A DNA stretch of 64,000 nucleotides from Afipia sp. Its GTDB lineage: Bacteria; Pseudomonadota; Alphaproteobacteria; Rhizobiales; Xanthobacteraceae. Below are positions 1 to 64,000 of this stretch, one piece after another. The notes below the pieces were generated by a model. It did no database searches, was not told where the DNA came from, and was given only the letters and a program-made list of their open reading frames with translations. The stretch covers positions 952,001-1,016,000 of the forward strand of contig JANQAK010000001.1 in NCBI GenBank assembly GCA_024707075.1, in the 5' to 3' direction. Each line of letters opens with the position of its first letter. Position 1 is the stretch's first letter. The position numbers were made by a program, and so were the translations under genes.

Positions 1-5
1 CAGCC

Positions 6-668
6 TTAACTCAGCGGCGATCCCATCAACTTGCGCTCGCGATGCGCCGCGATAAGGTCTTTTGCTCCTTCAACGAGGCGCAAGCGCGGTCCGTCGTAAT
101 CGAAAGTCATTCGTTCGTTTCGGGCGCCTTCCACAAGTAGCCAGATTTTGTCCGCAAGCCTGTCGGGCTCGTCAAACTCAACGCTCTTGCAGAGCGCGCG
201 AATGCGAAATCTTTCTTTGAGGCGCCACGCCTTCAGCGGCTCCTGCATGGGGGTCATCTTGTGGTAATAAAGACTCGCGGAAGCACGGGATAACTGCATA
301 GGCGCAGAAAACGGATCCTGGGCATGCAGTTCCACCGAATGGAGCCAAGCCAGCAACTCCGCTTCGGCGCTGTTGGCGTGCTTGCGCTTGGCCTCGGTCG
401 ACAACGCTTCGTCTTCCTTGATCATTGCAAGAAGATGAGCATGTGCCATGGCCTGTGCAGATCCAAAATACTTAATCAAAGTTCCCACGTTCGAGTCGGC
501 TAGTTTCGCGATAAGCGCTGCGGAAAAATCCTTTCCGTCGTGGACACCGTATTGTTGAAAAACACGTCCAGCAGCTGCCTTCAGCCGTTCCTTTGCTGGA
601 ATGACAGCATGCTCAGGGATCATTCTTCCTTCAATCACCTGCTTAGTTGCCCGCATCGGGTCCTCCAT
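6..668 (-). CDS. TetR/AcrR-family transcriptional regulator
   Basis: The 220-aa product has an N-terminal helix-turn-helix of TetR type at about residues 27-75: a helix around KERLKAAAGRVFQQYG, then the recognition region and the family-typical NVGTLIKYFGSAQAMAHAHL stretch, where YF replaces the usual YYHF. The C-terminal half is helical, with WLLVEGARNER resembling the ligand-binding domain of TetR proteins. Proteins of this family usually repress a neighbouring gene and release DNA on binding a small molecule; no target can be named because the gene on its downstream side lies outside the window. A second in-frame ATG four codons on is a possible alternative start. The family call is firm and the ligand unknown. 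Confidence 0.8.
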   Translation of the reverse strand: MEDPMRATKQVIEGRMIPEHAVIPAKERLKAAAGRVFQQYGVHDGKDFSAALIAKLADSNVGTLIKYFGSAQAMAHAHLLAMIKEDEALSTEAKRKHANSAEAELLAWLHSVELHAQDPFSAPMQLSRASASLYYHKMTPMQEPLKAWRLKERFRIRALCKSVEFDEPDRLADKIWLLVEGARNERMTFDYDGPRLRLVEGAKDLIAAHRERKLMGSPLS

Positions 669-1101
669 GTCAACTTGACTTCACACTATATGCCAAGCTG
701 ACTTCGGCGCAGCATTTTAAGCTCCTATGGTGAATTTTCGCGACTAGGGCTGATCACAGGATATTGGGCAGGGACTATTTCATCCGACATCTTGCTCCTC
801 CGACCCTCGCCGGCGCTCGGCCTCCAAAAACCAAGTTTTATCAAAATGTTAGATAAAGTATTTTTGATCACAATCGCATTCCGTCCGATTCTCTCGCATT
901 TTTCGTCGACGTCGGGGCTACCCACCTACCGGTCCTGCCAAAATAACGAATGCTGAGGCTTCCTACGATGTGCAGATTTTCTGGTCTGGAAGTGCTATAA
1001 ACAGACCTTAAAGAGCTTTGAAGCCGTATTTATGGATCAACCCGGTTGATTATTCTGAATTGTTCTATAAATAGGATTAGATTGCCCATAACGACCTATT
1101 A
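669..1101. other. intergenic region between tetR and hipBA
   Basis: Apart from the 21-codon ORF this AT-rich stretch holds no credible gene. The last 60 bases before hipB include short palindromic AT-rich words such as CTATAAATAG near 1064-1073, which could be a promoter or HipB operator. HipBA operons are usually autorepressed, but the classic E. coli HipB operator is not recognisable here. Confidence 0.4.
725..790 (-). CDS. possible 21-residue peptide ORF
   Basis: A very short reading frame starts with ATG preceded by a strong GGAGGAG ribosome-binding site four bases upstream and encodes MSDEIVPAQYPVISPSRENS plus one proline. It lies just upstream of the TetR gene on the same strand. It could be a leader peptide, the intact start of a decayed gene, or chance. 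The only support is the ribosome-binding site. Confidence 0.25.
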   Translation of the reverse strand: MSDEIVPAQYPVISPSRENSP

Positions 1102-1449
1102 ATGGAACAAATGACGAAACCAGCGTCCCGTTCATACTCTCGCTACAGCCGCGATGCAGCAGTCCTTCTGGGCCAGTTGATCAGGAGGGCCCGCGTTGAG
1201 CGCCGCATCACAATTGAGGAACTTGCAGAGCGGTCAGGGCTATCCCGCGGACTCGTGCACCGCATCGAACGAGGGGATCTTGGTTGTGCGATTGGCGCTG
1301 TTTTTGAAGCAGCCGCCGTGGTTGGCGTGCGTCTCTTCGATTCAGATCAGTCGACTCTTGCTAGTCAGATTTCTGCCAACGCATCCACCCTGGCATTGAT
1401 GCCACAAGCAGTTCGAACATCTACAGCTGCGGTGAAAGATGACTTCTGA
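1102..1449 (+). CDS. hipB: HipB-like antitoxin, Xre-family HTH
   Basis: The 115-aa protein contains an Xre-type helix-turn-helix at about residues 24-75, with RRITIEELAERSGLSRGLVH followed by RIERGDLG. In HipBA modules this protein dimerises on its operator, represses the operon and sequesters the HipA kinase. Its stop overlaps the hipA start by 11 bases, so the two are translationally coupled, as expected for an antitoxin-toxin pair. The start was chosen at the first ATG; an internal ATG five residues on (MTKPAS) is also possible. The C-terminal tail after the HTH is unlike E. coli HipB and may confer partner specificity. Confidence 0.82.
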   Translation: MEQMTKPASRSYSRYSRDAAVLLGQLIRRARVERRITIEELAERSGLSRGLVHRIERGDLGCAIGAVFEAAAVVGVRLFDSDQSTLASQISANASTLALMPQAVRTSTAAVKDDF

Positions 1450-2720
1450 ACCCATTCAAGAAGCCTTTGTCTGGATATGGCTCCCGGGATCAATCGGTCC
1501 GGTCGTTGCAGGGCGCCTTGCACGCTCCGGCCAACAACTCATCTTCAACTACGGCCGCAGCTATCTGGCACGTAAAGAAGCCATTTCGATTTATGAACCG
1601 GAGCTACCGCTCAAGGCCGGCGTTTTACCCCTTCTGACTGGGCTATCCATGCCGAGCAGCATTCGCGATGCCGCTCCCGATGCCTGGGGGCGGCGCGTTA
1701 TCATCAACAAAATGCTCGGGCGGAAGGGAAGAGATGTTGATCGAGCGGAGTTAGATGAGCTCACGTATTTACTCGAGTCCGGTTCAGACCGAATTGGAGC
1801 GCTGGATTTCCAGAGATCCGCAACAGATTATGTGGCGAGACAACCTCGGGCAGCGTCACTTGATGAACTTCAAAATGCGGCAGTGAATGTCGAGAAGGGC
1901 GTCCCGCTAACATCCGAGCTCGATCAAGCTCTTTTGCATGGCAGCTCGATCGGCGGCGCTCGTCCCAAAGCCATGATTGCGGATGGTGAGACGAAGTACA
2001 TCGCCAAGTTTTCGGCTCAGAACGATGTCTACAGTGTCGTGAAAGCCGAGTTTATCGCGATGCGTCTGGCTAGCCTTGTCGGGCTCAATGTCGCGCCCGT
2101 GAAACTCACGCATGCAGCCGGCAAAGACATCCTGCTCATCGGCCGTTTCGACCGGCAAAAGGCAGAGAGTGGTTGGCAGCGGAAGGCCATGGTTTCCGCA
2201 CTTACTTTACTTGGGCTCGACGAGATGATGGCACGCTATGCCAGCTACGAAGAGTTGGCCTCGATCATTCGTCACCGTTTTGACGCCCCCAGGAAAACTC
2301 TCAAAGAACTCTTCAGCCGCATCGTGTTCAATATCCTGTGCGGCAACAACGACGACCATGCTCGCAATCATGCTGCGTTCTGGGATGGCCACAATCTAAA
2401 GCTGACGCCCGCCTATGATATCTGCCCCCAGCCACGTGCCGGCAACGAGGCAACACAGGCGATGCTGATCCTAGGAGACAAACGCTCCAGCCAAATCGCT
2501 GTCTGCCTTGAGGCCGCCCCGGCATTTCTCGTTTCAAAGACAGATGCGACATCAATTATTTCAAACCAAATCAAGACCATCGTTCAACAATGGGATAGCG
2601 TCTGTGACGAAGCCAAACTCAGCGCAGTCGATCGAAGTTTTTTTTTGGCGCAGGCAGTTTCTAAATCCGTTTGCCTTCGAGGGTGCCCCGGCACAGCTAA
2701 TCAAGGCTGTGGATCAATAA
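1439..2720 (+). CDS. hipA: HipA-like Ser/Thr kinase toxin (3' frameshift)
   Basis: The product has the HipA layout: an N-terminal Couple_hipA segment to about residue 105, then a HipA_C kinase fold with the nucleotide-binding loop GSSIGGARPK, the lysine in KYIAKF, the catalytic segment NNDDHARNH and the metal-binding aspartate in AYDICP. Family members phosphorylate aminoacyl-tRNA synthetases such as GltX and cause dormancy. At a run of nine T (2638-2646) the frame changes: as written the gene reads on with unrelated residues to 2866, while removing one T gives a normal ending (FFWRRQFLNPFAFEG) with a stop at 2718-2720. All kinase motifs lie before the shift. This is either a sequencing error or a phase-variable tract. 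Confidence 0.85.
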
Positions 2721-2787
2721 CTCTTCGAAGAAGACCGCCCTCAGGCGCGTCGCGACGTTTCTGCTCGCTACGCCGCACCTGCATTTC

Positions 2788-3209
2788 TCATCTGAAACGT
2801 TTTTCCCAGTCGAAGAATGTTGCATCCTCCAACGAGGTAATTTCCGCTTTCACAGCAGCTTTCTGAGTCCAGCGTCTCGTCTTATCAACCTGCCGCGCTG
2901 GTACGAAGAACCACAGACCGCATTTCCATTGAGAATGTTCTTCCCTGATTACACGGTGTCTCTTAAGTTGCGACAGAATGCGCGGAACATACTCTCGCTC
3001 AAACTCCATAATCTTCGATTCTAGTTTTTCCCAGCCGATGCGGTGACCTCAACGACCCAGATCTCGTTGTTGGGAAAATTGATTGCAAGAAAATCCGGCT
3101 CTGCCTTCCAACCGTTTGGCTCTCCAATCAAATACTGTCCGTTCAAAAACATGCCTCTGTCTGCTTTCAAATAATTCTCTACCGCCTGCTCCCAGAATCC
3201 CTCAGCCAT
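2788..3209 (-). pseudogene. frameshifted PD-(D/E)XK-like small protein
   Basis: Two short frames belong together. The first (from 3209, after a GGAGG ribosome-binding site) encodes MAEGFWEQAVENYLKAD and then EPDFLAI, eight residues and VVEVTAS, which resembles the D...E-x-T core of PD-(D/E)XK-like nucleases. It stops in a run of five A (on the minus strand, 3025-3029). Adding one A joins it in frame to KLESKIMEFEREYVPRILSQ and the rest, giving a protein of about 140 residues. It converges on hipA. The nuclease assignment is tentative. The break may be real decay or a homopolymer error like others in this window. Confidence 0.5.
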
Positions 3210-3378
3210 TGCTACCTCCAAGTTCGCTATTTGACGTAAGCAATCACTGTTAATAATAATCCGATTGAATGCTGTACGTTTCAGGAATTTTGACTTGATG
3301 AGCGGCGCCGTTCAGCGGTGGCTGCAACACCCTCAGTGTAAATAACGCTCGCGTACAGATCAGTCCAAATCGAAAATG

Positions 3379-3765
3379 TCAGCGTGACTTAGCCTCCGGC
3401 GGGGGCAATATTCTCTCGCAATAATCTTCAGTTATTTTAGAGAAGTCCGGATCACAAAGAATTTGCGGGTCTTTGTTGGTGTCATCATCGACAATTCCTT
3501 CTCCGACCGCGTAGAAACTTATTATCGCGCCTCCATACTGTCTGGCAGGTACAAAAGTTTTGGTTCCGCAAAGAGCGATGCCGGGTGCCGTAGGCTCGCG
3601 GTATTGAGCTTTGCAATACCAAGTGCACCAATACGCGTTCTGGCTTGTATTCTTTAAATTAACCCGAAGGGATTTGTACCTTTGTGAGTAACATCCAATT
3701 TCAACTTCGCCAGCCGAAGCTTGAAAACACATCAGAGCGAATCCTATTGCTAACGGGCCGCGCAT
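3379..3765 (-). CDS. small secreted Cys-containing hypothetical protein
   Basis: The product of about 128 residues begins with a short basic segment and a hydrophobic stretch (MRGPLAIGFALMCFQASAGE) that looks like a Sec signal peptide with cleavage near ASA. The mature part holds several cysteines (GCYSQ, YWCTWYCKAQ, ALCGTK, ILCDPD, DYCERI), suggesting disulphides in the periplasm. I do not recognise a family. The start at 3765 was preferred over one three codons earlier because a GGGAGG ribosome-binding site sits at the right distance. It stands alone, with no evident operon partner. Confidence 0.55.
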   Translation of the reverse strand: MRGPLAIGFALMCFQASAGEVEIGCYSQRYKSLRVNLKNTSQNAYWCTWYCKAQYREPTAPGIALCGTKTFVPARQYGGAIISFYAVGEGIVDDDTNKDPQILCDPDFSKITEDYCERILPPPEAKSR

Positions 3766-4345
3766 TGTAGGCATCCTCCCAACTAAATTACGTCGCCAGG
3801 GAAATTGTAGGATTTAAATTTGTCCGGCTGGGCTCGGCGGTCAATGTATCGCCACTGTTTTTTGTCTTTGCCGCTGCAATTGGCGTGCTCGGATAACTTC
3901 GTCATTCAACGCCAGCATTCCGCGGGCCCGCCCGACCGGCACTTGCAATCTTACCTGCAGAGGGGAATTCATCTGGCAAGAACGCTACGCCGATCAACGC
4001 GCCAACAAGAATGGCACCGATTTGTCCCGACGCCAAGGTATCGCCAGCGCGATGACCGCAGGCTGCACGGCTAGAGTGGCGCGTTCGAGGCGGATAAGCG
4101 ATGTTATGGAATGTGCCGGTTCGAGTCCTTCAGTCGCCGCAACTTTCTCAGGCGCGCCTCAGGCAGCTCAAAACCGCTAGCTCGCGATTCTCGCGATCAT
4201 CGCAAACATTAAGAGCTTGTTTTTTCGCTGGCGGCAAACATTTCCTGCGTATAGGTCTCCATAGCATTTAGCCATGCCTCCTCGTGCTTAGGCAGAAATC
4301 TGAAAGTCGGGGCCCGCTGCCGTTCTTACGACAGAGTCCGATTCA
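3766..4345. other. gene-poor gap with tRNA-like repeat
   Basis: About 580 bases hold no convincing gene. Short open frames here have no family features or ribosome-binding site. The only structured element is the tRNA T-arm-like repeat at 4100-4128, listed separately. The stretch marks the left edge of the Septu-like operon and could be a scar of past integration. Confidence 0.4.
4100..4128 (+). repeat. direct repeat copy 1 with tRNA T-arm-like core
   Basis: The segment begins with GATGTTATGGAATG and runs into GGTTCGAGTCC, the shape of a tRNA T-arm. A near copy in the same orientation lies at 17923-17950. No full tRNA can be folded around it. It is a candidate attachment-site remnant. Confidence 0.5.
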
Positions 4346-5257
4346 CTACGGAGTAAGTCCGCGTGCGACACGCCAGCGGCTAAACTCCATTTCAAACTCA
4401 ATGATATAGGCAGCCGCCATCCCGGCGTAAGGTTGGTCGGGCTCAGCGAATTCTTTGAGGGTGGTGACTTCGGCCAAGATGTCGCTTAATTCATCGGCGT
4501 TCCCGTTCCAGCGGTTCAAACGATTCAGGATGTGGGTCCGTAGCGCCCTCATAGGTCGAAGCGCAGGGATGCGATCCAGCACGATTTCGGCGCGATTGAG
4601 TGCACAAGTTCGAATAGTATACGCTCCAAACGGGCTGAAGCCGGCAGCAGTTCTCCTTGGTTCAATAAGCGTAAGCTCTGCCGAAAAGTCCCATGACAAC
4701 TCATTGGCCGGATTCCGCTCGCACGGATTTATCAGCAAAGGATCTTCATCATCCAGATTGCAGTTGGCACCGAGTGCTCGGGTGCCTTGAATGTCGAACT
4801 GGTTTGCTTTTCCATGGCTATTAGAAGGACGCTTGCCAAGGAGAGCTTCGACCTCCGCACGGCTCATGCCCGGGGTAACGATGTGCTGTCTTAGGCTCTT
4901 GTTGCAATCTCGGCAGGTCGGCAGCAGATTATTCCAGCTATGGGCGAGCCACCAATATCCCGGATGTTGGGCTTCGCCTCTGATACCTCCTTTCGGTCGA
5001 TAATGCTCAACTTCCCGCGCGCCAACAGCCCCGATTTTGCTTTCGCAATAGGCGCAGTTTCCACCGGATAACTGACGCAATGCAGCCTTAACATCGGCCG
5101 AGCGGTACTTTTCGAACACATATGCAATGTGACTAGCTTGCCATGGCGTCCGTGCGGAATAGTAAGCTGCGGCATTGTTTATTTCAGTAACAACGGCTGC
5201 GCTCGGTCCACTTAAAGAGGGCGGCACAGCGACGCTCGCTCGATCAAGCTTCCGCAT
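4346..5257 (-). CDS. HNH endonuclease, PtuB-like
   Basis: The 303-aa protein carries a zinc-containing HNH nuclease module: CAYC at residues 68-71, the EHYRPK motif at 84-89 and NNLLPTCRDCNK at 109-120. This matches the nuclease partner (PtuB) of Septu-type systems and of retron-Ec78 effectors, which cut nucleic acids when released or triggered by the partner ATPase. Its ATG lies two bases after the stop of the upstream ATPase gene, so the two are one operon. The C-terminal half beyond residue 140 is unassigned and may bind the ATPase. No reverse transcriptase is present, so this is not a retron. HNH is certain; the Septu label is inference. Confidence 0.8.
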   Translation of the reverse strand: MRKLDRASVAVPPSLSGPSAAVVTEINNAAAYYSARTPWQASHIAYVFEKYRSADVKAALRQLSGGNCAYCESKIGAVGAREVEHYRPKGGIRGEAQHPGYWWLAHSWNNLLPTCRDCNKSLRQHIVTPGMSRAEVEALLGKRPSNSHGKANQFDIQGTRALGANCNLDDEDPLLINPCERNPANELSWDFSAELTLIEPRRTAAGFSPFGAYTIRTCALNRAEIVLDRIPALRPMRALRTHILNRLNRWNGNADELSDILAEVTTLKEFAEPDQPYAGMAAAYIIEFEMEFSRWRVARGLTP

Positions 5258-5259
5258 TG

Positions 5260-7467
5260 CTAGCCTGCTTCAGATTTTCGAAGAGCTTGTAAGACAGCTT
5301 CAACGGCCTCGGCCCGCGCGCCCGGCAATAAGCTATCTATAGGACGCTCGCGCTCGCGAAGGTATCTCAGCAATGCTTCATGGATAACTTGCGCCGTCGC
5401 GCTGTCGCCCACTGTTAGCCTAGAAACTAGTTCCTCCGCCTCGATGCCAATAGCGTGAGTTGGATCTGTTGCAACGCTTTGCGCTAGCTGCGCAATATCA
5501 AGCTGAACATCTGGGTCTACCGTGCTCGATAAGCCAAAATATTCCGACGTAAGCAACTGCTCGGCGCGCATTCCAGAAATGCTTGGGAGATCGCTTAAGA
5601 TGCTGACGCCCCCGCCAAGAACGCGCGTCAACACGACAACCTCTTCGTCCTCCATGCCACGAAGGCACAATGGATCATGTGTCGTTGCTATGAACTGAAT
5701 ATTTGGAAATGCTCGCCGAAGCGAAGAAATAACACGCATCTTCCATTGAGGATGCAAATGGGTCTCGATCTCATCTATTAATACTACCCCTTGAGCTGTT
5801 TCCATGTTGGACCAATGCTCAAGAAGTGATCGACAGATGTCAGCGACCATTGCGAACACCGATCGATAACCCTCGCTGAGCCGACCGACCGGTGTAAGTT
5901 GGCCCTGAGCCCAAACGCAAATACCCGCACGCTGGTCGTTGACTAGGTGATCGTCATCTCCGATGGGTAGGATCGTGCAGATCGTTCGAGCAACTTCGTC
6001 GAACATAAAACCGCGAAGGCTGATCAGCCAATCCGAAGGATCGGGCAAAGGCTGACTGGGATCAAAAAGGCTACGCACCCTTTGCGCCGCGCTCGTTCCG
6101 CGGCGTCCCCGTGACTTGGCGAAATAGCGGTGAGGTCCATAACCGAGAACAACGGCGGACTGCTCTTCCGTGCCCTCGATTCGATTTCGTACCGGGTCGT
6201 AAAAGAATTCTGCGGGCGACTTGCGATCATCAAAGTAAACGCGTGCTTGAATCGGTTGTTTTTCCCAAACGTCCCAAGAGTCTCTTGCCGCGCTGCGAGC
6301 AAGATCCCCGTACGGAATTCTCAACCGGCGAGACTCACGAGTGCCGAGGAGGGCCAGCGCGACCGCAGACAAGCATGTCGATTTTCCAACCGAATTCTCG
6401 CCTAACAGCAGCAGACAGGCTACCCCCGATTTCTCTGACCTCTTGATCGGGATAGGAATTACGATGTCATCAATCGCCCTAAAATTCGTGACGTGCAGCG
6501 ACGCCACCTGACTATTTGGTGAAACTGGCCGGGCTTGCTGTTGAGTGCTGGATTGCACAGCAACTAGCCTATCGAACTGCACAGAGGTTCGGCGATCCAG
6601 CTCCGCCCGTCTGGACCGGTCTGAGTTTCGAAGAAGCTCAATCACACCAGACAGCCGCTCCCGATCATCACTCTCGCTCTGTTGAAGCAACGATTGAAGC
6701 TCTCGAAGGAAAGCCCGGCCTGAATTGATCGAAGGATTCGCAATGCCGAATTCGTTCAGACTTCTCCTCAATATGTCGCGGCAGGCGCCACGAAAGGAAC
6801 CTGCTAAGAGAAAGTCTCCTGGCAATTCGTTGGGTCTCTCGATCGCATTCCTCCACACTCGAATCGCATCTTCAATTGCTCTTCGGCGTTCATCAATCAA
6901 CTCCGGCTCATTGAGGGCGAGGACCTCAACCGTGATGCTCCCCTTGGATGAGTTTTTCCTAGGAAAGCACTCACCCGACACAAGATAATTGAGATGGTTT
7001 TCGGGATTGTCGGATGTCGGATCTATGAGTAGGGGCTTCTCCTCGGCCTTAACCTCGTCGAACGTTGCGAGAAATTGAGCGCGACTATCCGTGACAGGAA
7101 AGTGGACTCCTTTAGCCTTCTGACAGCGGCGGCAAATCAAGAAGAGGTTGCGCCATTCAAATGCGAGCCACGAGTAATGGTCTGCGAACGCTTCACCGTC
7201 TTGTTCGTAAGGCAAGCTAAGTGGACGAAAATGCCCGATTCCATCAGATGTATCTATTGCCCTCTCGCAGTAAGCGCAGTGCCCATCAAAATCGTCAGAC
7301 ACCATCCTGACGACCTGACTGGAGTGAAACAGGTCATGATTAATAGGAGCGCGACGTTGACGTCGTTCAATTGAACTCCGGTGAGCCCATCGCAGCAATT
7401 GATCCCGTGAATCGTCGACCAAAGAATAAAATAGAGAAGGAGGCGTCGTTCTCTTGATTTTAAGCAT
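5260..7467 (-). CDS. HNH-domain plus SMC-like ATPase fusion (PtuA-like)
   Basis: Numbered from the ATG at 7467, the 735-aa protein starts with its own HNH-like zinc module (CAYC at 64-67, HFRP at 79-82, W105/N107 and CRRC at 112-115) and ends in an ABC/SMC-type ATPase: Walker A GENSVGKST at 356-364, signature LSEGYRS at 530-536, Walker B VVLIDEIETH at 561-570, and a switch histidine in ATTHDP. Septu PtuA ATPases normally lack the first domain, so this is a fusion or an HNH-bearing variant. The ATG at 7467 (MLKIKRTTPP) was chosen because the 50 residues upstream look non-coding. It is followed after two bases by the HNH gene. Role in phage defence is inferred. Confidence 0.8.
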   Translation of the reverse strand: MLKIKRTTPPSLFYSLVDDSRDQLLRWAHRSSIERRQRRAPINHDLFHSSQVVRMVSDDFDGHCAYCERAIDTSDGIGHFRPLSLPYEQDGEAFADHYSWLAFEWRNLFLICRRCQKAKGVHFPVTDSRAQFLATFDEVKAEEKPLLIDPTSDNPENHLNYLVSGECFPRKNSSKGSITVEVLALNEPELIDERRRAIEDAIRVWRNAIERPNELPGDFLLAGSFRGACRDILRRSLNEFGIANPSINSGRAFLRELQSLLQQSESDDRERLSGVIELLRNSDRSRRAELDRRTSVQFDRLVAVQSSTQQQARPVSPNSQVASLHVTNFRAIDDIVIPIPIKRSEKSGVACLLLLGENSVGKSTCLSAVALALLGTRESRRLRIPYGDLARSAARDSWDVWEKQPIQARVYFDDRKSPAEFFYDPVRNRIEGTEEQSAVVLGYGPHRYFAKSRGRRGTSAAQRVRSLFDPSQPLPDPSDWLISLRGFMFDEVARTICTILPIGDDDHLVNDQRAGICVWAQGQLTPVGRLSEGYRSVFAMVADICRSLLEHWSNMETAQGVVLIDEIETHLHPQWKMRVISSLRRAFPNIQFIATTHDPLCLRGMEDEEVVVLTRVLGGGVSILSDLPSISGMRAEQLLTSEYFGLSSTVDPDVQLDIAQLAQSVATDPTHAIGIEAEELVSRLTVGDSATAQVIHEALLRYLRERERPIDSLLPGARAEAVEAVLQALRKSEAG

Positions 7468-8482
7468 CTGGAAGGACCCGCTCAACCGGCACAGTGCTGT
7501 CCGGCTTGCCTGTAATGCGATGCGCGAAAGCAGCTTTCGCAGGCCAAAAGCACAATCATTTATGCAATTTTGGTGACATGATCTTCGCTCATATCTGCTT
7601 CTGGTCAATAGCGCCATCAGGCAAAAACACCTGGCCTGTGCGAGTACCCGCGACTGGGTATGGTTCAGGATCCTGATTATCGCTCAGGAGCAAACAGCGT
7701 CACTTGGAAAACTAGCCAAACATCTCTCAAAAGCCAGATCGTGGCCATCCTAGGCTATCTCGTCAGACCGGCCATCCCCCTCCGCAACCGGCTGATATCT
7801 TTCTGTTCGCAAAAGCTGGTCTCAGGGCTCGTGAGATCGCGCTATCAACGCGGAATAGGTCACCGACGCCCAAGGGAAGATCGGCAGGCCATTGTCTTGC
7901 AGAAGAGAGCAAGGGTCAGTCCGGCAGGATCATCCCAATGAACCGGGAGCTTCATCAGGCATTCATCGAGTGCCGACGAGGTATTCAGATCACTCCTGAT
8001 GCTCGCGTGATTCATCCGCGCCGGTGATTCAGCGACGCCACTAGCTCGTTGCGTCGGTCATCGCCGCCCGATGCCGTCTCCACGGAAATGCGAGAATATC
8101 CAACCGAATTCAGAGCACCTATTTGGGAGTCAGGCGCCTAATCTAAAGTCGGGACGCGGGCGCAACCGGGTTGGTGATCTGCGAACAAGTGCTTATCGAT
8201 TACGTCCGTACAAACTTTGCTCCCAACAAGCACCACCATAACCAGGCCCAATAGTGGGACGTTAGCTGCTGAACGCCAAGCTATTGAATATGCCCCTCCG
8301 GACCGGGTGACGAGATGTAAAGTTGTGCGACGCCAAGGATCGGTCGCATGATGTTCAAATCGGCGGCCCAAAATAATAGCCATATTGCCAATTTCTGATG
8401 GTATTATTGCCAAATTTTTTGCCAAAATGGGTCGTGATTACCTGAGACCTCACAGCTAGCGTGTTCACGTAAACCAAGGAGC
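7468..8482. other. intergenic region between divergent operons
   Basis: Roughly one kilobase separates the start of the HNH-ATPase gene from the next plus-strand operon. Open frames here are short, lack ribosome-binding sites and show no family features. Both flanking operons must be promoted from this stretch, but I see no clear -35/-10 pair. It may hold decayed sequence from an earlier insertion. Confidence 0.35.
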
Positions 8483-8797
8483 ATGAACATGCAGCCACCA
8501 ATTATCACGACCCATGCCCGCCAACGGCTCCAGCAGCGGGGGAGCAGATTTCGGGAGCTCGTTATTGTGATTGCTCACGGCGATATCGAGATTCCGGCCA
8601 GAAACGGGTGCAGATACATCCAGCTGTCCAACCGCGAGGCCTCACGCCTTTGCCGCGACGAACAATTGAATGTCTCTGATGTGGATCGTGCGCAGAGAAT
8701 CATCGCGCTGCTGGATCAGGAAGGTCGTGTCGTGACTATTTTGAAGGGAAACCGGACTAGGCGCGCCTCCGCCATTCGACCGGGTGGTCGGCGATGA
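8483..8797 (+). CDS. small DUF4258-like protein
   Basis: The 104-aa product starts after an AAGGAG ribosome-binding site. The pattern THARQRLQQRG near the N-terminus, a central IEIPARNGCRYIQL strand and the ending GRVVTILKG resemble DUF4258 proteins, which share the RelE/BrnT fold of ribonuclease toxins. Its stop overlaps the start of the next gene by four bases (ATGA), so the two are coupled. No antitoxin-like gene is adjacent, which argues against a simple toxin role. Family assignment is tentative. Confidence 0.5.
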   Translation: MNMQPPIITTHARQRLQQRGSRFRELVIVIAHGDIEIPARNGCRYIQLSNREASRLCRDEQLNVSDVDRAQRIIALLDQEGRVVTILKGNRTRRASAIRPGGRR

Positions 8798-10353
8798 ATA
8801 AGCGCAACGTGATCCCATTCACCAAAAATCGAGGCTTCCACAAGCCATCAAGAACTGATGGCTCGCCAGAAGACCCAAATGAATTGCTGAGAGTGCTCCG
8901 CAACAAAAAGAGGCTGTCAAAGACCGATCAGGCTGCCCTTGTCGATAATCTCGGACAACTGGTCGTCGAATTTGACGCAGATAACGCTAAAACGGTCGCT
9001 CAAAATCTCCTTGAGAGGAATGAGCGCGATAAGCGTAAGCGGTATATCAGACTGCCAGATGATCGCGTAAGCGAGCGAGCACGACATGCCGCATCGGGTG
9101 GAAGCTTCGCACGCATTATCGAACAGTTGATAAAGCTGCACTCACGCAAGAATGTAGATCAAGAAACGGCCAAGATTGCCGTTGTTCGTCAGGCGCTTCG
9201 AAATACATCATTTCGCCCTTCGCCGCCTTTTCACATGCCCGCGGGAAGCGACAAGGCGGATGTTATCCAGCTCGCTACAGACATGCAGGCGATGTCGGAC
9301 AGATTATCCGACGAAACAAACTTCGCCGAGTTCTTAGCGTTGCTCGCGAAACATCCCATTTTTCCGAACGAGGCTTGGTATCAATGGACGAATCAGCTCG
9401 AGCTAAAAGCTAATCTCCAGGCGAATTCTTTGTACGAATGGGGCTCGGAGCTGGACGACTATGAACTGAATGAATGGATACCTTGGTGGGCGCCGCGATG
9501 CCTGATCGGGCACTTATACGTTCCATTTTCATGCCGTGCGGTGCATGTGGCTCGAAAACTGATTCCGGAAATTCTCACTCAGCAGAAGATGACGGACGTA
9601 TATCCAAGTCTCGATTACTATTCGCTAATTGAGCCCTTTATTGACGAGCAGCAACTAAAGACTTCGCAGCTTTTTCATCGTCTTCCCGTGTGGCTTGTTG
9701 TGCTAACTCTGCCTAATAAATTAGTTCCATGCCTATACGCCGCAACCCACCATCCAGGCGGCTTCTACCCTGGTCAGCAGTATCCGTGCACCAACAGCTC
9801 GCTGCACCCATTCTTTGTGTCGACCATCGGCGCTGATATCAGCAATGATGCAATCCTGCTTCCAGACGTGGATAATGACGATCTCAACACCTGCTACGTG
9901 GGAGTAACAGCCTCTGAGGTTATCGCGACAGGCTCACGGATCGATGAGAAGGTCAGAAACTTTAACTGTGAATGTCAGTTTGCCTCGATGCCAAGCGATC
10001 TCCCCGAATGGCTTGAGGAGCGACCGGTTCAGCGTTTCCTTAAGCTGACCGAGGATGATCGTGGGTCCATGTCATACGCGCTAGCTCCTCGACTGATCAC
10101 CAATAGGACGGGAAAAACGGAAGACGGAACGATATTTCGGCCAACCTTTCCCGATGCGGGTTCACCGTATACCGGCCTACGTCATAACTCGATCGCAGCC
10201 TACCTTCTCAGAAACTTAATAAGCAATGATACCCCATCGATTTACAGCTCACTGAGGGATGACATTGTTGCGAAACGCAATGCCGCGCAATTGCTGCTGC
10301 GGGAAAGCACCAAAGAATATCGTGAAAAGTTCAAACAGCGCTATGAGACGTAA
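8794..10353 (+). CDS. hypothetical protein, 519 aa
   Basis: I do not recognise this protein. It begins MNKRNVIPFTKNRGF, is rich in charged residues for the first 130 positions, and then has an aromatic-rich middle (DDYELNEWIPWWAPR, then LYVPFSCRAVHVARKL) with few obvious catalytic motifs. Late in the sequence it contains FRPTFPDAGSPYTGLRHNSI and ends in a basic helical tail. There is no signal peptide, membrane segment or P-loop. It overlaps the upstream DUF4258-like gene by four bases and precedes the next gene by about 130 bases. Length and composition say it is a real, soluble protein. Confidence 0.6.
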   Translation: MNKRNVIPFTKNRGFHKPSRTDGSPEDPNELLRVLRNKKRLSKTDQAALVDNLGQLVVEFDADNAKTVAQNLLERNERDKRKRYIRLPDDRVSERARHAASGGSFARIIEQLIKLHSRKNVDQETAKIAVVRQALRNTSFRPSPPFHMPAGSDKADVIQLATDMQAMSDRLSDETNFAEFLALLAKHPIFPNEAWYQWTNQLELKANLQANSLYEWGSELDDYELNEWIPWWAPRCLIGHLYVPFSCRAVHVARKLIPEILTQQKMTDVYPSLDYYSLIEPFIDEQQLKTSQLFHRLPVWLVVLTLPNKLVPCLYAATHHPGGFYPGQQYPCTNSSLHPFFVSTIGADISNDAILLPDVDNDDLNTCYVGVTASEVIATGSRIDEKVRNFNCECQFASMPSDLPEWLEERPVQRFLKLTEDDRGSMSYALAPRLITNRTGKTEDGTIFRPTFPDAGSPYTGLRHNSIAAYLLRNLISNDTPSIYSSLRDDIVAKRNAAQLLLRESTKEYREKFKQRYET

Positions 10354-10482
10354 AGTACTAAATCATAGTCACCAGTCGATCATAACTGCGCAACGACATG
10401 TTACGGATCTTATCCGTAAAACCGTCTCTTACGATTATTTTATTTTTCAAGTTGACGTGTAACTAATGCAATCGGGGTAATT

Positions 10483-12267
10483 GTGTTTCATCTGGACAAG
10501 ACCTCCGAAGGAATCAATCTCCTAAACTGGAATAAAGAGCTTCCGTTCGCGAGCGCTGCCGACCCATTGGGTCTAAACCTACGTGTGTCCGCAAGGATTT
10601 CTGACGAACTTCTTTACTGCATCACGTCGATCACGCCTCGCGCCCGTTACTACGCATTCTTTCCGTGGGCCTTCCAGGACTACAACGCTCACGAGCAAGG
10701 CACGAAGAATGACCGCGGACGTGTCAAAGCCGTTCTGACGAGGGAACGAGCTATGGTTCTTGGTGCCGTGCTTCATCACGATGGCAACCCATGTGACGGC
10801 GGGGGACTCGGTGGATCAGATAAAGCGACAAAGATCGACCGAAACAAACGCCGCATGTTTGACTTAGCCATCTGGGAACATCTCGGCGCTCCAGAAGGTC
10901 AGTTCGGTGCTGCCTATAAAGGATCGCTCATTAATCTCGGCGTTTTCAAAACAGACGAAGTGCACCTCAAGGAGGAGAAGCGTGGCGATACGTCGGAACA
11001 CAATGAGGAAACCGAGACAATCGATGTTCGAGAATTAAGCGAGTTGGGCAAGCGATTAGCATCGTCTTTCGCCCGATCCGTACGGGCCACGGAATATGTT
11101 AAAGCGAGTTGCAACTTACGCGACGCAGTTGATACCTCGATCCTCTCCGAATTCGGATCGCGAGCAGGCTTATGTGAGATAAACGGCAAGCACGCCTTCG
11201 ACCGAGAGGTATTACGCGACGTTTTCTTTGCTAAGCACAAAGAAAAGTACAAAGAGATGGCAACGCCCGGTCAGCACAGACGTCGCATGTCTCTACTTTT
11301 GCTTCTTGAATGCGTCGGGCAAACAAACGCCGCGGGGATCTCGTTCGATAACAGTAGTTTTAGCGACATTTGCTATTTCGGAACATTCTTTTCGGATGGC
11401 GAAACGCCGAGGATCGCAGCCATCACAGTACCTTCGGAGCTCGCAGATATTTATGAGAGATGGAGGGTCTTCTACTCCCAGAATTATTTGGCGGTGGCGT
11501 TGCAATCGATGCTCGCAGCTTGTGTTCGACTGTTGCGAGACAAGCCAGCAGGCTTGTCCCAAAATCAACTGATGCAAGCACTGAACCCGCCTGGCCTCAA
11601 AGCGCGATTTGAGGAACTATTTGATAGAAAAATTCCCGCTGACTTTTTCACAATGTCAGCCCGCGAAACGCTTTCAACCTGCGGCATAACCATAAATCAC
11701 AACACAACCAGCGCACTACCTATCGATGCACCGTTCTCGGAACGCAGTCTTGAAGAGTCGCTTGTCGGTGGCGAGGCAAACGAAGCGTCAGGAATTGTCC
11801 TTGCTGCGATACTTCTATATCAGACCGTACTTCGTTATCAGACGCGCACTCTGGCGGCTTACAAGAATTGGTATGCCCAACAGGTTTTCAATCCGTCTGC
11901 TGACATAGCGCTTCCGGAGATCGCAAAATATCTCATCGAGGAGTTTGGGAATGATTGGCTCGATTGCAGCAACGAGCGACTCCTTCACCGAGTTGTTTGG
12001 CGTTTTGTAATCCAACAACATCAAACAATGAGCTACGAGCGAGGTTTTGGCGGTAGTGCTCCGCTGTTCCATGTTGATGGAACGACTATCATCGGTACAA
12101 ATTCAGATTTTACCGATCCAAGGGCGCTTAATCCCCGCCTTGGTAGCGCGTTGCAAATCCTTACTGATATCGGACTCATCATTTACGATGACGAAAGTGG
12201 TTATAGGCGGATGCCCGACGGCGACGATTGGCTCGCTTCGGAGCTCAAGCACGAGAATGCGCCATGA
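10483..12267 (+). CDS. unrecognised 594-aa protein coupled to PLD nuclease
   Basis: The gene starts GTG (10483), about ten bases after a GGGG-containing stretch. The N-terminus contains ADPLGLNLRVSARISDELLY, then ITSITPRARYYAFFPWAF; the layout recalls DUF6361 proteins, in which a short N-terminal motif is followed by TRARY-x-x-x-PW, but this is a weak by-eye likeness. The remainder is helical with no P-loop or nuclease signature that I can see. Its TGA overlaps the ATG of the phospholipase-D-like gene by four bases, so the two products are made together and probably interact. It may recognise a target for that nuclease. This is inference only. Confidence 0.6.
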   Translation: MFHLDKTSEGINLLNWNKELPFASAADPLGLNLRVSARISDELLYCITSITPRARYYAFFPWAFQDYNAHEQGTKNDRGRVKAVLTRERAMVLGAVLHHDGNPCDGGGLGGSDKATKIDRNKRRMFDLAIWEHLGAPEGQFGAAYKGSLINLGVFKTDEVHLKEEKRGDTSEHNEETETIDVRELSELGKRLASSFARSVRATEYVKASCNLRDAVDTSILSEFGSRAGLCEINGKHAFDREVLRDVFFAKHKEKYKEMATPGQHRRRMSLLLLLECVGQTNAAGISFDNSSFSDICYFGTFFSDGETPRIAAITVPSELADIYERWRVFYSQNYLAVALQSMLAACVRLLRDKPAGLSQNQLMQALNPPGLKARFEELFDRKIPADFFTMSARETLSTCGITINHNTTSALPIDAPFSERSLEESLVGGEANEASGIVLAAILLYQTVLRYQTRTLAAYKNWYAQQVFNPSADIALPEIAKYLIEEFGNDWLDCSNERLLHRVVWRFVIQQHQTMSYERGFGGSAPLFHVDGTTIIGTNSDFTDPRALNPRLGSALQILTDIGLIIYDDESGYRRMPDGDDWLASELKHENAP

Positions 12268-14425
12268 AACCCTTGGATTTGCTTGAGCACTTTGACAAAG
12301 GTGCTGGAGCTTTTGGATTTATAGCTACCTACGAATTCGAACCTCAATTTTTTGAACGCCGTATGCTTGCCAAGCGTACATTTGGTAATGCCGAGCGTCT
12401 TGTTGTCTTCATGGACCGCGGTCGTTACCAAGAGCTGCTGAATCGCGGCTTACAGGTGTCTGGATTCAACCGGCGCTATTTGGTTGTTCCGATGGATCGC
12501 GCTCCAGCGGTATTCCACCCTAAGCTATACTTGGCAGTGGGCGAGAAGAGAACTGATGGTATGATCGGTAGCAACAACTGCACGAATGCCGGTATTGCTT
12601 ACAACACCGAGCTTAGTTCTACGTTTTCGCTCATTGCTGATACAAAGATGCAGAATGATACTGAATCCCGATCTGTTCTGCGTCAAATCTATGAAGCAAT
12701 GAAAGAATTCGCAGCCGAAGCTGGCAAGCTGAGGGACATTATCGAAGACCAGTTTTTTGGTCCCGCCGAAGCACGCTTTCCATGGTTGCACTCCAAGGTG
12801 GTTATTCCAAAAGGGTCGATAGACCTGATCCACTCACATGCGAAACCTTTGTGGGGCGAACTTATAAAGCGCTTGGAAGAACAAACCGTTCGAAAGATTA
12901 CTGTCCTATCCCCATTCTATGACAAAGAGCTTGGGTTTTTAACTCAGCTGCATAAACAGTGGCCCTCCGCTGTTTTAACGGTCATCGCGCAACCGGAGTA
13001 CGCAACCCTTGCTGGCAAAAGGCTCGGAAAGTTGTTCGGTAACGGCAAGCATCGATTATTTGCCGCTAACCTAAAGCCAGGACGACGCTTGCACGCCAAA
13101 GCCTTTGCATTCGAGACTAATGCGGGGACATTTTGGTTGAGCGGGAGCCCTAACGCGACACGCGCGGCATTCGATGGGCGCAATACCGAGGCTGCGTTCT
13201 GGGTCCAGACCAGAGGACGGCCCGACGATTTATTCAAGAGCAGCGGGCTTGGCCTGGAGAGAATTAGTCCAGCGGATTTTAAATCAGGAGCGGACCAAGA
13301 GCCAAAAAACGAAAGCAAGCCGAAAAGTGAACTGATTCTGGGTTCAGCGGTATTGGTCGAAAGCGGAATGTTACTGTGCGAGATTGAGGCGCCAAAATCA
13401 GCTCGAGACCTCGCTCTCAGAATACGAAATGTCAACGAGCTCCTTCCAGTATTGTCCGTGCCTATACGGCGGAGCGCCGAAAGCAACTTTTCCGTCGAGC
13501 TCGATGAAAATCAGATTGCACAGATCCGGAGCACCGCTATCTGCGAAATCAAATGTATTGCGAGTAGTGGCTCAGAGCTTGTCAGCAATCCCGTAGCGCT
13601 TGTACAGCTCTATCAACTGCTAAGGGAAAGGCAGGCTCACCATGGCGGCCGCGATCTTCGGCGCACGATCGAAGAAACAGGAGAAAATCTCGTTTCTTAT
13701 GTAGACAGCCTTTCAAGCGTCCGCGACGCCGTTGATTTTTTCAGTAACTGCAGCATTCGCTTCTTCGATGGAGAGTCTGCCTCTCGCAGCATGGGCTTTG
13801 ACATTTGGAAACCGCGTGACCCATTCAAACCAGATACGCCGCCCAACTGGCTGAACTTGCCAAAAGGTGGAACACCGGAAGAGTTGCGAGAAGCCATTAG
13901 AGAGTTTGTTGAGCGACACCAAACGCAGAAGCTTTATAAGCATGTACGGCGCGGAAATTTGAATGGGCTGCCGAACTTCCTGGATATCTTTCGGACGCTC
14001 AACAGTCTCCTGCTTGCGTATCACGCTCGGTCGATGGGGGAGTTGGCTTCGTCATTCCCTTTGGTTATGTCTCAAATTTCTTTATGCATAATCTAGAATT
14101 GCTCATTGGACCGTTCGATCATCGCGAAGATCAGTACGATGGCAACGGATTCATCTCAGCAATCCGGGCTAATTTTCGGGGTGATAAAGCGATTGTTCGG
14201 GATAGGTTGCGCGAGGAGCGTGTGCCTCAGATGATGCTAGCAGCCGTCGAAGCGATGATCGACGTACGTGCAAGAGCTTTAAAAAAGGCAGGACCTGACG
14301 CTTGGGCAGCCAACAGGATTCGATGGGTTTCGCAATGGATAGAGGAACAGGGTCTGGGTCAGCCTACGGAAGCGGACATTCACACGGCTCGGCTAGAATA
14401 TACGCCAGAGCAGCAAGCCGCCTAG
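12264..14425 (+). CDS. phospholipase-D-like nuclease (3' frameshift)
   Basis: The protein has two HKD-type half-sites: H85-x-K87 with GSNN at 102-105, and H277-x-K279 with GSPN at 294-297. Paired sites form the active centre of PLD-superfamily nucleases. As written the frame ends at 14096 (610 aa). Near a run of five G (14036-14040) the downstream frame becomes protein-like well before its own ATG (reading GVGFVIPFGYVSNFF, then MHNLELLIGPFD) and runs to 14425; one extra G would fuse the two into about 720 residues. I therefore treat 14084-14425 as the C-terminus of this gene, though a separate overlapping 113-aa gene is possible. The ATG at 12264 overlaps the previous stop. Confidence 0.7.
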
Positions 14426-14557
14426 ATGGATCTGAGGTTGTCAACACGCAGCGCTAAGAGCAGTACAACGGCTATTCCGGTCGTCCGAGAGCAAAAAATG
14501 CTCTCTCCACATCCACAGCACGCCAGCGATGTATCGCCCCATCCCAGTCACGCCACG

Positions 14558-15241
14558 TTATATTCGAGGTATTAAGACGCTGGCGCTCTCGGAACACCAA
14601 TTACACCACCTCTCATAAGCTGACGCCTGCTCATCTGCGATAGATTGAGATGCTGTATGGGCTGTACTGACGTGCAGTCTTCTGAGATCGTGATCTTCTT
14701 GAACTTTCAGCCGCTGACTAATTACGTCATCGTAAACTGACGCTATATCGGGTGCCATGAACATCAAGACTTTTGAAGCAAAGGACATTCCAAGGAAGCG
14801 GATGCGGCGTACTTCAATAAGTGCTCTGGCTAGCTGGCGCTTGAGAACTAGTTCACGTGCGCTTCGCAGATGAGAAATAACCTCGTCCGGATCCTGAGCA
14901 ACGATTGAACCCCTCCCATTAAGCAGCATTCTGCTCTTTGATAGGGCTCGGTTTACAGTTATCCGTCCATTAGTTCCGGATACATACCCCCAAAATACCG
15001 TTGAAAGCAGGCCGTGCATAATGTCTGTGTCGTGCGAGCTGTTCAGCAGATCACTATGAAACTCATCCAGCTTTTTGGAGGAATGATGTCGCCGCGATCT
15101 TGCCCAATCTGCAGGAACATCCGGCAGAAAGTGCGCACCGGACCATGTCAAGCCGACATCATTTTCGATGGAGGTTTTCACGAGACATGCGGGCACATAA
15201 GCATAATTCTGTCGCGCCGTCTGAAAATTAGCTGACAACAT
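14558..15241 (-). CDS. OGG-fold DNA-glycosylase-like hypothetical protein
   Basis: The 227-aa product has a central segment IRFLGMSFASKVLMFMAPDI followed by ASVYDDVISQRL. This looks like the helix-hairpin-helix and following aspartate region of 8-oxoguanine-glycosylase-fold proteins, where a lysine (here SKVL) and a distal aspartate sit in the base-excision site. The N-terminal third has no recognised motif. It is the last gene of a three-gene minus-strand operon with a RecB-like nuclease and a PD-(D/E)XK-like protein, 22 bases after the nuclease gene, suggesting a joint DNA-processing role. The glycosylase reading is tentative. Confidence 0.55.
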   Translation of the reverse strand: MLSANFQTARQNYAYVPACLVKTSIENDVGLTWSGAHFLPDVPADWARSRRHHSSKKLDEFHSDLLNSSHDTDIMHGLLSTVFWGYVSGTNGRITVNRALSKSRMLLNGRGSIVAQDPDEVISHLRSARELVLKRQLARALIEVRRIRFLGMSFASKVLMFMAPDIASVYDDVISQRLKVQEDHDLRRLHVSTAHTASQSIADEQASAYERWCNWCSESASVLIPRI

Positions 15242-15263
15242 CTATTCTATCGAGCCTGTTCTG

Positions 15264-16748
15264 CTAGCTGTCTATTGCGCGAATTCCATCCAGCAATACG
15301 CGAGTCGCTCGACAATCATCCTCGTTGTAATCGAGAATGCGCTGCCGAACTTGCCGATCGCCGCTTCTGCACCATCGATCGAACCACTCGATCGACGCTG
15401 CGCCAGATGGATGGACGTCTCGCCAGCCAAACCCAAGATATTTGGCCAAGGTCTTGATTGAATGATCGCGCGTTGGCCATTCCGTTGCTCGGAACACTAC
15501 ATCAAAGTACAGATCGATGGACTTAAGAGGATTGAATAGCTCTTCGATCTCGGCCTCAGAGCAAACGTCCGGAAATTTGCGCTGGAGCTTTCTGTAGATC
15601 GTGCGCTCGTATTTTGAATAGTAGTAGATGGCCACGCCTGCCCTGCTGGTGAGGTAGGTATACGCATCTGCAAACGCCTGACGTTCTGCCTCCGGCGTCA
15701 CTTTTTCAGCGAAGAAATAAACGAACTTCTCCGCCGAGTTATCTCCATGGTTTCGCTCAACGATGCCATGGAGATAGCAAAAGTCCCTCAACGGATCGAC
15801 TTCAATGTCGAAGAATAGCTCTGTCTCGGCGCTTGGTAACATCACCGCACTGCGCAGAAACGGTGTCGGCGCTGGGTCTTTCAGGAGTACCGCCCTAGAA
15901 TGAAAAACCCTCATCCGGTCAGCACCAAGACCTTTAAAAGCCGTTTTTGACTTTGTGATGTAAGCCTCAGGATTGCATGCGGCAAAAGCAGCGATTGTCG
16001 GAATCGTATCCTGCATCGTATCGCGCAGATTCCGGCCGAGAAACGGGATCAAAGTCAGATCGTCGGCTATCGTCAGCTCATTTATGCAGTGCGTGTACCA
16101 ATGGCAAAGTTTGCAACCACTCGCGTAGGCACCCTTCGGGACGATCTGCTTCGATAGGATACCTCGAGCTAGAGCCAGGGCAGATTGATAATCATCCCAG
16201 AGAGTTCCAGGCTTCTTCGGGCCCTGCGGCTTCGTAAAATCGTAGGTAACTTCATCGCCAGATACATCCCAGATGAATCCCCGACGACCGGCGGAAAATC
16301 CGATTTGCTCGAGAAGATCGACATAAATAGCCAATTGAACCGCGTAGTGCAGCTTGGGCTTGCCATCGCTATCATCGTCACCACCGCCCTCCTCACCGCG
16401 CCCTGACTTGATATCCCCCGGAACGTATCCACCCAATTCCTTGCGCAAAATGTCCGGTACGCCAACCAAATCGCCTGCGCGGATGCTCCCTCCGTAAATC
16501 AATGGCTCGTCGCGCTTCATGGCATCAAGGGTCTGGCGTTCCTTTTCCTCGCCTTCAAGGGCGGAAAGATCGAGGTAAGGAGTCTTGAGATTTCCGATTG
16601 TTTCTTTCTCGAAGACAGAGCCCCTCTCCCAGAGAAGCTTGACGAAGGCATTGGACGGATCCCGGGTTGCCTTGTCGCCAAAAGCATCGAGGGCGACGCG
16701 TTGGGGGCAATTCACGAGGTCATAAAGAACAGATGCCGTAACAGTCAT
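15264..16748 (-). CDS. TM0106-type RecB-like nuclease with RNase H-fold exonuclease domain
   Basis: The N-terminal half is a RecB-like PD-(D/E)XK nuclease: GVPD with D99, GDIKSG with D112 and K114, and the VQLAIY motif around Q138. A cysteine cluster (GCKLCHWYTHC) may hold an iron-sulphur cluster as in Cas4/AddB relatives. The C-terminal half is a DEDD exonuclease of the RNase_H_2 family, with FFDIEVD, the YYSKYE motif and DYNEDDCRAT. This two-domain layout is that of TM0106-family nucleases. The start at 16748 (MTVTAS) was preferred over one five codons upstream. It is the middle gene of a three-gene operon; some relatives sit beside helicases, but none is here. Confidence 0.8.
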   Translation of the reverse strand: MTVTASVLYDLVNCPQRVALDAFGDKATRDPSNAFVKLLWERGSVFEKETIGNLKTPYLDLSALEGEEKERQTLDAMKRDEPLIYGGSIRAGDLVGVPDILRKELGGYVPGDIKSGRGEEGGGDDDSDGKPKLHYAVQLAIYVDLLEQIGFSAGRRGFIWDVSGDEVTYDFTKPQGPKKPGTLWDDYQSALALARGILSKQIVPKGAYASGCKLCHWYTHCINELTIADDLTLIPFLGRNLRDTMQDTIPTIAAFAACNPEAYITKSKTAFKGLGADRMRVFHSRAVLLKDPAPTPFLRSAVMLPSAETELFFDIEVDPLRDFCYLHGIVERNHGDNSAEKFVYFFAEKVTPEAERQAFADAYTYLTSRAGVAIYYYSKYERTIYRKLQRKFPDVCSEAEIEELFNPLKSIDLYFDVVFRATEWPTRDHSIKTLAKYLGFGWRDVHPSGAASIEWFDRWCRSGDRQVRQRILDYNEDDCRATRVLLDGIRAIDS

Positions 16749-16803
16749 GCGAAAACAGTCCAATAAGTATGCGCCGCGAAGACTGATATCTCCCGCGAAA
16801 GAG

Positions 16804-17385
16804 TCAAGCGAGATCAGCTAGCAGAGCGGCCGTCATGAGGGAGCAACTTGGATTAGGACGCCCGCCAAACAGCGCGGTAATCAGCTCGTCCATAGTCTGC
16901 AGCACCTTGAAACGCCCCTTGGTGACCACCCTCTGGTGGGGGCGCTCGCTCTTATAGCCCGACTGATTACCTCGAGAATGCCTGGAGATGCGGTCGCCGA
17001 GAGCTGGCAGTGGTCGTCCGGCATCATCGCCAAACCAGTAGTATTTATCGATCACCATCTGATCCGGATCGAACTCGTACCAAATCACGCATCCTCCCGG
17101 CTTGGTCAGCAGTTTGATATGGACATCGACCTGCGCCACGCGGGAGCCGCGGAATCGAGACTTCAGCTGAACGTGGCGCACGACGCCATTTGATTCGAGG
17201 ACGAGATCGTAGCCGTCCCGGTCGACCCCCGGTTTGAGGACTTCAACATCTGTGATGCCCTGACACCACAATCGTCGAAGGAGATCGCCCAGAAACAAAC
17301 ACTCCAGTGCCTTTTCCCGAAGACTGGAATCTCGCATGTGGCTTTCAAAGCGGGCAGTCGGATTAGGCCGCAATTCCTCGTTCAT
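16804..17385 (-). CDS. PD-(D/E)XK-like nuclease of unknown family
   Basis: The 193-aa protein has a restriction-endonuclease-like core: DRDGYDLVLES supplies the aspartate and, after a short strand, RHVQLKSRF supplies a Q-x-K in place of E-x-K, a common variant in DUF4365-like enzymes. The rest contains several aromatic strands (CVIWYEFDPDQ, KYYWFGDD). It is the first gene of the operon with the TM0106-type nuclease and the OGG-fold protein and is divergent from an Xre regulator, which may control all three. Family call is by motif only. Confidence 0.6.
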   Translation of the reverse strand: MNEELRPNPTARFESHMRDSSLREKALECLFLGDLLRRLWCQGITDVEVLKPGVDRDGYDLVLESNGVVRHVQLKSRFRGSRVAQVDVHIKLLTKPGGCVIWYEFDPDQMVIDKYYWFGDDAGRPLPALGDRISRHSRGNQSGYKSERPHQRVVTKGRFKVLQTMDELITALFGGRPNPSCSLMTAALLADLA

Positions 17386-17562
17386 ATTGAGCTCTCCAAA
17401 GATAGTTCCCGGACTGCCAACATGCTTGCCATGGGCGCTAAGTCCAGCTGAACAGCAGGCTAATCGTCCAATGTCGCAAAGGAGAGTTAATTCAATCCTA
17501 TTTTGGGATAATCCGATTCTGGGATCAGATTGTGCGGCGCCAATTCACACCGCTTGCGGCGC

Positions 17563-17838
17563 ATGCAAAAGACCCTTCGATCGCAGGATTATGCCCGTCT
17601 GATCGCCTTGCTCGTGACCGAGCGGGGCCGCATCGCCATGAGCCAGCAGGTTCTGGCGACAAAGCTCGATGTGCCGCAGTCTTTCGTCGCCAAAGTTGAA
17701 GCCGGCGAGCGCCGGGTCGATGTGGTCGAATTTGTCGCCATCGCGCGGGCGCTGGGCGTTGACCCTTTGAAGCTGTTTCGGGATTTCGTTTCCGGCAAGT
17801 CACCCGCGCTTAAGCCACGGAAGCGCGTGGCAAACTAG
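17563..17838 (+). CDS. Xre-family HTH regulator
   Basis: The 91-aa protein is almost entirely one Xre domain: the HTH spans about residues 22-50 with MSQQVLATKLDVPQSFVAKV and EAGERRVDV, followed by a dimerisation helix (FVAIARALGVDP). The ATG at 17563 was chosen over an upstream TTG because the upstream residues are not protein-like. It points away from the three-gene nuclease operon across about 180 bases, the classic layout for a regulator that controls its divergent neighbour. It could repress that operon until infection or DNA damage. Confidence 0.8.
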   Translation: MQKTLRSQDYARLIALLVTERGRIAMSQQVLATKLDVPQSFVAKVEAGERRVDVVEFVAIARALGVDPLKLFRDFVSGKSPALKPRKRVAN

Positions 17839-17922
17839 CCCTTTCATAAGCTATAGGCGCGTTCTGATCGCCGATTACAGGCTGATCCGAAAGGCATCAA
17901 CAAACGGATTGATCCCATATGA

Positions 17923-17950
17923 GATGTTATGGAATGGCGGGTTCGAATCC
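17923..17950 (+). repeat. direct repeat copy 2 with tRNA T-arm-like core
   Basis: Same layout as the copy at 4100: GATGTTATGGAATG followed by GCGGGTTCGAATCC. The T-arm part also matches the T-arm of the tRNA-Ser gene at 32735-32824, though T-arms are conserved in many tRNAs. No complete tRNA can be formed from the flanking bases. Confidence 0.5.
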
Positions 17951-18023
17951 CAAGGCATTCTCATGCCGTTAAAAATAAGAGCCGATATAAACGTGCTGTC
18001 GGGAGCGCCAGGAGGGGTACCAA

Positions 18024-18466
18024 ATGCTGGAATCTCATGAAAAATGGATCGGTCCCTTTCAAATTCGAGACCTCCTCGAATTTAGCCTCAAAGGGTCTCA
18101 CATTCCGCAGCCGCCGGACTCCGGCAGCACTTACCTTGTGAGCAAGCATTCTTGGCAAACACATCCCTCAGGCGACAGTGAAGCGCTCTACATCGGCGGC
18201 AATACAGGGCGATCCGCTCGGTTTCGCACCAGGATGGGCGATCTCCTTGCGATGCGCTCGGCTTCTTTACCAGCGAGACGGGACATCATTCAGGTGGCCA
18301 GAGCATCCACCGCTGGTGTTTGGCAAACGACATCAATCCTCTCGACTTGTACATCGCGTGGGTTGACGGTTCTGAATGTCACCGCTGCCTCGAAAATCGG
18401 ACTTATCGCGATCTTAATCCAGCGCTGAACAGGGTCGTTCCGGCGAAATGCACCGCACACGGTTAG
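18024..18466 (+). pseudogene. frameshifted GIY-YIG-like protein
   Basis: A strong AGGAGGGG ribosome-binding site precedes the ATG. The first frame reads MLESHEKWIGPFQIRDLLEF and then STYLVSKHSW and ALYIGGNTG, which fit the two short motifs of a GIY-YIG nuclease domain. After base 18250 one base is missing; restoring it continues the protein as ADALGFFTSETGHHSGGQSI, HRWCLANDINPLDLYIAW and SECHRCLENR to a stop at 18464-18466, about 147 residues. The cysteine pair near the end may bind metal. The gene is thus broken by one base. The nuclease call is by motif only. Confidence 0.5.
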
Positions 18467-18596
18467 CCGATCGCTGATACGGGAATATTGGCCGGGCGGG
18501 TCCTTATGGTAGAGTTCCTGAAAGCCACGCTCGTCTCCTGATCGATTGGGAGACTGCGTTCACGGACTAGGACGAAACGAAACCTAAGGTGCTTTC

Positions 18597-19493
18597 TTGA
18601 GCAGCGACGCTGATAGATTTGCTGAAATGGCGTCCGCCCTTGAGCAGCACCCCGATTATCGGGTTTTGCGGAAACTAAGCTTCCGCGACCAATTCATTGA
18701 AGCTGATATCCAGGCCTGTAAAACCGGAATCCTCTTCGACGTCGAGACGACTGGCCTAGATACGTCTTCAGACGAAATCATTGAACTCGGAATGGTGAAG
18801 TTCACATATTTGCCGACCGGTGAAGTAGTCCGCGTTATCGACACTTTTAGCTCGCTGAATGAGCCGAACAAACTCATCCCGAAGGAAGTGACGAATTTAA
18901 CCCGCATCACCGATGAGATGGTTGCCGGACACAAGATCGATGAAGCCGCCGTCGAAACTTTCGCATCTGATGCTTCTCTGGTCATCGCGCACAATGCGGG
19001 CTTCGATCGAAGGTTTGCCGAAAGATATTGGCCCACGTTTGTTGAGAAACCTTGGGCATGTTCTGTCAACAATATTGAATGGCGCAGCTATGGTTTTGAA
19101 GGATCGCGGCTAAGCTATCTATTGGCCGGCGTCGGAATGTTTCATGAAGCCCACCGCGCAGTAGACGATTGCCACGCCCTCCTGGAAATTCTGGCGTTCG
19201 TCGTGCCATCTGCGCAAAGATCGGTGCTGGCGATAATTTTAGAAAATGCACGAAGAAATACCGTCAGGATCTGGGCGGAGCGCTCGCCGTTCGATTTGAA
19301 GGATGAACTTAAAAAGCGCGGCTATCGTTGGAGCCCTGGTGACGACGGTCGTCCAAAGTCCTGGTACATTGATATTGACGAGGACAAGCACGCCGATGAG
19401 GTTTCCTATCTCCATCAGCACATCTACCGCCGGGAGGTAGACCTCCGCATGCAAAACATCACAGCTGTGGAGCGATTTTCTGTTCGCGCTTAG
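18597..19493 (+). CDS. DnaQ-like 3'-5' exonuclease
   Basis: The 298-aa product has a DEDDh exonuclease domain: motif I GILFDVETTGLD, motif II VIAHNAGFDRRFAE, and motif III HEAHRAVDDCHALLEIL with the catalytic histidine and aspartate. This is the fold of the polymerase III epsilon subunit and RNase T. A C-terminal extension of about 90 residues (KKRGYRWSPGDDGRPKSWY) resembles the small domain attached to several stand-alone DnaQ-like exonucleases. The start is TTG at 18597 after a weak AAGGTG site; an ATG ten codons on is an alternative. It follows the broken GIY-YIG-like gene on the same strand. Confidence 0.8.
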   Translation: MSSDADRFAEMASALEQHPDYRVLRKLSFRDQFIEADIQACKTGILFDVETTGLDTSSDEIIELGMVKFTYLPTGEVVRVIDTFSSLNEPNKLIPKEVTNLTRITDEMVAGHKIDEAAVETFASDASLVIAHNAGFDRRFAERYWPTFVEKPWACSVNNIEWRSYGFEGSRLSYLLAGVGMFHEAHRAVDDCHALLEILAFVVPSAQRSVLAIILENARRNTVRIWAERSPFDLKDELKKRGYRWSPGDDGRPKSWYIDIDEDKHADEVSYLHQHIYRREVDLRMQNITAVERFSVRA

Positions 19494-19557
19494 CCGCTTA
19501 TCTGCGGCACCGAAGGTCTTGTTGTTTACGCCCTCACATTTTGCAAGGTCGCGCCGA

Positions 19558-19950
19558 TCACGCGCGCCGGAAACACTCGACAATATTGATCCCGCCTGTC
19601 TCGTCGATGAGTCGCTCAACGCAGTTTGCCCGATATGGTCCAAGCACTGGCTTTAGGACGGCTTTCCGCACAGGGGGAACTGCCAACGTCACAACAATCG
19701 CGAATTGAACCGCGGCGATTGTCCAGAGCGTGCTACGAAACGGCTCTTTGTAAGACTTGTGACGCAGAAGCTGTTGAGCCGCAATCGCGCCTGCGGACCC
19801 GCCTATTAACGCGACGAATAGCAGATTTACCTCGGGAATACGCCGACGACGATTTTGGGCGCACCACTTGTCCCAGTAGAACATCAAGAAAGCGATGCCG
19901 TTGACGACAATCAGCACGATTGAGATCGCAACAATTGCCCAAACTAACAT
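19558..19950 (-). CDS. DUF1294 membrane protein
   Basis: The 130-aa product has an N-terminal transmembrane helix (about residues 3-25), the DUF1294 signature FYWDKWCAQNRRRRIPE followed by a second hydrophobic segment LLFVALIGGSAGAIAAQQL, then RHKSYKEPFRS and a third helix. DUF1294 proteins are small inner-membrane proteins of unknown function, sometimes fused to cold-shock domains, which is not the case here. The C-terminal tail with two cysteines is longer than usual. It converges with the exonuclease gene. Confidence 0.75.
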   Translation of the reverse strand: MLVWAIVAISIVLIVVNGIAFLMFYWDKWCAQNRRRRIPEVNLLFVALIGGSAGAIAAQQLLRHKSYKEPFRSTLWTIAAVQFAIVVTLAVPPVRKAVLKPVLGPYRANCVERLIDETGGINIVECFRRA

Positions 19951-20153
19951 GACGATACTTCTGGCCCACTCAAGTCGATTGACGTTAGTTCACGCTAAGG
20001 CCCGATGAAACGCAATCACAGGCCAAAGCGCAAGATTGCTTGCATGGAATGGCCTATACTGGGCCAACAAAGCAACAAGATTGCTGCAGATTCGCTCGAC
20101 TTCCCCGCCACCGCAAGCGTGTGTGGCTGAGAATTTTGAAGTGGAGAGGATCG

Positions 20154-20390
20154 ATGGACCGCATCGCAACAGAACAAAGCATCAGGATCTGCCTGACCGA
20201 GACTCACAAATTGCTCAAAGAAGCGGAGCGCATTTCGAGGGCTGCCGTTGCATGCGCCGACGCCGGAAGCGTCAGCGAGGCCACGATCCTATCTGAAGAT
20301 CTCGGTCAATTACTGCATGATGCAGGGCATCTTCATGACGCGGCATCGCTCCTGAACAGACTGGTAGGCGAGTCAGGAAGCGATCGATGA
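20154..20390 (+). CDS. small helical hypothetical protein, paralogue A
   Basis: The 78-aa product starts after a GGAGAGG ribosome-binding site. It is predicted all-helical and contains RISRAAVACADAGSVSEAT and LLHDAGHLHDAASLLNRL. The next gene encodes a protein of the same length with a matching layout, so the two arose by tandem duplication. Their coding regions overlap by four bases. They precede the DUF3489-DUF2924-recombinase set and may belong to the same mobile module. Function unknown. Confidence 0.55.
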   Translation: MDRIATEQSIRICLTETHKLLKEAERISRAAVACADAGSVSEATILSEDLGQLLHDAGHLHDAASLLNRLVGESGSDR

Positions 20391-20626
20391 AGAAGCGGCT
20401 CGCCGTTGATCAAGCTGCTTTGCAAGTAGCGATCCATACTCATGTCGTTGAAATCCGAAAACGCCTTGATGATGCGGCAACCATCGCGCGCGCAGCCGAA
20501 GCGTGTGCGACATTGGGAGACATTGATGAAGCCATTCGCGTCGTATTGCGCTTTGAGCCTTTCACCTATGAGGCCGATCGTCTTCTTTCTGCAGCCACTG
20601 TGTTAAGGAGATTATCGAAAGAGTAG
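20387..20626 (+). CDS. small helical hypothetical protein, paralogue B
   Basis: The 79-aa product resembles the preceding one: ATIARAAEACATLGDIDEAI aligns with its RISRAAVACADAGSVSEAT, and both end in a leucine-rich helix (AATVLRRL against AASLLNRL). The ATG overlaps the upstream stop by four bases, indicating translational coupling. TPR-like helical pairing is one possible fold. No catalytic residues stand out. Confidence 0.55.
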   Translation: MKKRLAVDQAALQVAIHTHVVEIRKRLDDAATIARAAEACATLGDIDEAIRVVLRFEPFTYEADRLLSAATVLRRLSKE

Positions 20627-20671
20627 CTACGTCCCCTCCGCAAGTATCAGCATCGCGCTCCTCCACAATTG

Positions 20672-20717
20672 CCCCGTCGCTTAGACGGGGTCGGGCTCGT
20701 GGCAGCAGTCCCTGCTG
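20672..20717 (+). promoter_or_regulatory. tandem hairpins before DUF3489 gene
   Basis: Two perfect hairpins sit side by side: a 7-bp stem (20672-20678 with 20684-20690) and a 6-bp stem (20703-20708 with 20712-20717), ending 21 bases before the TTG start and its GAGGAGG site. They lack a T tract, so a leader or protein-binding role is more likely than termination. Confidence 0.45.
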
Positions 20718-20738
20718 TCGTAACCTGAGGAGGCTTCC

Positions 20739-21350
20739 TTGAAACTGTCCGATAAACGATTGATCATCCTGTCTGCGGCTTCGCGGCACGCTCATCAACT
20801 GGTCTCACCAACCGACCTCAAAGGTGTACCCGCAAAAACTGCGGCCACCCAATTGCTAAAGAGCAAACTTCTTGAGGAGATTCCCACCACCGACACTAAA
20901 GTGATTTGGCGCCAGGGCAAGGACAATCAGCGACTGGCACTTCGTATCACGAGCCTCGGTCTCAAGACGATTCAGATGGAGAAGAAGCCAGTCACCGCGC
21001 CTTCGAAAGTAACCCCGCCAAGCGCGGCGCCGCAAAAAATCAGAGACAAAACATCTAAGACGGTCCGAAAGAAGGCAGCGGTCAGCAAAACCCGAGCCCG
21101 CAAACCCCGCGAAGGTTCGGTGCGGGAGAATGTGCTGGGTCTCCTACGGCGGCGCGAAGGCGCAACCCTTGATGCCCTTGTCAAAGCCACCGGGTGGCAA
21201 AGACATTCAGTACGCGGATTTCTAGCCGGCGTCGTACGCGGCCAGCTCAAACTCTCGCTTGTCTCAGAACAGATTGATGGTGCGCGCACTTACCGCATCA
21301 GTGGCAAGCCGCTGGCAGCCAAAGCCAAACCTGCACGTCGGACGGCCTGA
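20739..21350 (+). CDS. DUF3489 protein
   Basis: The 203-aa protein starts with TTG after a strong GAGGAGG site. The N-terminal domain (LSDKRLIILSAASRHAHQLV and following) looks like a winged helix; a basic lysine/arginine/proline linker follows at about residues 90-128; and the C-terminal DUF3489 domain has REGATLDALVKATGWQRHSV, again helix-turn-helix-like. DUF3489 genes commonly sit directly before DUF2924 and a large serine recombinase in alphaproteobacteria, as here, and probably act with it, possibly as a DNA-binding accessory factor. Only two bases separate it from the DUF2924 gene. Confidence 0.8.
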   Translation: MKLSDKRLIILSAASRHAHQLVSPTDLKGVPAKTAATQLLKSKLLEEIPTTDTKVIWRQGKDNQRLALRITSLGLKTIQMEKKPVTAPSKVTPPSAAPQKIRDKTSKTVRKKAAVSKTRARKPREGSVRENVLGLLRRREGATLDALVKATGWQRHSVRGFLAGVVRGQLKLSLVSEQIDGARTYRISGKPLAAKAKPARRTA

Positions 21351-21352
21351 TC

Positions 21353-21892
21353 ATGCCGCAGCAGCCAAAAGATCCAAAAGTCGAGGCGGAAATCCAGCGA
21401 TTGCCTGAGTTCGACATTGCAGAGTTGCGCCGCCGTTGGAAATCTCTTTATGGCAGACCCGCGCCACCGTCGTTTCGGCGCAACCTTCTGATCAGCGGCC
21501 TCGCCTACAAGATCCGCATCAACGCGTACGGCGACCTTTCACCAGCGATGAAGCGGCGCCTGCGCGACATCGCTCAGGCTATCCGCAACGGAACCGCTAA
21601 CGCTGTCATTGGTACCCCGATCCTGAAGCCAGGCACACAGCTGATCCGTCGCTGGAAGGGCGAGACACTATCAGTGACAGTGCTCGAGGGCGGATTCGCC
21701 TGGGAAGGACGCACCTATCGATCCTTGTCGGCCACAGCGAAGGCCATCACCGGCACGAGCTGGAATGGTCATAAGTTCTTCGGAATCAGGCCGGCAAACC
21801 AATCAAACAAGCATGCCGCCGGTCCTCGTCGAAGCAACGCTGCTGCAGCGCGCCACGCAAAACCGCCCGCTTCCGAAGATTACCATGGCTGA
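21353..21892 (+). CDS. DUF2924 protein
   Basis: The 179-aa product carries the DUF2924 pattern: ELRRRWKSLYGRPAPPSFRR near the N-terminus, ISGLAYKIRINAYGDLS, then GTQLIRRWKGETLSVTV and YRSLSATAKAITGTSWNG with GHKFFG. The second half resembles a small domain that is found beside, and may assist, large serine recombinases. It overlaps the recombinase start by eight bases and follows the DUF3489 gene directly. Function is unknown but the three-gene order is a repeating unit. Confidence 0.85.
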   Translation: MPQQPKDPKVEAEIQRLPEFDIAELRRRWKSLYGRPAPPSFRRNLLISGLAYKIRINAYGDLSPAMKRRLRDIAQAIRNGTANAVIGTPILKPGTQLIRRWKGETLSVTVLEGGFAWEGRTYRSLSATAKAITGTSWNGHKFFGIRPANQSNKHAAGPRRSNAAAARHAKPPASEDYHG

Positions 21893-23465
21893 TCGTTCAA
21901 CGCAGGTCAGAACGTTCCGCTGCGCGATTTACACCCGCAAGTCGTCCGAAGAAGGGCTGGAACAGGACTTCAACTCGCTGCACGCGCAACGAGAGTCCTG
22001 TGACGCATATATAAAGAGTCAGAAGCACGAAGGCTGGACCGCCCTGCCCCGACACTATGATGACGGAGGATACTCGGGCGGTTCCATCGAGCGCCCCGCC
22101 TTGCGTGCGCTGCTCGCTGATATCGAAGCCCACAAAATCGACGTGGTCATTGTTTACAAAGTCGACCGGTTGACGCGCTCCTTGGCGGACTTCGCGAAGA
22201 TCGTGGAAGTCTTCGATGCCGCAGGTGTGTCGTTTGTGTCTGTGACCCAGCAGTTCAATACGACCACGTCGATGGGACGGCTCACCCTCAACGTCCTTTT
22301 GTCCTTTGCGCAATTCGAGCGTGAAGTCACTGGTGAACGCATCCGAGACAAAATTGCAGCCTCGAAGCAAAAGGGCATGTGGATGGGCGGTTGGGTGCCC
22401 ATCGGATACGACCGCAAGGACCGGACACTCACGATCAATGAATCTGAGGCAACGACCGTCCGAGCCATTTTTGACCTTTACCTGAAACTAGGCTCCGTGA
22501 TGTCGGTTAAAGCCGAACTCGATCGCCTCAAACTGACGACGAAGCGCTACGTCGCCGAAACCGGCCGTCAAATGGGGGGCCTCACGTTTGCGCGCGGACA
22601 TCTTTATAAAATGCTGTCGAACCCCCTCTACATTGGGGTGATCGAACACAAAGGAAAGCGCCATCCCGGACTGCATCCCCCGCTCATTGATCGTGAACAG
22701 TGGGACGAGGTCCAAGCGTTACTCCAGCGAAAACGGCAATCCAACCAGACTAGAGAATACGCCAAAAGCGCCAGTCTTTTGGCCGGCCTGATATTCGACG
22801 AGAACGGCCGGCGCATGATTTCGACGCACACGCAGAAAAACGGAAAGCGGTACCGTTACTATATCACGACGGACGGTAACGGCCGGGCAGAAGCCGATCA
22901 GAAAAAGGTACGGCTCCCTGCTTCGGCCATCGATAAACTGATCCGAACCAAACTATCTGCGTATCTTCTGGACGCGAACCACCTCGTCAGACTTTTACGT
23001 CGCTGTCGACTTGGACCTGATGCGATCGAACGCGGAATCGAAGGCGCCGCGAAGTTGGCTTCTGCCCTGACAGATGCCGAGAAAACCTCGCTGGGTATCG
23101 TTCATGATTTAGTCAGTCGCATCGACGCGCGATCCGATAGGGCGGATATTTCTCTGAATCTCGACAAACTGATTCAGCGACTCGTGGGCCCGATGGAAAC
23201 CGCTGGCACAAACAGAATAGCGAACGAAATTATCTCAGTTTCAATCTCCGATATCGTCATTTCCGGCGCCGCAGAAAAACTCATCGTGCACACCAGCTTG
23301 TCGGAGCCAAAGAATGAGCGGGGCCTAAAAGCCTACGCGCGTGGGTACTCTTGGTTTGAGGAGCTTACTTCAGGGCAAGTATCTTCCATTGTGGAAATTG
23401 CTCGTCGGGAAAAATTAACAGAACGGTACGTTAGTAGAACAATTCACCTTGCTATCTCCTTCTGA
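21885..23465 (+). CDS. large serine recombinase
   Basis: The 526-aa protein has an N-terminal resolvase domain: the catalytic serine in IYTRKSSEEGLEQDFNSLHA, the YSGGSIERPAL segment, VYKVDRLTRSL and QFEREVTGERIRDKI. A recombinase (PF07508-type) domain follows with LYKMLSNPLYIG, then a zinc-beta-ribbon-like region (LLAGLIFDENGRRM). It should cut and rejoin DNA between short attachment sites. The C-terminus stops soon after ERYVSRTIHLA, where relatives usually carry some 30-50 more residues, so it may be slightly truncated. ATG at 21885 was chosen; it overlaps DUF2924. Confidence 0.9.
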   Translation: MADRSTQVRTFRCAIYTRKSSEEGLEQDFNSLHAQRESCDAYIKSQKHEGWTALPRHYDDGGYSGGSIERPALRALLADIEAHKIDVVIVYKVDRLTRSLADFAKIVEVFDAAGVSFVSVTQQFNTTTSMGRLTLNVLLSFAQFEREVTGERIRDKIAASKQKGMWMGGWVPIGYDRKDRTLTINESEATTVRAIFDLYLKLGSVMSVKAELDRLKLTTKRYVAETGRQMGGLTFARGHLYKMLSNPLYIGVIEHKGKRHPGLHPPLIDREQWDEVQALLQRKRQSNQTREYAKSASLLAGLIFDENGRRMISTHTQKNGKRYRYYITTDGNGRAEADQKKVRLPASAIDKLIRTKLSAYLLDANHLVRLLRRCRLGPDAIERGIEGAAKLASALTDAEKTSLGIVHDLVSRIDARSDRADISLNLDKLIQRLVGPMETAGTNRIANEIISVSISDIVISGAAEKLIVHTSLSEPKNERGLKAYARGYSWFEELTSGQVSSIVEIARREKLTERYVSRTIHLAISF

Positions 23466-23533
23466 CCTTCCGCGATCAGAAGCGGGTGCAAAAACGAAAT
23501 GCTTACTTGGAAAAGACTACCGCCGCTCACACC

Positions 23534-24607
23534 CTAGCCATTCGGGAACATTATCCCCATGAGCTGGTCTACGGCGTCAGGGCCACGCAGCCGACGAGGT
23601 GGAATTTGACCGGGAAAAACCGTGTCGGGCCGTATTCCATTGAAAACAAATTCTCCAAGACCGTTCTTGATTAACCTCTCCATGAACGCTCGATCTTCTC
23701 CTGTCGTCGCAGGGCTGAATTGCCGCGCGGCAAGGCCTGCGAGAATATCGCAAAATTGCACCCCAAGGCTTGTCCGCGAATCAACCGCGATCGTCGATAT
23801 TACGCGTAGAGGATATTCCACCATCGTACCGTCGCCCATGGGATGCAATTGACGCGGCACATTATTGTTGGTGATACGTTCCCACATTTCGCGATGGCGT
23901 AAGAAATTGGATGAATCGTCATGAATGACCTCGAAATCTTCGGAATGGCGTTGCCGCCAGTGTCCTATCGACGCGTGCATTGTCGTTAGCTGCAATTCGT
24001 CAGAACCGCGAAACGTTTCGAGGTCGTGATATTGATCGAAGAGTTCGGCACCCGTCGCCATCTGATCTAGAAAAAGTTGCACAGGCTCATCTGTGCTTTG
24101 CTTCATGACGTTTAGCCGCCATTGCAAAAGTCGAAGAGAGTCTCCGCTCGGATTTCGGCTAAAGGCCTGATAGGCCGCGACGATGGCATTAAAGAGCGAA
24201 GGATCGGCGAATTCAGTAAGTCCATAATTGATGTAGTTGCTATATTTCCAAGCAAACCCGTCGCTGTAGAAATCATAACCGGCACGGGTCATCATCGGTT
24301 CGATCAGAAAGTCGATAATCTTGGTGAGGACAGCGAACCGCTTGCAGATGATGTAGACAAACGCCCGGCTTCCAAGAGTACTGAACCGCTCTGCAAATGC
24401 CAGCAGGCCAGCGCGATTTCCGGATCCCCAGATATTCGTGAACTTGTATTCATTGCCTTGGTAGCGCGGAAAGCTCGCGTTCAGGATTTCGCGCGCTTCG
24501 TCATCACCAACATCGCTGCTGGCGACCGTAAAAATCGGCTGTTGCGGGTCTAAGAGGTTGTACCCCGTGAAGCCCGCTTCATCGAAGTACAAGGTCTTGG
24601 TTCGCAT
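23534..24607 (-). CDS. DUF3800 protein
   Basis: The 357-aa protein begins MRTKTLYFDEAGFTGYNLLD, the signature of DUF3800, whose acidic residues suggest an RNase H-like nuclease fold; conserved late residues include SLGVQFCDILAG, typical of the family's C-terminal aspartate motif. The start at 24607 was chosen because it places this motif at the N-terminus. The gene is divergent from the short Argonaute operon across about 190 bases and ends against the recombinase gene. DUF3800 genes are common on islands and phages, with no proven activity. Confidence 0.8.
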   Translation of the reverse strand: MRTKTLYFDEAGFTGYNLLDPQQPIFTVASSDVGDDEAREILNASFPRYQGNEYKFTNIWGSGNRAGLLAFAERFSTLGSRAFVYIICKRFAVLTKIIDFLIEPMMTRAGYDFYSDGFAWKYSNYINYGLTEFADPSLFNAIVAAYQAFSRNPSGDSLRLLQWRLNVMKQSTDEPVQLFLDQMATGAELFDQYHDLETFRGSDELQLTTMHASIGHWRQRHSEDFEVIHDDSSNFLRHREMWERITNNNVPRQLHPMGDGTMVEYPLRVISTIAVDSRTSLGVQFCDILAGLAARQFSPATTGEDRAFMERLIKNGLGEFVFNGIRPDTVFPGQIPPRRLRGPDAVDQLMGIMFPNG

Positions 24608-24751
24608 AGGCCAAGGATAGCCACTGCGCTGGCATTCACCAATTTCAAACACATGCGCGACCGAATTCAAATTTCTGACGCAAAATCAGTAGTTTAATTC
24701 AGACTCCCGGGGTACAATACTCTTAAAAGTTCCGAAAAGAAAACAGAACGG

Positions 24752-24764
24752 GAACAATTTGTTC
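24752..24764. promoter_or_regulatory. perfect palindrome upstream of the Argonaute operon
   Basis: GAACAA-T-TTGTTC is a perfect 6+6 inverted repeat 33 bases before the ATG of the effector gene and between two divergent genes. Its place and symmetry suit a dimeric repressor, but no regulator gene is adjacent. Confidence 0.4.
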
Positions 24765-24796
24765 GAGTCATCGGCTAAAAAGCCTATGATTGCGGC

Positions 24797-26138
24797 ATGC
24801 AAAAGAGAATCACAGACAATCAGGTTCTTGGGGAACTTGGAGAGACGGCGGTCAAGAAAATTGTTCTTGAAAGCGGATTTCTCTATGACCCGCGCGGAAG
24901 GCTGGAAGCCGGAACCGACGGCCTCATTGAGCTACGCGACCGTAAAAGCGGCGCACCCTTGGGGAAGTTACTCGGCGTGCAGGTTAAGAGCACAGCAGCC
25001 GGTAAATATACTAACGAAACGGACGCAAGCTTCGAATATCTGGTCAAGCCCGACGACCTGACTTACTGGCGCCAGTATAACATTCCGGTCATCATCGTTT
25101 TATGGCGTCAGTCAGACGGAACGGCTTATTGGCAAGATGTGACGAGCGGCCTGCGTGGCGATGAACGACGCTTGAAGTTCGACAAAACGGCAGATGTGTT
25201 TGATCCACGCTGTGTCGATCGTTTGGCAGCACTCACAATAGATAGGCGAACTCCGGGCGTTCATATTCCGCCACTGAATTTCGGCGAAACTGCCATAATC
25301 AACATGATGCGTCTTAAGCTGCCTGACGAGATCTTTATCGCGACATCGCCTTTTGGATCCATCAAGGATGCGGTGCCTAACCTGCTCAAACAAGGAGACA
25401 CGCGTTTCGATTGGGTCATTCGCAAGCGGCGTTATGTTTCCTTTTTTGATCCGCGGGAGTTTGGAACTCGCGCCCTTGTCGATCTGGATCAGGTTGAAGC
25501 CATTGATGCAAAGCTTTTTACTTTGAACGATGATCTTGACGACCTGAACAGCACCATTGAGCTTGTCCGCCGCACGGTCGCGCGACAAGTGCGCAATCAG
25601 CTTAGCTACCTCAAGGATGATCGACTATTTCACTTTCACGCGATCAGTCAGAACAAATCACGCAATTTCAAGTACGCATCAAGCGTCAAGGACACATCGG
25701 CCCGCGTTGTCAGCTACTATCCAAACAAAAAATTTCCAGACAAGCCGGGTTATGTTCGTCACCACGCGTCAAGTCTGCGGTTTGAACGGCTTGGCGATGA
25801 ATGGTTCGTCGTAATTGATCCTACATTCTATTTCACTCGCAATGGCTTCACTCCGCATCCGTTTCCCGGAGCGCTGCTAGCCGGCAAAAAACGGTTAGAG
25901 CGCAACGCCGCCGTCCGGGGACAGGTCATTATGTGGCAGAGCTTACTCGTGCAGAGTTGCAAGCCAAAAGGCGATTTGTTCGAAAAAGACGGAAGCTGGC
26001 GACGTTCTGATTGGCTTTGAGCCTCTACCACTAATCGAACTGGAGAAAGCCGTTCCAGAGGACACATGGGAGCGCACCGATCCCCGCGCCGGAGACATGA
26101 AGCCAGCCGACTTATTTGACGAGGGGTTTCCGGCATGA
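24797..26138 (+). CDS. DUF4365-APAZ nuclease partner of short Argonaute (SPARDA type, frameshifted)
   Basis: The N-terminal 130 residues are a DUF4365 (DREN) PD-(D/E)XK nuclease: GTDGLIELRD with D41 and LGVQVKST with Q62-x-K64. The rest is an APAZ domain, the part that pairs with a short Argonaute. In described SPARDA systems the complex uses a small guide, senses invading nucleic acid and then degrades DNA and RNA without specificity. As written the frame ends at 26020; near a run of five A (25983-25987) one base is in excess, and removing it continues as GDVLIGFEPLPLIELEKAV to a stop at 26136-26138, which overlaps the Argonaute ATG. That overlap supports the longer reading. Confidence 0.82.
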
Positions 26139-27608
26139 GTTTCAAAGCCCGCGTCTTCGACGAACCCATTCTGGAATTCGGCGACGGAGGCCATCACATT
26201 GATCCCCGGCAAGGATTGCGTGAGTTCGGCCCGCTCCAGCCTCGATCGGGCGATGTGGTGAATGTCGGCGTTATTGGTACCGACGATACCGTGTCTGGAT
26301 TTACTGATTTTCTTGGCGAGACGGGACGCGGCATCGAGAGCGAAAACAAAGCGCTTATCAACCTCAATCCGGATTTTCCCGGTCTGGGTAACCAAAATCC
26401 GTTCCGATGCAAATTCGAGGTGCCAGACGGCGCTACACTCAAAATGTCGCGTAGTCAGGTGAACGAAATTCGCGCCATCGGCAGGCATGACGAAGCGGTA
26501 CGGCAGGCGGTCGCTATGGTTGCCGAACAACTTACAGCCTTAGTAGAGAGCAGCGTGAAGCCCGACGTAATTGTGCTTGCGTTGCCGATCCCGCTGATCG
26601 AAAAACTCGTTAATGCAAAAAGTGAAGCCGCCGAAACTATGGAAGGAGAAGAAAAAGGAAGAAGAAGAGGAGGATGAGAAAGACGTGCTTCTCGATTTCC
26701 GCGATTTGCTGAAAGCCGCAACACTTCACTTAGACGTCCCCACGCAGATTGTGTGGCCCGATACATGGGATGACACGGCAAAGATTCCTCGCAAGGTGAA
26801 ACGCGAGAGTAATCGCCAAGTTCAGACCAAGGCTACACGCGCTTGGAATTTGCTAAACGCATTGTTCTATAAAGCGGGGAAGGTGCCGTGGCGACTTTTG
26901 CCTGACGCGGCGGGTTTGCGGACGAGTTATCTCGGCATTGGCTTCTATCGAGACATAGACGGGCAGCAACTATGGACCAGCACGGCGCAGATGTTCGACG
27001 AGCGCGGGCGCGGACTTATACTGCGCGGTGCTCGGGCCCAGACCGAGTCAAAAGGCCGGCACCCGTATCTCACGGCGCAGGATGCCAATGATTTGGTGAC
27101 CCAGTCCATTGCCACCTATAAAACGCATCATCGCCATGTGCCTGCGCGTCTTGTGGTCCTAAAAACTTCAAGGTTTAGACCCGAGGAAGCTGAAGGTATT
27201 GATGCGGCGCTCCGCGCAGCGGGCATAGATTTAAGCGATTTGGTTTGGGTACAGGAAAGCTCTCCCGTCGCGATTTTCCGAGACGGAAACTATCCGGTCT
27301 TACGTGGTACGTTCGTTGATTTGCGAGGAAAGGGATTGCTCTACACGCGCGGTAGCGTGCCATATTACGGGACGTTTCCAGGTCTTCGGGTGCCACGTCC
27401 TCTGATGCTCGTGCCGCATGAAAACTGCGATACAGCGATTGTTAAACTCGCTCAAGAGGTCTTGGCTCTAACGAAAGTCAACTGGAACACGACCCAGTTT
27501 GACCTGAAGCTGCCCGCGCCAATCATGGCAGCCAGAGAAGTCGGGCGCATATTGAAACACATCGAATTCGGAATGCCGGTGTCGCCGGATTTTCGAAAGT
27601 ATACCTGA
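26135..27608 (+). CDS. short prokaryotic Argonaute, MID-PIWI (frameshifted)
   Basis: The N-terminus (EPILEFGDGGHHIDPRQGLR) is the usual opening of short pAgos, and the end (LTKVNWNTTQFDLKLPAP, then REVGRILKHI) is the last part of a PIWI domain. I see no DEDX catalytic set, as expected for short pAgos, which bind guides and targets but leave cutting to the partner. The frame is broken: the first part runs 26135-26677 and the second is open 26613-27608. A purine-rich tract with five A (26652-26656) lies in between, and one base less would join them into about 490 residues. An acidic linker (KEEEEEDEKD) follows the break. The ATG overlaps the partner's corrected stop. Confidence 0.8.
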
Positions 27609-27646
27609 GGTCGAACGGACCGAAGGCAATTTACATATTGCATTTC

Positions 27647-27669
27647 ACGCAACCGAGACGGTTGCGTGC
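27647..27669 (+). terminator. 10-bp hairpin after Argonaute operon
   Basis: CACGCAACCG-AGA-CGGTTGCGTG forms a perfect 10-bp stem with a three-base loop about 40 bases after the Argonaute stop. There is no T tract, so it may end transcription only weakly or protect the mRNA end. Confidence 0.5.
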
Positions 27670-28151
27670 CAGCCACACGCCGCCATCATTGAGCAGGAAT
27701 CCCGCAACTTGGACAGGCAAAACTGGGCCGCGAGTGCCCAAAGCAGCAGGAATGAACGCAGCAGAAATTGAAATCGGAGCAGCCCCGGACCCCAAGATCC
27801 GCAATTTTGCTGGAGGACGCTCCCGTACCGGGAGACGCAAGACCGTTGGCGGCACCGGTCGCCACCTATTCCGGACGAGATATACGGGGGAGGCGGAGAC
27901 GGTCTGCGTGCCATCGATTCTTGCTACTTTCACGCCTTGATCGAGGCGCGGAACGCCATTGCGCGCACCAGTTCGTCCGGAGCAGAGCGCAAGTGATTAC
28001 CCTGCGAAAACGGCGCGGGTAACAAATCCTTGGGGCCAAGTGGGCTTTCGGGCTGACCTTCATTAGGGAAATACTGTATTCGTCGCACGATGGATAATCT
28101 CAAAAACGATCTGTTCGATGGTCGGGTTCGGCCATTGAGGGGGGAGGCTAT
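27670..28151. other. intergenic region before the restriction-modification gene
   Basis: Open frames run on both strands here but lack ribosome-binding sites and family features, so I call none. A GGGGAGG site directly before the TTG at 28152 belongs to the next gene. The promoter of that gene should lie here. Confidence 0.35.
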
Positions 28152-31100
28152 TTGTCTGATTCTGCGTTGTTCATTTCCGGGGCGTTGTTCACCACCGACT
28201 ATCTTGTCGAAGCGATCAAGGCCACGTCAGCCTACCGCGCCGTCGATGTGGTAGGGTTGCGTGCGCGACTTGATGAGATCGCCGCTGGGTTTCCACAGAA
28301 TCACAAGACGAACGAAAGCCAGACGGAGGATGATTTCATCTGGCCGGTGCTGGCCTCACTCGGTTGGGCAGACTCCCTTCGTCAACAGAACCTCACGGTG
28401 ACCGGGCGCGATGACGTGCCCGATGGTCTGCTTTTCGCGGACGCGGCAGCAAAGGCCGCAGCCAACGCCCAGGCCGATCAGTGGCGACGCTACGCCCAAG
28501 GGCTTGCGGTCATCGAGAGCAAGCGCTGGGCGCGCCCGCTGGATCGCGCGTCGGGCCGTGACGAGACCACCGCACCTTCCACCCAGATGTTGCGCTATCT
28601 TCGCCGAATTGATGACTTGACCGGCGGCGCGCTGCGTTGGGGTATTCTCACTAACGGCCCGCGCTGGCGGCTCTATTGGGCCGGCGCGCGGTCTATTTCC
28701 GAGGAATTTCTGGAAATCGACCTCAGCCGCGTGCTGGGGCTGGACGGCGACGATCTATTCGCCAACGCGGCTACCCGCGACCACTGGCTGCGGGTCTTCG
28801 CGGTCATGTTCGGGCGCGAAGGATTTCTGAGGGATGGCGCGGATCAACGCTCGTTTCATGATCGTGCCCGTGCGGAAGCCGCTTTCTACGAAGAGCGCGT
28901 TGCCGCCAGCCTATCGAAACTGGTGTTCGAGTCGGTCTTCCCTAGCCTTGCCATGGCCATCGCCGACACCGCGCCGGATGCACCCTTGACGGACGTTCGT
29001 GACGCTGCCCTGGTGCTACTCTATCGTCTGCTCTTTCTGCTCTATGCCGAAGATCGCGACCTCCTTCCCGTCAGCGATCCTCGATATGACGACTATGCGC
29101 TGCGTCCTTTGCGTCTGGATGTCGGTACGCGGGTGACGAACGGCGACGCATTTTCCACCTCGGCCGCGCGCATTTGGTCGCACGTATCCGATCTGTCGAG
29201 GATCATCGATAGAGGCGACAGTTCGGTCGGCATTCCACCCTACAATGGTGGTCTTTTTGCAACGAGCGGCGCGCCCCTGCTCAACAACGCCCGCGTCCCC
29301 GACAGCGTGATGGCTTCGGCGCTCGATGCCCTGTCATACGAACGATCATCCGGAGAGCGGCGCTATATCAATTACCGTGACCTCTCGGTTCAGCAACTCG
29401 GCTCAATCTATGAGCGCCTGCTCGAATTCGAAATCGTTCGGAATGCTGCCGGTGCACTCACTGTGCGGCCCAACCTCTTCGCCCGCAAGAATACAGGCAG
29501 CTACTACACCCCCGACGAACTGGTCGGACTGATCCTCGACGAGACACTCGAACCTCTGATCGCCGAACGGCGGGATGCGTTCCGGACGGCACTCGCCACG
29601 CTTTCCTCGAAGGATTCGGAGGATTTTCGGCGGCGAACGCTACGCGATGTCGATCCGGCCAACGCGATTCTGTCACTCCGGATTTGTGACCCGGCGATGG
29701 GGTCGGGCCACTTTCTTGTCAGTCTGGTCGATATGCTGGCCGACCAGGTGCTGGACGCGATGGCGGAAGCCGCCGCACTCGGCGTCGAACTGCACTACAC
29801 CTCGCCACTGGCCGACAAGATCGAGGATATCCGCGCCACCATTCTCAAGAACGCGCGGACGGCAAAATGGACAATCGACGAGGAACAACTCGACGACCGC
29901 CACATCGTCCGCCGTATGGTCCTCAAACGCTGCGTCTATGGCGTGGATAAGAATCCAATGGCGGTCGAACTCGCCAAGGTTGCACTGTGGCTGCACACCT
30001 TCACCGTCGGCGCTCCGCTGTCCTTCATCGATCACCATCTCCATGCCGGCGACAGTCTGTTCGGTCTGTGGGTGCGTGACGCCATCGACAAGGCCGCATC
30101 CGGTGGCGAGCTTTTCTACAACGAGGCACTTCGCAACGCGCAGCGCTCCGCCGAAGCGATGAAGACAATCGAGGCGCTAACCGATGTGGAAATCGCCGAA
30201 GCGCATCGTTCAGCGGCGATGTACGCCGACGTGGAGTTGATGACCGGCGAGCTGGATGGGTTCGTCAGCTTCATTCATGCGCTCGACTGGATTGACCTGA
30301 AATCCAGAGAAGACAGGGCGCTGGTCCGCCTCTGGCTCGACGGGCGGTTCGGCGATCCCATTCCCATTGCCCGCGGCCGGAAACCCCCAGAAGGCGGAAT
30401 GGCAAAGCCGGAGGAGGTCGCGGCGTTCACCTCAATCTGGCAACGCGCTCGCGCGCTGATCGCTGAGGAGCGCTTCCTGAACTGGCAGATCGCCTTTCCC
30501 GGCGTCTGGAGCAACTGGTCCGACAAAGCTCGCGACGGCGGCTTCGATGCCGTCGTCGGCAATCCACCATGGGACCGGATCAAGCTACAACAAGTGGAAT
30601 GGTTCGAGGTACGTCTGCCTGAGATCGCGGCTGAGCCCCGTGCCGCCGATCGAAAGGCGCGTGTAGAGGAATTGGTCGAGTCTGGTCATCCGCTTGCTGA
30701 GGATTTCAAGATGGCAGAGCGCCGCGCCAACGACGCATTGCGCATGGCGCGTTACAGCACCGGCAAATCAACAAAAGATCCAGTTTCGGGAAGGAAGATA
30801 ACAGCTCCATCAGACCACTACCCCATGCTTAGTGGAGGCGACATTAATCTCTACAGCTTGTTTGTGGAGCGTGCGCATACGCTCGTCAAACCGGCTGGCA
30901 TGGTGGGATTGCTAGTCCCAATAGGGATAGGTGCGGATAAGACAAGCGCCGAATATATTTCGACCATAACCAAGAATGGGCAGCTCAAGGCTTTTATTGC
31001 TTTCGAGAACAAACGTCGGTGGCTGTTTAAGGATGTTCACGCGGAAGACCAACCGACCATTTTGATCGCCACAAATCCAGGCCGACGTTATTCAAAATTT

Positions 31101-32270
31101 CGATATGCCGTTAAATTGCACAACCTACCGAATGAACAATCCGATCCAACGGTACTGATGGACGCTTCTACCCTGCTGGCGGTGAATCCTAATACGGGGA
31201 CTGTCCCAATCTTCCGATCGGCGGAAGATGCGAGGATTGTCACAGGTGCATATTCGCGTGTTCCAGTGTTCGTCAGAAAGTCCGGAAAGGAGATGACCAG
31301 CGATTGGCACGCGCGTTATCTTACAATGTTCCACATGACCAACGACAGCAAACTGTTCCGCAACAAGCATGAGCTTGAAGAACAAGAGGGGGCGTGGCCT
31401 ATTGGTCAGGAACACTATCACTCGACAGCAGGAAAATGGCTTCCATTGTACGAAGGAAAGACCGTCCAGATTTACAATCATCGCTACGCATCGATAGTCA
31501 CGCCAGCAGGATCGATCAGTGGCCAAGGACAAAATATCTACACGACGCCAGAAGAACTGAAATCGCCTGATTTTGTGCCCACACCGCGCTATTGGGTCAA
31601 CGTGAAAGAAGTCGATGGCATTGAGCGAGGATACGCTATTGGCTTCAATGATGTTTGCAACACAAACAACGAGCGATCATTGATCGCTGCCGTTATTCCA
31701 CGGGTCGGCGCTGGCAACACGCTGCCGCTCTTAGACGAATTGAGCGCTCCTGATTGCGCCCTATTGGTCGCCAATCTGAATTCGATACTATGCGACTATC
31801 TTGCAAGGAATAAGATTCAAAGTCGGCACCTTAACAAGTACATCCTCGAACAACTTCCCATCATCCCACCCGCCACCTACGACCGCAAATTTGGTCCGAA
31901 ATCCTCTGCCGAGATCATCCGCGAAGCGGTGCTGGAACTAAGCTACACCGCCCACGATCTTGCTTCGTTCGCGCGCGACCTTGGCTATCTTGATGCGGCA
32001 GGCAATGTGCTGCCGCCGTTTGTCTGGAATGAAGACCGACGCTTAGTGCTGCGCACCAAACTCGACGCACTCTACTTCATCCTGTACGGGGTGTTCGATC
32101 CGGCTGACCCGATGCGAAGCCGCGACGATATTCGTTACATCTATTCGACCTTCCCCATCGTCGAACGTGAAGAAAACGAGAAATGGGGCAGCTATCGCAG
32201 CCGCGACTTGTGCCTTGCATGGATCAACGCTCTGACTGCCGGGCAGCCTGACGCCAATGTGACGGGCTGA
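28152..32270 (+). CDS. type IIG-like restriction-modification fusion protein
   Basis: The 1372-aa protein looks self-contained. An N-terminal PD-(D/E)XK-like segment has DVPDGLLF and, some 35 residues on, LAVIESKRW. The central N6-adenine methyltransferase (Eco57I class) has the AdoMet motif CDPAMGSGHFLVSLVD and the catalytic motif VVGNPPWDRI. A C-terminal region from about residue 930 should hold target recognition. The start is TTG after GGGGAGG. A separate specificity subunit, BREX (pglZ, brxC) or DISARM (drmABC) genes are absent, which favours a stand-alone type IIG enzyme over PglX or DrmMI. The target sequence cannot be read from the gene. Confidence 0.8.
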   Translation: MSDSALFISGALFTTDYLVEAIKATSAYRAVDVVGLRARLDEIAAGFPQNHKTNESQTEDDFIWPVLASLGWADSLRQQNLTVTGRDDVPDGLLFADAAAKAAANAQADQWRRYAQGLAVIESKRWARPLDRASGRDETTAPSTQMLRYLRRIDDLTGGALRWGILTNGPRWRLYWAGARSISEEFLEIDLSRVLGLDGDDLFANAATRDHWLRVFAVMFGREGFLRDGADQRSFHDRARAEAAFYEERVAASLSKLVFESVFPSLAMAIADTAPDAPLTDVRDAALVLLYRLLFLLYAEDRDLLPVSDPRYDDYALRPLRLDVGTRVTNGDAFSTSAARIWSHVSDLSRIIDRGDSSVGIPPYNGGLFATSGAPLLNNARVPDSVMASALDALSYERSSGERRYINYRDLSVQQLGSIYERLLEFEIVRNAAGALTVRPNLFARKNTGSYYTPDELVGLILDETLEPLIAERRDAFRTALATLSSKDSEDFRRRTLRDVDPANAILSLRICDPAMGSGHFLVSLVDMLADQVLDAMAEAAALGVELHYTSPLADKIEDIRATILKNARTAKWTIDEEQLDDRHIVRRMVLKRCVYGVDKNPMAVELAKVALWLHTFTVGAPLSFIDHHLHAGDSLFGLWVRDAIDKAASGGELFYNEALRNAQRSAEAMKTIEALTDVEIAEAHRSAAMYADVELMTGELDGFVSFIHALDWIDLKSREDRALVRLWLDGRFGDPIPIARGRKPPEGGMAKPEEVAAFTSIWQRARALIAEERFLNWQIAFPGVWSNWSDKARDGGFDAVVGNPPWDRIKLQQVEWFEVRLPEIAAEPRAADRKARVEELVESGHPLAEDFKMAERRANDALRMARYSTGKSTKDPVSGRKITAPSDHYPMLSGGDINLYSLFVERAHTLVKPAGMVGLLVPIGIGADKTSAEYISTITKNGQLKAFIAFENKRRWLFKDVHAEDQPTILIATNPGRRYSKFRYAVKLHNLPNEQSDPTVLMDASTLLAVNPNTGTVPIFRSAEDARIVTGAYSRVPVFVRKSGKEMTSDWHARYLTMFHMTNDSKLFRNKHELEEQEGAWPIGQEHYHSTAGKWLPLYEGKTVQIYNHRYASIVTPAGSISGQGQNIYTTPEELKSPDFVPTPRYWVNVKEVDGIERGYAIGFNDVCNTNNERSLIAAVIPRVGAGNTLPLLDELSAPDCALLVANLNSILCDYLARNKIQSRHLNKYILEQLPIIPPATYDRKFGPKSSAEIIREAVLELSYTAHDLASFARDLGYLDAAGNVLPPFVWNEDRRLVLRTKLDALYFILYGVFDPADPMRSRDDIRYIYSTFPIVEREENEKWGSYRSRDLCLAWINALTAGQPDANVTG

Positions 32271-32607
32271 ATCGGCCGAGAGATCGATCAACCTCCAGGC
32301 GATTTCCGATTTGCCGGGCAGCTGGCATATAACCAGGATGGCCAGCAACTTGCACTCCTGTCCAATCTTTCACCTTGGCTGATAAATCAGGAAAATCAAC
32401 CACGACCGGTTCAGAGCTTCGATACCCGCCAATCAGCAGCGCCTTAAACGCGTCGGCTTTGGAGGCGGAATTCCCTTGCGCGTAGCCCGGCGGCAAGACG
32501 CCCGGTCGCCATGCCTTAACTACACGATAGCAGCGACTTGCCGTATTCTTGGCCGAGCACCGCACCGCCTTCAGACCAATTAGAGAATTTAACCACTTCC
32601 AGGCCAT
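32224..32607 (-). CDS. doubtful 127-aa ORF near tRNA-Ser
   Basis: A minus-strand frame overlaps the end of the restriction-modification gene by 47 bases. Its middle (GYAQGNSASKADAFKALLIG, then GYRSSEPVVVDFPDLSAKV) reads like a real protein, and in the neighbouring frame just upstream another stretch (MPINGYLLAPAKGGIVLRLG) does too, so a decayed gene at the tRNA end of the island is possible. No family is recognised. Confidence 0.25.
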   Translation of the reverse strand: MAWKWLNSLIGLKAVRCSAKNTASRCYRVVKAWRPGVLPPGYAQGNSASKADAFKALLIGGYRSSEPVVVDFPDLSAKVKDWTGVQVAGHPGYMPAARQIGNRLEVDRSLGRFSPSHWRQAARQSER

Positions 32608-32734
32608 TTTTCAGCTGTTGGCCCAAGCGCAGAACGATACCGCCTTTTGCGGGCGCTAAAAGGTAACCATTTATGGGCATTTGTCGGCTCAAGCGACTGT
32701 TCAGAACCGAACCACGAGAAATACCTTGACTAGC

Positions 32735-32824
32735 TGGCGGAGAGAGCGGGATTCGAACCCGCGATACGGTTTCCCGTATACACACTTTCCAGGCGTGCGC
32801 CTTCAACCACTCGGCCACCTCTCC
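32735..32824 (-). tRNA. tRNA-Ser (anticodon GGA)
   Basis: Read on the minus strand the gene begins GGAGAGGTGGCCGAGTGG and ends with CCA encoded. The acceptor stem pairs over seven bases with one G-U, the anticodon loop reads CTGGAAA (anticodon GGA), a long variable arm TATACGGGAAACCGTATC forms a stem as in class II tRNAs, and the T-arm is GCGGGTTCGAATCCCGC. It lies at the boundary between the accessory region and core genes, and its 3' end faces the island, a common integration geometry. Confidence 0.95.
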
Positions 32825-32990
32825 AGCGCGCCTGTCATGAAGGGGCGCGCGGCGATTTGCAAGAGAGCGTGGGCGCCAGCCGCAAATATTCCCTAAATAT
32901 CTGAAGTTCCGGCATTATTTGACGGTAATGAGGGCGGGCAACCCGATCCGAGGGACCAGCCTGACAGGCAGAGCCTAGCTATCACGGTTT

Positions 32991-34436
32991 CTAGTTATAA
33001 AGCCTTGCGCCGACCGCCCGCAGCGGCCGGACAGTGGCGGACGGCAGGACCGGCCCCGCCGTACTGCGGGCATTCTCCAGCGCATCTATAAAGTCAGCGA
33101 ACCAGCTATGGATGGTCCCGGCGCGGAGCTTCGCCATCATCGCTTCCCAGCGCATCCGCCGCTCAGGCGCCGGCATCGACAACGCCGTCGCAATGGTGCG
33201 CGCCATGCCGTCGATGTCGTGCGGATTGACCAGCAGCGCGGTGTCGAGTTCGTTCGCGGCACCGGCGAATTTCGACAGCACCAGCACGCCGGGATCGATC
33301 GGATTCTGCGCAGCGACATATTCCTTGGCGACGAGATTCATGCCGTCATGCAGCGGCGTCACCACGCCGACCTGCGCCGCGCGGTAAAACCCCGCAAGCA
33401 CGGTCTGGCTGAAGCCCTTGCTGAGGTAACGGATCGGCGTCCAGTCCACTTCGCCGTGACGGCCGTTGACCTCGGTCACCTGCTTCGACAACTCATCCTG
33501 CAAGTTGCTGTAAGCCTCGATACCGCCGCGCGACGGTGTCGCAATCTGCAAGAGCGAGACCGACCGTTTCAGGGAAGGCTGCATCTCGAACAGCCGGTCG
33601 AAGGCGCTGATACGGTTGACGAGGCCTTTGGAATAATCGACGCGATCGACGCCGATGGCGAGGCGCTCGCCGTGCAGGCTCTTGCGCAGGCGCGACACAT
33701 CCGGATGCGACGCCGCGCGCTGGGCCTGCGCCGAAAATCCATCGACATCGATGCCGATCGGGAAGGTCGCGATGCGCGACGTGCCGAAGCGGGAGGTGAC
33801 GATGCCTGCGTCAACCTCAAGACCGAGATCCGTGCGCAGATAGGTCGCGAAATTCTCACAATCGTCGTCGGTCTGAAAGCCGATGAGATCATAGGCGAGC
33901 ATCGCCTCGATCAGTTCGCGATGATGCGGCACGCCCGCGATGACCCGGCGCGCCGGCCACGGCGTATGCAGGAAGAAGCCGAGCGGATTGCGGACCCCGA
34001 GATCGCGCATCTCCGCGCCGAGCGCGAGAAAATGATAGTCCTGAATCCAGAACATGGTGCCGGGCTTGCGAAAACGCATCAGCGCGCGCGCCATGAAGGC
34101 GTTCACCTCGCGATAGGACTGATAGTCGTCCTGCGAGACGCGAATAAGATCGGTTCGGGAATGCAGCGCAGGCCACAGCGCGGAATTGGCGAAGCCCTCG
34201 TAATAGCCGCCGTAATGCGCGGCCGGAAGATCGAGCAGCGCCAGCGCACCGGCGCCGAGCGATTCGATTTCAGCAAAGGAATCCTTGGTTGCGTTGTCGC
34301 GCACGCGGCCCGATGAACCGACCCAGATCGCACCTGATTTCTCCACGACAGGCAGCAGCGCTGCTGCGAGTCCGCCGGTCATGGGTTCATTTGCTTTGGC
34401 GCGCGCGACGCGATTGGAAACAACGACGAGATCCAC
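32991..34436 (-). CDS. otsA: alpha,alpha-trehalose-phosphate synthase (UDP-forming)
   Basis: The 481-aa protein is a GT20 enzyme joining UDP-glucose and glucose-6-phosphate to trehalose-6-phosphate. Visible marks are the N-terminal VVVSNRVARA, the WIQDYHFLALG segment, the catalytic/sugar-nucleotide motif GVDRVDYSKGL and the late LHDGMNLVAKEYVAAQ with the UDP-contacting acidic residue. Its length is typical. It lies downstream of GH15 and otsB on the same strand, 368 bases after GH15, so it may have its own promoter. Trehalose made here is probably an osmotic and desiccation protectant. Confidence 0.93.
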   Translation of the reverse strand: MDLVVVSNRVARAKANEPMTGGLAAALLPVVEKSGAIWVGSSGRVRDNATKDSFAEIESLGAGALALLDLPAAHYGGYYEGFANSALWPALHSRTDLIRVSQDDYQSYREVNAFMARALMRFRKPGTMFWIQDYHFLALGAEMRDLGVRNPLGFFLHTPWPARRVIAGVPHHRELIEAMLAYDLIGFQTDDDCENFATYLRTDLGLEVDAGIVTSRFGTSRIATFPIGIDVDGFSAQAQRAASHPDVSRLRKSLHGERLAIGVDRVDYSKGLVNRISAFDRLFEMQPSLKRSVSLLQIATPSRGGIEAYSNLQDELSKQVTEVNGRHGEVDWTPIRYLSKGFSQTVLAGFYRAAQVGVVTPLHDGMNLVAKEYVAAQNPIDPGVLVLSKFAGAANELDTALLVNPHDIDGMARTIATALSMPAPERRMRWEAMMAKLRAGTIHSWFADFIDALENARSTAGPVLPSATVRPLRAVGARLYN

Positions 34437-34804
34437 AGGGGCCCTCCCTAGTTTCGCGATCGCAAAACCAACACCTGTTCATCAATATGGTTCCTTGCCA
34501 CGCTTCAGACTGATTGATGTCGAATTTTGGCGAGCGATGGAACCAGGTTCCGAGTTGCAAAGGGTGGCCGATTAAAACTGCCTTGCATAGTCTTGACACA
34601 TTCGGAATCTCGCGGTGCGGTTCGAAAGAAAATACCGCTGCACCATGTAGACACGTTCTATTCAGGCCACACATGCGGATTGCATTGCGGCCTGATTCGT
34701 CATCACCGAACGAATCGCGTTACGCATTGCGTGCTTGAAGATCATTTTTCAAGAGCGCGGAGGTCTTCGGCGCCGAAGCGGTCATGCAGAAAAAGAACCA
34801 CGCT
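34437..34804. other. intergenic region upstream of otsA
   Basis: No gene is visible in 368 bases. The span probably holds the otsA promoter on the minus strand. I see no clear sigma-70 pair or strong hairpin. Confidence 0.4.
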
Positions 34805-36643
34805 TTAACTGCGCCAGTAGCGATCTTCCCAGTTCCGCGACAATTTCATGCCGGTGAGAATCAATCCCGCCATCGAATAGGTCTGCGGAAAATTTCCGAA
34901 CAGCGCTCCGGTCTTCGGATCGACGTCTTCCGACAGCAGGCCGTAGCGATTGCGATGCGCCAGCGCATCCTCGAACAGATCGCGCGCTTCGTCCCGACGT
35001 CCAAGCTGCCACCATGCATCGATCAGCCAGAACCGGCAGATCATGAATGCCGTCACCGGCAATCCGAAATCGTCTTCCGCCGCGTAGCGCATGACATGCT
35101 TCTCACGCAGCAACTCGCGCTCCATGACCTTGACGGTCTTGACGAAGCGCGGATCGTCGACCTCGCAGACGCCAAGATCAGGCAACAACAGCACGCTGGC
35201 GTCGAGATCGTCAGATCCGAACGCAGCGGTGAAGGCTTCGCGTTTTGGATTCCACGCCTTCTCAAGAAGCTCCTTGTGAATGGGATCAGCCAGCGAATTC
35301 CAGTAAGAGGCGCGCTCATGCAGGCCGAGACGCGCGGCTATCGCGCCGAGCCGGTTGACGCCCGCCCAGCACATCGCAGCGGAATGGGTGTGGACGCGCT
35401 GCCGCCCGCGATATTCCCAGATGCCGGCATCCGGCTGCAACGCAACGGCGGCGGCTTTCTCGCCAAGATGTTCAAGCAGGCGGAACAGCTTTTCGCCCGC
35501 AGGCGTCGGCAGGCGACGGTCGAAGAACAGCGGAAGCGCCGCGAGGATCACGCTGCCATAGGTATCGTGCTGAATCTGATCGACGGCGGCGTTGCCGACG
35601 CGAACGGGACCATCACCGCGATAGCCCTTGAGATCGGTAGCGATCCATTCGTCAAGCGGCAGATTCGGCACCACGCTGTAAACCGGCTTCAACGGCCCAT
35701 CCGCGTTGGTGGCGATCGACAGCGTGAAGCCGATGAAATCCTCCATCGTCTGCGTCGCACCCACGCGATTCAGCGCCTTCACCACGAAATACGCATCGCG
35801 CAGCCAGCAGAAGCGGTAATCCCAGTTGCGGCCCGAACCCGGTGCTTCCGGAATCGACGTAGTATGCGCGGCGATGATGCCGCCGGTCTCCTCGAAGTTC
35901 GACAGCTTCAGCGTAATGGCGGCGCGGATGATCGCTTCCTGCCAGTCGTAGGAGATATAAAGACGGCGCACCCAGTGCAGCCAGTATGATTTTGTCTGCT
36001 CGGCAAACGAGGTGGCGGTCGCGGCAAGATCGCCGGGATATGGCTCGTCGTGACCGAACACCATGTGGATGGGCCGCGTCAGCACAAACGGCGTTTCATG
36101 CTCGATCATGGCAATGGGCGCGTCCGTCGTCACGCGGACGGTCGCCTCGTCCTCGAAGTAGCGGATGTGGTTGCTGCCCAGCGCCCGCCGCTTCAGCGGC
36201 TTGCCGTAGGCGTGCGTAGGACGGACACGAATCGTGACACGGGGCAGGCCTGCAATCGGCTCGATGATTCGAAATAGCTGCGGGGGCCGAAACATACGGC
36301 CGTACTGCCGGAAGCGCGGCGCGAAATCCGTGATTCGAACAGCGCCGCCGTTCTTGTCAGTCAGGATAGTTTCAACAATCGCCGTGTTCCGGACATAACT
36401 CGATTGGTATTCGACCATCCCGTCCAGCACGACGTCGCTGAACCCTTTCTCCTCGTCGCCCGCCAGCAAACGGGAGAACACCGGATCGGCGTCGAACCGC
36501 GGGAAACACCACCACACCAGCCGCGACGTTGGATCGACCAGCGCCGCCGTCTTGCAGTTGCCGATCACCGCGAGATCGAGGCCGTGATCGATCCTCGCGC
36601 CCGCCTCAATTTGCGACTTCGTTATTGCCTTCGGAATATTCAT
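34805..36643 (-). CDS. glycoside hydrolase family 15 protein (trehalase/glucoamylase-like)
   Basis: The 612-aa protein has an N-terminal beta-sandwich region (to about residue 240) and an (alpha/alpha)6 barrel. GH15 marks include RNWDYRFCWLRDAYFVVKAL, GIWEYRGRQRVHTHSA with the probable general acid glutamate, and YGLLSEDVDPKTG with the general base glutamate, followed by GNFPQTYSMAGLI. Bacterial members of this type hydrolyse trehalose or malto-oligosaccharides. It overlaps otsB by four bases, so breakdown and synthesis genes for trehalose are co-expressed; it may set the trehalose level. Substrate is inferred from context. Confidence 0.88.
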   Translation of the reverse strand: MNIPKAITKSQIEAGARIDHGLDLAVIGNCKTAALVDPTSRLVWWCFPRFDADPVFSRLLAGDEEKGFSDVVLDGMVEYQSSYVRNTAIVETILTDKNGGAVRITDFAPRFRQYGRMFRPPQLFRIIEPIAGLPRVTIRVRPTHAYGKPLKRRALGSNHIRYFEDEATVRVTTDAPIAMIEHETPFVLTRPIHMVFGHDEPYPGDLAATATSFAEQTKSYWLHWVRRLYISYDWQEAIIRAAITLKLSNFEETGGIIAAHTTSIPEAPGSGRNWDYRFCWLRDAYFVVKALNRVGATQTMEDFIGFTLSIATNADGPLKPVYSVVPNLPLDEWIATDLKGYRGDGPVRVGNAAVDQIQHDTYGSVILAALPLFFDRRLPTPAGEKLFRLLEHLGEKAAAVALQPDAGIWEYRGRQRVHTHSAAMCWAGVNRLGAIAARLGLHERASYWNSLADPIHKELLEKAWNPKREAFTAAFGSDDLDASVLLLPDLGVCEVDDPRFVKTVKVMERELLREKHVMRYAAEDDFGLPVTAFMICRFWLIDAWWQLGRRDEARDLFEDALAHRNRYGLLSEDVDPKTGALFGNFPQTYSMAGLILTGMKLSRNWEDRYWRS

Positions 36644-37452
36644 CGGGCCGCCATTGTTTCGTCATCGAGCAAATGCGTGAGCCAGGCGCGGACATCCTTC
36701 GGGGCCTTGAAAAACCCGTCGACACCATGCGCGCGGCGGCTCACCGAAAAAGAAACGCCGCTGAACGACGGCATGATGGCGAACACGGACTCGTCCGTGA
36801 CGTCGTCGCCAATGAAGATGGGATTGCGCCCGGCAAATGGCGCATGGATCATCAGCTCGCGGACGCCGGTCGCCTTGGTAAATCCGGCATGCTTGATCTC
36901 GCACACGAACTTTCCGGGCAGAACATCAATCGGCGCCTGCGGCAGATCGGCCCGGATTAAGGACACCGCTTCATAGATCGCACGCTCGAACTCCGGCGCG
37001 AGCCGGTAATGCAGCGCGACCGAATAGCCCTTGTCCTCGTAGATGATGCCCGGGCTGAGTTTCGAGATCGCAATGAAGCGACGCTTCAGATCATTGTCCA
37101 TCGGCGGCGCGTGCGCGGCGACGGCTTCGTTCTCCGTCGAAAGCCGCATTTCCGCGCCGTGGCCGCCGACGGCGGGAAACTGCAATGGCGCAAAGATCAC
37201 GTCGATATCGGTCAGTGAACGACCGCTCACCAGCGCGAGCGCGCCATCGAGGCGATCGTGCAAAGCCTGCAAGATCGGACCCAGCTTCGGCGGCACCACG
37301 ATATCGCGCGGCGTCGGCGCAAGATCGATCAGCGTGCCGTCGATATCGAGCAGCAGTGCGGTCCGGTCGAGGTCCGGCATGATCCCGGCGGGAGCGGGCA
37401 ATATATCTCCGGCAGCCTTTGCTGCGGGTATGTCAACAACACCATGATCCAT
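36640..37452 (-). CDS. otsB: trehalose-6-phosphate phosphatase
   Basis: The 270-aa HAD-family protein has motif I LLDIDGTLIDLAP with both aspartates, the GGHGAEMRLS cap-region segment, and motif III FIGDDVTDESVF. It removes phosphate from trehalose-6-phosphate to give trehalose, completing the OtsA pathway in the cytoplasm. It lies between the MFS transporter gene (four bases upstream) and GH15 (four-base overlap), so MFS-otsB-GH15 form one transcription unit with otsA downstream. Length is normal for OtsB. Confidence 0.92.
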   Translation of the reverse strand: MDHGVVDIPAAKAAGDILPAPAGIMPDLDRTALLLDIDGTLIDLAPTPRDIVVPPKLGPILQALHDRLDGALALVSGRSLTDIDVIFAPLQFPAVGGHGAEMRLSTENEAVAAHAPPMDNDLKRRFIAISKLSPGIIYEDKGYSVALHYRLAPEFERAIYEAVSLIRADLPQAPIDVLPGKFVCEIKHAGFTKATGVRELMIHAPFAGRNPIFIGDDVTDESVFAIMPSFSGVSFSVSRRAHGVDGFFKAPKDVRAWLTHLLDDETMAAR

Positions 37453-37455
37453 CAG

Positions 37456-38958
37456 CTACTCTTGCGCGGCCAGCGGCCGCGCAACCTCCTCAAGTGACTT
37501 GCACTCGGCATCGATGCAATAGCGCCACGCGATCAACGCGGCTGCGATCATCAGGAACGATCCGAGCAGATAGCCGGCGAACACGCTGTCGCGCGAGCCG
37601 GTGTCGATCAGTATTCCAAACAGGGCCGGCCCCGCGATCCCGCCAATGGCGGTGCCGATCGCGTAAAACAGCGCGATCGCAAGGGCGCGAACCTCAAGCG
37701 GAAAGGTTTCGCTCACCGTGAGATACGCGGCACTGGCCGCCGGCGACGCAAAGAAGAAGATCACCATCCAGGCGATCGTCTGGGTCTGCGCGCTGAGCAC
37801 GCCGATCGAGAACAGATAGCCCGACACAGCGAGCAGAACGCCCGACACACTGTAAGTCAGCGCAATCATGGAGCGCCGTCCAAGCGTATCGAACAGGTGA
37901 CCGAGCAACACGGGTCCGAGAAAATTTCCGGCCGCGAACGGCAGGATGTACCAACCGACATGGCTCGATGAGATACCGAAGAAATCTGTCAAAACCAAAG
38001 CATAGGTGAAGAAAATCGCATTGTAGAAGAACGCCTGTGCCACCATCAGCGACAGCCCCACCAACGAGCGGCTGCGATAGGTCCGGAACAAAGTACCAGC
38101 GACCTCGCGCAGCGGCGTATGGGTTCGCATTTTCAGTCTGATTTTAGGCAATGATGAATCAGGCTTACGACCGCCGGGAATCACTACGCGTTCGATGTCT
38201 GTGACGATCTTCAGGGCCCGCTCGGGTTGACCGTGAATCATCAGCCAGCGCGGGCTTTCGGGAATCCATAACCGCATCACGAATACGACCAGACCAAGGC
38301 CCGCGCCGATCAGGAACGCGAGCCGCCAGCCAAGCTCCGGATCGATTATGCCGGGATCGAGCAGCACGATGGCGCTTACAGCGCCAATGGCCGCCCCGAT
38401 CCAGAAGCTGCCGTTGACAATCAGGTCGGTGCGGCCGCGATAGCGCGCAGGCACCAGTTCCTGGATGGTCGAATTGATCGCGGTGTATTCGCCGCCGATG
38501 CCTGCGCCGGTGAGAAAGCGAAACAGCGCGAAACTCGCGAGATTCCACGAGAACGCCGTTGCGGCGGTGGCGGTGAGATAGACCGCAAGTGTTACGAAGA
38601 ACAGTTTCTTTCGTCCAATCCGGTCCGTCAGCCAGCCGAAGCCGATAGCGCCAAGCACCGCGCCGGCGATGTAGGCGCTGGTGACAAGGCCGATGTCGGT
38701 GTTGCTGAACTTGAGAACCGGGCTGTCCTTCAACGCACCCGACAGCGCGCCTGCCAGCGTGACCTCAAGCCCGTCGAGAATCCAGGTGATCCCAAGCGCC
38801 GCGATGACGCGGGTGTGAAAACCGCCCCACGGCAGAGAATCCAGCCGCGCGGGAATATCGGTCTTGATGGCACCGCACGCCCATGCAGCAGAGGCGGCGA
38901 GGCTTGCCGGCGAGGCGGTCTGCGCTTGGGACATCCGGATGGTGGTCAAAACTGACAT
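37456..38958 (-). CDS. MFS transporter, sugar/organic-acid type
   Basis: The 500-aa protein has about twelve hydrophobic segments. The loop motif between the second and third helices reads GWLTDRIGRKKLF, and the second-half copy is GHLFDTLGRRSM, both MFS signatures; NSTIQELVPARYRGRTD is typical of sugar-porter-like members. Only three bases separate its stop from otsB, so it belongs to the trehalose operon and is its first gene. The substrate is unknown; a role in sugar or osmolyte movement is inference. An ATG eight codons downstream (MSQAQTAS) is an alternative start. Confidence 0.85.
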   Translation of the reverse strand: MSVLTTIRMSQAQTASPASLAASAAWACGAIKTDIPARLDSLPWGGFHTRVIAALGITWILDGLEVTLAGALSGALKDSPVLKFSNTDIGLVTSAYIAGAVLGAIGFGWLTDRIGRKKLFFVTLAVYLTATAATAFSWNLASFALFRFLTGAGIGGEYTAINSTIQELVPARYRGRTDLIVNGSFWIGAAIGAVSAIVLLDPGIIDPELGWRLAFLIGAGLGLVVFVMRLWIPESPRWLMIHGQPERALKIVTDIERVVIPGGRKPDSSLPKIRLKMRTHTPLREVAGTLFRTYRSRSLVGLSLMVAQAFFYNAIFFTYALVLTDFFGISSSHVGWYILPFAAGNFLGPVLLGHLFDTLGRRSMIALTYSVSGVLLAVSGYLFSIGVLSAQTQTIAWMVIFFFASPAASAAYLTVSETFPLEVRALAIALFYAIGTAIGGIAGPALFGILIDTGSRDSVFAGYLLGSFLMIAAALIAWRYCIDAECKSLEEVARPLAAQE

Positions 38959-39655
38959 CCCGCCGTCCCTTTCACCGGTTTCACTCTCAACCCTTCGATG
39001 GACGCCGTGACCGGCGGAACGATGGCGGGACAGTCAGTGCACCACAATCGAGGCGGGCGTTGCATCCGCACATCGGGAATTGCGTGCTCTACACCCCAAA
39101 ATAATCCCGATTTCAGCGAAAAGGCCTTGAATTGCCGGTTCCATGCCGTTTCACCGAACGGCGGACACACCCGCTGCCGTTCGCGGAGACAACCCAAACA
39201 TCGGGCAGAGGTTCCATCAGGAACCGGAATCACGCTGCACTGCGGGAGCCGTGGCCTGACGCAGGATCTGGCCGCGCAAGGCCGGCAACATCAGGATTGC
39301 AGCCCTCCATATTATGATGGGTAGAATGATGAATGACTGGCACGAGACGAGAGGCTTACCAGTGCCCCTCATCTCCCGCGCGGCAGCCCGGACTCATCCC
39401 GGCATCAACTCGGCGATCAAGCGCTTCGCCTGCATTGATGGATTGCGGAAAGCCGGTTTCTTTCGCAACTGCGAGATCAGTACCGCGTCTCAAACCCCTC
39501 TTCTGCACATCAGCGACACACCGCGGATGTAGCCTCACACGCAGATGATCGCCCGATGACAGCTTCGACGAAAATCGGCGTTGCAAAGTTTTGCGCGCCG
39601 GTTGTTAATTAGAACAATTACAAAAAGCGTTCTGGAAGTAACTCGGGAGGTCCAT
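38959..39655. other. intergenic region between MFS gene and coxS
   Basis: About 700 bases between divergent genes contain no convincing ORF. Near the coxS end an imperfect palindrome TTGTT-AATTAG-AACAA (39602-39617) sits about 40 bases before the GTG start and could bind a regulator. Promoters for both the trehalose operon and the cox operon should lie here. Confidence 0.4.
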
Positions 39656-40141
39656 GTGTCTACAGTCAAGTTAACAGTCAACGGCAAGGCGGTGTCCGCC
39701 GATGTCGAGGACCGCACACTTCTTGTCCATCTGCTCCGCGATCATCTCGGCCTCACCGGCACCCATGTCGGATGCGACACCAGCCAGTGCGGGGCCTGCA
39801 TCGTCCACATCGACGGACGCGCAGTGAAGTCCTGCACCACCCTGGTCGGCCAGGCCAACGGCGCCAACGTCACCACCATCGAGGGCATCTCGAAGGGCGA
39901 CACGTTGCATCCGATGCAGGCCGCATTCCGCGACAATCACGGTCTCCAATGCGGCTACTGCACGCCGGGCATGATCATGTCGGCCATCGACATCGTGCAT
40001 CGCCATCAGGGTGATCTCGACGAGGCCACCGTGCGCCACGAGCTGGAAGGCAACATCTGCCGCTGCACGGGATACCACAACATCGTCAAGTCGGTGCTGG
40101 ACGCCGCCGGACGCATGAAGGTTGCCGCCGCCGCGGAGTAA
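39656..40141 (+). CDS. coxS: CO-dehydrogenase-type small subunit, 2 x [2Fe-2S]
   Basis: The 161-aa protein has an N-terminal plant-type [2Fe-2S] domain (CDTSQCGAC with a later C in VKSCTTL) and a C-terminal all-helical [2Fe-2S] domain (CGYCTPGM and NICRCTGY). It passes electrons from the molybdenum site of the large subunit to the FAD of the medium subunit. The start is GTG at 39656, directly after GGGAGG with good spacing; upstream in-frame codons are not protein-like. It is first in the order S-L-M, the order usual for form II enzymes. Confidence 0.92.
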
Positions 40142-40224
40142 GTCCGCGACGACCATTCATCGACCAAGTGTTGCCCGCACTGTCCGTGCGACCAAGGCGA
40201 CCATTATGAAAAAGGGTCACGATT

Positions 40225-42576
40225 ATGAGTGAAGGTATCGGCGCGCGCGTTGTGCGCAAGGAAGACAAGCGTTTCATCACCGGCAAGGGCAAATACACCG
40301 ACGACGTCCGCCTTCATGGCATGACCTATGCGTCATTCGTCCGCAGCCCGCACGCCCACGCAAGAATCAAAAGCATCGATGTCACCGCCGCCAAGGCCAT
40401 GCCGGGCGTGGTGGATGTGCTGACCGGCCAGCAGATCGTCGACGACAAGATCGGCAACCTGATCTGCGGCTGGATGATCCATTCCAAGGACGGCACACCG
40501 ATGAAAATGGGCGCATGGCCGGCGATGGCGCCGGAGATCGTGCGCTTTGTCGGGAACGCCGTGGCGGTCGTCATCGCGGAAACCCGTAATCAGGCGCGTG
40601 ACGCAGCAGAAGCCGTCGATGTGGTTTACGAGGAACTGCCGGTTGCCGCGGATATCCGCGCCGCGATTGCGCCCGGCGCGCCGCAGCTTCATCCCGAAGC
40701 GCCCGGCAACGTGATCTACGACTGGACCATCGGCGACGAGGCTGCCACCAACGAGGCCTTCAAGAAGGCCGCGAACGTCGTGGCGATGGATATCGTCAAC
40801 AATCGCCTGTCGCCGAATGCGATGGAGCCGCGCGCTGCGGTTGCCGAATACGACAGCGCCGAGGAACACTTCACGCTCTACACCACGTCGCAGAACCCGC
40901 ATGTCGCGCGCCTGGTGCTGTCGGCGTTCTACAATGTCGCGCAGGAGCACAAGCTGCGGGTGATCGCGCCGGATGTCGGCGGCGGCTTCGGCTCCAAGAT
41001 CTTCATCTATCCGGAAGAAATGGTGGCGCTGTGGGCTTCCAAACGGACAGGCCGCCCGGTGAAATGGACGAGCGACCGCACCGAGGCATTCCTCGCCGAC
41101 GCCCACGGCCGCGACCATCTCACCAAGGCGGAGATGGCGTTCGACAAGGACAATAAGATCATCGGCTTGCGGGTCAAGACCCACGCCAATCTCGGCGCCT
41201 ACATGTCGCTGTTCTCCTCGTCGGTGCCGACCTATCTCTATGCGACGCTGCTGTCGGGCCAGTACAACATTCCCAACATCTTCGCCGAGGTCATCAGTGT
41301 CTACACCAATACCGCGCCGGTGGACGCCTATCGCGGCGCGGGCCGCCCCGAGGCCTCATTCGTGATGGAGCGGCTGATGGAAACCGCCGCGCGGCAACTC
41401 AAGGTCGATCCGGCCGAACTGCGGCGCAAGAATTTCATCACGCAGTTCCCGCACCAGACGCCGGTCATCATGGCCTATGACATCGGTGACTTCGGCGCTT
41501 CGCTCGATGCCGCGCTGAAAGCCGCCGACTATGCCGGCTTCCCGGCCCGCAAGGCGAAAGCAAAGGCGGAAGGCAAGCTGCGCGGCATCGGCTTCTCCTG
41601 CTACATTGAGGCCTGCGGCATCGCACCGTCGAAGGCGGTCGGCAGCCTCGGCGCCGGCGTCGGCCTGTGGGAATCCTGCGAGGTGCGGGTCAATCCCGTC
41701 GGCACCATCGAAATCCTCACCGGCTCGCACAGCCACGGTCAGGGCCACGAGACGACGTTCGCGCAGGTGGTTGCCGATCGGCTCGGCATCCCGACCAGCC
41801 AGGTGTCGATCATCCACGGCGACACCGACAAGGTGCAGTTCGGCATGGGCACCTACGGTTCGCGCTCCGGCGCGGTTGGCATGTCCGCCATTGTGAAGGC
41901 GATGGAGAAGGTCGAAGCCAAGGCGAAGAAGATCGTCGCGCATCAACTGGAGGCGTCGGAGAACGACATCGTCATCGAGAATGGCGAGTTCAAGGTGACC
42001 GGCACCGACAAGTCGATCGCGCTGCCGATGGTGGCGCTCGCCGCCTACACCGCGCACAACCTGCCGGACGGCATGGAGCCGGGCCTGAAGGAAACGGCGT
42101 TCTACGATCCGACCAACTTCACCTTCCCGGCCGGCACCTACATCTGCGAGGTGGAAATCGACCCGGGCACCGGCAAGACGGAGTTCGTCAGCTTTGTCGC
42201 AGCGGACGACTTCGGACGTCTCATCAATCCGATGATCGTCGAAGGCCAGGTTCATGGCGGCCTCGCGCAAGGCATCGGTCAGGCGCTGCTCGAACACGCG
42301 GTCTACGACAAGAGCGGTCAGCTCGTGACGGCGTCGTTCATGGATTACGCCATGCCCCGCGCTGACGACTTGCCGTCGTTCAAGCTCTCGCACACCACGA
42401 CGCTCTGCCCCGGCAATCCGCTCGGCATCAAGGGATGCGGCGAAGCCGGCGCCATCGGCTCGACGCCCGCGGTGATTAACGCCATCACCGACGCCATCGG
42501 ACACGACCGGATCGCGATGCCAGCCTCGCCCAATGAGGTGTGGCACGCGATTCATCAGCAACAAGCTGCCGAATAA
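40225..42576 (+). CDS. coxL: form II CO-dehydrogenase-like molybdenum large subunit
   Basis: The 783-aa protein is a xanthine-oxidase-family molybdopterin subunit. Visible marks are the N-terminal GKGKYTDDVRL, the pterin-contact segment PDVGGGFGSKIF, and at residues 368-374 the loop AYRGAGR, diagnostic of form II, whereas true form I CO dehydrogenases carry AYxCSFR with the copper-binding cysteine. The C-terminal GCGEAGAIGSTPAV contains the catalytic glutamate region. Form II enzymes may oxidise CO poorly or act on another substrate, so CO oxidation is not certain. It is 83 bases after coxS and 17 before coxM. Confidence 0.9.
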   Translation: MSEGIGARVVRKEDKRFITGKGKYTDDVRLHGMTYASFVRSPHAHARIKSIDVTAAKAMPGVVDVLTGQQIVDDKIGNLICGWMIHSKDGTPMKMGAWPAMAPEIVRFVGNAVAVVIAETRNQARDAAEAVDVVYEELPVAADIRAAIAPGAPQLHPEAPGNVIYDWTIGDEAATNEAFKKAANVVAMDIVNNRLSPNAMEPRAAVAEYDSAEEHFTLYTTSQNPHVARLVLSAFYNVAQEHKLRVIAPDVGGGFGSKIFIYPEEMVALWASKRTGRPVKWTSDRTEAFLADAHGRDHLTKAEMAFDKDNKIIGLRVKTHANLGAYMSLFSSSVPTYLYATLLSGQYNIPNIFAEVISVYTNTAPVDAYRGAGRPEASFVMERLMETAARQLKVDPAELRRKNFITQFPHQTPVIMAYDIGDFGASLDAALKAADYAGFPARKAKAKAEGKLRGIGFSCYIEACGIAPSKAVGSLGAGVGLWESCEVRVNPVGTIEILTGSHSHGQGHETTFAQVVADRLGIPTSQVSIIHGDTDKVQFGMGTYGSRSGAVGMSAIVKAMEKVEAKAKKIVAHQLEASENDIVIENGEFKVTGTDKSIALPMVALAAYTAHNLPDGMEPGLKETAFYDPTNFTFPAGTYICEVEIDPGTGKTEFVSFVAADDFGRLINPMIVEGQVHGGLAQGIGQALLEHAVYDKSGQLVTASFMDYAMPRADDLPSFKLSHTTTLCPGNPLGIKGCGEAGAIGSTPAVINAITDAIGHDRIAMPASPNEVWHAIHQQQAAE

Positions 42577-42593
42577 GAACGGGGAGCAGAATC

Positions 42594-43395
42594 ATGTACG
42601 AGACAACCTATCATCGCCCCGCATCCGTCGACGACGCCGTCGCGCTGTTCAAGAAGGGTTCGGATTCTGAAATATCTCGCCGGCGGCCACACGCTGCTGC
42701 CGGTGATGAAGCAACGCCTTGCCGGACCATCCGACGTGATCGACCTCGCGCGGATTCCCGCGCTGGTTGGCGTGTCGGCCACCGCCGATGCGCTCGTCAT
42801 CAAGGCGGCGACGACCTACTACGACATCATGACCAGCGCCGCCGCGCAAAAGGCAATCCCCGCCATCGTGCATCTGACGACGGTGCTGGGCGATCCCGCA
42901 GTTCGTTACAGAGGGACCATCGGCGGCTCCATCGCCAACAACGATCCCGCTGCGGATTATCCCGCCGCGGTGGTCGCGCTCGATGCCACGGTGAAGACCA
43001 ACAAGCGCAGCATCAAGGCCGACGATTTCTTCCAGGGCTTGTTTTCGACTGCGCTGGAAGACGGCGAGATCATCACTGAGATCTCGTTCCCGATTCCGGC
43101 GAAGGCCGCCTACGCGAAGATGCGGCACCCGGCATCACGCTTCGCCCTCACCGGCGTGTTCGTCGCCAAGACGAAATCGGGCGACATTCGCGTCGCCGCC
43201 ACCGGCGCGTCGCAGAACGGGGTGATGCGCGTTCCGGCCATCGAGGCGGCGCTGAAAGCCAACTGGTCGGCAGGCGCGCTCGACGGGGTGAAAATCTCCG
43301 CCGACGGCCTGATGGAGGACATCCACGGCTCGGCGGCATACCGAGCCAACCTCATCAAGGTGATGGCGCAACGCGCGGTCACCGAGGCAGGCTGA
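42594..43395 (+). pseudogene. coxM: CO-dehydrogenase-type FAD subunit, frameshifted
   Basis: The gene starts MYETTYHRPASVDDAVALFK after GGGGAG. Near 42661-42672 the frame breaks; with one base less the protein continues KYLAGGHTLLPVMKQRLAGP, whose AGG-H-T-L-L segment is the FAD pyrophosphate loop of this family, and then runs open to 43395 with the TIGGSIANNDPAADYP FAD motif. As written, translation from the first ATG ends in unrelated residues at 43079, and restarting at 42703 would lose the first FAD loop. Restored length is about 266 residues, normal for CoxM. This is either an indel error or a true lesion that would disable the complex. Confidence 0.85.
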
Positions 43396-43418
43396 TTCTT
43401 CAGGCAAAATAAAAATGG

Positions 43419-43448
43419 AAAGGCCGCCCTTGAAGGGCGGCCTTTTTT
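43419..43448. terminator. rho-independent terminator, bidirectional
   Basis: A 12-bp stem AAAGGCCGCCCT-TGA-AGGGCGGCCTTT followed by further T lies between the coxM gene (+) and the DUF1236 gene (-). An A-rich stretch on the left side makes it work for both strands. Confidence 0.92.
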
Positions 43449-43468
43449 AGTTTGCGGGCAAAAGAGAT

Positions 43469-43885
43469 TTACTCGACGATCTGAACCACCCGACGGGTCC
43501 GCGGATCGACCAGAACCGTGCGATCGTTTACGACGGTGTAGCGATAATCGCGAACGCCATATTCTTCCGGAACGTCATAGTAAGTCACGCCGTCCTCTGG
43601 AAGAACCACGCCAACCGCGAGATCGTTCTGATAGCGATAAGACGGACGGCGCTGTTCAACAACGTAGCTACGAAAGCGCGGACGCTGATCCACTCCGAGA
43701 ACACCCGCCACCCCGCCGACAACGCCACCAACGGTGCCGCCGACGATAGCTCCCACAGGACCCGCTGCGCGCTCGCCCTCACGCGCACCCCGTTCGATTC
43801 CACCCGGTACGCCTTGAGCCGACGCGACAACTGGAATGAGCGCGCCCGTCGAAATCATCGCCAAAGCGATTAAAGTCCGTTTCAT
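43469..43885 (-). CDS. DUF1236 periplasmic protein
   Basis: The 138-aa product has a signal peptide (MKRTLIALAMISTGALIPVV ending at ASA), a glycine/valine-rich segment (VGGTVGGVVGGVAG) and a C-terminal DUF1236 domain with EEYGVRDYRYTVVNDRT and VDPRTRRVVQIVE. DUF1236 proteins are common in rhizobia and often stress induced, with no known activity. The ATG at 43885, after GGGAG, was chosen over an upstream ATG that would mask the signal peptide. It ends at the shared terminator. Confidence 0.85.
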   Translation of the reverse strand: MKRTLIALAMISTGALIPVVASAQGVPGGIERGAREGERAAGPVGAIVGGTVGGVVGGVAGVLGVDQRPRFRSYVVEQRRPSYRYQNDLAVGVVLPEDGVTYYDVPEEYGVRDYRYTVVNDRTVLVDPRTRRVVQIVE

Positions 43886-44148
43886 ATTCAAAACTCCCGA
43901 TTGATGACTGTCGGGAAGCACAAGTACCCTGTGGCCAGATGGTTCCTGCAAGGACCGTCGCAGTGGTGAAAGTAGTCTTTTGTGAGGCATCTCCGACAGT
44001 ATTCATTGGCTCTTTCGGCCAAAGTGGCCTAAAGCACCCATAAATCACCGATCCCGTGAAGCTGCCGAAGCGTCCGCATATCGAGCGCGCTTATCCAATC
44101 CATTTTGATTGCACTCCGACGGCCGCGCCAACCAAGGTCTGAAACTTC

Positions 44149-46197
44149 GTGAAAACCCTGTCCGCAAGTCCGCCGCTCGCCCGCGCCCTGGCCGAGCGCA
44201 ACTATCATGACGCAACCCCCGTCCAGACGGCGGTTCTTGCCCGCGATGCCGCCGGCCGCGACCTGCTGGTGTCGGCGCAGACCGGCTCGGGCAAGACCGT
44301 CGCATACGGACTGGCGATTGCCAACGACCTGCTCGGCGATGCCGAGCGCCTGCCGCGGGCAAGCGCGCCGCTGGCGCTGATCGTCGCGCCGACGCGCGAA
44401 CTTGCCTTGCAGGTTCATCGCGAACTCGAATGGCTTTACGAATACGCCGGCGCACGCGTGGTCTCCTGCGTCGGCGGCATGGACCCGCAGCGTGAAAAGC
44501 GCGAACTCGAAGCCGGCGCGCATATCGTCGTCGGCACGCCCGGACGGCTGTGCGATCACATCCGCCGCAAGCGCCTCGATGTCTCCGAATTGAAGGCCGT
44601 CGTGCTCGACGAAGCCGACGAGATGCTCGACCTCGGCTTTCGCGAGGACATGGAATTCATCCTCAAGACCACGCCGGACACGCGGCGCACATTGCTGTTC
44701 TCGGCGACCCTGCCGCGAACCATCATCAATATGGCGAAGCAATATCAGCAGGATGCGTTTCGCATCGAAGTGACCGCCGGCGAAGGCGGCCATGCCGACA
44801 TCGAGTACCGCGCGATTCGCATCGCGCCGGGCGACATCGAACATGCCGTCGTCAATGTGTTGCGGTTTTTTGAATCTCCCACCGCCATCGTGTTCTGCAA
44901 TACCCGCAACGCGGTGAACCACTTGCAGGCGGCGCTGCTTGAACGCGGGTTCTCCGTGGTCGCGCTGTCCGGCGAACTGACCCAGAACGAACGCACCAAG
45001 GCGCTGCAATCCCTGCGTGATGGGCGCGCCCGGGTCTGCGTCGCCACCGACGTTGCGGCGCGCGGCATCGACCTGCCGAATCTGGGTCTCGTGGTTCACG
45101 CCGACCTGCCCAACGATCCCGAAGTGCTGCAACATCGCTCCGGCCGCACAGGCCGCGCCGGCAAGAAGGGCGTCAGCGTCATGCTGGTGATTCCCGCGCG
45201 CAAGCGCCGCGCCGAATTGCTGCTGAATCTCGCAGGCATCGACGCGGTGTGGGGCACTTCTCCAACCGTGGAGGAAATCCGCGCACTCGACCAGCAGCGC
45301 ATGTTGCAGGACGCGCTGTTCGGCGAAGCGACCACCGAGGACGATCTGGTGCTGGCGCGCGCATTGCTCGCGGAGCGATCGGCCGAGGACATCGCTGCCG
45401 CACTGGCGCGGCTCTATCGTTCGCGGTTGCCCGCGCCGGAAGACATTCTCGACCCCGGCCAGGGCGGGCGGTCGCGCGACGATCGCGGCACGCGGGAAGA
45501 TCGCGGCTCACGGCGCGATAGCCGCGATTCGCGTGGAGAAGAACGCGCACCAAGACCGAAACCGGCACGCGGCGGCATGACGGAAGGCAGCGTTTGGTTC
45601 CGCGCCGCCATCGGCCGCAACAAGAATGCAGAGGCGCGCTGGCTGCTGCCGATGATCTGCCGCCGCGGCGGCATCGGCAAAGGCGACATCGGCGCCATCC
45701 GCATCTTCGATGCCAGCACCGAGTTCGAGATTTCCGCGAGTGCCGCCGACGAGTTCGCACAGAAGATCAAGCGGCCGGACAAGGAAGACAACATCCGGAT
45801 CGAGGCGCTGCCGGACGGACCGCAGGGCGACGCGCAGCCCGCGAAGCGCGCAAAACCGGACTACAAAGGCAAGAACAACGGCAAGCCTGCGTATCTGAGC
45901 AAGCCATCCCGTGACGACGGGCCTGCTCGCGACAGCAAGCCCCGCTACGAAGGCAAGCCGCGTTACGAGGGCAAAGCACCTTACGAAGGCAAATCGTCTT
46001 ACGACAACAAGCCTCGACATCCCGCAGAGCAGAAGCGCGAGGACACATTTCGATCCGAGAACGCACCGGCACGCAGCAAGAAGCCCAAACACGGCAAAGA
46101 GCCGGACCAGCGAAGCTGGCCGGAGGTCGGCGAGCGCGGCAGTTTCAAGAAACCCGAATTCGCCAAGAAGCCCAAGAAGAAGAAAAATCGAAGCTGA
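44149..46197 (+). CDS. DEAD-box RNA helicase with DbpA-type RNA-binding domain
   Basis: The 682-aa protein has the full DEAD-box set: Q motif region, motif I AQTGSGKT, Ia PTRELALQ, II DEADEML, III SATLP, IV region IVFCNTRNAVNHLQAALLER, and VI HRSGRTGRAGK. A DbpA-like RNA-binding domain follows (GSVWFRAAIGRNKNAEARWL to IRIEAL, about residues 480-560), as in DeaD/CsdA and DbpA, which remodel rRNA and structured mRNA. The last 110 residues are a basic low-complexity tail with hexapeptide repeats (RYEGKP, RYEGKA, PYEGKS). The start is GTG. It stands alone and converges on the EIIA gene. Confidence 0.9.
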   Translation: MKTLSASPPLARALAERNYHDATPVQTAVLARDAAGRDLLVSAQTGSGKTVAYGLAIANDLLGDAERLPRASAPLALIVAPTRELALQVHRELEWLYEYAGARVVSCVGGMDPQREKRELEAGAHIVVGTPGRLCDHIRRKRLDVSELKAVVLDEADEMLDLGFREDMEFILKTTPDTRRTLLFSATLPRTIINMAKQYQQDAFRIEVTAGEGGHADIEYRAIRIAPGDIEHAVVNVLRFFESPTAIVFCNTRNAVNHLQAALLERGFSVVALSGELTQNERTKALQSLRDGRARVCVATDVAARGIDLPNLGLVVHADLPNDPEVLQHRSGRTGRAGKKGVSVMLVIPARKRRAELLLNLAGIDAVWGTSPTVEEIRALDQQRMLQDALFGEATTEDDLVLARALLAERSAEDIAAALARLYRSRLPAPEDILDPGQGGRSRDDRGTREDRGSRRDSRDSRGEERAPRPKPARGGMTEGSVWFRAAIGRNKNAEARWLLPMICRRGGIGKGDIGAIRIFDASTEFEISASAADEFAQKIKRPDKEDNIRIEALPDGPQGDAQPAKRAKPDYKGKNNGKPAYLSKPSRDDGPARDSKPRYEGKPRYEGKAPYEGKSSYDNKPRHPAEQKREDTFRSENAPARSKKPKHGKEPDQRSWPEVGERGSFKKPEFAKKPKKKKNRS

Positions 46198-46219
46198 CGC
46201 AATGTGCGCCGGCTGATTT

Positions 46220-46663
46220 CTATCCGGTCATAGCCGCGTAAAGATCCGATACACTTTTCGCCTGCCGCAAACGATCGAGCATTCCGGGCACCTTTAATGT
46301 TCGCGCGACCAGCGCCAGCGCCGTTAACTGATCTGCATCGGGCGGTGCAGGCAATAGCAGCAAAAAGATCAAATCGACCGGCTGGCCATCGATCGCATCG
46401 AAATTGATCGGCGGCTTCAGCCGCGCCAGCACACCATGCGGCCGCTTCACCATGGGCAACCGCGCATGCGGAATAGCGACGCCGTTTCCCATGCCGGTGG
46501 AGCCGAGGGCTTCGCGCTTCAGAAGCTCGGACGCAACGTAATCCGCCTGCAAGCCGAGACTTGTTGCCGCCTTCCCCGCCAGCTCCTGCAACACCTGCTG
46601 CTTCTGCGAGGTCCGCATGTCGATGACGACGTCGGCGGGTGTGAGAAAATCGGAAATTTTCAT
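46220..46663 (-). CDS. ptsN: PtsN-like PTS EIIA (nitrogen/fructose type)
   Basis: The 147-aa protein is an EIIA of the Fru/Ntr class: MKISDFLTPADVVIDM opens it, and GNGVAIPHARLP carries the phosphorylated histidine. It has no sugar-transport partner here. It is 54 bases downstream of kdpE on the same strand. In E. coli and Rhizobium, EIIA-Ntr is known to act on KdpD and potassium uptake, so this position suggests a dedicated kdp regulator; that is inference. It is probably a paralogue of the rpoN-linked ptsN. The start at 46663 was preferred over one eight codons upstream. Confidence 0.85.
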   Translation of the reverse strand: MKISDFLTPADVVIDMRTSQKQQVLQELAGKAATSLGLQADYVASELLKREALGSTGMGNGVAIPHARLPMVKRPHGVLARLKPPINFDAIDGQPVDLIFLLLLPAPPDADQLTALALVARTLKVPGMLDRLRQAKSVSDLYAAMTG

Positions 46664-46717
46664 GGAGACTCCGGAACGCAGCGGCACGCGGATTTTGGAC
46701 AGGAAACAACGGCTGTT

Positions 46718-47403
46718 CTAATCCGGCGCGCGCAGCCGATAGCCGATACCTGTTTCAGTCAGAACATACTGCGGCCGCTCCGCGTCGCCTTCGATCTTCT
46801 GCCTGAGCTGCCGGACATAGACGCGCAGATACTGCGCATCGGTCAGATCGTCCCACAATTCATGCAGCAGAAACTTGTGGGTCAGCACCTTGCCGGCGTG
46901 CTGCACCAGCACGCGCAACAGGTCGTATTCCTTTGGCGACAATTTGATGTCCTTGTCGCCGACCTTGACGAGACGTCGCACGAGATCGACCGACAGATCG
47001 CCAGTGCGAAATACCGGCCGCTCGCCATGAACCTGCAACTGGTGCCGCAACGCCGCCCTGATGCGCGCCAGCAGTTCGTCCATGCCGAACGGCTTGGTGA
47101 CATAATCATCGGCGCCGAGATCGAGTGCCTGAACCTTTCCCGCTTCGTCGCCGCGACTGGACAGCACCACAATCGGAACGCTGTCGTTACGCGCACGGAT
47201 CATGCGCAGAAGGTCGTGCCCCTGAATATCGGGAAGCCCGAGATCGAGAATCACCAGGTCCGGCTTGTCCTCAAGTAGCGTCAGCGCCGTCTTGCCGTTG
47301 GGCGCATCGAGAATGTCATAGCCCTGCGTGCTCAGGCCCATCCGCAACAGCTTGCGGATCGGCGGCTCGTCGTCGATGACCAGGATCTTGAGCGGTGCGG
47401 CGC

Positions 47404-47407
<4 letters not shown>
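46718..47407 (-). CDS. kdpE: KdpE response regulator
   Basis: The 229-aa OmpR/PhoB-type regulator has a receiver domain (acidic pair IDDEPP, phosphoacceptor in LVILDLGLPD, switch lysine in DDYVTKPF) and a C-terminal winged helix (LSPKEYDLLRVLVQHAGKVL, then LRVYVRQLRQKI). KdpE switches on the kdp operon when phosphorylated by KdpD under potassium limitation or osmotic stress. It overlaps kdpD by four bases. Confidence 0.95.
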
Positions 47408-50121
<2,714 letters not shown>

Positions 50122-50157
50122 CAGGCATTCAGATCCTCACGCCGTTGGACTCCCATG

Positions 50158-50760
50158 CTACTTCGCCGCGCGATCCAGCGCCAGATTGAGCGCCAGCACA
50201 TTCACGCGCGGCTCGCCCAGCAGCCCCGCAAAACGGCCCTCCACATTATCGTTAACCAGTTTCCGGACGCTGTCTTCCGGCAGATTGCGCGCTTTCGCCA
50301 CCCGCGGAATCTGGAACAGCGCGGCGTCCGGCGAGATGTGAGGATCGAGGCCGCTGCCCGTGCTGGTCACCAGATCGGCGGGCACCGGCATCGAGGGATT
50401 CTCGGCCTTCAATTTCGCGACATCCTCCGTCATGCGATCACTCAGCGCCTTGCTGGTGGGTCCCAGATTTGAGCCGCTCGAGTTCGCAGCATTGTACGGC
50501 GCGGGCACGGTCTTCGTTGCATCGTTAGGGTCCGCCGCCGTAGTAACAGACGGACGGCCGTGGAAGTATTTATCTTCCTTGAACTCCTGCCCGATCAGGC
50601 TGGAGCCGACCACCTTGCCGTCCCGCTCGATCAGGCTGCCCTGCGCCTGCGTTGGAAACAGCGCACCGGCGATGCCCGTCATGGTCAGCGGGTAAGCGAG
50701 ACCGGTGAGAAGCGTCAGCCCGATAAGAATGACAAGCGCGGGGCGGATTTCTTTCAACAT
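50158..50760 (-). CDS. kdpC: KdpC subunit of potassium-transporting ATPase
   Basis: The 200-aa protein has one N-terminal transmembrane helix (ALVILIGLTLLTGLAYPLTM) and a periplasmic domain with the family segments LIGQEFKEDKYFHGRPS and SGSGLDPHISPDAALFQIPR. KdpC stabilises the KdpAB complex and helps potassium capture. The ATG at 50760 follows GAGGAG. It begins 12 bases after the kdpB stop. Confidence 0.95.
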   Translation of the reverse strand: MLKEIRPALVILIGLTLLTGLAYPLTMTGIAGALFPTQAQGSLIERDGKVVGSSLIGQEFKEDKYFHGRPSVTTAADPNDATKTVPAPYNAANSSGSNLGPTSKALSDRMTEDVAKLKAENPSMPVPADLVTSTGSGLDPHISPDAALFQIPRVAKARNLPEDSVRKLVNDNVEGRFAGLLGEPRVNVLALNLALDRAAK

Positions 50761-50771
50761 GACTAATCTCC

Positions 50772-52892
50772 TCAAACGAGATGCAAGGCGGTGACCACAA
50801 GGTCGATCGCCTTGATGCCGATAAACGGAATGATGATGCCGCCAACGCCGTAGATCAGCAGGTTGCGGCTCAGAAGCGCACCGGCACCGATGGGCCTATA
50901 AGCAACACCCTTCAGCGCTAGCGGGATCAGCGCGATGATGATGAGGGCATTGAAGATGATCGCCGACAGGATCGCGCTCTGCGGGCTTGCAAGGTTCATG
51001 ACGTTGAGCGCCTGCAACTGCGGATAGAACGCGAGGAAGATCGCCGGGATGATGGCGAAATATTTCGCCACGTCGTTCGCAATCGAGAACGTGGTGAGTG
51101 CGCCGCGCGTCATGAGCAACTGTTTGCCGATCTCGACCACCTCGATCAGCTTGGTCGGATTGGAGTCGAGGTCCACCATGTTGCCCGCCTCGCGGGCCGC
51201 CTGTGTTCCGGTGTTCATCGCCACGCCGACATCGGCCTGTGCCAGTGCGGGCGCGTCGTTGGTGCCGTCACCGCACATGGCGACCAGCTTGCCCTTGGCC
51301 TGCTCGTCGCGGATGAGCCTCAGCTTGTCCTCGGGCGTCGCCTGGGCAAGGAAGTCATCAACGCCCGCCTCCGCCGCGATGGCAGCAGCGGTCATCGGAT
51401 TGTCGCCGGTGATCATCACGGTGCGGATGCCCATGCGGCGCAGCTCGGCGAAACGTTCGCGAATACCGCCCTTGACGATGTCCTTGAGATGAACCACGCC
51501 GAGCAGCCTGCCGTCGCGCGCAACCGCCAGCGGTGTGCCGCCGGATGTCGAAATATCGTCCGCGATCACGCGGATCTCCCGCGCGACCTCACTGTCGATG
51601 GAAGGGATCACGCGGACCGCACTGCCTGCCGTCGCCAGCGAGCGCGATTCCGGTCCGGTGAGATAGTTCAGCATGGCGTCGATCGCGCCCTTGCGGACCG
51701 ACGATCCGCTGGCATCCACGCCACTCATGCGGGTCTGCGCGGTGAACGGAATGAAGGTCGCGCCAAGCTCGGCCATGTCGCGGCCGCGGATGCCGTACTT
51801 CTCCTTGGCGAGCACAACGATGGAGCGGCCTTCCGGCGTCTCGTCCGCCAGCGAGGCCAACTGCGCCGCATCGGCGAGCTCTTGCTCCGTGACGCCGCTC
51901 ACCGGACGAAACGCCGTGGCCTGACGATTGCCGAGTGTGATGGTGCCGGTCTTGTCGAGCAACAGCGTATCGACGTCGCCCGCAGCCTCCACAGCGCGGC
52001 CCGACATGGCGAGCACGTTGAAGCGCACCAAGCGGTCCATGCCGGCGATGCCGATGGCCGACAACAGCGCGCCGATGGTGGTCGGAATCAGCGTCACGAA
52101 CAGGGCCACCAACACGATCACCGAGACCGAACCGCCGGCATAGGCCGCGTAGCTCGGAATCGTCACCGTCGCGAAGACGAAAATGATGGTGAGGCCCGCG
52201 AGCAGGATGTTGAGGGCGATTTCGTTCGGCGTCTTCTGACGTTCCGCGCCCTCCACCAGCTTGATCATGCGATCGATGAAGGTCGAGCCCTGCGCCGCAG
52301 TGATGCGCACGCGAATCCAGTCGGACAGCACCTGTGTGCCGCCGGTCACCGCCGAACGATCGCCGCCCGACTCGCGGATCACCGGAGCCGATTCACCGGT
52401 GATCGCCGCCTCATTGACGGAGGCAACGCCTTCGATGACCTCGCCGTCGGACGGGATGTTGTCGCCCGCCTCCACCAGAACGATGTCGCCGACTTTCAGG
52501 GCGGTGCCGGGCACCATGCGGTAAGTCCTGTCCGATCCGGAACCCGTCAGCAGCTTGGCCTGGCTCTCGGTGCGGGTCTTTTTAAGCGACTCGGCCTGGG
52601 CCTTGCCACGGCCTTCCGCCACCGCTTCGGCGAAGTTCGCGAACAGCACGGTGAACCAGAGCCAAAGGATGATCTGGAAAGTGAAGCCGATATCCGGACC
52701 ACCTGTGACCAGCGCACGCAGGAAGATGACTGTCGTCAGCGCGGCGACGACTTCGACCACGAACATGACCGGGTTCTTGATCATCGCTCTCGGATCGAGC
52801 TTGACGAAAGCAGAGCCGATGGCGGGAATAACGATCCCGGGATCGAGCATGGCCGAGATCGGCGCCTGCTTCTGCAATTTCAACGTTTCCAT
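50772..52892 (-). CDS. kdpB: KdpB P-type ATPase subunit
   Basis: The 706-aa protein has the P-type ATPase marks: actuator TGES ([12 protein letters not shown]), phosphorylation site LLDKTGTIT, nucleotide-binding KGAI, and hinge [20 protein letters not shown]. It hydrolyses ATP to drive KdpA. Seven hydrophobic segments are visible. The start at 52892 (METLKLQK) follows a GGAGTG site, and was preferred over one three codons upstream. It is 24 bases after kdpA. Confidence 0.96.
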
Positions 52893-52916
52893 GACTATCA
52901 CTCCGAATGAGGCCGA

Positions 52917-54626
52917 TCAGAACAAGGTGTTCGCATTCATCGCAAGGTGCTCGACGATCGGCCCCAGTGCGAGCGCGGGGAAGAAGGTGAGACCGCCGAC
53001 GATGAGAATCACGCCGACGACGAGGCCGACGAAGAGGCCACCCGTGGTCGGCAGCGTGCCTGCGGACGGCGGGATCGATTTCTTGGCCGCGAGCGATCCC
53101 GCCAGCGCCATCGCCGGCACGATCATGAAGAAGCGGCCGACGAACATGGAGGTGGCGAGCGTGATGTTGTAGAATAGTGTGTTGCCGGTGAGACCGCCGA
53201 AGGCCGAGCCATTGTTTCCAGTAGCCGACGTGAAGGCGTACAGCACCTCGGTGAAGCCATGCGGCCCGGCATTCGCCATCGATGCCACCGCGGATGGCAG
53301 CACTACGGCCACCGCCGTCCAGCCAAGATACATCAAGGGCAGGATCAGGATGGCGAGCATCGCCATCTTGACCTCGCGCGCTTCGATCTTCTTGCCGACA
53401 TACTCCGGCGTGCGGCCGACCATCAGGCCCGCCACGAAGATCGCAAGCACGACGAACAGCAGCATGCCATAGAGGCCCGCGCCGACGCCGCCGATGATTA
53501 ATTCACCGAGCTGCATATTGATGAGCGGGATCATGCCGCCGAGCGCTGTAAATGAATCGTGCATAGCGTTGACCGCGCCGCACGACGCAGCCGTCGTGAT
53601 CACGGCGAACAGCGCGGAGGCGACGATGCCGAAGCGGACTTCCTTGCCTTCCATATTGCCGCCGCTGAGGCCGAGAGCATGCATGGCCGAAGTGCCGTTC
53701 GCCTCCGCCCAATAGGTGACCGCGACGCCGGCGATGAAGAGAACACCCATCACAGCGAGGATCGCCCAGCCTTGGCGCTGGTTGCCGACCATGCGGCCGA
53801 ACACATTGGTGAGCGCGGCGCCGATGGCGAAGATCGAGATCATTTGGACGAAATTCGACAGCGCGGTCGGATTTTCGAACGGATGGGCTGCATTGGTGTT
53901 GAAGAAGCCGCCGCCGTTGGTGCCGAGCATCTTGATCGCGATTTGCGAAGCAACCGGACCCACCGCGATGGTCTGCTTCGCGCCTTCCAGCGTCGTCGCA
54001 TCGACATAGGCACCGAGCGTCTGCGGAATCCCCTGCCAGACCAGGAACAGCGTGTAGACCACGCAGATCGGCAGCAGCACATAAAGCGTGGTGCGCGTGA
54101 CGTCGACCCAGAAGTTGCCGATGGTCCGGACCGACGAGCGGGCAAAGCCGCGGATCAGCGCCACCGCGAGCGCGATGCCCGTCGCGGCCGACAGGAAATT
54201 CTGGTGCGTCAGCCCCAGCATCTGCGTCAGGTACGACAGCGTGCTCTCGCCACCGTAGTTCTGCCAGTTGGTATTGGTGATGAAACTGATCGCCGTATTG
54301 AACGACAGATCGGGCGCAACCGCCGATTGTTCCATTGGATTGAAAGGCAGACCGGCCTGAAGGCGCAACAGTGCATAGAGAATGAGAAAGCCGCCGACAT
54401 GGAAGAGCAGCATGGAAACCGTATAGGTCAGCCAATGCTGCTCGCGCTTCTCATCGACACCAGCGATCCGGTAAAGACCAGCCTCCACCGGGTGCAGCAG
54501 GAACGACAGGAATGTGCGCTCGCCATTAAAGACGCGCGTCATGTAACCACCGAGCGGCTTCACCAGCGCGACGACGATCACGCAGAACAGCAAAATTTGG
54601 ATCCAGCCAATGAATGTCATGGTCAT
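52917..54626 (-). CDS. kdpA: KdpA potassium channel-like subunit
   Basis: The 569-aa membrane protein has the four pseudo-repeats of the KdpA/Trk superfamily: [20 protein letters not shown] is the first selectivity-filter loop, with [29 protein letters not shown] and [14 protein letters not shown] as the later loops. It binds and conducts potassium. It follows kdpF by 62 bases. Length is normal for the family. Confidence 0.96.
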
Positions 54627-54688
54627 GCGCCTTTAGATTTTGTGAGATGCCGTCCAAAAAGCCGATTTCGGCGCTTCGAACTCACGGG

Positions 54689-54778
54689 TCAGAACCGCTC
54701 GGGCCGCAGCAGAGCGTAGGTCAGGTAAAACAGCAGCCCCGCGGAAACGATGCCGGCGAGTGCGTAATCGAAGATCAT
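54689..54778 (-). CDS. kdpF: KdpF small membrane subunit
   Basis: A 29-residue single-helix peptide (MIFDYALAGIVSAGLLFYLT then YALLRPERF) starts after GAGGAG. Sequence and place directly before kdpA identify KdpF, which lies in the KdpA-KdpB interface. The LLRPERF ending is the family hallmark. Confidence 0.9.
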   Translation of the reverse strand: MIFDYALAGIVSAGLLFYLTYALLRPERF

Positions 54779-54789
54779 GATCGTTCTCC

Positions 54790-54873
54790 TCAGAGCCAGT
54801 CACAGGCATAGGCGTAGGCCACGGACGACACGAAAAAGCCCAGACCAAGGGCCAGCATGACGAAATCCAACAT
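54790..54873 (-). CDS. 27-residue membrane peptide upstream of kdpF
   Basis: An ATG after AAGGAGC opens a 27-residue frame, MLDFVMLALGLGFFVSSVAY then AYACDWL, nearly all one hydrophobic helix. It lies 11 bases before kdpF and is probably the first gene of the kdp transcript. Similar tiny ORFs precede kdpF in other rhizobiales as far as I recall. It may be a second KdpF-like helper. Confidence 0.6.
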   Translation of the reverse strand: MLDFVMLALGLGFFVSSVAYAYACDWL

Positions 54874-55025
54874 TTGAATGCTCCTTGGCTGCGCGACGGC
54901 AATCACGGGCGGCCGGCGCTCTCTCGGACGTGTCTCATTTCCGAAGCGTGGGGGAACCCGCGCTTCTGTGCTGGGATGGAATGGCACCCGCGCCATAGGT
55001 TTTCGAGATAGGAAGCAGAGCGACG

Positions 55026-55042
55026 TTATAGGAATTCTATAA
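55026..55042. promoter_or_regulatory. inverted repeat upstream of kdp operon
   Basis: TTATAG-N5-CTATAA is a perfect 6+6 inverted repeat about 150 bases upstream of the first kdp ORF. The rest of 54874-55251 holds no gene. The T-rich half-sites recall KdpE sites of enterics, but spacing and symmetry differ. Confidence 0.35.
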
Positions 55043-55251
55043 AGATCCGCGATTTCGAGCGCCTTGATAGAAGCAGCAGATGCGCCTGCGCAGATTGATC
55101 TGGCGCAACATACCTCCTTTCACGATGGCCGCCGGCACTTATGGAATCACTACATTTTCGGGATTTCTTCCGTCTGGCATTCAAATGCCATCTTGCTCAC
55201 CTTGGGCCGGTCCACGCGTTCGCGCGCTCTATCGTGTCACAGGAGCAAGTC

Positions 55252-55713
55252 ATGTTATTTCGCCCCGACCGCCCGGAACATCTGGCCTGGCTCGCAGAGC
55301 AAGTGCGCGCCGCCCATCGCGCGTCAACGGACCTCGTGTCCGCGATCGCTTCAGAGGTCTCTCACGACGGTGCGAACGGTTCAGCGCCGGTGTCCATAAA
55401 CATCGAAAGGCTGATCGCAGCCGGCGCATGGACCGATACGGCGCTCGCTCTCATCACCCGCGAACTACCGCAATGGAAGCTACGCCGTCTCGCCTATGAC
55501 GATGGCGAATGGCACTGCGTGCTGTCGCCCCAGCGGGAGCTTCCCGAGTGGCTCGACGACGGGACTGAAACCCGTCACGAGAATCTTTCGCTGGCCCTGT
55601 TCCTCGGGCTCGTCGAAGCTGCGCGGCGACAGCCGGTGAGAACATCCACACCGACCACGCCGCGCATCCGAATCACGCAACTCGATGCGATCTGCTGCGA
55701 TAATTTTTCTTAA
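55252..55713 (+). CDS. conserved hypothetical protein, 153 aa
   Basis: The gene starts after AGGAGCAAGTC at ATG 55252 (MLFRPDRPEHLAWLAEQVRA). The product is soluble, with a helical first part, a central INIERLIAAGAWTDTALALI segment and RELPQWKLRRLAYDDGEWHC, then a C-terminal low-complexity tail rich in T, P and R. I do not recognise a family. It lies between kdp and the molybdenum/nitrogenase genes and converges on modD. Codon use and a good ribosome-binding site support a real gene. Confidence 0.6.
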   Translation: MLFRPDRPEHLAWLAEQVRAAHRASTDLVSAIASEVSHDGANGSAPVSINIERLIAAGAWTDTALALITRELPQWKLRRLAYDDGEWHCVLSPQRELPEWLDDGTETRHENLSLALFLGLVEAARRQPVRTSTPTTPRIRITQLDAICCDNFS

Positions 55714-55771
55714 GTCACCGAATACGCCAGGCACAGGAACGATCGATATCACCTGAACGAAAGCCCGCGGA

Positions 55772-56629
55772 CTAACGATCCGTCGATAGCGGACCGATTC
55801 GCACCTGAACATCGCGCGGTCGTGCCAGATACGGCGATGACGTCACCACAACATCGGCTCCGGCCTGCGCGAAAACAGCGACGTTGCCGGCATTGATGCC
55901 GCCGGCAGCCGCGATGATCGGCCGCTGGGGCATGGATGCCAGTTGCGCGGCAAGCGAGGCAATTTCAGTCGGCGCGAATTTCTCTGCCTGGATCACATCG
56001 AACCCCGCGCCGGCTGCGGCGAGCGCCGCCTCCACCGTCGTCACTTCTATGACGAGCCGCTTTTCCGGCGCGGCATGGCGGAGCCGTTCGGCCAGCGCAA
56101 CGAGCGATTCATCGCCAAGAAACGCGCGATGCTCCGGGAACACCAGCACTGTTTCCGACAAACCGAGCCGATGCATCACCGCACCGCCAGCCTTCACCGC
56201 GGCAACCGCAAAGCGCTTGGTGCCCGGCGTGTTCTTGCGCGTACAGGCCACCACGATCCGAGGCGCCACGGCTGTCGCCGCATCGACGATCGCCCGGGCG
56301 TCAGTTGCGACGCCGGACCAGATCTCAATCAATGTCTGCGCCACCTTCCAGCTCCGCAGCAAGGAAGCAGCCGGGCCGTGCGCGGTCAGGATCGGCGAGC
56401 CTCGATCCAGCGCGCTTCCCGAACCGGCATGAAGTTCCACCCGGCCTCCGGCGCATTCGATGATCGCCGCGGCATCCTCGGCGAGCGCAAGCACCATCGA
56501 GTCACGCGCTGTAAACTGCATCGAGCCGGGCACCGCGCCGATGCCAAGCGCATCAGTCGTCAGATCGCCATAAGGAACGTCGTCAAGGAGGAGCGCCTCG
56601 AGTTCGGCACGGGATGCAATCGTCGGCAT
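55772..56629 (-). CDS. modD: ModD, quinolinate-phosphoribosyltransferase-like
   Basis: The 285-aa protein is related to nicotinate-nucleotide pyrophosphorylase (NadC): DDVPYGDLTTDALGI at the start, CTRKNTPGTKRFAVAAVKAG in the middle and AAAGGINAGNVAVFAQAGAD near the end. ModD proteins form a side branch linked to molybdate-transport genes. Its neighbours (Mop, DUF2478, nif/fix genes) support the ModD rather than NadC call. Its exact reaction is not established. It is divergent from the DUF2478 gene. Confidence 0.85.
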   Translation of the reverse strand: MPTIASRAELEALLLDDVPYGDLTTDALGIGAVPGSMQFTARDSMVLALAEDAAAIIECAGGRVELHAGSGSALDRGSPILTAHGPAASLLRSWKVAQTLIEIWSGVATDARAIVDAATAVAPRIVVACTRKNTPGTKRFAVAAVKAGGAVMHRLGLSETVLVFPEHRAFLGDESLVALAERLRHAAPEKRLVIEVTTVEAALAAAGAGFDVIQAEKFAPTEIASLAAQLASMPQRPIIAAAGGINAGNVAVFAQAGADVVVTSSPYLARPRDVQVRIGPLSTDR

Positions 56630-56654
56630 AAGACCTGTCCGCTTCGGTTAGGTA

Positions 56655-56670
56655 TGTCTGTTTAGGAACA
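56655..56670. promoter_or_regulatory. NifA upstream activator site for DUF2478 gene
   Basis: TGT-CTGTTTAGGA-ACA matches the NifA consensus TGT-N10-ACA exactly. It lies about 100 bases before the sigma-54 element at 56772, the normal spacing for activation by DNA looping. It is also close to the modD start on the other strand. Confidence 0.7.
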
Positions 56671-56771
56671 TCGATGTCGGAATTGCAACGTGCCAAGCGA
56701 ATCTGATCAGGCTATCGATGAAAATACCCCGTTATCTGGACTAAAAAGCAATCCCTGGGCCAACGGGGCTC

Positions 56772-56787
56772 CGGCACGCAGATTGCT
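56772..56787 (+). promoter_or_regulatory. sigma-54 promoter of DUF2478 gene
   Basis: CGGCACGCAGATTGCT fits TGGCAC-N5-TTGCW with one mismatch and correct -24/-12 spacing. Transcription should begin near 56799, shortly before the ATG. Confidence 0.72.
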
Positions 56788-56835
56788 GGGACAAGCCAAC
56801 GGAAGATCATTGAAGAGCCATCCATGAGAGGCGCC

Positions 56836-57453
56836 ATGACAGCAGACTTTCAAGACATCAACCCAAATCATCTGGCCGCAATTCTCTATCGTCCCGAAGA
56901 CGACGTTGACGGGCTGCTTGCCGACTTCGCCGGCGCCCTGTTGCGCGACGGCGAGCGCATCGGCGGCATTGTGCAGCGGAACCTCAAGGATGAAACCGGC
57001 CGTTCAAACGGCATGCATGTCATCGATCTCATGACCGGCGGCGAGATCTCGATCTGCCAGCCGCTCGGCAGCGGCGCCACGGCGTGCAAACTCGACCCCG
57101 CAGGTCTTGCCGAGGCATCCCTCGCCGTCTCGCGCGCCATCGCCGGGGATGTTGCGCTCATCATCGTCAACAAGTTCTCGAAGCAGGAAGCGGCCGGACA
57201 TGGCCTGCGTGATGAACTCGCCGAAGCGATCATCGCCGGCGGGCCAGTGCTGACGGCGGTGCCCGAAAAGTGCCTGGACGCATGGAAGGATTTTACCGGC
57301 GATCGCGGCACAACGCTGCTCTGCGCGCCGCGCGTCGTCGAAGAGTGGTGGCGCGAGGTGTCCTTGCGAAGGGCCGGTGCGCAAGCTGCCATGCAAGCGG
57401 CCGCACCGGACCCTTCATCGACTACTTTCCGATCATCACATCCGACGACTTGA
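56836..57453 (+). CDS. DUF2478 protein in molybdenum/nif context
   Basis: The protein of about 205 residues (from MTADFQDINPNHLAAILYRP; another ATG lies four codons upstream at 56824) has the DUF2478 pattern: LLADFAGALLRDGERIGGIV, then GMHVIDLMTGGEISICQPLG and LIIVNKFSKQEAAGHGLRDE. The order suggests a P-loop-NTPase-like fold that has lost its P-loop, near NTPase THEP1/MobB relatives; that is inference. A sigma-54 promoter and NifA site stand upstream, so it is probably made under nitrogen-fixing conditions. Its 3' end overlaps the convergent mop gene by 32 bases. Confidence 0.8.
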   Translation: MTADFQDINPNHLAAILYRPEDDVDGLLADFAGALLRDGERIGGIVQRNLKDETGRSNGMHVIDLMTGGEISICQPLGSGATACKLDPAGLAEASLAVSRAIAGDVALIIVNKFSKQEAAGHGLRDELAEAIIAGGPVLTAVPEKCLDAWKDFTGDRGTTLLCAPRVVEEWWREVSLRRAGAQAAMQAAAPDPSSTTFRSSHPTT

Positions 57454-57628
57454 TCACCGCCGAGACGCTGTCGCCGACCTTGAGAGCAAGCTCATCGACC
57501 GCCTCGTTGGTGATCGACGATGTGACCGTCAACCCCGAAGCAAGCTCGACCTTCACATGCGCGGTGGTCGATCCCTTGGTCACCGCAACGACGTTGCCCG
57601 GAAGAATGTTACGTGCGCTCAGCTTCAT
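57422..57628 (-). CDS. mop: Mop-type molybdate-binding protein (TOBE)
   Basis: The 68-aa protein is a single TOBE domain: KLSARNILPGNVVAVTKGST opens it and VTSSITNEAVDELALKVGD and VSAVIKSSDVMIG close it. Such molbindins store molybdate as hexamers. The ATG at 57628, after AGGACGG, gives the usual 68-residue length. It overlaps the DUF2478 gene tail to tail and is divergent from ahpC. It probably buffers molybdate for FeMo-cofactor synthesis. Confidence 0.9.
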   Translation of the reverse strand: MKLSARNILPGNVVAVTKGSTTAHVKVELASGLTVTSSITNEAVDELALKVGDSVSAVIKSSDVMIGK

Positions 57629-57747
57629 ATCTACCGTCCTGTTTTCTTCCATCGCGATTCATCAATCGATGGAGCAATTGTATTATTGCCAACGGCCAGG
57701 CGGACCAAGCCGCTTTAAACGCCAATATCGTAGCATGAATGAGGCAT

Positions 57748-57763
57748 TGTCGCATTTCCGACA
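57748..57763. promoter_or_regulatory. NifA upstream activator site for ahpC
   Basis: TGT-CGCATTTCCG-ACA matches TGT-N10-ACA and is part of a longer palindrome (CATTGTCG, six bases, CGACAATG). It lies about 25 bases before the sigma-54 element, closer than usual. It also lies upstream of the divergent mop gene. Confidence 0.6.
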
Positions 57764-57788
57764 ATGCTGAAATTCCCAATCATATCGA

Positions 57789-57804
57789 TGGCATATCGCT
57801 TGCA
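57789..57804 (+). promoter_or_regulatory. sigma-54 promoter of ahpCD
   Basis: TGGCATATCGCTTGCA fits TGGCAC-N5-TTGCW with one mismatch and exact spacing. It predicts a start near 57816, which rules out an ahpC start codon at 57810. Confidence 0.72.
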
Positions 57805-57851
57805 TCCTCATGGGTGAAACCCCGCCACGCGCATATCCCATGGAGTTCAGG

Positions 57852-58406
57852 ATGCTCGGAATTGGAGACAAGCTGCCATCGTTCACCATCGTCGGCGTCA
57901 AGCCCGGCTTTCACCAGCAGGAGGAAAAGGGACAGAGCGCCTTTGAGACGCTGACCGAAGACAGCTTTCCCGGAAAGTGGAAGATCATTTTCTTCTATCC
58001 GAAAGATTTTACCTTCGTGTGCCCGACCGAGATCGCCGAGTTCGCGCGGTTGTCGAAGGATTTTGCCGACCGCGACGGCGTCGTGCTCGGCGGTTCGACC
58101 GACAACGAGTTCTGCAAGCTCGCCTGGCGGCGCGAGCACAAGGATCTGCATCATTTGCCGATCTGGCAGTTTGCCGACAGCAAGGGTTCGCTGGTCGACG
58201 GACTCGGCGTCCGCTCGCCCGATGGCGTCGCCTATCGCTACACGTTCATTGTCGATCCCGACAACGTGATCCAGCATGTCTACGCGACCAACCTGAACGT
58301 GGGACGCAGTCCGAAGGACACGTTGCGGGTGCTCGACGCGCTGCAAACCGACGAACTGTGCCCTTGCAACCGCGAAGTCGGCGGCGAAACCCTCAAGGTC
58401 GCGTGA
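57852..58406 (+). CDS. ahpC: alkyl hydroperoxide reductase, peroxiredoxin AhpC
   Basis: The 184-aa peroxiredoxin has the peroxidatic cysteine in [20 protein letters not shown] and a resolving cysteine region near the C-terminus ([14 protein letters not shown]). It reduces hydrogen peroxide and alkyl peroxides. The ATG at 57852 follows GGAG and lies after the predicted sigma-54 transcription start. Only seven bases separate it from ahpD, which recycles it. The nif setting suggests protection of oxygen-sensitive nitrogenase. Confidence 0.92.
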
Positions 58407-58413
58407 GGCTTGC

Positions 58414-58959
58414 ATGTCGATTGAGGCACTCAAGGACAGGATTGCGGATTTCGCCAAGGACGTCAGGCTCAACCTGACGTCCATGGCAGCCGATGAAACG
58501 CTGTCTGCGCAGGCCAAGTATGGACTTTTCCTGTCCTGCGCCATCACGACACGCAACCCCGACGTGATTGCCGCGATGGAAGCCGCGGCCGTGGACAAGC
58601 TCACGCCGGCGGCAATCTCGGCAGCGAGATCGGCCGCATCGATCATGGCGATGAACAATATCTACTACCGATTCGTGCATCTCGCGTCGAACAAGGAGTA
58701 TGCGACGATGCCGGCACGATTGCGGATGAACGTGATTGCCAATCCCGGCGTCGACAAAGCCGATTTTGAACTCTGGTCGCTGGCGGTCTCGGCGATCAAC
58801 GGCTGCGGTGCCTGCATCGATGCCCACGAAAAGGTTTTGCAGGAGGCCGGAGTAACGTCCACAGCGATCCAGACGGCTGTCCGCTTCGCCGCCATTATCC
58901 AGTCGGTCGCTATCGCGATCGAAGCCAACCCTGCTGAACTGGCCATCGCGGCGGAGTGA
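58414..58959 (+). CDS. ahpD: AhpD alkylhydroperoxidase
   Basis: The 181-aa protein belongs to the AhpD/CMD family; the [10 protein letters not shown] motif supplies the two redox cysteines and a following histidine in the usual E...C-x2-C-x3-H layout. It reduces AhpC with electrons from a lipoyl carrier in the actinobacterial system. It is directly downstream of ahpC and shares the NifA-type promoter. A hairpin at 58976 ends the operon. Confidence 0.9.
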
Positions 58960-58975
58960 TCGCGAATACTCTCGT

Positions 58976-59001
58976 ACTCCCGGCGTCCCGACGCCGGGAG
59001 T
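58976..59001. terminator. hairpin between convergent ahpD and fixX
   Basis: ACTCCCGGCGT-CCCG-ACGCCGGGAGT is a perfect 11-bp stem with a four-base loop, midway between the two converging operons. It has no T run, so it may need help from Rho or act as a shared barrier. Confidence 0.7.
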
Positions 59002-59013
59002 GCTGAACGATCA

Positions 59014-59310
59014 TCAGCCGAACTTGAACAGCACGCCGTAGCCGCCGCGCGGATAGCTCCATTCGATATCGCCGCTCGGCTCGCCGATAACCCGGCAGGT
59101 GCCGCATTCCACGCAGCCATCGACCGTGACTTCCACCTGCCCCTTGTCGTTGAGCTCGTAGCACCGCGCCGGACAGACTTTAAGCAAGGTAAGAAGCGCC
59201 GGCGACGGCGCCGTATGCGGCCGCACCTTGATGTGAGCGCGGCCCGCATCGACGAGATAACGGTTGTAGAACAACTTGTCCTCGACGCGTACAGAGGCTT
59301 CGGTCGTCAT
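59014..59310 (-). CDS. fixX: FixX ferredoxin-like protein
   Basis: The 98-aa protein carries cysteines for [4Fe-4S] clusters in [10 protein letters not shown] and [12 protein letters not shown]. FixX takes electrons from FixC and probably delivers them to the quinone side or to ferredoxin. It is the last gene of fixABCX, 47 bases after fixC. Confidence 0.94.
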
Positions 59311-59357
59311 GTTCGATCTCCTTCGCTAGGAACCCGATCAGAAGTTCGCGTTGCCGT

Positions 59358-60665
59358 TTATCGCCATGCCCGGGCGAAGCGGAATGCGTCGCCGAACAGG
59401 CCCGTCCATGACCGCGCTTTGACGAACGAGCGCAGCGTGTTCTTTTCCTTTTCCACCTTGGGCGTGCCATCGACCCGCACGAAATTCTGCATCGCCTTGG
59501 AGACGAGCTGCGGATAGGTGAGGAAGAAGTTCTGGGACTGGATATGCATCAACTGCGGCATATCCTTGTACTTCTTGAGATCCTTGATGACGAAGGAATC
59601 GTCCAGCATCTTCTTGTAGAGCGAGAGGTTTTGCGCCGTCATCGGATCCCGCCGTGACTTGACCTGGAAGATGGCTTCCGCGGCAATACGGCCGGAGGTC
59701 ATGGCAAGGTTCGATCCCTCGCGATGAATGGCATTGTTGAGCTGGGCCGCATCGCCGACAACAACCCAGCCTTCGCCGTAGAGCTGCGGGATCGCGTTGT
59801 AGCCGCCTTCCGGGATGAGGTGGGCGGAATATTCCTTCACCTCGGAGCCTTCGATCAGCGGTGCCACGGAGGGATGACGCTTGAATCTCTCTAGCAACCC
59901 ATAAGGCGTCTCGCCGGTGCTCTGGAAATCGGCCACGAGGCATCCGATGCCGAGCGACACACATTCCTTGTTCGCGTAAATGAAGCCCATGCCGGTCATG
60001 CCGCGCGAAATGGTGCCGGCCGCCTCGATGACCGTGCCTTCATCCCCCTTGAGGTTGAAACGCGCTTCAATGGTCTCACGCGGCAGGAAGTGCATTTCCT
60101 TGACCGCGAGCGCGACATTGTCGGGCTTCGGGATGTCCCGCAAATTTGCCCGCGTGCCGAGCAATCCGTTCACACCTTCGGCCAGCACGACGACATCGGC
60201 ATGCACCTCGCCGTCATGCCGGTCGGTGCGCACGCCGATCACCCGGCCGTAAGCGTCCCGCGCAAGCTCTGTCACGGTGGTTTCGCACAGCACGATCGCG
60301 CCCGCTTCTCTCACCTTGGACGAGAACCATTTGTCGAACTGCGCACGAATGATGGTGTAGCGGTTGGGGCGCTCCTCGTTGAAATCCTCCGACCGATAAT
60401 GCAGCCCGACATGGGCGCGATCGTCCATCATCCAGAACCGCTGCTCGACCAGGTGACGTTCGAGTGGCGCATCCTCGCGGAAATCCGGAATCAGCTTCTC
60501 CAGCATATCGGCATAGAGGATCGCACCCTGGACGTTCTTCGATCCGGAATATTCCCCGCGCTCAAGTTGCAGCACCTTCAGGCCGCGTTGGGCAAGCGTC
60601 AACGCGGCGGCATTTCCGGCCATCCCGGCGCCGACGACGATCGCATCGAATCTTTCTTCGATCAT
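59358..60665 (-). CDS. fixC: FixC flavoprotein (ETF-quinone oxidoreductase-like)
   Basis: The 435-aa protein starts with the FAD-binding motif [20 protein letters not shown] and carries the later [20 protein letters not shown] segment. In the FixABCX complex it receives electrons from FixAB and passes them to quinone. It is 11 bases after fixB. Confidence 0.95.
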
Positions 60666-60676
60666 GGCACGCTCCT

Positions 60677-61780
60677 CTAGCTGGCGATCCGGTCGCGCGA
60701 ATGCGGTGACAGACGCGCGCGGAATGCCTCGGTCAGCGCCGGCAGCAGCCGGATCGCGTCGGTGATGATCCCGACATGAGCGAAGTCAAAGATCGGCGCG
60801 TTCTTGTCGGTATTGACGGCGACGATGAGATCGGCGCCTTCCACTCCGACCCGGTGCTGGATCGCTCCCGAGATTCCTGCGGCAATGTACAATTTCGGCC
60901 GGATGGTCTTGCCAGTCTGCCCGATCTGCCTGTCGGATGTGACCCAGCCCTTCTGCACCAGCGGGCGCGAACAGCCATATTCAGCGCCGAGGACGAACGC
61001 GAGCTGGCGCACCAACTGGAAATTCTCCGGCGATCCAAGTCCAAGCCCGCCTGCGACCACGACGTCGGCATAGGCAAGATTGGAATTGGTGGATTCACGG
61101 TCCGGCAGGAACGACAGCACCTTGGTGACGATGTCAGCCTCGACGAGGCCAAGCGGATGACTGATGATTCGTCCAGGCTCGCGCTCGACGCGCTCCGGCA
61201 TCTGCATCACGCGCGGACGCACCGTCGCCATCTGCGGCCGATAGTTCAGCGTGTAGATCGTGCACATCAGCGATCCACCGAAGGTCGGGCGGGTCGCGGC
61301 AAGCGAACCATCGGCATCGACGTCAAGCGCCGTGCAATCGGCCGTCAATCCGGTGAGAAGCGTAGTCGCCACCGATCCGGCAAGATCGCGGCCGAGCGTG
61401 GTGGCGCCGAGCAGCAGGATCTCCGGCTTATAGGTGTTGACGACGTCGGTCAGCGCCTTGGTGTAGGATTCATTGCGGTAGTCGGCGAGCAGATTGTCGG
61501 CAACGACATACGTGAGATCGGCGCCGTAACAGAAGGCTTCAGCCGCGGCCTGTCGGGTCGCCTCTCCCTCGGGCCCGATCACCACGGCCGCGAGTTCGAC
61601 CTTGAGCTTGTCGGCAAGCTGCCGACCCGCGCCCATCAGCTCCCACGAGACCGGGTGAACCTGTCCGCGCTCCTGCTCGATGAACACCCAGACATGCTTG
61701 TAGCCCTTGAAGTGCTCTGGCAGTTCCTTCTTGGTGGCCGCTCGGCCCGCAGGTGCTGCCGCCTTGGTTGGTTCGCTCAT
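60677..61780 (-). CDS. fixB: FixB, ETF alpha-subunit-like
   Basis: The 367-aa protein has the ETF-alpha fold: an N-terminal domain with [20 protein letters not shown] and a C-terminal FAD domain ([50 protein letters not shown]). With FixA it bifurcates electrons from NADH to make low-potential reductant for nitrogenase. An N-terminal extension of some 20 residues precedes the domain. It is 12 bases after fixA. Confidence 0.95.
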
Positions 61781-61792
61781 CTTCGTTTTCCT

Positions 61793-62638
61793 TCAGAAAC
61801 CACGTGCCAACGCTGCAAGTTCCGCTTCGAGCTTGGGCTGCCGCTTGAAGATGTCGTCGATTAGCGCCTCGGCCGGCGGCCGGTTGCCAATGTCGATCAT
61901 GAACGCCTTCTCGGCGCGCGGCGGCGGAGCGAAGACACGCTTCACGATGGTCGGCGAACCTCGCAGTCCGCATTTCGAAATGTCTTCGACACCCGCGTCC
62001 TGCGCGCTCCATTTGACGACCTCGGAGCGTGCGGCACGCAAAGCATCGACCATTGCGCCACGCCGAATCTCGTTGGTTGCTTCCAACATGCTGATCAGGC
62101 AAGGCAGCTTGGTCCGCAGCAACTGCACGCCGCCTTCCGAACGCCGTTCGGCCTCGATGGTGCGGCCTTCGAGATCGAGCGCGCCGATCTTGGCGACGTA
62201 GGTGAGTTGCAGCAGACCCAGGCGCTTGGCGATGCCAGGACCAACCTGGGCGGTATCGCCGTCGATCGTCTGCTTTCCGGTGAAGATGATATCCGCCGTG
62301 CCATAGGTCTCGGAGATTTTCCGGATGGCCGTAGCCAGCGCGTAGGTCGTCGCCAAGGTGTCGGCGCCGGCGAAGAAGCGATCCGTCAGCAGGACGGCGC
62401 GGTCAGCCCCATAGGTCAGCGCCTTGCGCAGGCTGTCCTCGGCCGAGGGCGGTCCCATGGTCAGCACAGTCACTTCACCGCCGAACTTGTCGCGGAGTTC
62501 AAGCGCCGCTTCGAGCGCGAACAGATCATACGGATTGATGATCGTCGGCACGCCCTGACGCATAATCGTATTGGTGACCGGATGAACGCGGATCTGTGCC
62601 GAATCCGGAACTTGCTTGATGCAGACGACGATGTGCAT
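61793..62638 (-). CDS. fixA: FixA, ETF beta-subunit-like
   Basis: The 281-aa protein begins MHIVVCIKQVPDSAQIRVHP, the ETF-beta signature, with TGKQTIDGDTAQVGPGIAKR further on. FixA pairs with FixB and binds NADH and flavin. It is the first gene of fixABCX; a sigma-54 element lies 42 bases upstream and a NifA site about 180 bases upstream. Confidence 0.95.
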   Translation of the reverse strand: MHIVVCIKQVPDSAQIRVHPVTNTIMRQGVPTIINPYDLFALEAALELRDKFGGEVTVLTMGPPSAEDSLRKALTYGADRAVLLTDRFFAGADTLATTYALATAIRKISETYGTADIIFTGKQTIDGDTAQVGPGIAKRLGLLQLTYVAKIGALDLEGRTIEAERRSEGGVQLLRTKLPCLISMLEATNEIRRGAMVDALRAARSEVVKWSAQDAGVEDISKCGLRGSPTIVKRVFAPPPRAEKAFMIDIGNRPPAEALIDDIFKRQPKLEAELAALARGF

Positions 62639-62679
62639 TCGATGCCTCCGAGCCTGCCTGATGGCCCCGCGAGGAGATT

Positions 62680-62695
62680 AGCAAGTGTCGTACCA
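62680..62695 (-). promoter_or_regulatory. sigma-54 promoter of fixABCX
   Basis: On the minus strand TGGTACGACACTTGCT fits TGGCAC-N5-TTGCW with one mismatch and exact spacing. It predicts a transcript start about 30 bases before the fixA ATG. Confidence 0.78.
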
Positions 62696-62816
62696 ATCCC
62701 GTTCGTGGTGAAATATCGAAGCTCAGACAACGGCTTGGAGGAGCGGAGCGACTGCACTGGCTAGTGACTGACAGAACAAGTGCGACACGCGTCGGAAATG
62801 CGACAGATGCGCATCG

Positions 62817-62832
62817 TGTGACGACAACGACA
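62817..62832. promoter_or_regulatory. NifA upstream activator site of fixABCX
   Basis: TGT-GACGACAACG-ACA is an exact TGT-N10-ACA site about 120 bases upstream of the -24 element, the standard distance. Confidence 0.72.
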
Positions 62833-62847
62833 GTCGCCACATGTCGT

Positions 62848-62861
62848 TTGATGTAGATCAA
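62848..62861. promoter_or_regulatory. FNR/FixK box between nifW and fixA
   Basis: TTGAT-GTAG-ATCAA is a perfect match to the FNR/FixK consensus TTGAT-N4-ATCAA. It lies just upstream of the NifA site of fixA, about 57 bases after the nifW stop. Confidence 0.7.
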
Positions 62862-62918
62862 ACGCCACAGCACCGGCAGCGGTGCCGTGAAAGCTGCGCG
62901 CTTATTTCAACCGCGCAC

Positions 62919-63263
62919 TTATTTCAATGTTGTGAGCGGAACGAAGGTGCGAGGCTTCGGCGGCGCGACTGCGTCCTTCAACACCTTGAACACCCGCTGG
63001 TCGAGAGGCGACGATGCCAGGAAGTCGGCATAGGCCTGCTCAAGCACCGCCTTGCATCGCTCGGCCACCTCCACGTCAGACAGTCCCGCAAAATCCTCGC
63101 TGACGAGATACTGGCCCATGCGGCGCAGAATGTGCAGCCGCACCACGTTGACGTGCTTGGGATCATAGTCCACGCCGAGGATCGCGAAGAAATCCTCGGC
63201 AGAGGACGCCTTATTCAACTGTTCAAGCGTGCTGACAGACGCCGGAGAGTCATTCATCTCCAA
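62919..63263 (-). CDS. nifW: NifW, nitrogenase-stabilising protein
   Basis: The 114-aa protein has the NifW pattern: SSAEDFFAILGVDYDPKHVN, VVRLHILRRMGQYL and the ending PPKPRTFVPL. NifW binds the MoFe protein and helps maturation or oxygen protection. It is nine bases after cysE, so the pair is co-transcribed from outside the window; fixABCX follows with its own promoter. Confidence 0.94.
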   Translation of the reverse strand: MEMNDSPASVSTLEQLNKASSAEDFFAILGVDYDPKHVNVVRLHILRRMGQYLVSEDFAGLSDVEVAERCKAVLEQAYADFLASSPLDQRVFKVLKDAVAPPKPRTFVPLTTLK

Positions 63264-63272
63264 TCTCCTTCA

Positions 63273-63995
63273 TCAAACTCGTTCGACGGCCCGGAGGCCG
63301 GGGCTGGTCGCATTCTTGTCGTCCCGCAACGGAGCACCGCCGTCGCGCAAGCGCTTCTGCAAATGCGCGAGCCGCGCCTCTAGGAACTCGACCCTGTCCA
63401 GCACAACGGAGATCGCTTCGCCAACCGGATCAGGCATCAGGTGGTGGTCGAGATCGATATGTCCCACGACACGGCGATGGCTCAGTTGCGGCCGCACCAC
63501 CTTGGCGGGAATGCCGACCACGGTCACTTCAGGCGGCGTACTCTCGATCACAACCGAATTCGCTCCGACCCGGGTGCCCTGTCCGACGGTGATCGGTCCG
63601 AGAATTTTCGCGCCGGCGCCCACCACGACACGGTCCTCCAAGGTGGGATGGCGCTTGCCCGGGAACCACGATGTCCCGCCCAGCGTGACACCATGGTACA
63701 GCGTAACGTCATCGCCGATTTCAGCGGTCTCGCCGATAACGACGCAAGCTCCGTGGTCGATAAAAAACCGGCGCCCGATCTTTGCCGCCGGATGAATGTC
63801 GACATTGCTCAGGAAGCGGCCAAACCACGACAGCAGCCGCGCTGAAAATCGCCAATCGGCCTTCCAGAAACGATGAGCGATGCGATGCCAGATCAAGGCG
63901 TGGACACCGGGATAGGTCAGCAGGGTTTCCAGCTCACTGCGAGCGGCAGGATCCCGCTGGCGAACGCAGCCGATATCTTCCTTGATTAACTGCAT
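63273..63995 (-). CDS. cysE: serine O-acetyltransferase
   Basis: The 240-aa protein has an N-terminal helical part ([20 protein letters not shown]) and left-handed hexapeptide repeats ([48 protein letters not shown]) typical of CysE. It makes O-acetylserine for cysteine, and nif-linked copies supply sulphur for FeS clusters via NifS. The ATG is five bases from the window edge, so its ribosome-binding site cannot be checked and a longer N-terminus is possible. Confidence 0.9.
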
Positions 63996-64000
63996 CAGCG

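Follow-up and report, generated by a model that had tools for sequence, protein, structure and literature searches.

A probable relative of the Azaca phage defence system with two genes and no helicase in Afipia sp.

The window analysed here, a 64,000-nucleotide stretch of DNA from Afipia sp., contains a zacA-like gene followed on the same strand by a zacB-like gene, the two overlapping by the four bases ATGA (Table 1). The first-pass annotation had recognized this pair and its stop/start overlap and had carried the second gene on to 14425; the phospholipase D (PLD) frame instead stops at 14096, and 14084-14425 is a separate frame. The 113-aa open reading frame (ORF) there matches residues 604-707 of an intact 708-aa homologue from Novosphingobium (L024:11995-14121; 36% identity, E 4e-18), and because these are the C-terminal ~104 residues of that homologue, the zacB-like gene of the window is split, with its end displaced into another frame. 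The same match rules out a separate third gene at this position.

Table 1. Coordinates of the gene pair and its downstream neighbours in the window.
Feature	Position	Strand	Basis
zacA-like gene, 594 aa	10483..12267	+	ORF with GTG start
zacB-like gene, 5' part, 610 aa; frame ends early	12264..14096	+	ORF
Displaced C-terminal part of zacB-like gene, 113-aa ORF in another frame	14084..14425	+	Homologue match
OGG-like gene, then TM0106 RecB-like nuclease gene	directly downstream of pair	opposite strand	

The ORFs scanned around the pair encode PtuA/PtuB, HipA, the OGG-like and TM0106 proteins and unmatched proteins, and, as had been noted before, neither a helicase nor a restriction gene lies next to the two genes. 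Promoter and terminator scans gave counts near those of shuffled sequences, an Rfam scan returned a tRNA as its sole match, and the search for an attachment-site copy of the tRNA-Ser end found a single, unconvincing 15-base match at 17937. That the frames are chance ORFs is ruled out by their co-conservation, by a full-length sphingomonad homologue ~40% identical and by purifying selection in relatives. The copy in the window may nevertheless be inactive, or its split may be an assembly error. We put at about even the chance that this copy is decaying or was misassembled, in which case this copy alone would say little on function; the C-terminus lying in another frame points that way, as does the short pAgo gene at 26135-27608 in the same island, likewise split between frames, whereas no stop interrupts the 594-aa frame or the catalytic portion of the 610-aa one, and all six active-site residues are kept. 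Such a fate for one copy is compatible with the explanation that we favour below for the family.

The zacB-like protein matches the PADLOC ZacB model (E 6.5e-21), and a profile-profile comparison with ZacB of Azaca spans both of its half-sites (E 1.3e-16). Its PLD-superfamily catalytic region occupies aa 1 to ~340 and holds the two half-sites, H85-x-K87...N105 and H277-x-K279...N297, followed by a beta-rich and then a helical region. The six H/K/N residues are invariant in 33/33 pairs and in 4/4 Azaca ZacBs, while the position of the Asp of an HKD motif is V, L, A, T, I, F or S in half-site 1 (D in 0/33 pairs) and in half-site 2 is usually Q or E (D in 1/33), with no Asp at either position in the Azaca ZacBs (0/4 and 0/4). 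Of the two "complete HKD" half-sites claimed in the first-pass annotation, the half-sites stand but not their completeness, the signature being HxK...N, which we take to be of the TDP1 type. Unlike TDP1, PLD3/PLD4 and other PLD-fold enzymes, with which it shares 8-14% sequence identity, the protein carries the extra beta-rich and helical C-terminal parts. The 610-aa protein found no match in a viral contig collection or in phage records, and PDB sequence profiles gave one weak match each for it and its partner, neither of them useful.

The 594-aa zacA-like protein had been thought to match no family. It does match the PADLOC ZacA model (E 2.4e-5 over aa 25-118) and, in profile-profile comparison, ZacA of Azaca (E 6.6e-6, probability 85, 87 columns), the similarity being confined to the N-terminal ~90 aa. 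The earlier suggestion of a faint DUF6361-like opening proved a good lead, DUF6361 being the Pfam family of one Azaca ZacA (L062, E 5e-97); the 594-aa protein itself matches no Pfam family up to E 0.1 and so lacks a full-length DUF6361 (PF19888). The HMM search thus leads to a known defence family that already includes a PLD protein, but by a remote and purely N-terminal match. A full-length homologue, 39.7% identical, lies on a Novosphingobium plasmid; no match to the 594-aa protein was found in a genome contig collection, nor to the Myroides ZacA in the viral contig collection. The structure model (pLDDT 69.7, pTM 0.77) found nothing in PDB or BFVD with Foldseek at E <= 0.001 and gave only middling winged-helix matches with VIA-align, and for these reasons we regard the predicted fold as neither assigned nor demonstrably new. 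The protein is largely helical, its N-terminus ZacA-like and its C-terminus winged-helix-like, and we propose that it serves as a DNA-sensing or targeting subunit.

Azaca (ZacA-ZacB-ZacC; PADLOC models PDLC03828, PDLC03829 and PDLC03830) is reportedly from Millman et al. 2022. The pair resembles it in gene order, with the gene for the PLD ZacB-like protein coming after that for the ZacA-like one, in the homologous ZacA N-terminus and ZacB PLD region and in its defence context, and a profile (A6) built from the long ZacAs retrieves Azaca ZacAs in two genomes (9e-9 and 7e-6). It differs in lacking the ZacC helicase, in its long ZacAs (504-635 aa, with no DUF6361 in the four scanned, from the window, L015, L025 and L028, against 388-439 aa in Azaca, with DUF6361 in the one scanned) and in the length of its ZacB-like proteins, the intact ones of the tree set having 681-886 aa and Azaca ZacBs 617-711 aa. 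The absence of DUF6361 from the three relatives L015, L025 and L028 holds for Pfam matches up to E 0.01. In a ZacB tree of 37 rows, only four of them from Azaca and with long branches flagged, the 33 pairs group together in a single clade, separate from the Azaca ZacBs (100/99), and do not fall inside the Azaca clade; L014 sits on a long branch and its placement is unsure. The pair is fairly described as a divergent lineage with two genes and no helicase that is related to Azaca. The earlier view of a wholly new arrangement is not supported, since the partner's N-terminus and the PLD protein are remote homologues of ZacA and ZacB; the earlier case for novelty gives way in part because Azaca, PLD protein included, was on record as a defence system before.

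The pair is conserved as a unit, as the first-pass annotation had suggested should be checked. The two genes are adjacent, on the same strand and overlapping in all 32 non-redundant loci, by 4 bases in 27 and by 8-14 bases in 5, and a plasmid survey that started from the PLD protein alone found the partner adjoining it in 16/16 records examined of 18 matched (hits H4 and H5 fall outside the 16), with the order A-B in 15. Distances of ZacA and ZacB co-vary over 33 pairs (Mantel r 0.97, 0/2000 permutations as high), and five comparisons between close relatives give dN/dS of 0.085-0.179 for the two genes; purifying selection acts on both in relatives. Intact copies of the pair occur in Novosphingobium humi (NZ_CP117418.1) and Rhodopseudomonas pseudopalustris (L032). 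Carriers belong to the Pseudomonadota, Bacteroidota, Actinomycetota and haloarchaea. Dropped before these counts were fragments or contig ends (L049, L050, L052, L070), weak PLD hits with no partner (L011/L021, L012/L022) and duplicates or near-duplicates (L032-L034, L041, L046, L047, L051, L069, L071). Two further loci lie outside the 32: in L099 the two genes overlap by 4 bases and no helicase was found, and L100 has a 560-aa zacA-like gene, upstream of which a 573-aa ORF with no PDB match resembles the second half only of a ZacB-like protein (E 4e-8 to L086). L086 and L100 thus have the genes in B-A order. Contig ends limit the view, hiding everything downstream of L037 and most of what lies upstream of L065, L067, L068 and L072, and ORFs called by length without overlap can miss genes, as happened with the ZacA-like gene of L083, confirmed separately.

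A helicase is no obligate part of this unit. No ZacC match at E <= 0.001 was found in the whole genome of the window, while the control search gave 2e-266 or better, beside zacB, in the four Azaca genomes. Among eight other pair genomes three gave short, weak matches only (best 1e-14), and 6/14 control genomes also match the model, as expected for helicase motifs. No protein of 41 pair loci scores above 47 bits against the four Azaca ZacCs, which score 232-2551 bits among themselves in the rows shown. A helicase does adjoin the pair on the same strand in 8/32 loci, from assorted non-ZacC families (the call for L064:12626-15211 is made from motifs only), and helicase labels on the tree require 9 changes with all eight helicase-bearing pair loci and 8 among pairs alone.

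The neighbours of the pair are rich in defence genes. The 113 proteins within two genes of the pairs matched 212 PADLOC models at 1e-15 against 8 for 113 control proteins, a contrast to be read qualitatively, as one helicase can match many models and the controls (113 of 154 ORFs, hand-picked from ten 18-kb stretches that were chosen arbitrarily on contigs from seven of these genomes) were not matched for mobile DNA. The pair is carried by plasmids, by a Tn7-like element (L019, identified by reading) and by contigs of the viral collection. The evidence supports a conserved, co-inherited unit with no obligate helicase in defence-rich and mobile contexts.

The pair was also compared with other systems that have PLD proteins. 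DISARM has one (DrmC), a DrmD-like helicase follows one pair (L013), and ZacB-like proteins give short, weak matches to DrmC (E 0.019 for the window, 2.5e-8 for L015); the window pair, however, has no adjoining DrmA/DrmB/methylase unit, and its zacB-like protein is far longer than the matched DrmC models and is paired with a ZacA-like protein. A type IIG-like protein at 28152-32270 that matches DrmMI models lies ~14 kb from the pair. Mokosh, a helicase with a PLD protein, is listed together with Azaca as having a PLD-like domain (PMC10952713), whereas the pair has no helicase and no Mokosh model matched the two window proteins up to E 0.1.

We think it probable that the two genes, which lack a helicase, are a divergent relative of the Azaca anti-phage system, with a ZacB-like effector nuclease and a ZacA-like recognition partner. 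The effector role would fall to the ZacB-like protein, most likely as a metal-independent nuclease with a single active site built from its two HxK...N half-sites; the ZacA-like protein, with its helical body and winged-helix-like C-terminus, would most likely recognise invading nucleic acid and hold or direct the nuclease; and translational coupling would keep the two in step. We infer the nuclease rather than lipase activity, the DNA target, the sensor role of ZacA and the protection from phage. A bolder and more tentative view is that of a separate, ancient two-gene system of bacteria and haloarchaea, in which a large helical targeting protein and an HxK...N PLD nuclease need no helicase or other NTPase of their own, travel on plasmids, Tn7-like elements and prophages and, in certain lineages, are plugged into different motors (HsdR, DrmD-like, TM0106/Upf1-like), which would make the pair an exchangeable nuclease module.

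Other readings fare less well. Tight translational coupling, strict co-occurrence and the AbiEii-type genes that adjoin some pairs would suit an abortive-infection or toxin-antitoxin system, in which a self-toxic ZacB-like nuclease is restrained by the ZacA-like protein and released on infection, but the partner is large and not antitoxin-like, and we consider this unlikely. Somewhat less likely still is a truncated three-gene Azaca operon that lost its helicase. The ZacA N-terminus and ZacB are homologous to those of Azaca, and in L014 the helicase gene overlaps zacB by 11 bases, its product shows weak similarity to a ZacC (46.8 bits) and the ZacA scores higher with the PADLOC ZacA model (29.6 bits) than any other long ZacA that was scanned, which makes an Azaca-like ancestor with later loss plausible; the separate clade, the long ZacAs with no DUF6361 match in the four scanned and the spread of helicase-free pairs over Pseudomonadota, Actinomycetota and haloarchaea, however, indicate that any such loss would be old rather than recent. 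That the ZacB-like protein acts on lipids as a phospholipase or transphosphatidylase, harming membranes rather than DNA, is improbable: its PLD-fold matches do include phospholipase D and phosphatidylserine synthase at similar Z, but its half-sites lack the conserved Asp, the pairs sit among nucleic-acid-acting systems, and weak hints come from the PLD domain of NgoFVII endonuclease (E 0.023, under the model's cut-off) and the DrmC match of L015.

A 2026 review (PMC12926258) lists the Azaca mechanism as unknown, and neither a two-gene Azaca form, nor a study of Azaca mechanism, nor any mention of DUF6361 was found in the literature searched, outside which most subscription papers fall. The family would largely be missed by scans based on DUF6361, the PADLOC ZacA profile or ZacC: of the eight long ZacAs scanned with PADLOC, four do not match its ZacA model at E 0.01 and four match it at 6e-3 to 1e-7. 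With a minimal lineage that has no helicase it becomes possible to ask what the ZacA/ZacB core does alone, recognition or cleavage, and what the helicase adds.

The two genes of the pair, encoding a 594-aa ZacA-like protein (P0001) and a ZacB-like PLD protein (P0002), are adjacent and on the same strand in 32 of 32 non-redundant loci, overlapping by 4 bases in 27 and by 8-14 bases in 5. Because most of these loci were found via ZacA, pairing is better tested by searching plasmids with the PLD protein as the sole query; 16 of the 18 matching records were opened, and a ZacA-like gene adjoins the PLD gene in all 16, in the order A-B in fifteen and B-A in one from Rhizobium (L086:5941-10001), where a small ORF lies between the two. 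The co-occurrence that the first-pass annotation had named as a check of its proposed two-gene defence system held in both samples. Genome searches matched 5 of 296 genomes with P0001 (family), 6 of 385 with P0002 (class; two are weak PLD matches), 7 of 398 with the ZacA family model (phylum; four are Azaca, the known three-gene defence system) and 6 of 299 with a profile of the long ZacA-like proteins of pair loci (two are Azaca, their ZacAs recovered at 9e-9 and 7e-6), the window's own genome included each time. Further relatives came from genome contigs (19 loci), viral contigs and plasmids (the 18 records for P0002 and 1 for P0001). Two further genomes from the long-ZacA search gave an ordinary pair (L099) and a zacA-like gene adjoining, in B-A order, an ORF that holds the second PLD half alone (L100:7393-10789); the reversed-order loci L086 and L100 perhaps form a further subfamily.

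The pair is carried by Pseudomonadota, Bacteroidota, Actinomycetota and Halobacteria, among others. The distances of one protein correlate with those of the other (r 0.97; none of 2000 permutations reached this value), a figure that also contains any effect of common host ancestry, and among close relatives dN/dS lies at 0.085-0.179 for both genes (five comparisons). The subfamily of the window's pair seems rare: Novosphingobium was the only other carrier seen, and the two-row profile matched one of the 297 genomes searched in the order, that of the window.

Features of the window around the pair
Feature	Position	Strand	Remark
Septu ptuB	4346-5257	-	PADLOC 2.5e-77; one open frame
Septu ptuA	5260-7617	-	PADLOC 2.7e-219; one open frame
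DUF4258-like ORF	8483-8797	+	104 aa
519-aa ORF	8794-10353	+	no convincing family match
zacA-like ORF	10483-12267		ORF call; 594 aa, GTG start
PLD-domain (zacB-like) ORF	12264-14096		ORF call; 610-aa frame, directly after the 594-aa ORF
Third ORF	14084-14425		frame differs from PLD ORF; matches C-terminal part of PLD homologue
TM0106-family RecB-like nuclease	15264-16763	-	TIGR03491; 499 aa
APAZ/nuclease-type partner of short pAgo	24797-26020
Short pAgo gene, part 1	26135-26677	+	profile positions 1-167
Short pAgo gene, part 2	26613-27608	+	other frame; profile positions 150-454
tRNA-Ser	32735-32824

In the window the end of the 594-aa ORF and the start of the PLD ORF share ATGA. The 610-aa frame matches residues 3-585 (38%) and the third ORF residues 604-707 (36% identity, E 4e-18) of an intact 708-aa homologue, an unsplit copy of the gene on a Novosphingobium humi plasmid; since these are successive parts of one protein, this assembly shows the PLD gene split close to its C-terminal end. 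Both ORFs of the first-pass annotation are real, but its span to 14425 also took in this out-of-frame PLD C-terminus. The two genes are a genuine and conserved unit, of which this genome has a split copy.

GC in 4-kb blocks is 0.51-0.58 up to 32 kb, the pair included, and 0.60-0.63 beyond. The low-GC stretch also holds Septu, a short pAgo with its partner, a type IIG-like protein and a recombinase. The short pAgo gene is the island's second split defence gene; with both it and the PLD gene split, the cause may be decay of the island or, equally, small assembly errors in this region. The DUF4258-like and 519-aa ORFs, which overlap by four bases and end about 130 bases before the pair, are possibly another undescribed two-gene unit. 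Relatives of the TM0106-family nuclease near the pairs of L014, L039 and L043 are 1132-1149 aa long with a Upf1-like helicase half, which the window's product does not have.

Pfam gave no match for the 594-aa protein and PLDc_2 (7e-8) for the PLD protein, and NCBIfam matched neither up to E 0.1; PADLOC assigned ZacA (2.4e-5, aa 25-118) and ZacB (6.5e-21), respectively. The Azaca proteins are ZacA, ZacB and ZacC; PMC12278908 calls ZacC a helicase, and PMC10952713 gives a PLD-like domain for Azaca and Mokosh. Four Azaca loci (L060-L063), used as yardsticks with lengths by longest ORF, show the row ZacA (388-439 aa), ZacB (617-711 aa), helicase (1044-1129 aa). Because the ZacA of L062 is a full-length DUF6361 protein (E 5e-97), the faint DUF6361 resemblance first perceived in the 594-aa protein pointed in the right direction. 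Profile-profile comparison with Azaca matched only the N-terminal 87 columns of the long ZacAs (E 6.6e-6, probability 85), and for the PLD proteins spanned both half-sites (E 1.3e-16, probability 98.8). A ZacB tree, in which several rows are long branches, sets 33 pairs apart from the 4 Azaca rows with support 100/99.

ZacC had no match in the window's genome at E <= 0.001 (2e-266 or better in the four Azaca genomes), and no protein of 41 pair loci exceeded 47 bits against the four Azaca ZacCs. The pair is related to Azaca, but each of the three features that were checked, DUF6361, ZacC and clade, places it outside that system. The same-strand gene adjoining the pair is helicase-like in 8 of 32 loci and of differing families: DrmD-like (L013), another SNF2 type (L014), HsdR (L025), UvrD types (L045, L065), a PD-(D/E)XK protein with a sub-threshold UvrD_C match (L036) and TM0106/Upf1-like nuclease-helicases upstream (L039, L043). 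On the ZacB tree helicase adjacency requires 8 changes among the pairs, the number of loci with such a neighbour; a helicase is not obligate for the pair. The nuclease-helicase gene L043:2174-7209 shares 4 bases with the zacA-like gene, and with the pair it forms a coupled row of three genes that has a different motor; behind that pair stands a gene similar to UvrD helicases (10766-12631). In L014, which may link the pairs to an Azaca-like ancestor, the helicase gene overlaps zacB and the PADLOC ZacA score (29.6 bits) is the highest among the long ZacAs scanned. On a Myroides plasmid (L025:1-14263) hsdS and hsdR flank the pair, which lies inside a type I restriction operon, and a DEAD/DEAH helicase is encoded three genes upstream of zacA on a Prevotella plasmid.

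Known defence genes, whose proximity had been proposed as a check, are common near the relatives: 113 proteins within two genes of their pairs matched 212 PADLOC models at 1e-15 (GajB, DrmD and SoFic among 25 listed), against 8 for 113 proteins of a small, hand-picked control. Pairs are carried on plasmids, on a Tn7-like element (L019, an assignment made from a reading of its flanking ORFs) and on contigs of a viral collection, two of which (L067, L068) have the pair at one contig end beside tail-like genes (by reading), perhaps as cargo of a prophage or gene-transfer-agent-like element. A gene for a large CHAT-domain protein lies near the pair on two Streptomyces plasmids (L083, L088). The most likely reading is a helicase-free pair of defence genes, sensor and nuclease, with both protection and biochemistry predicted.
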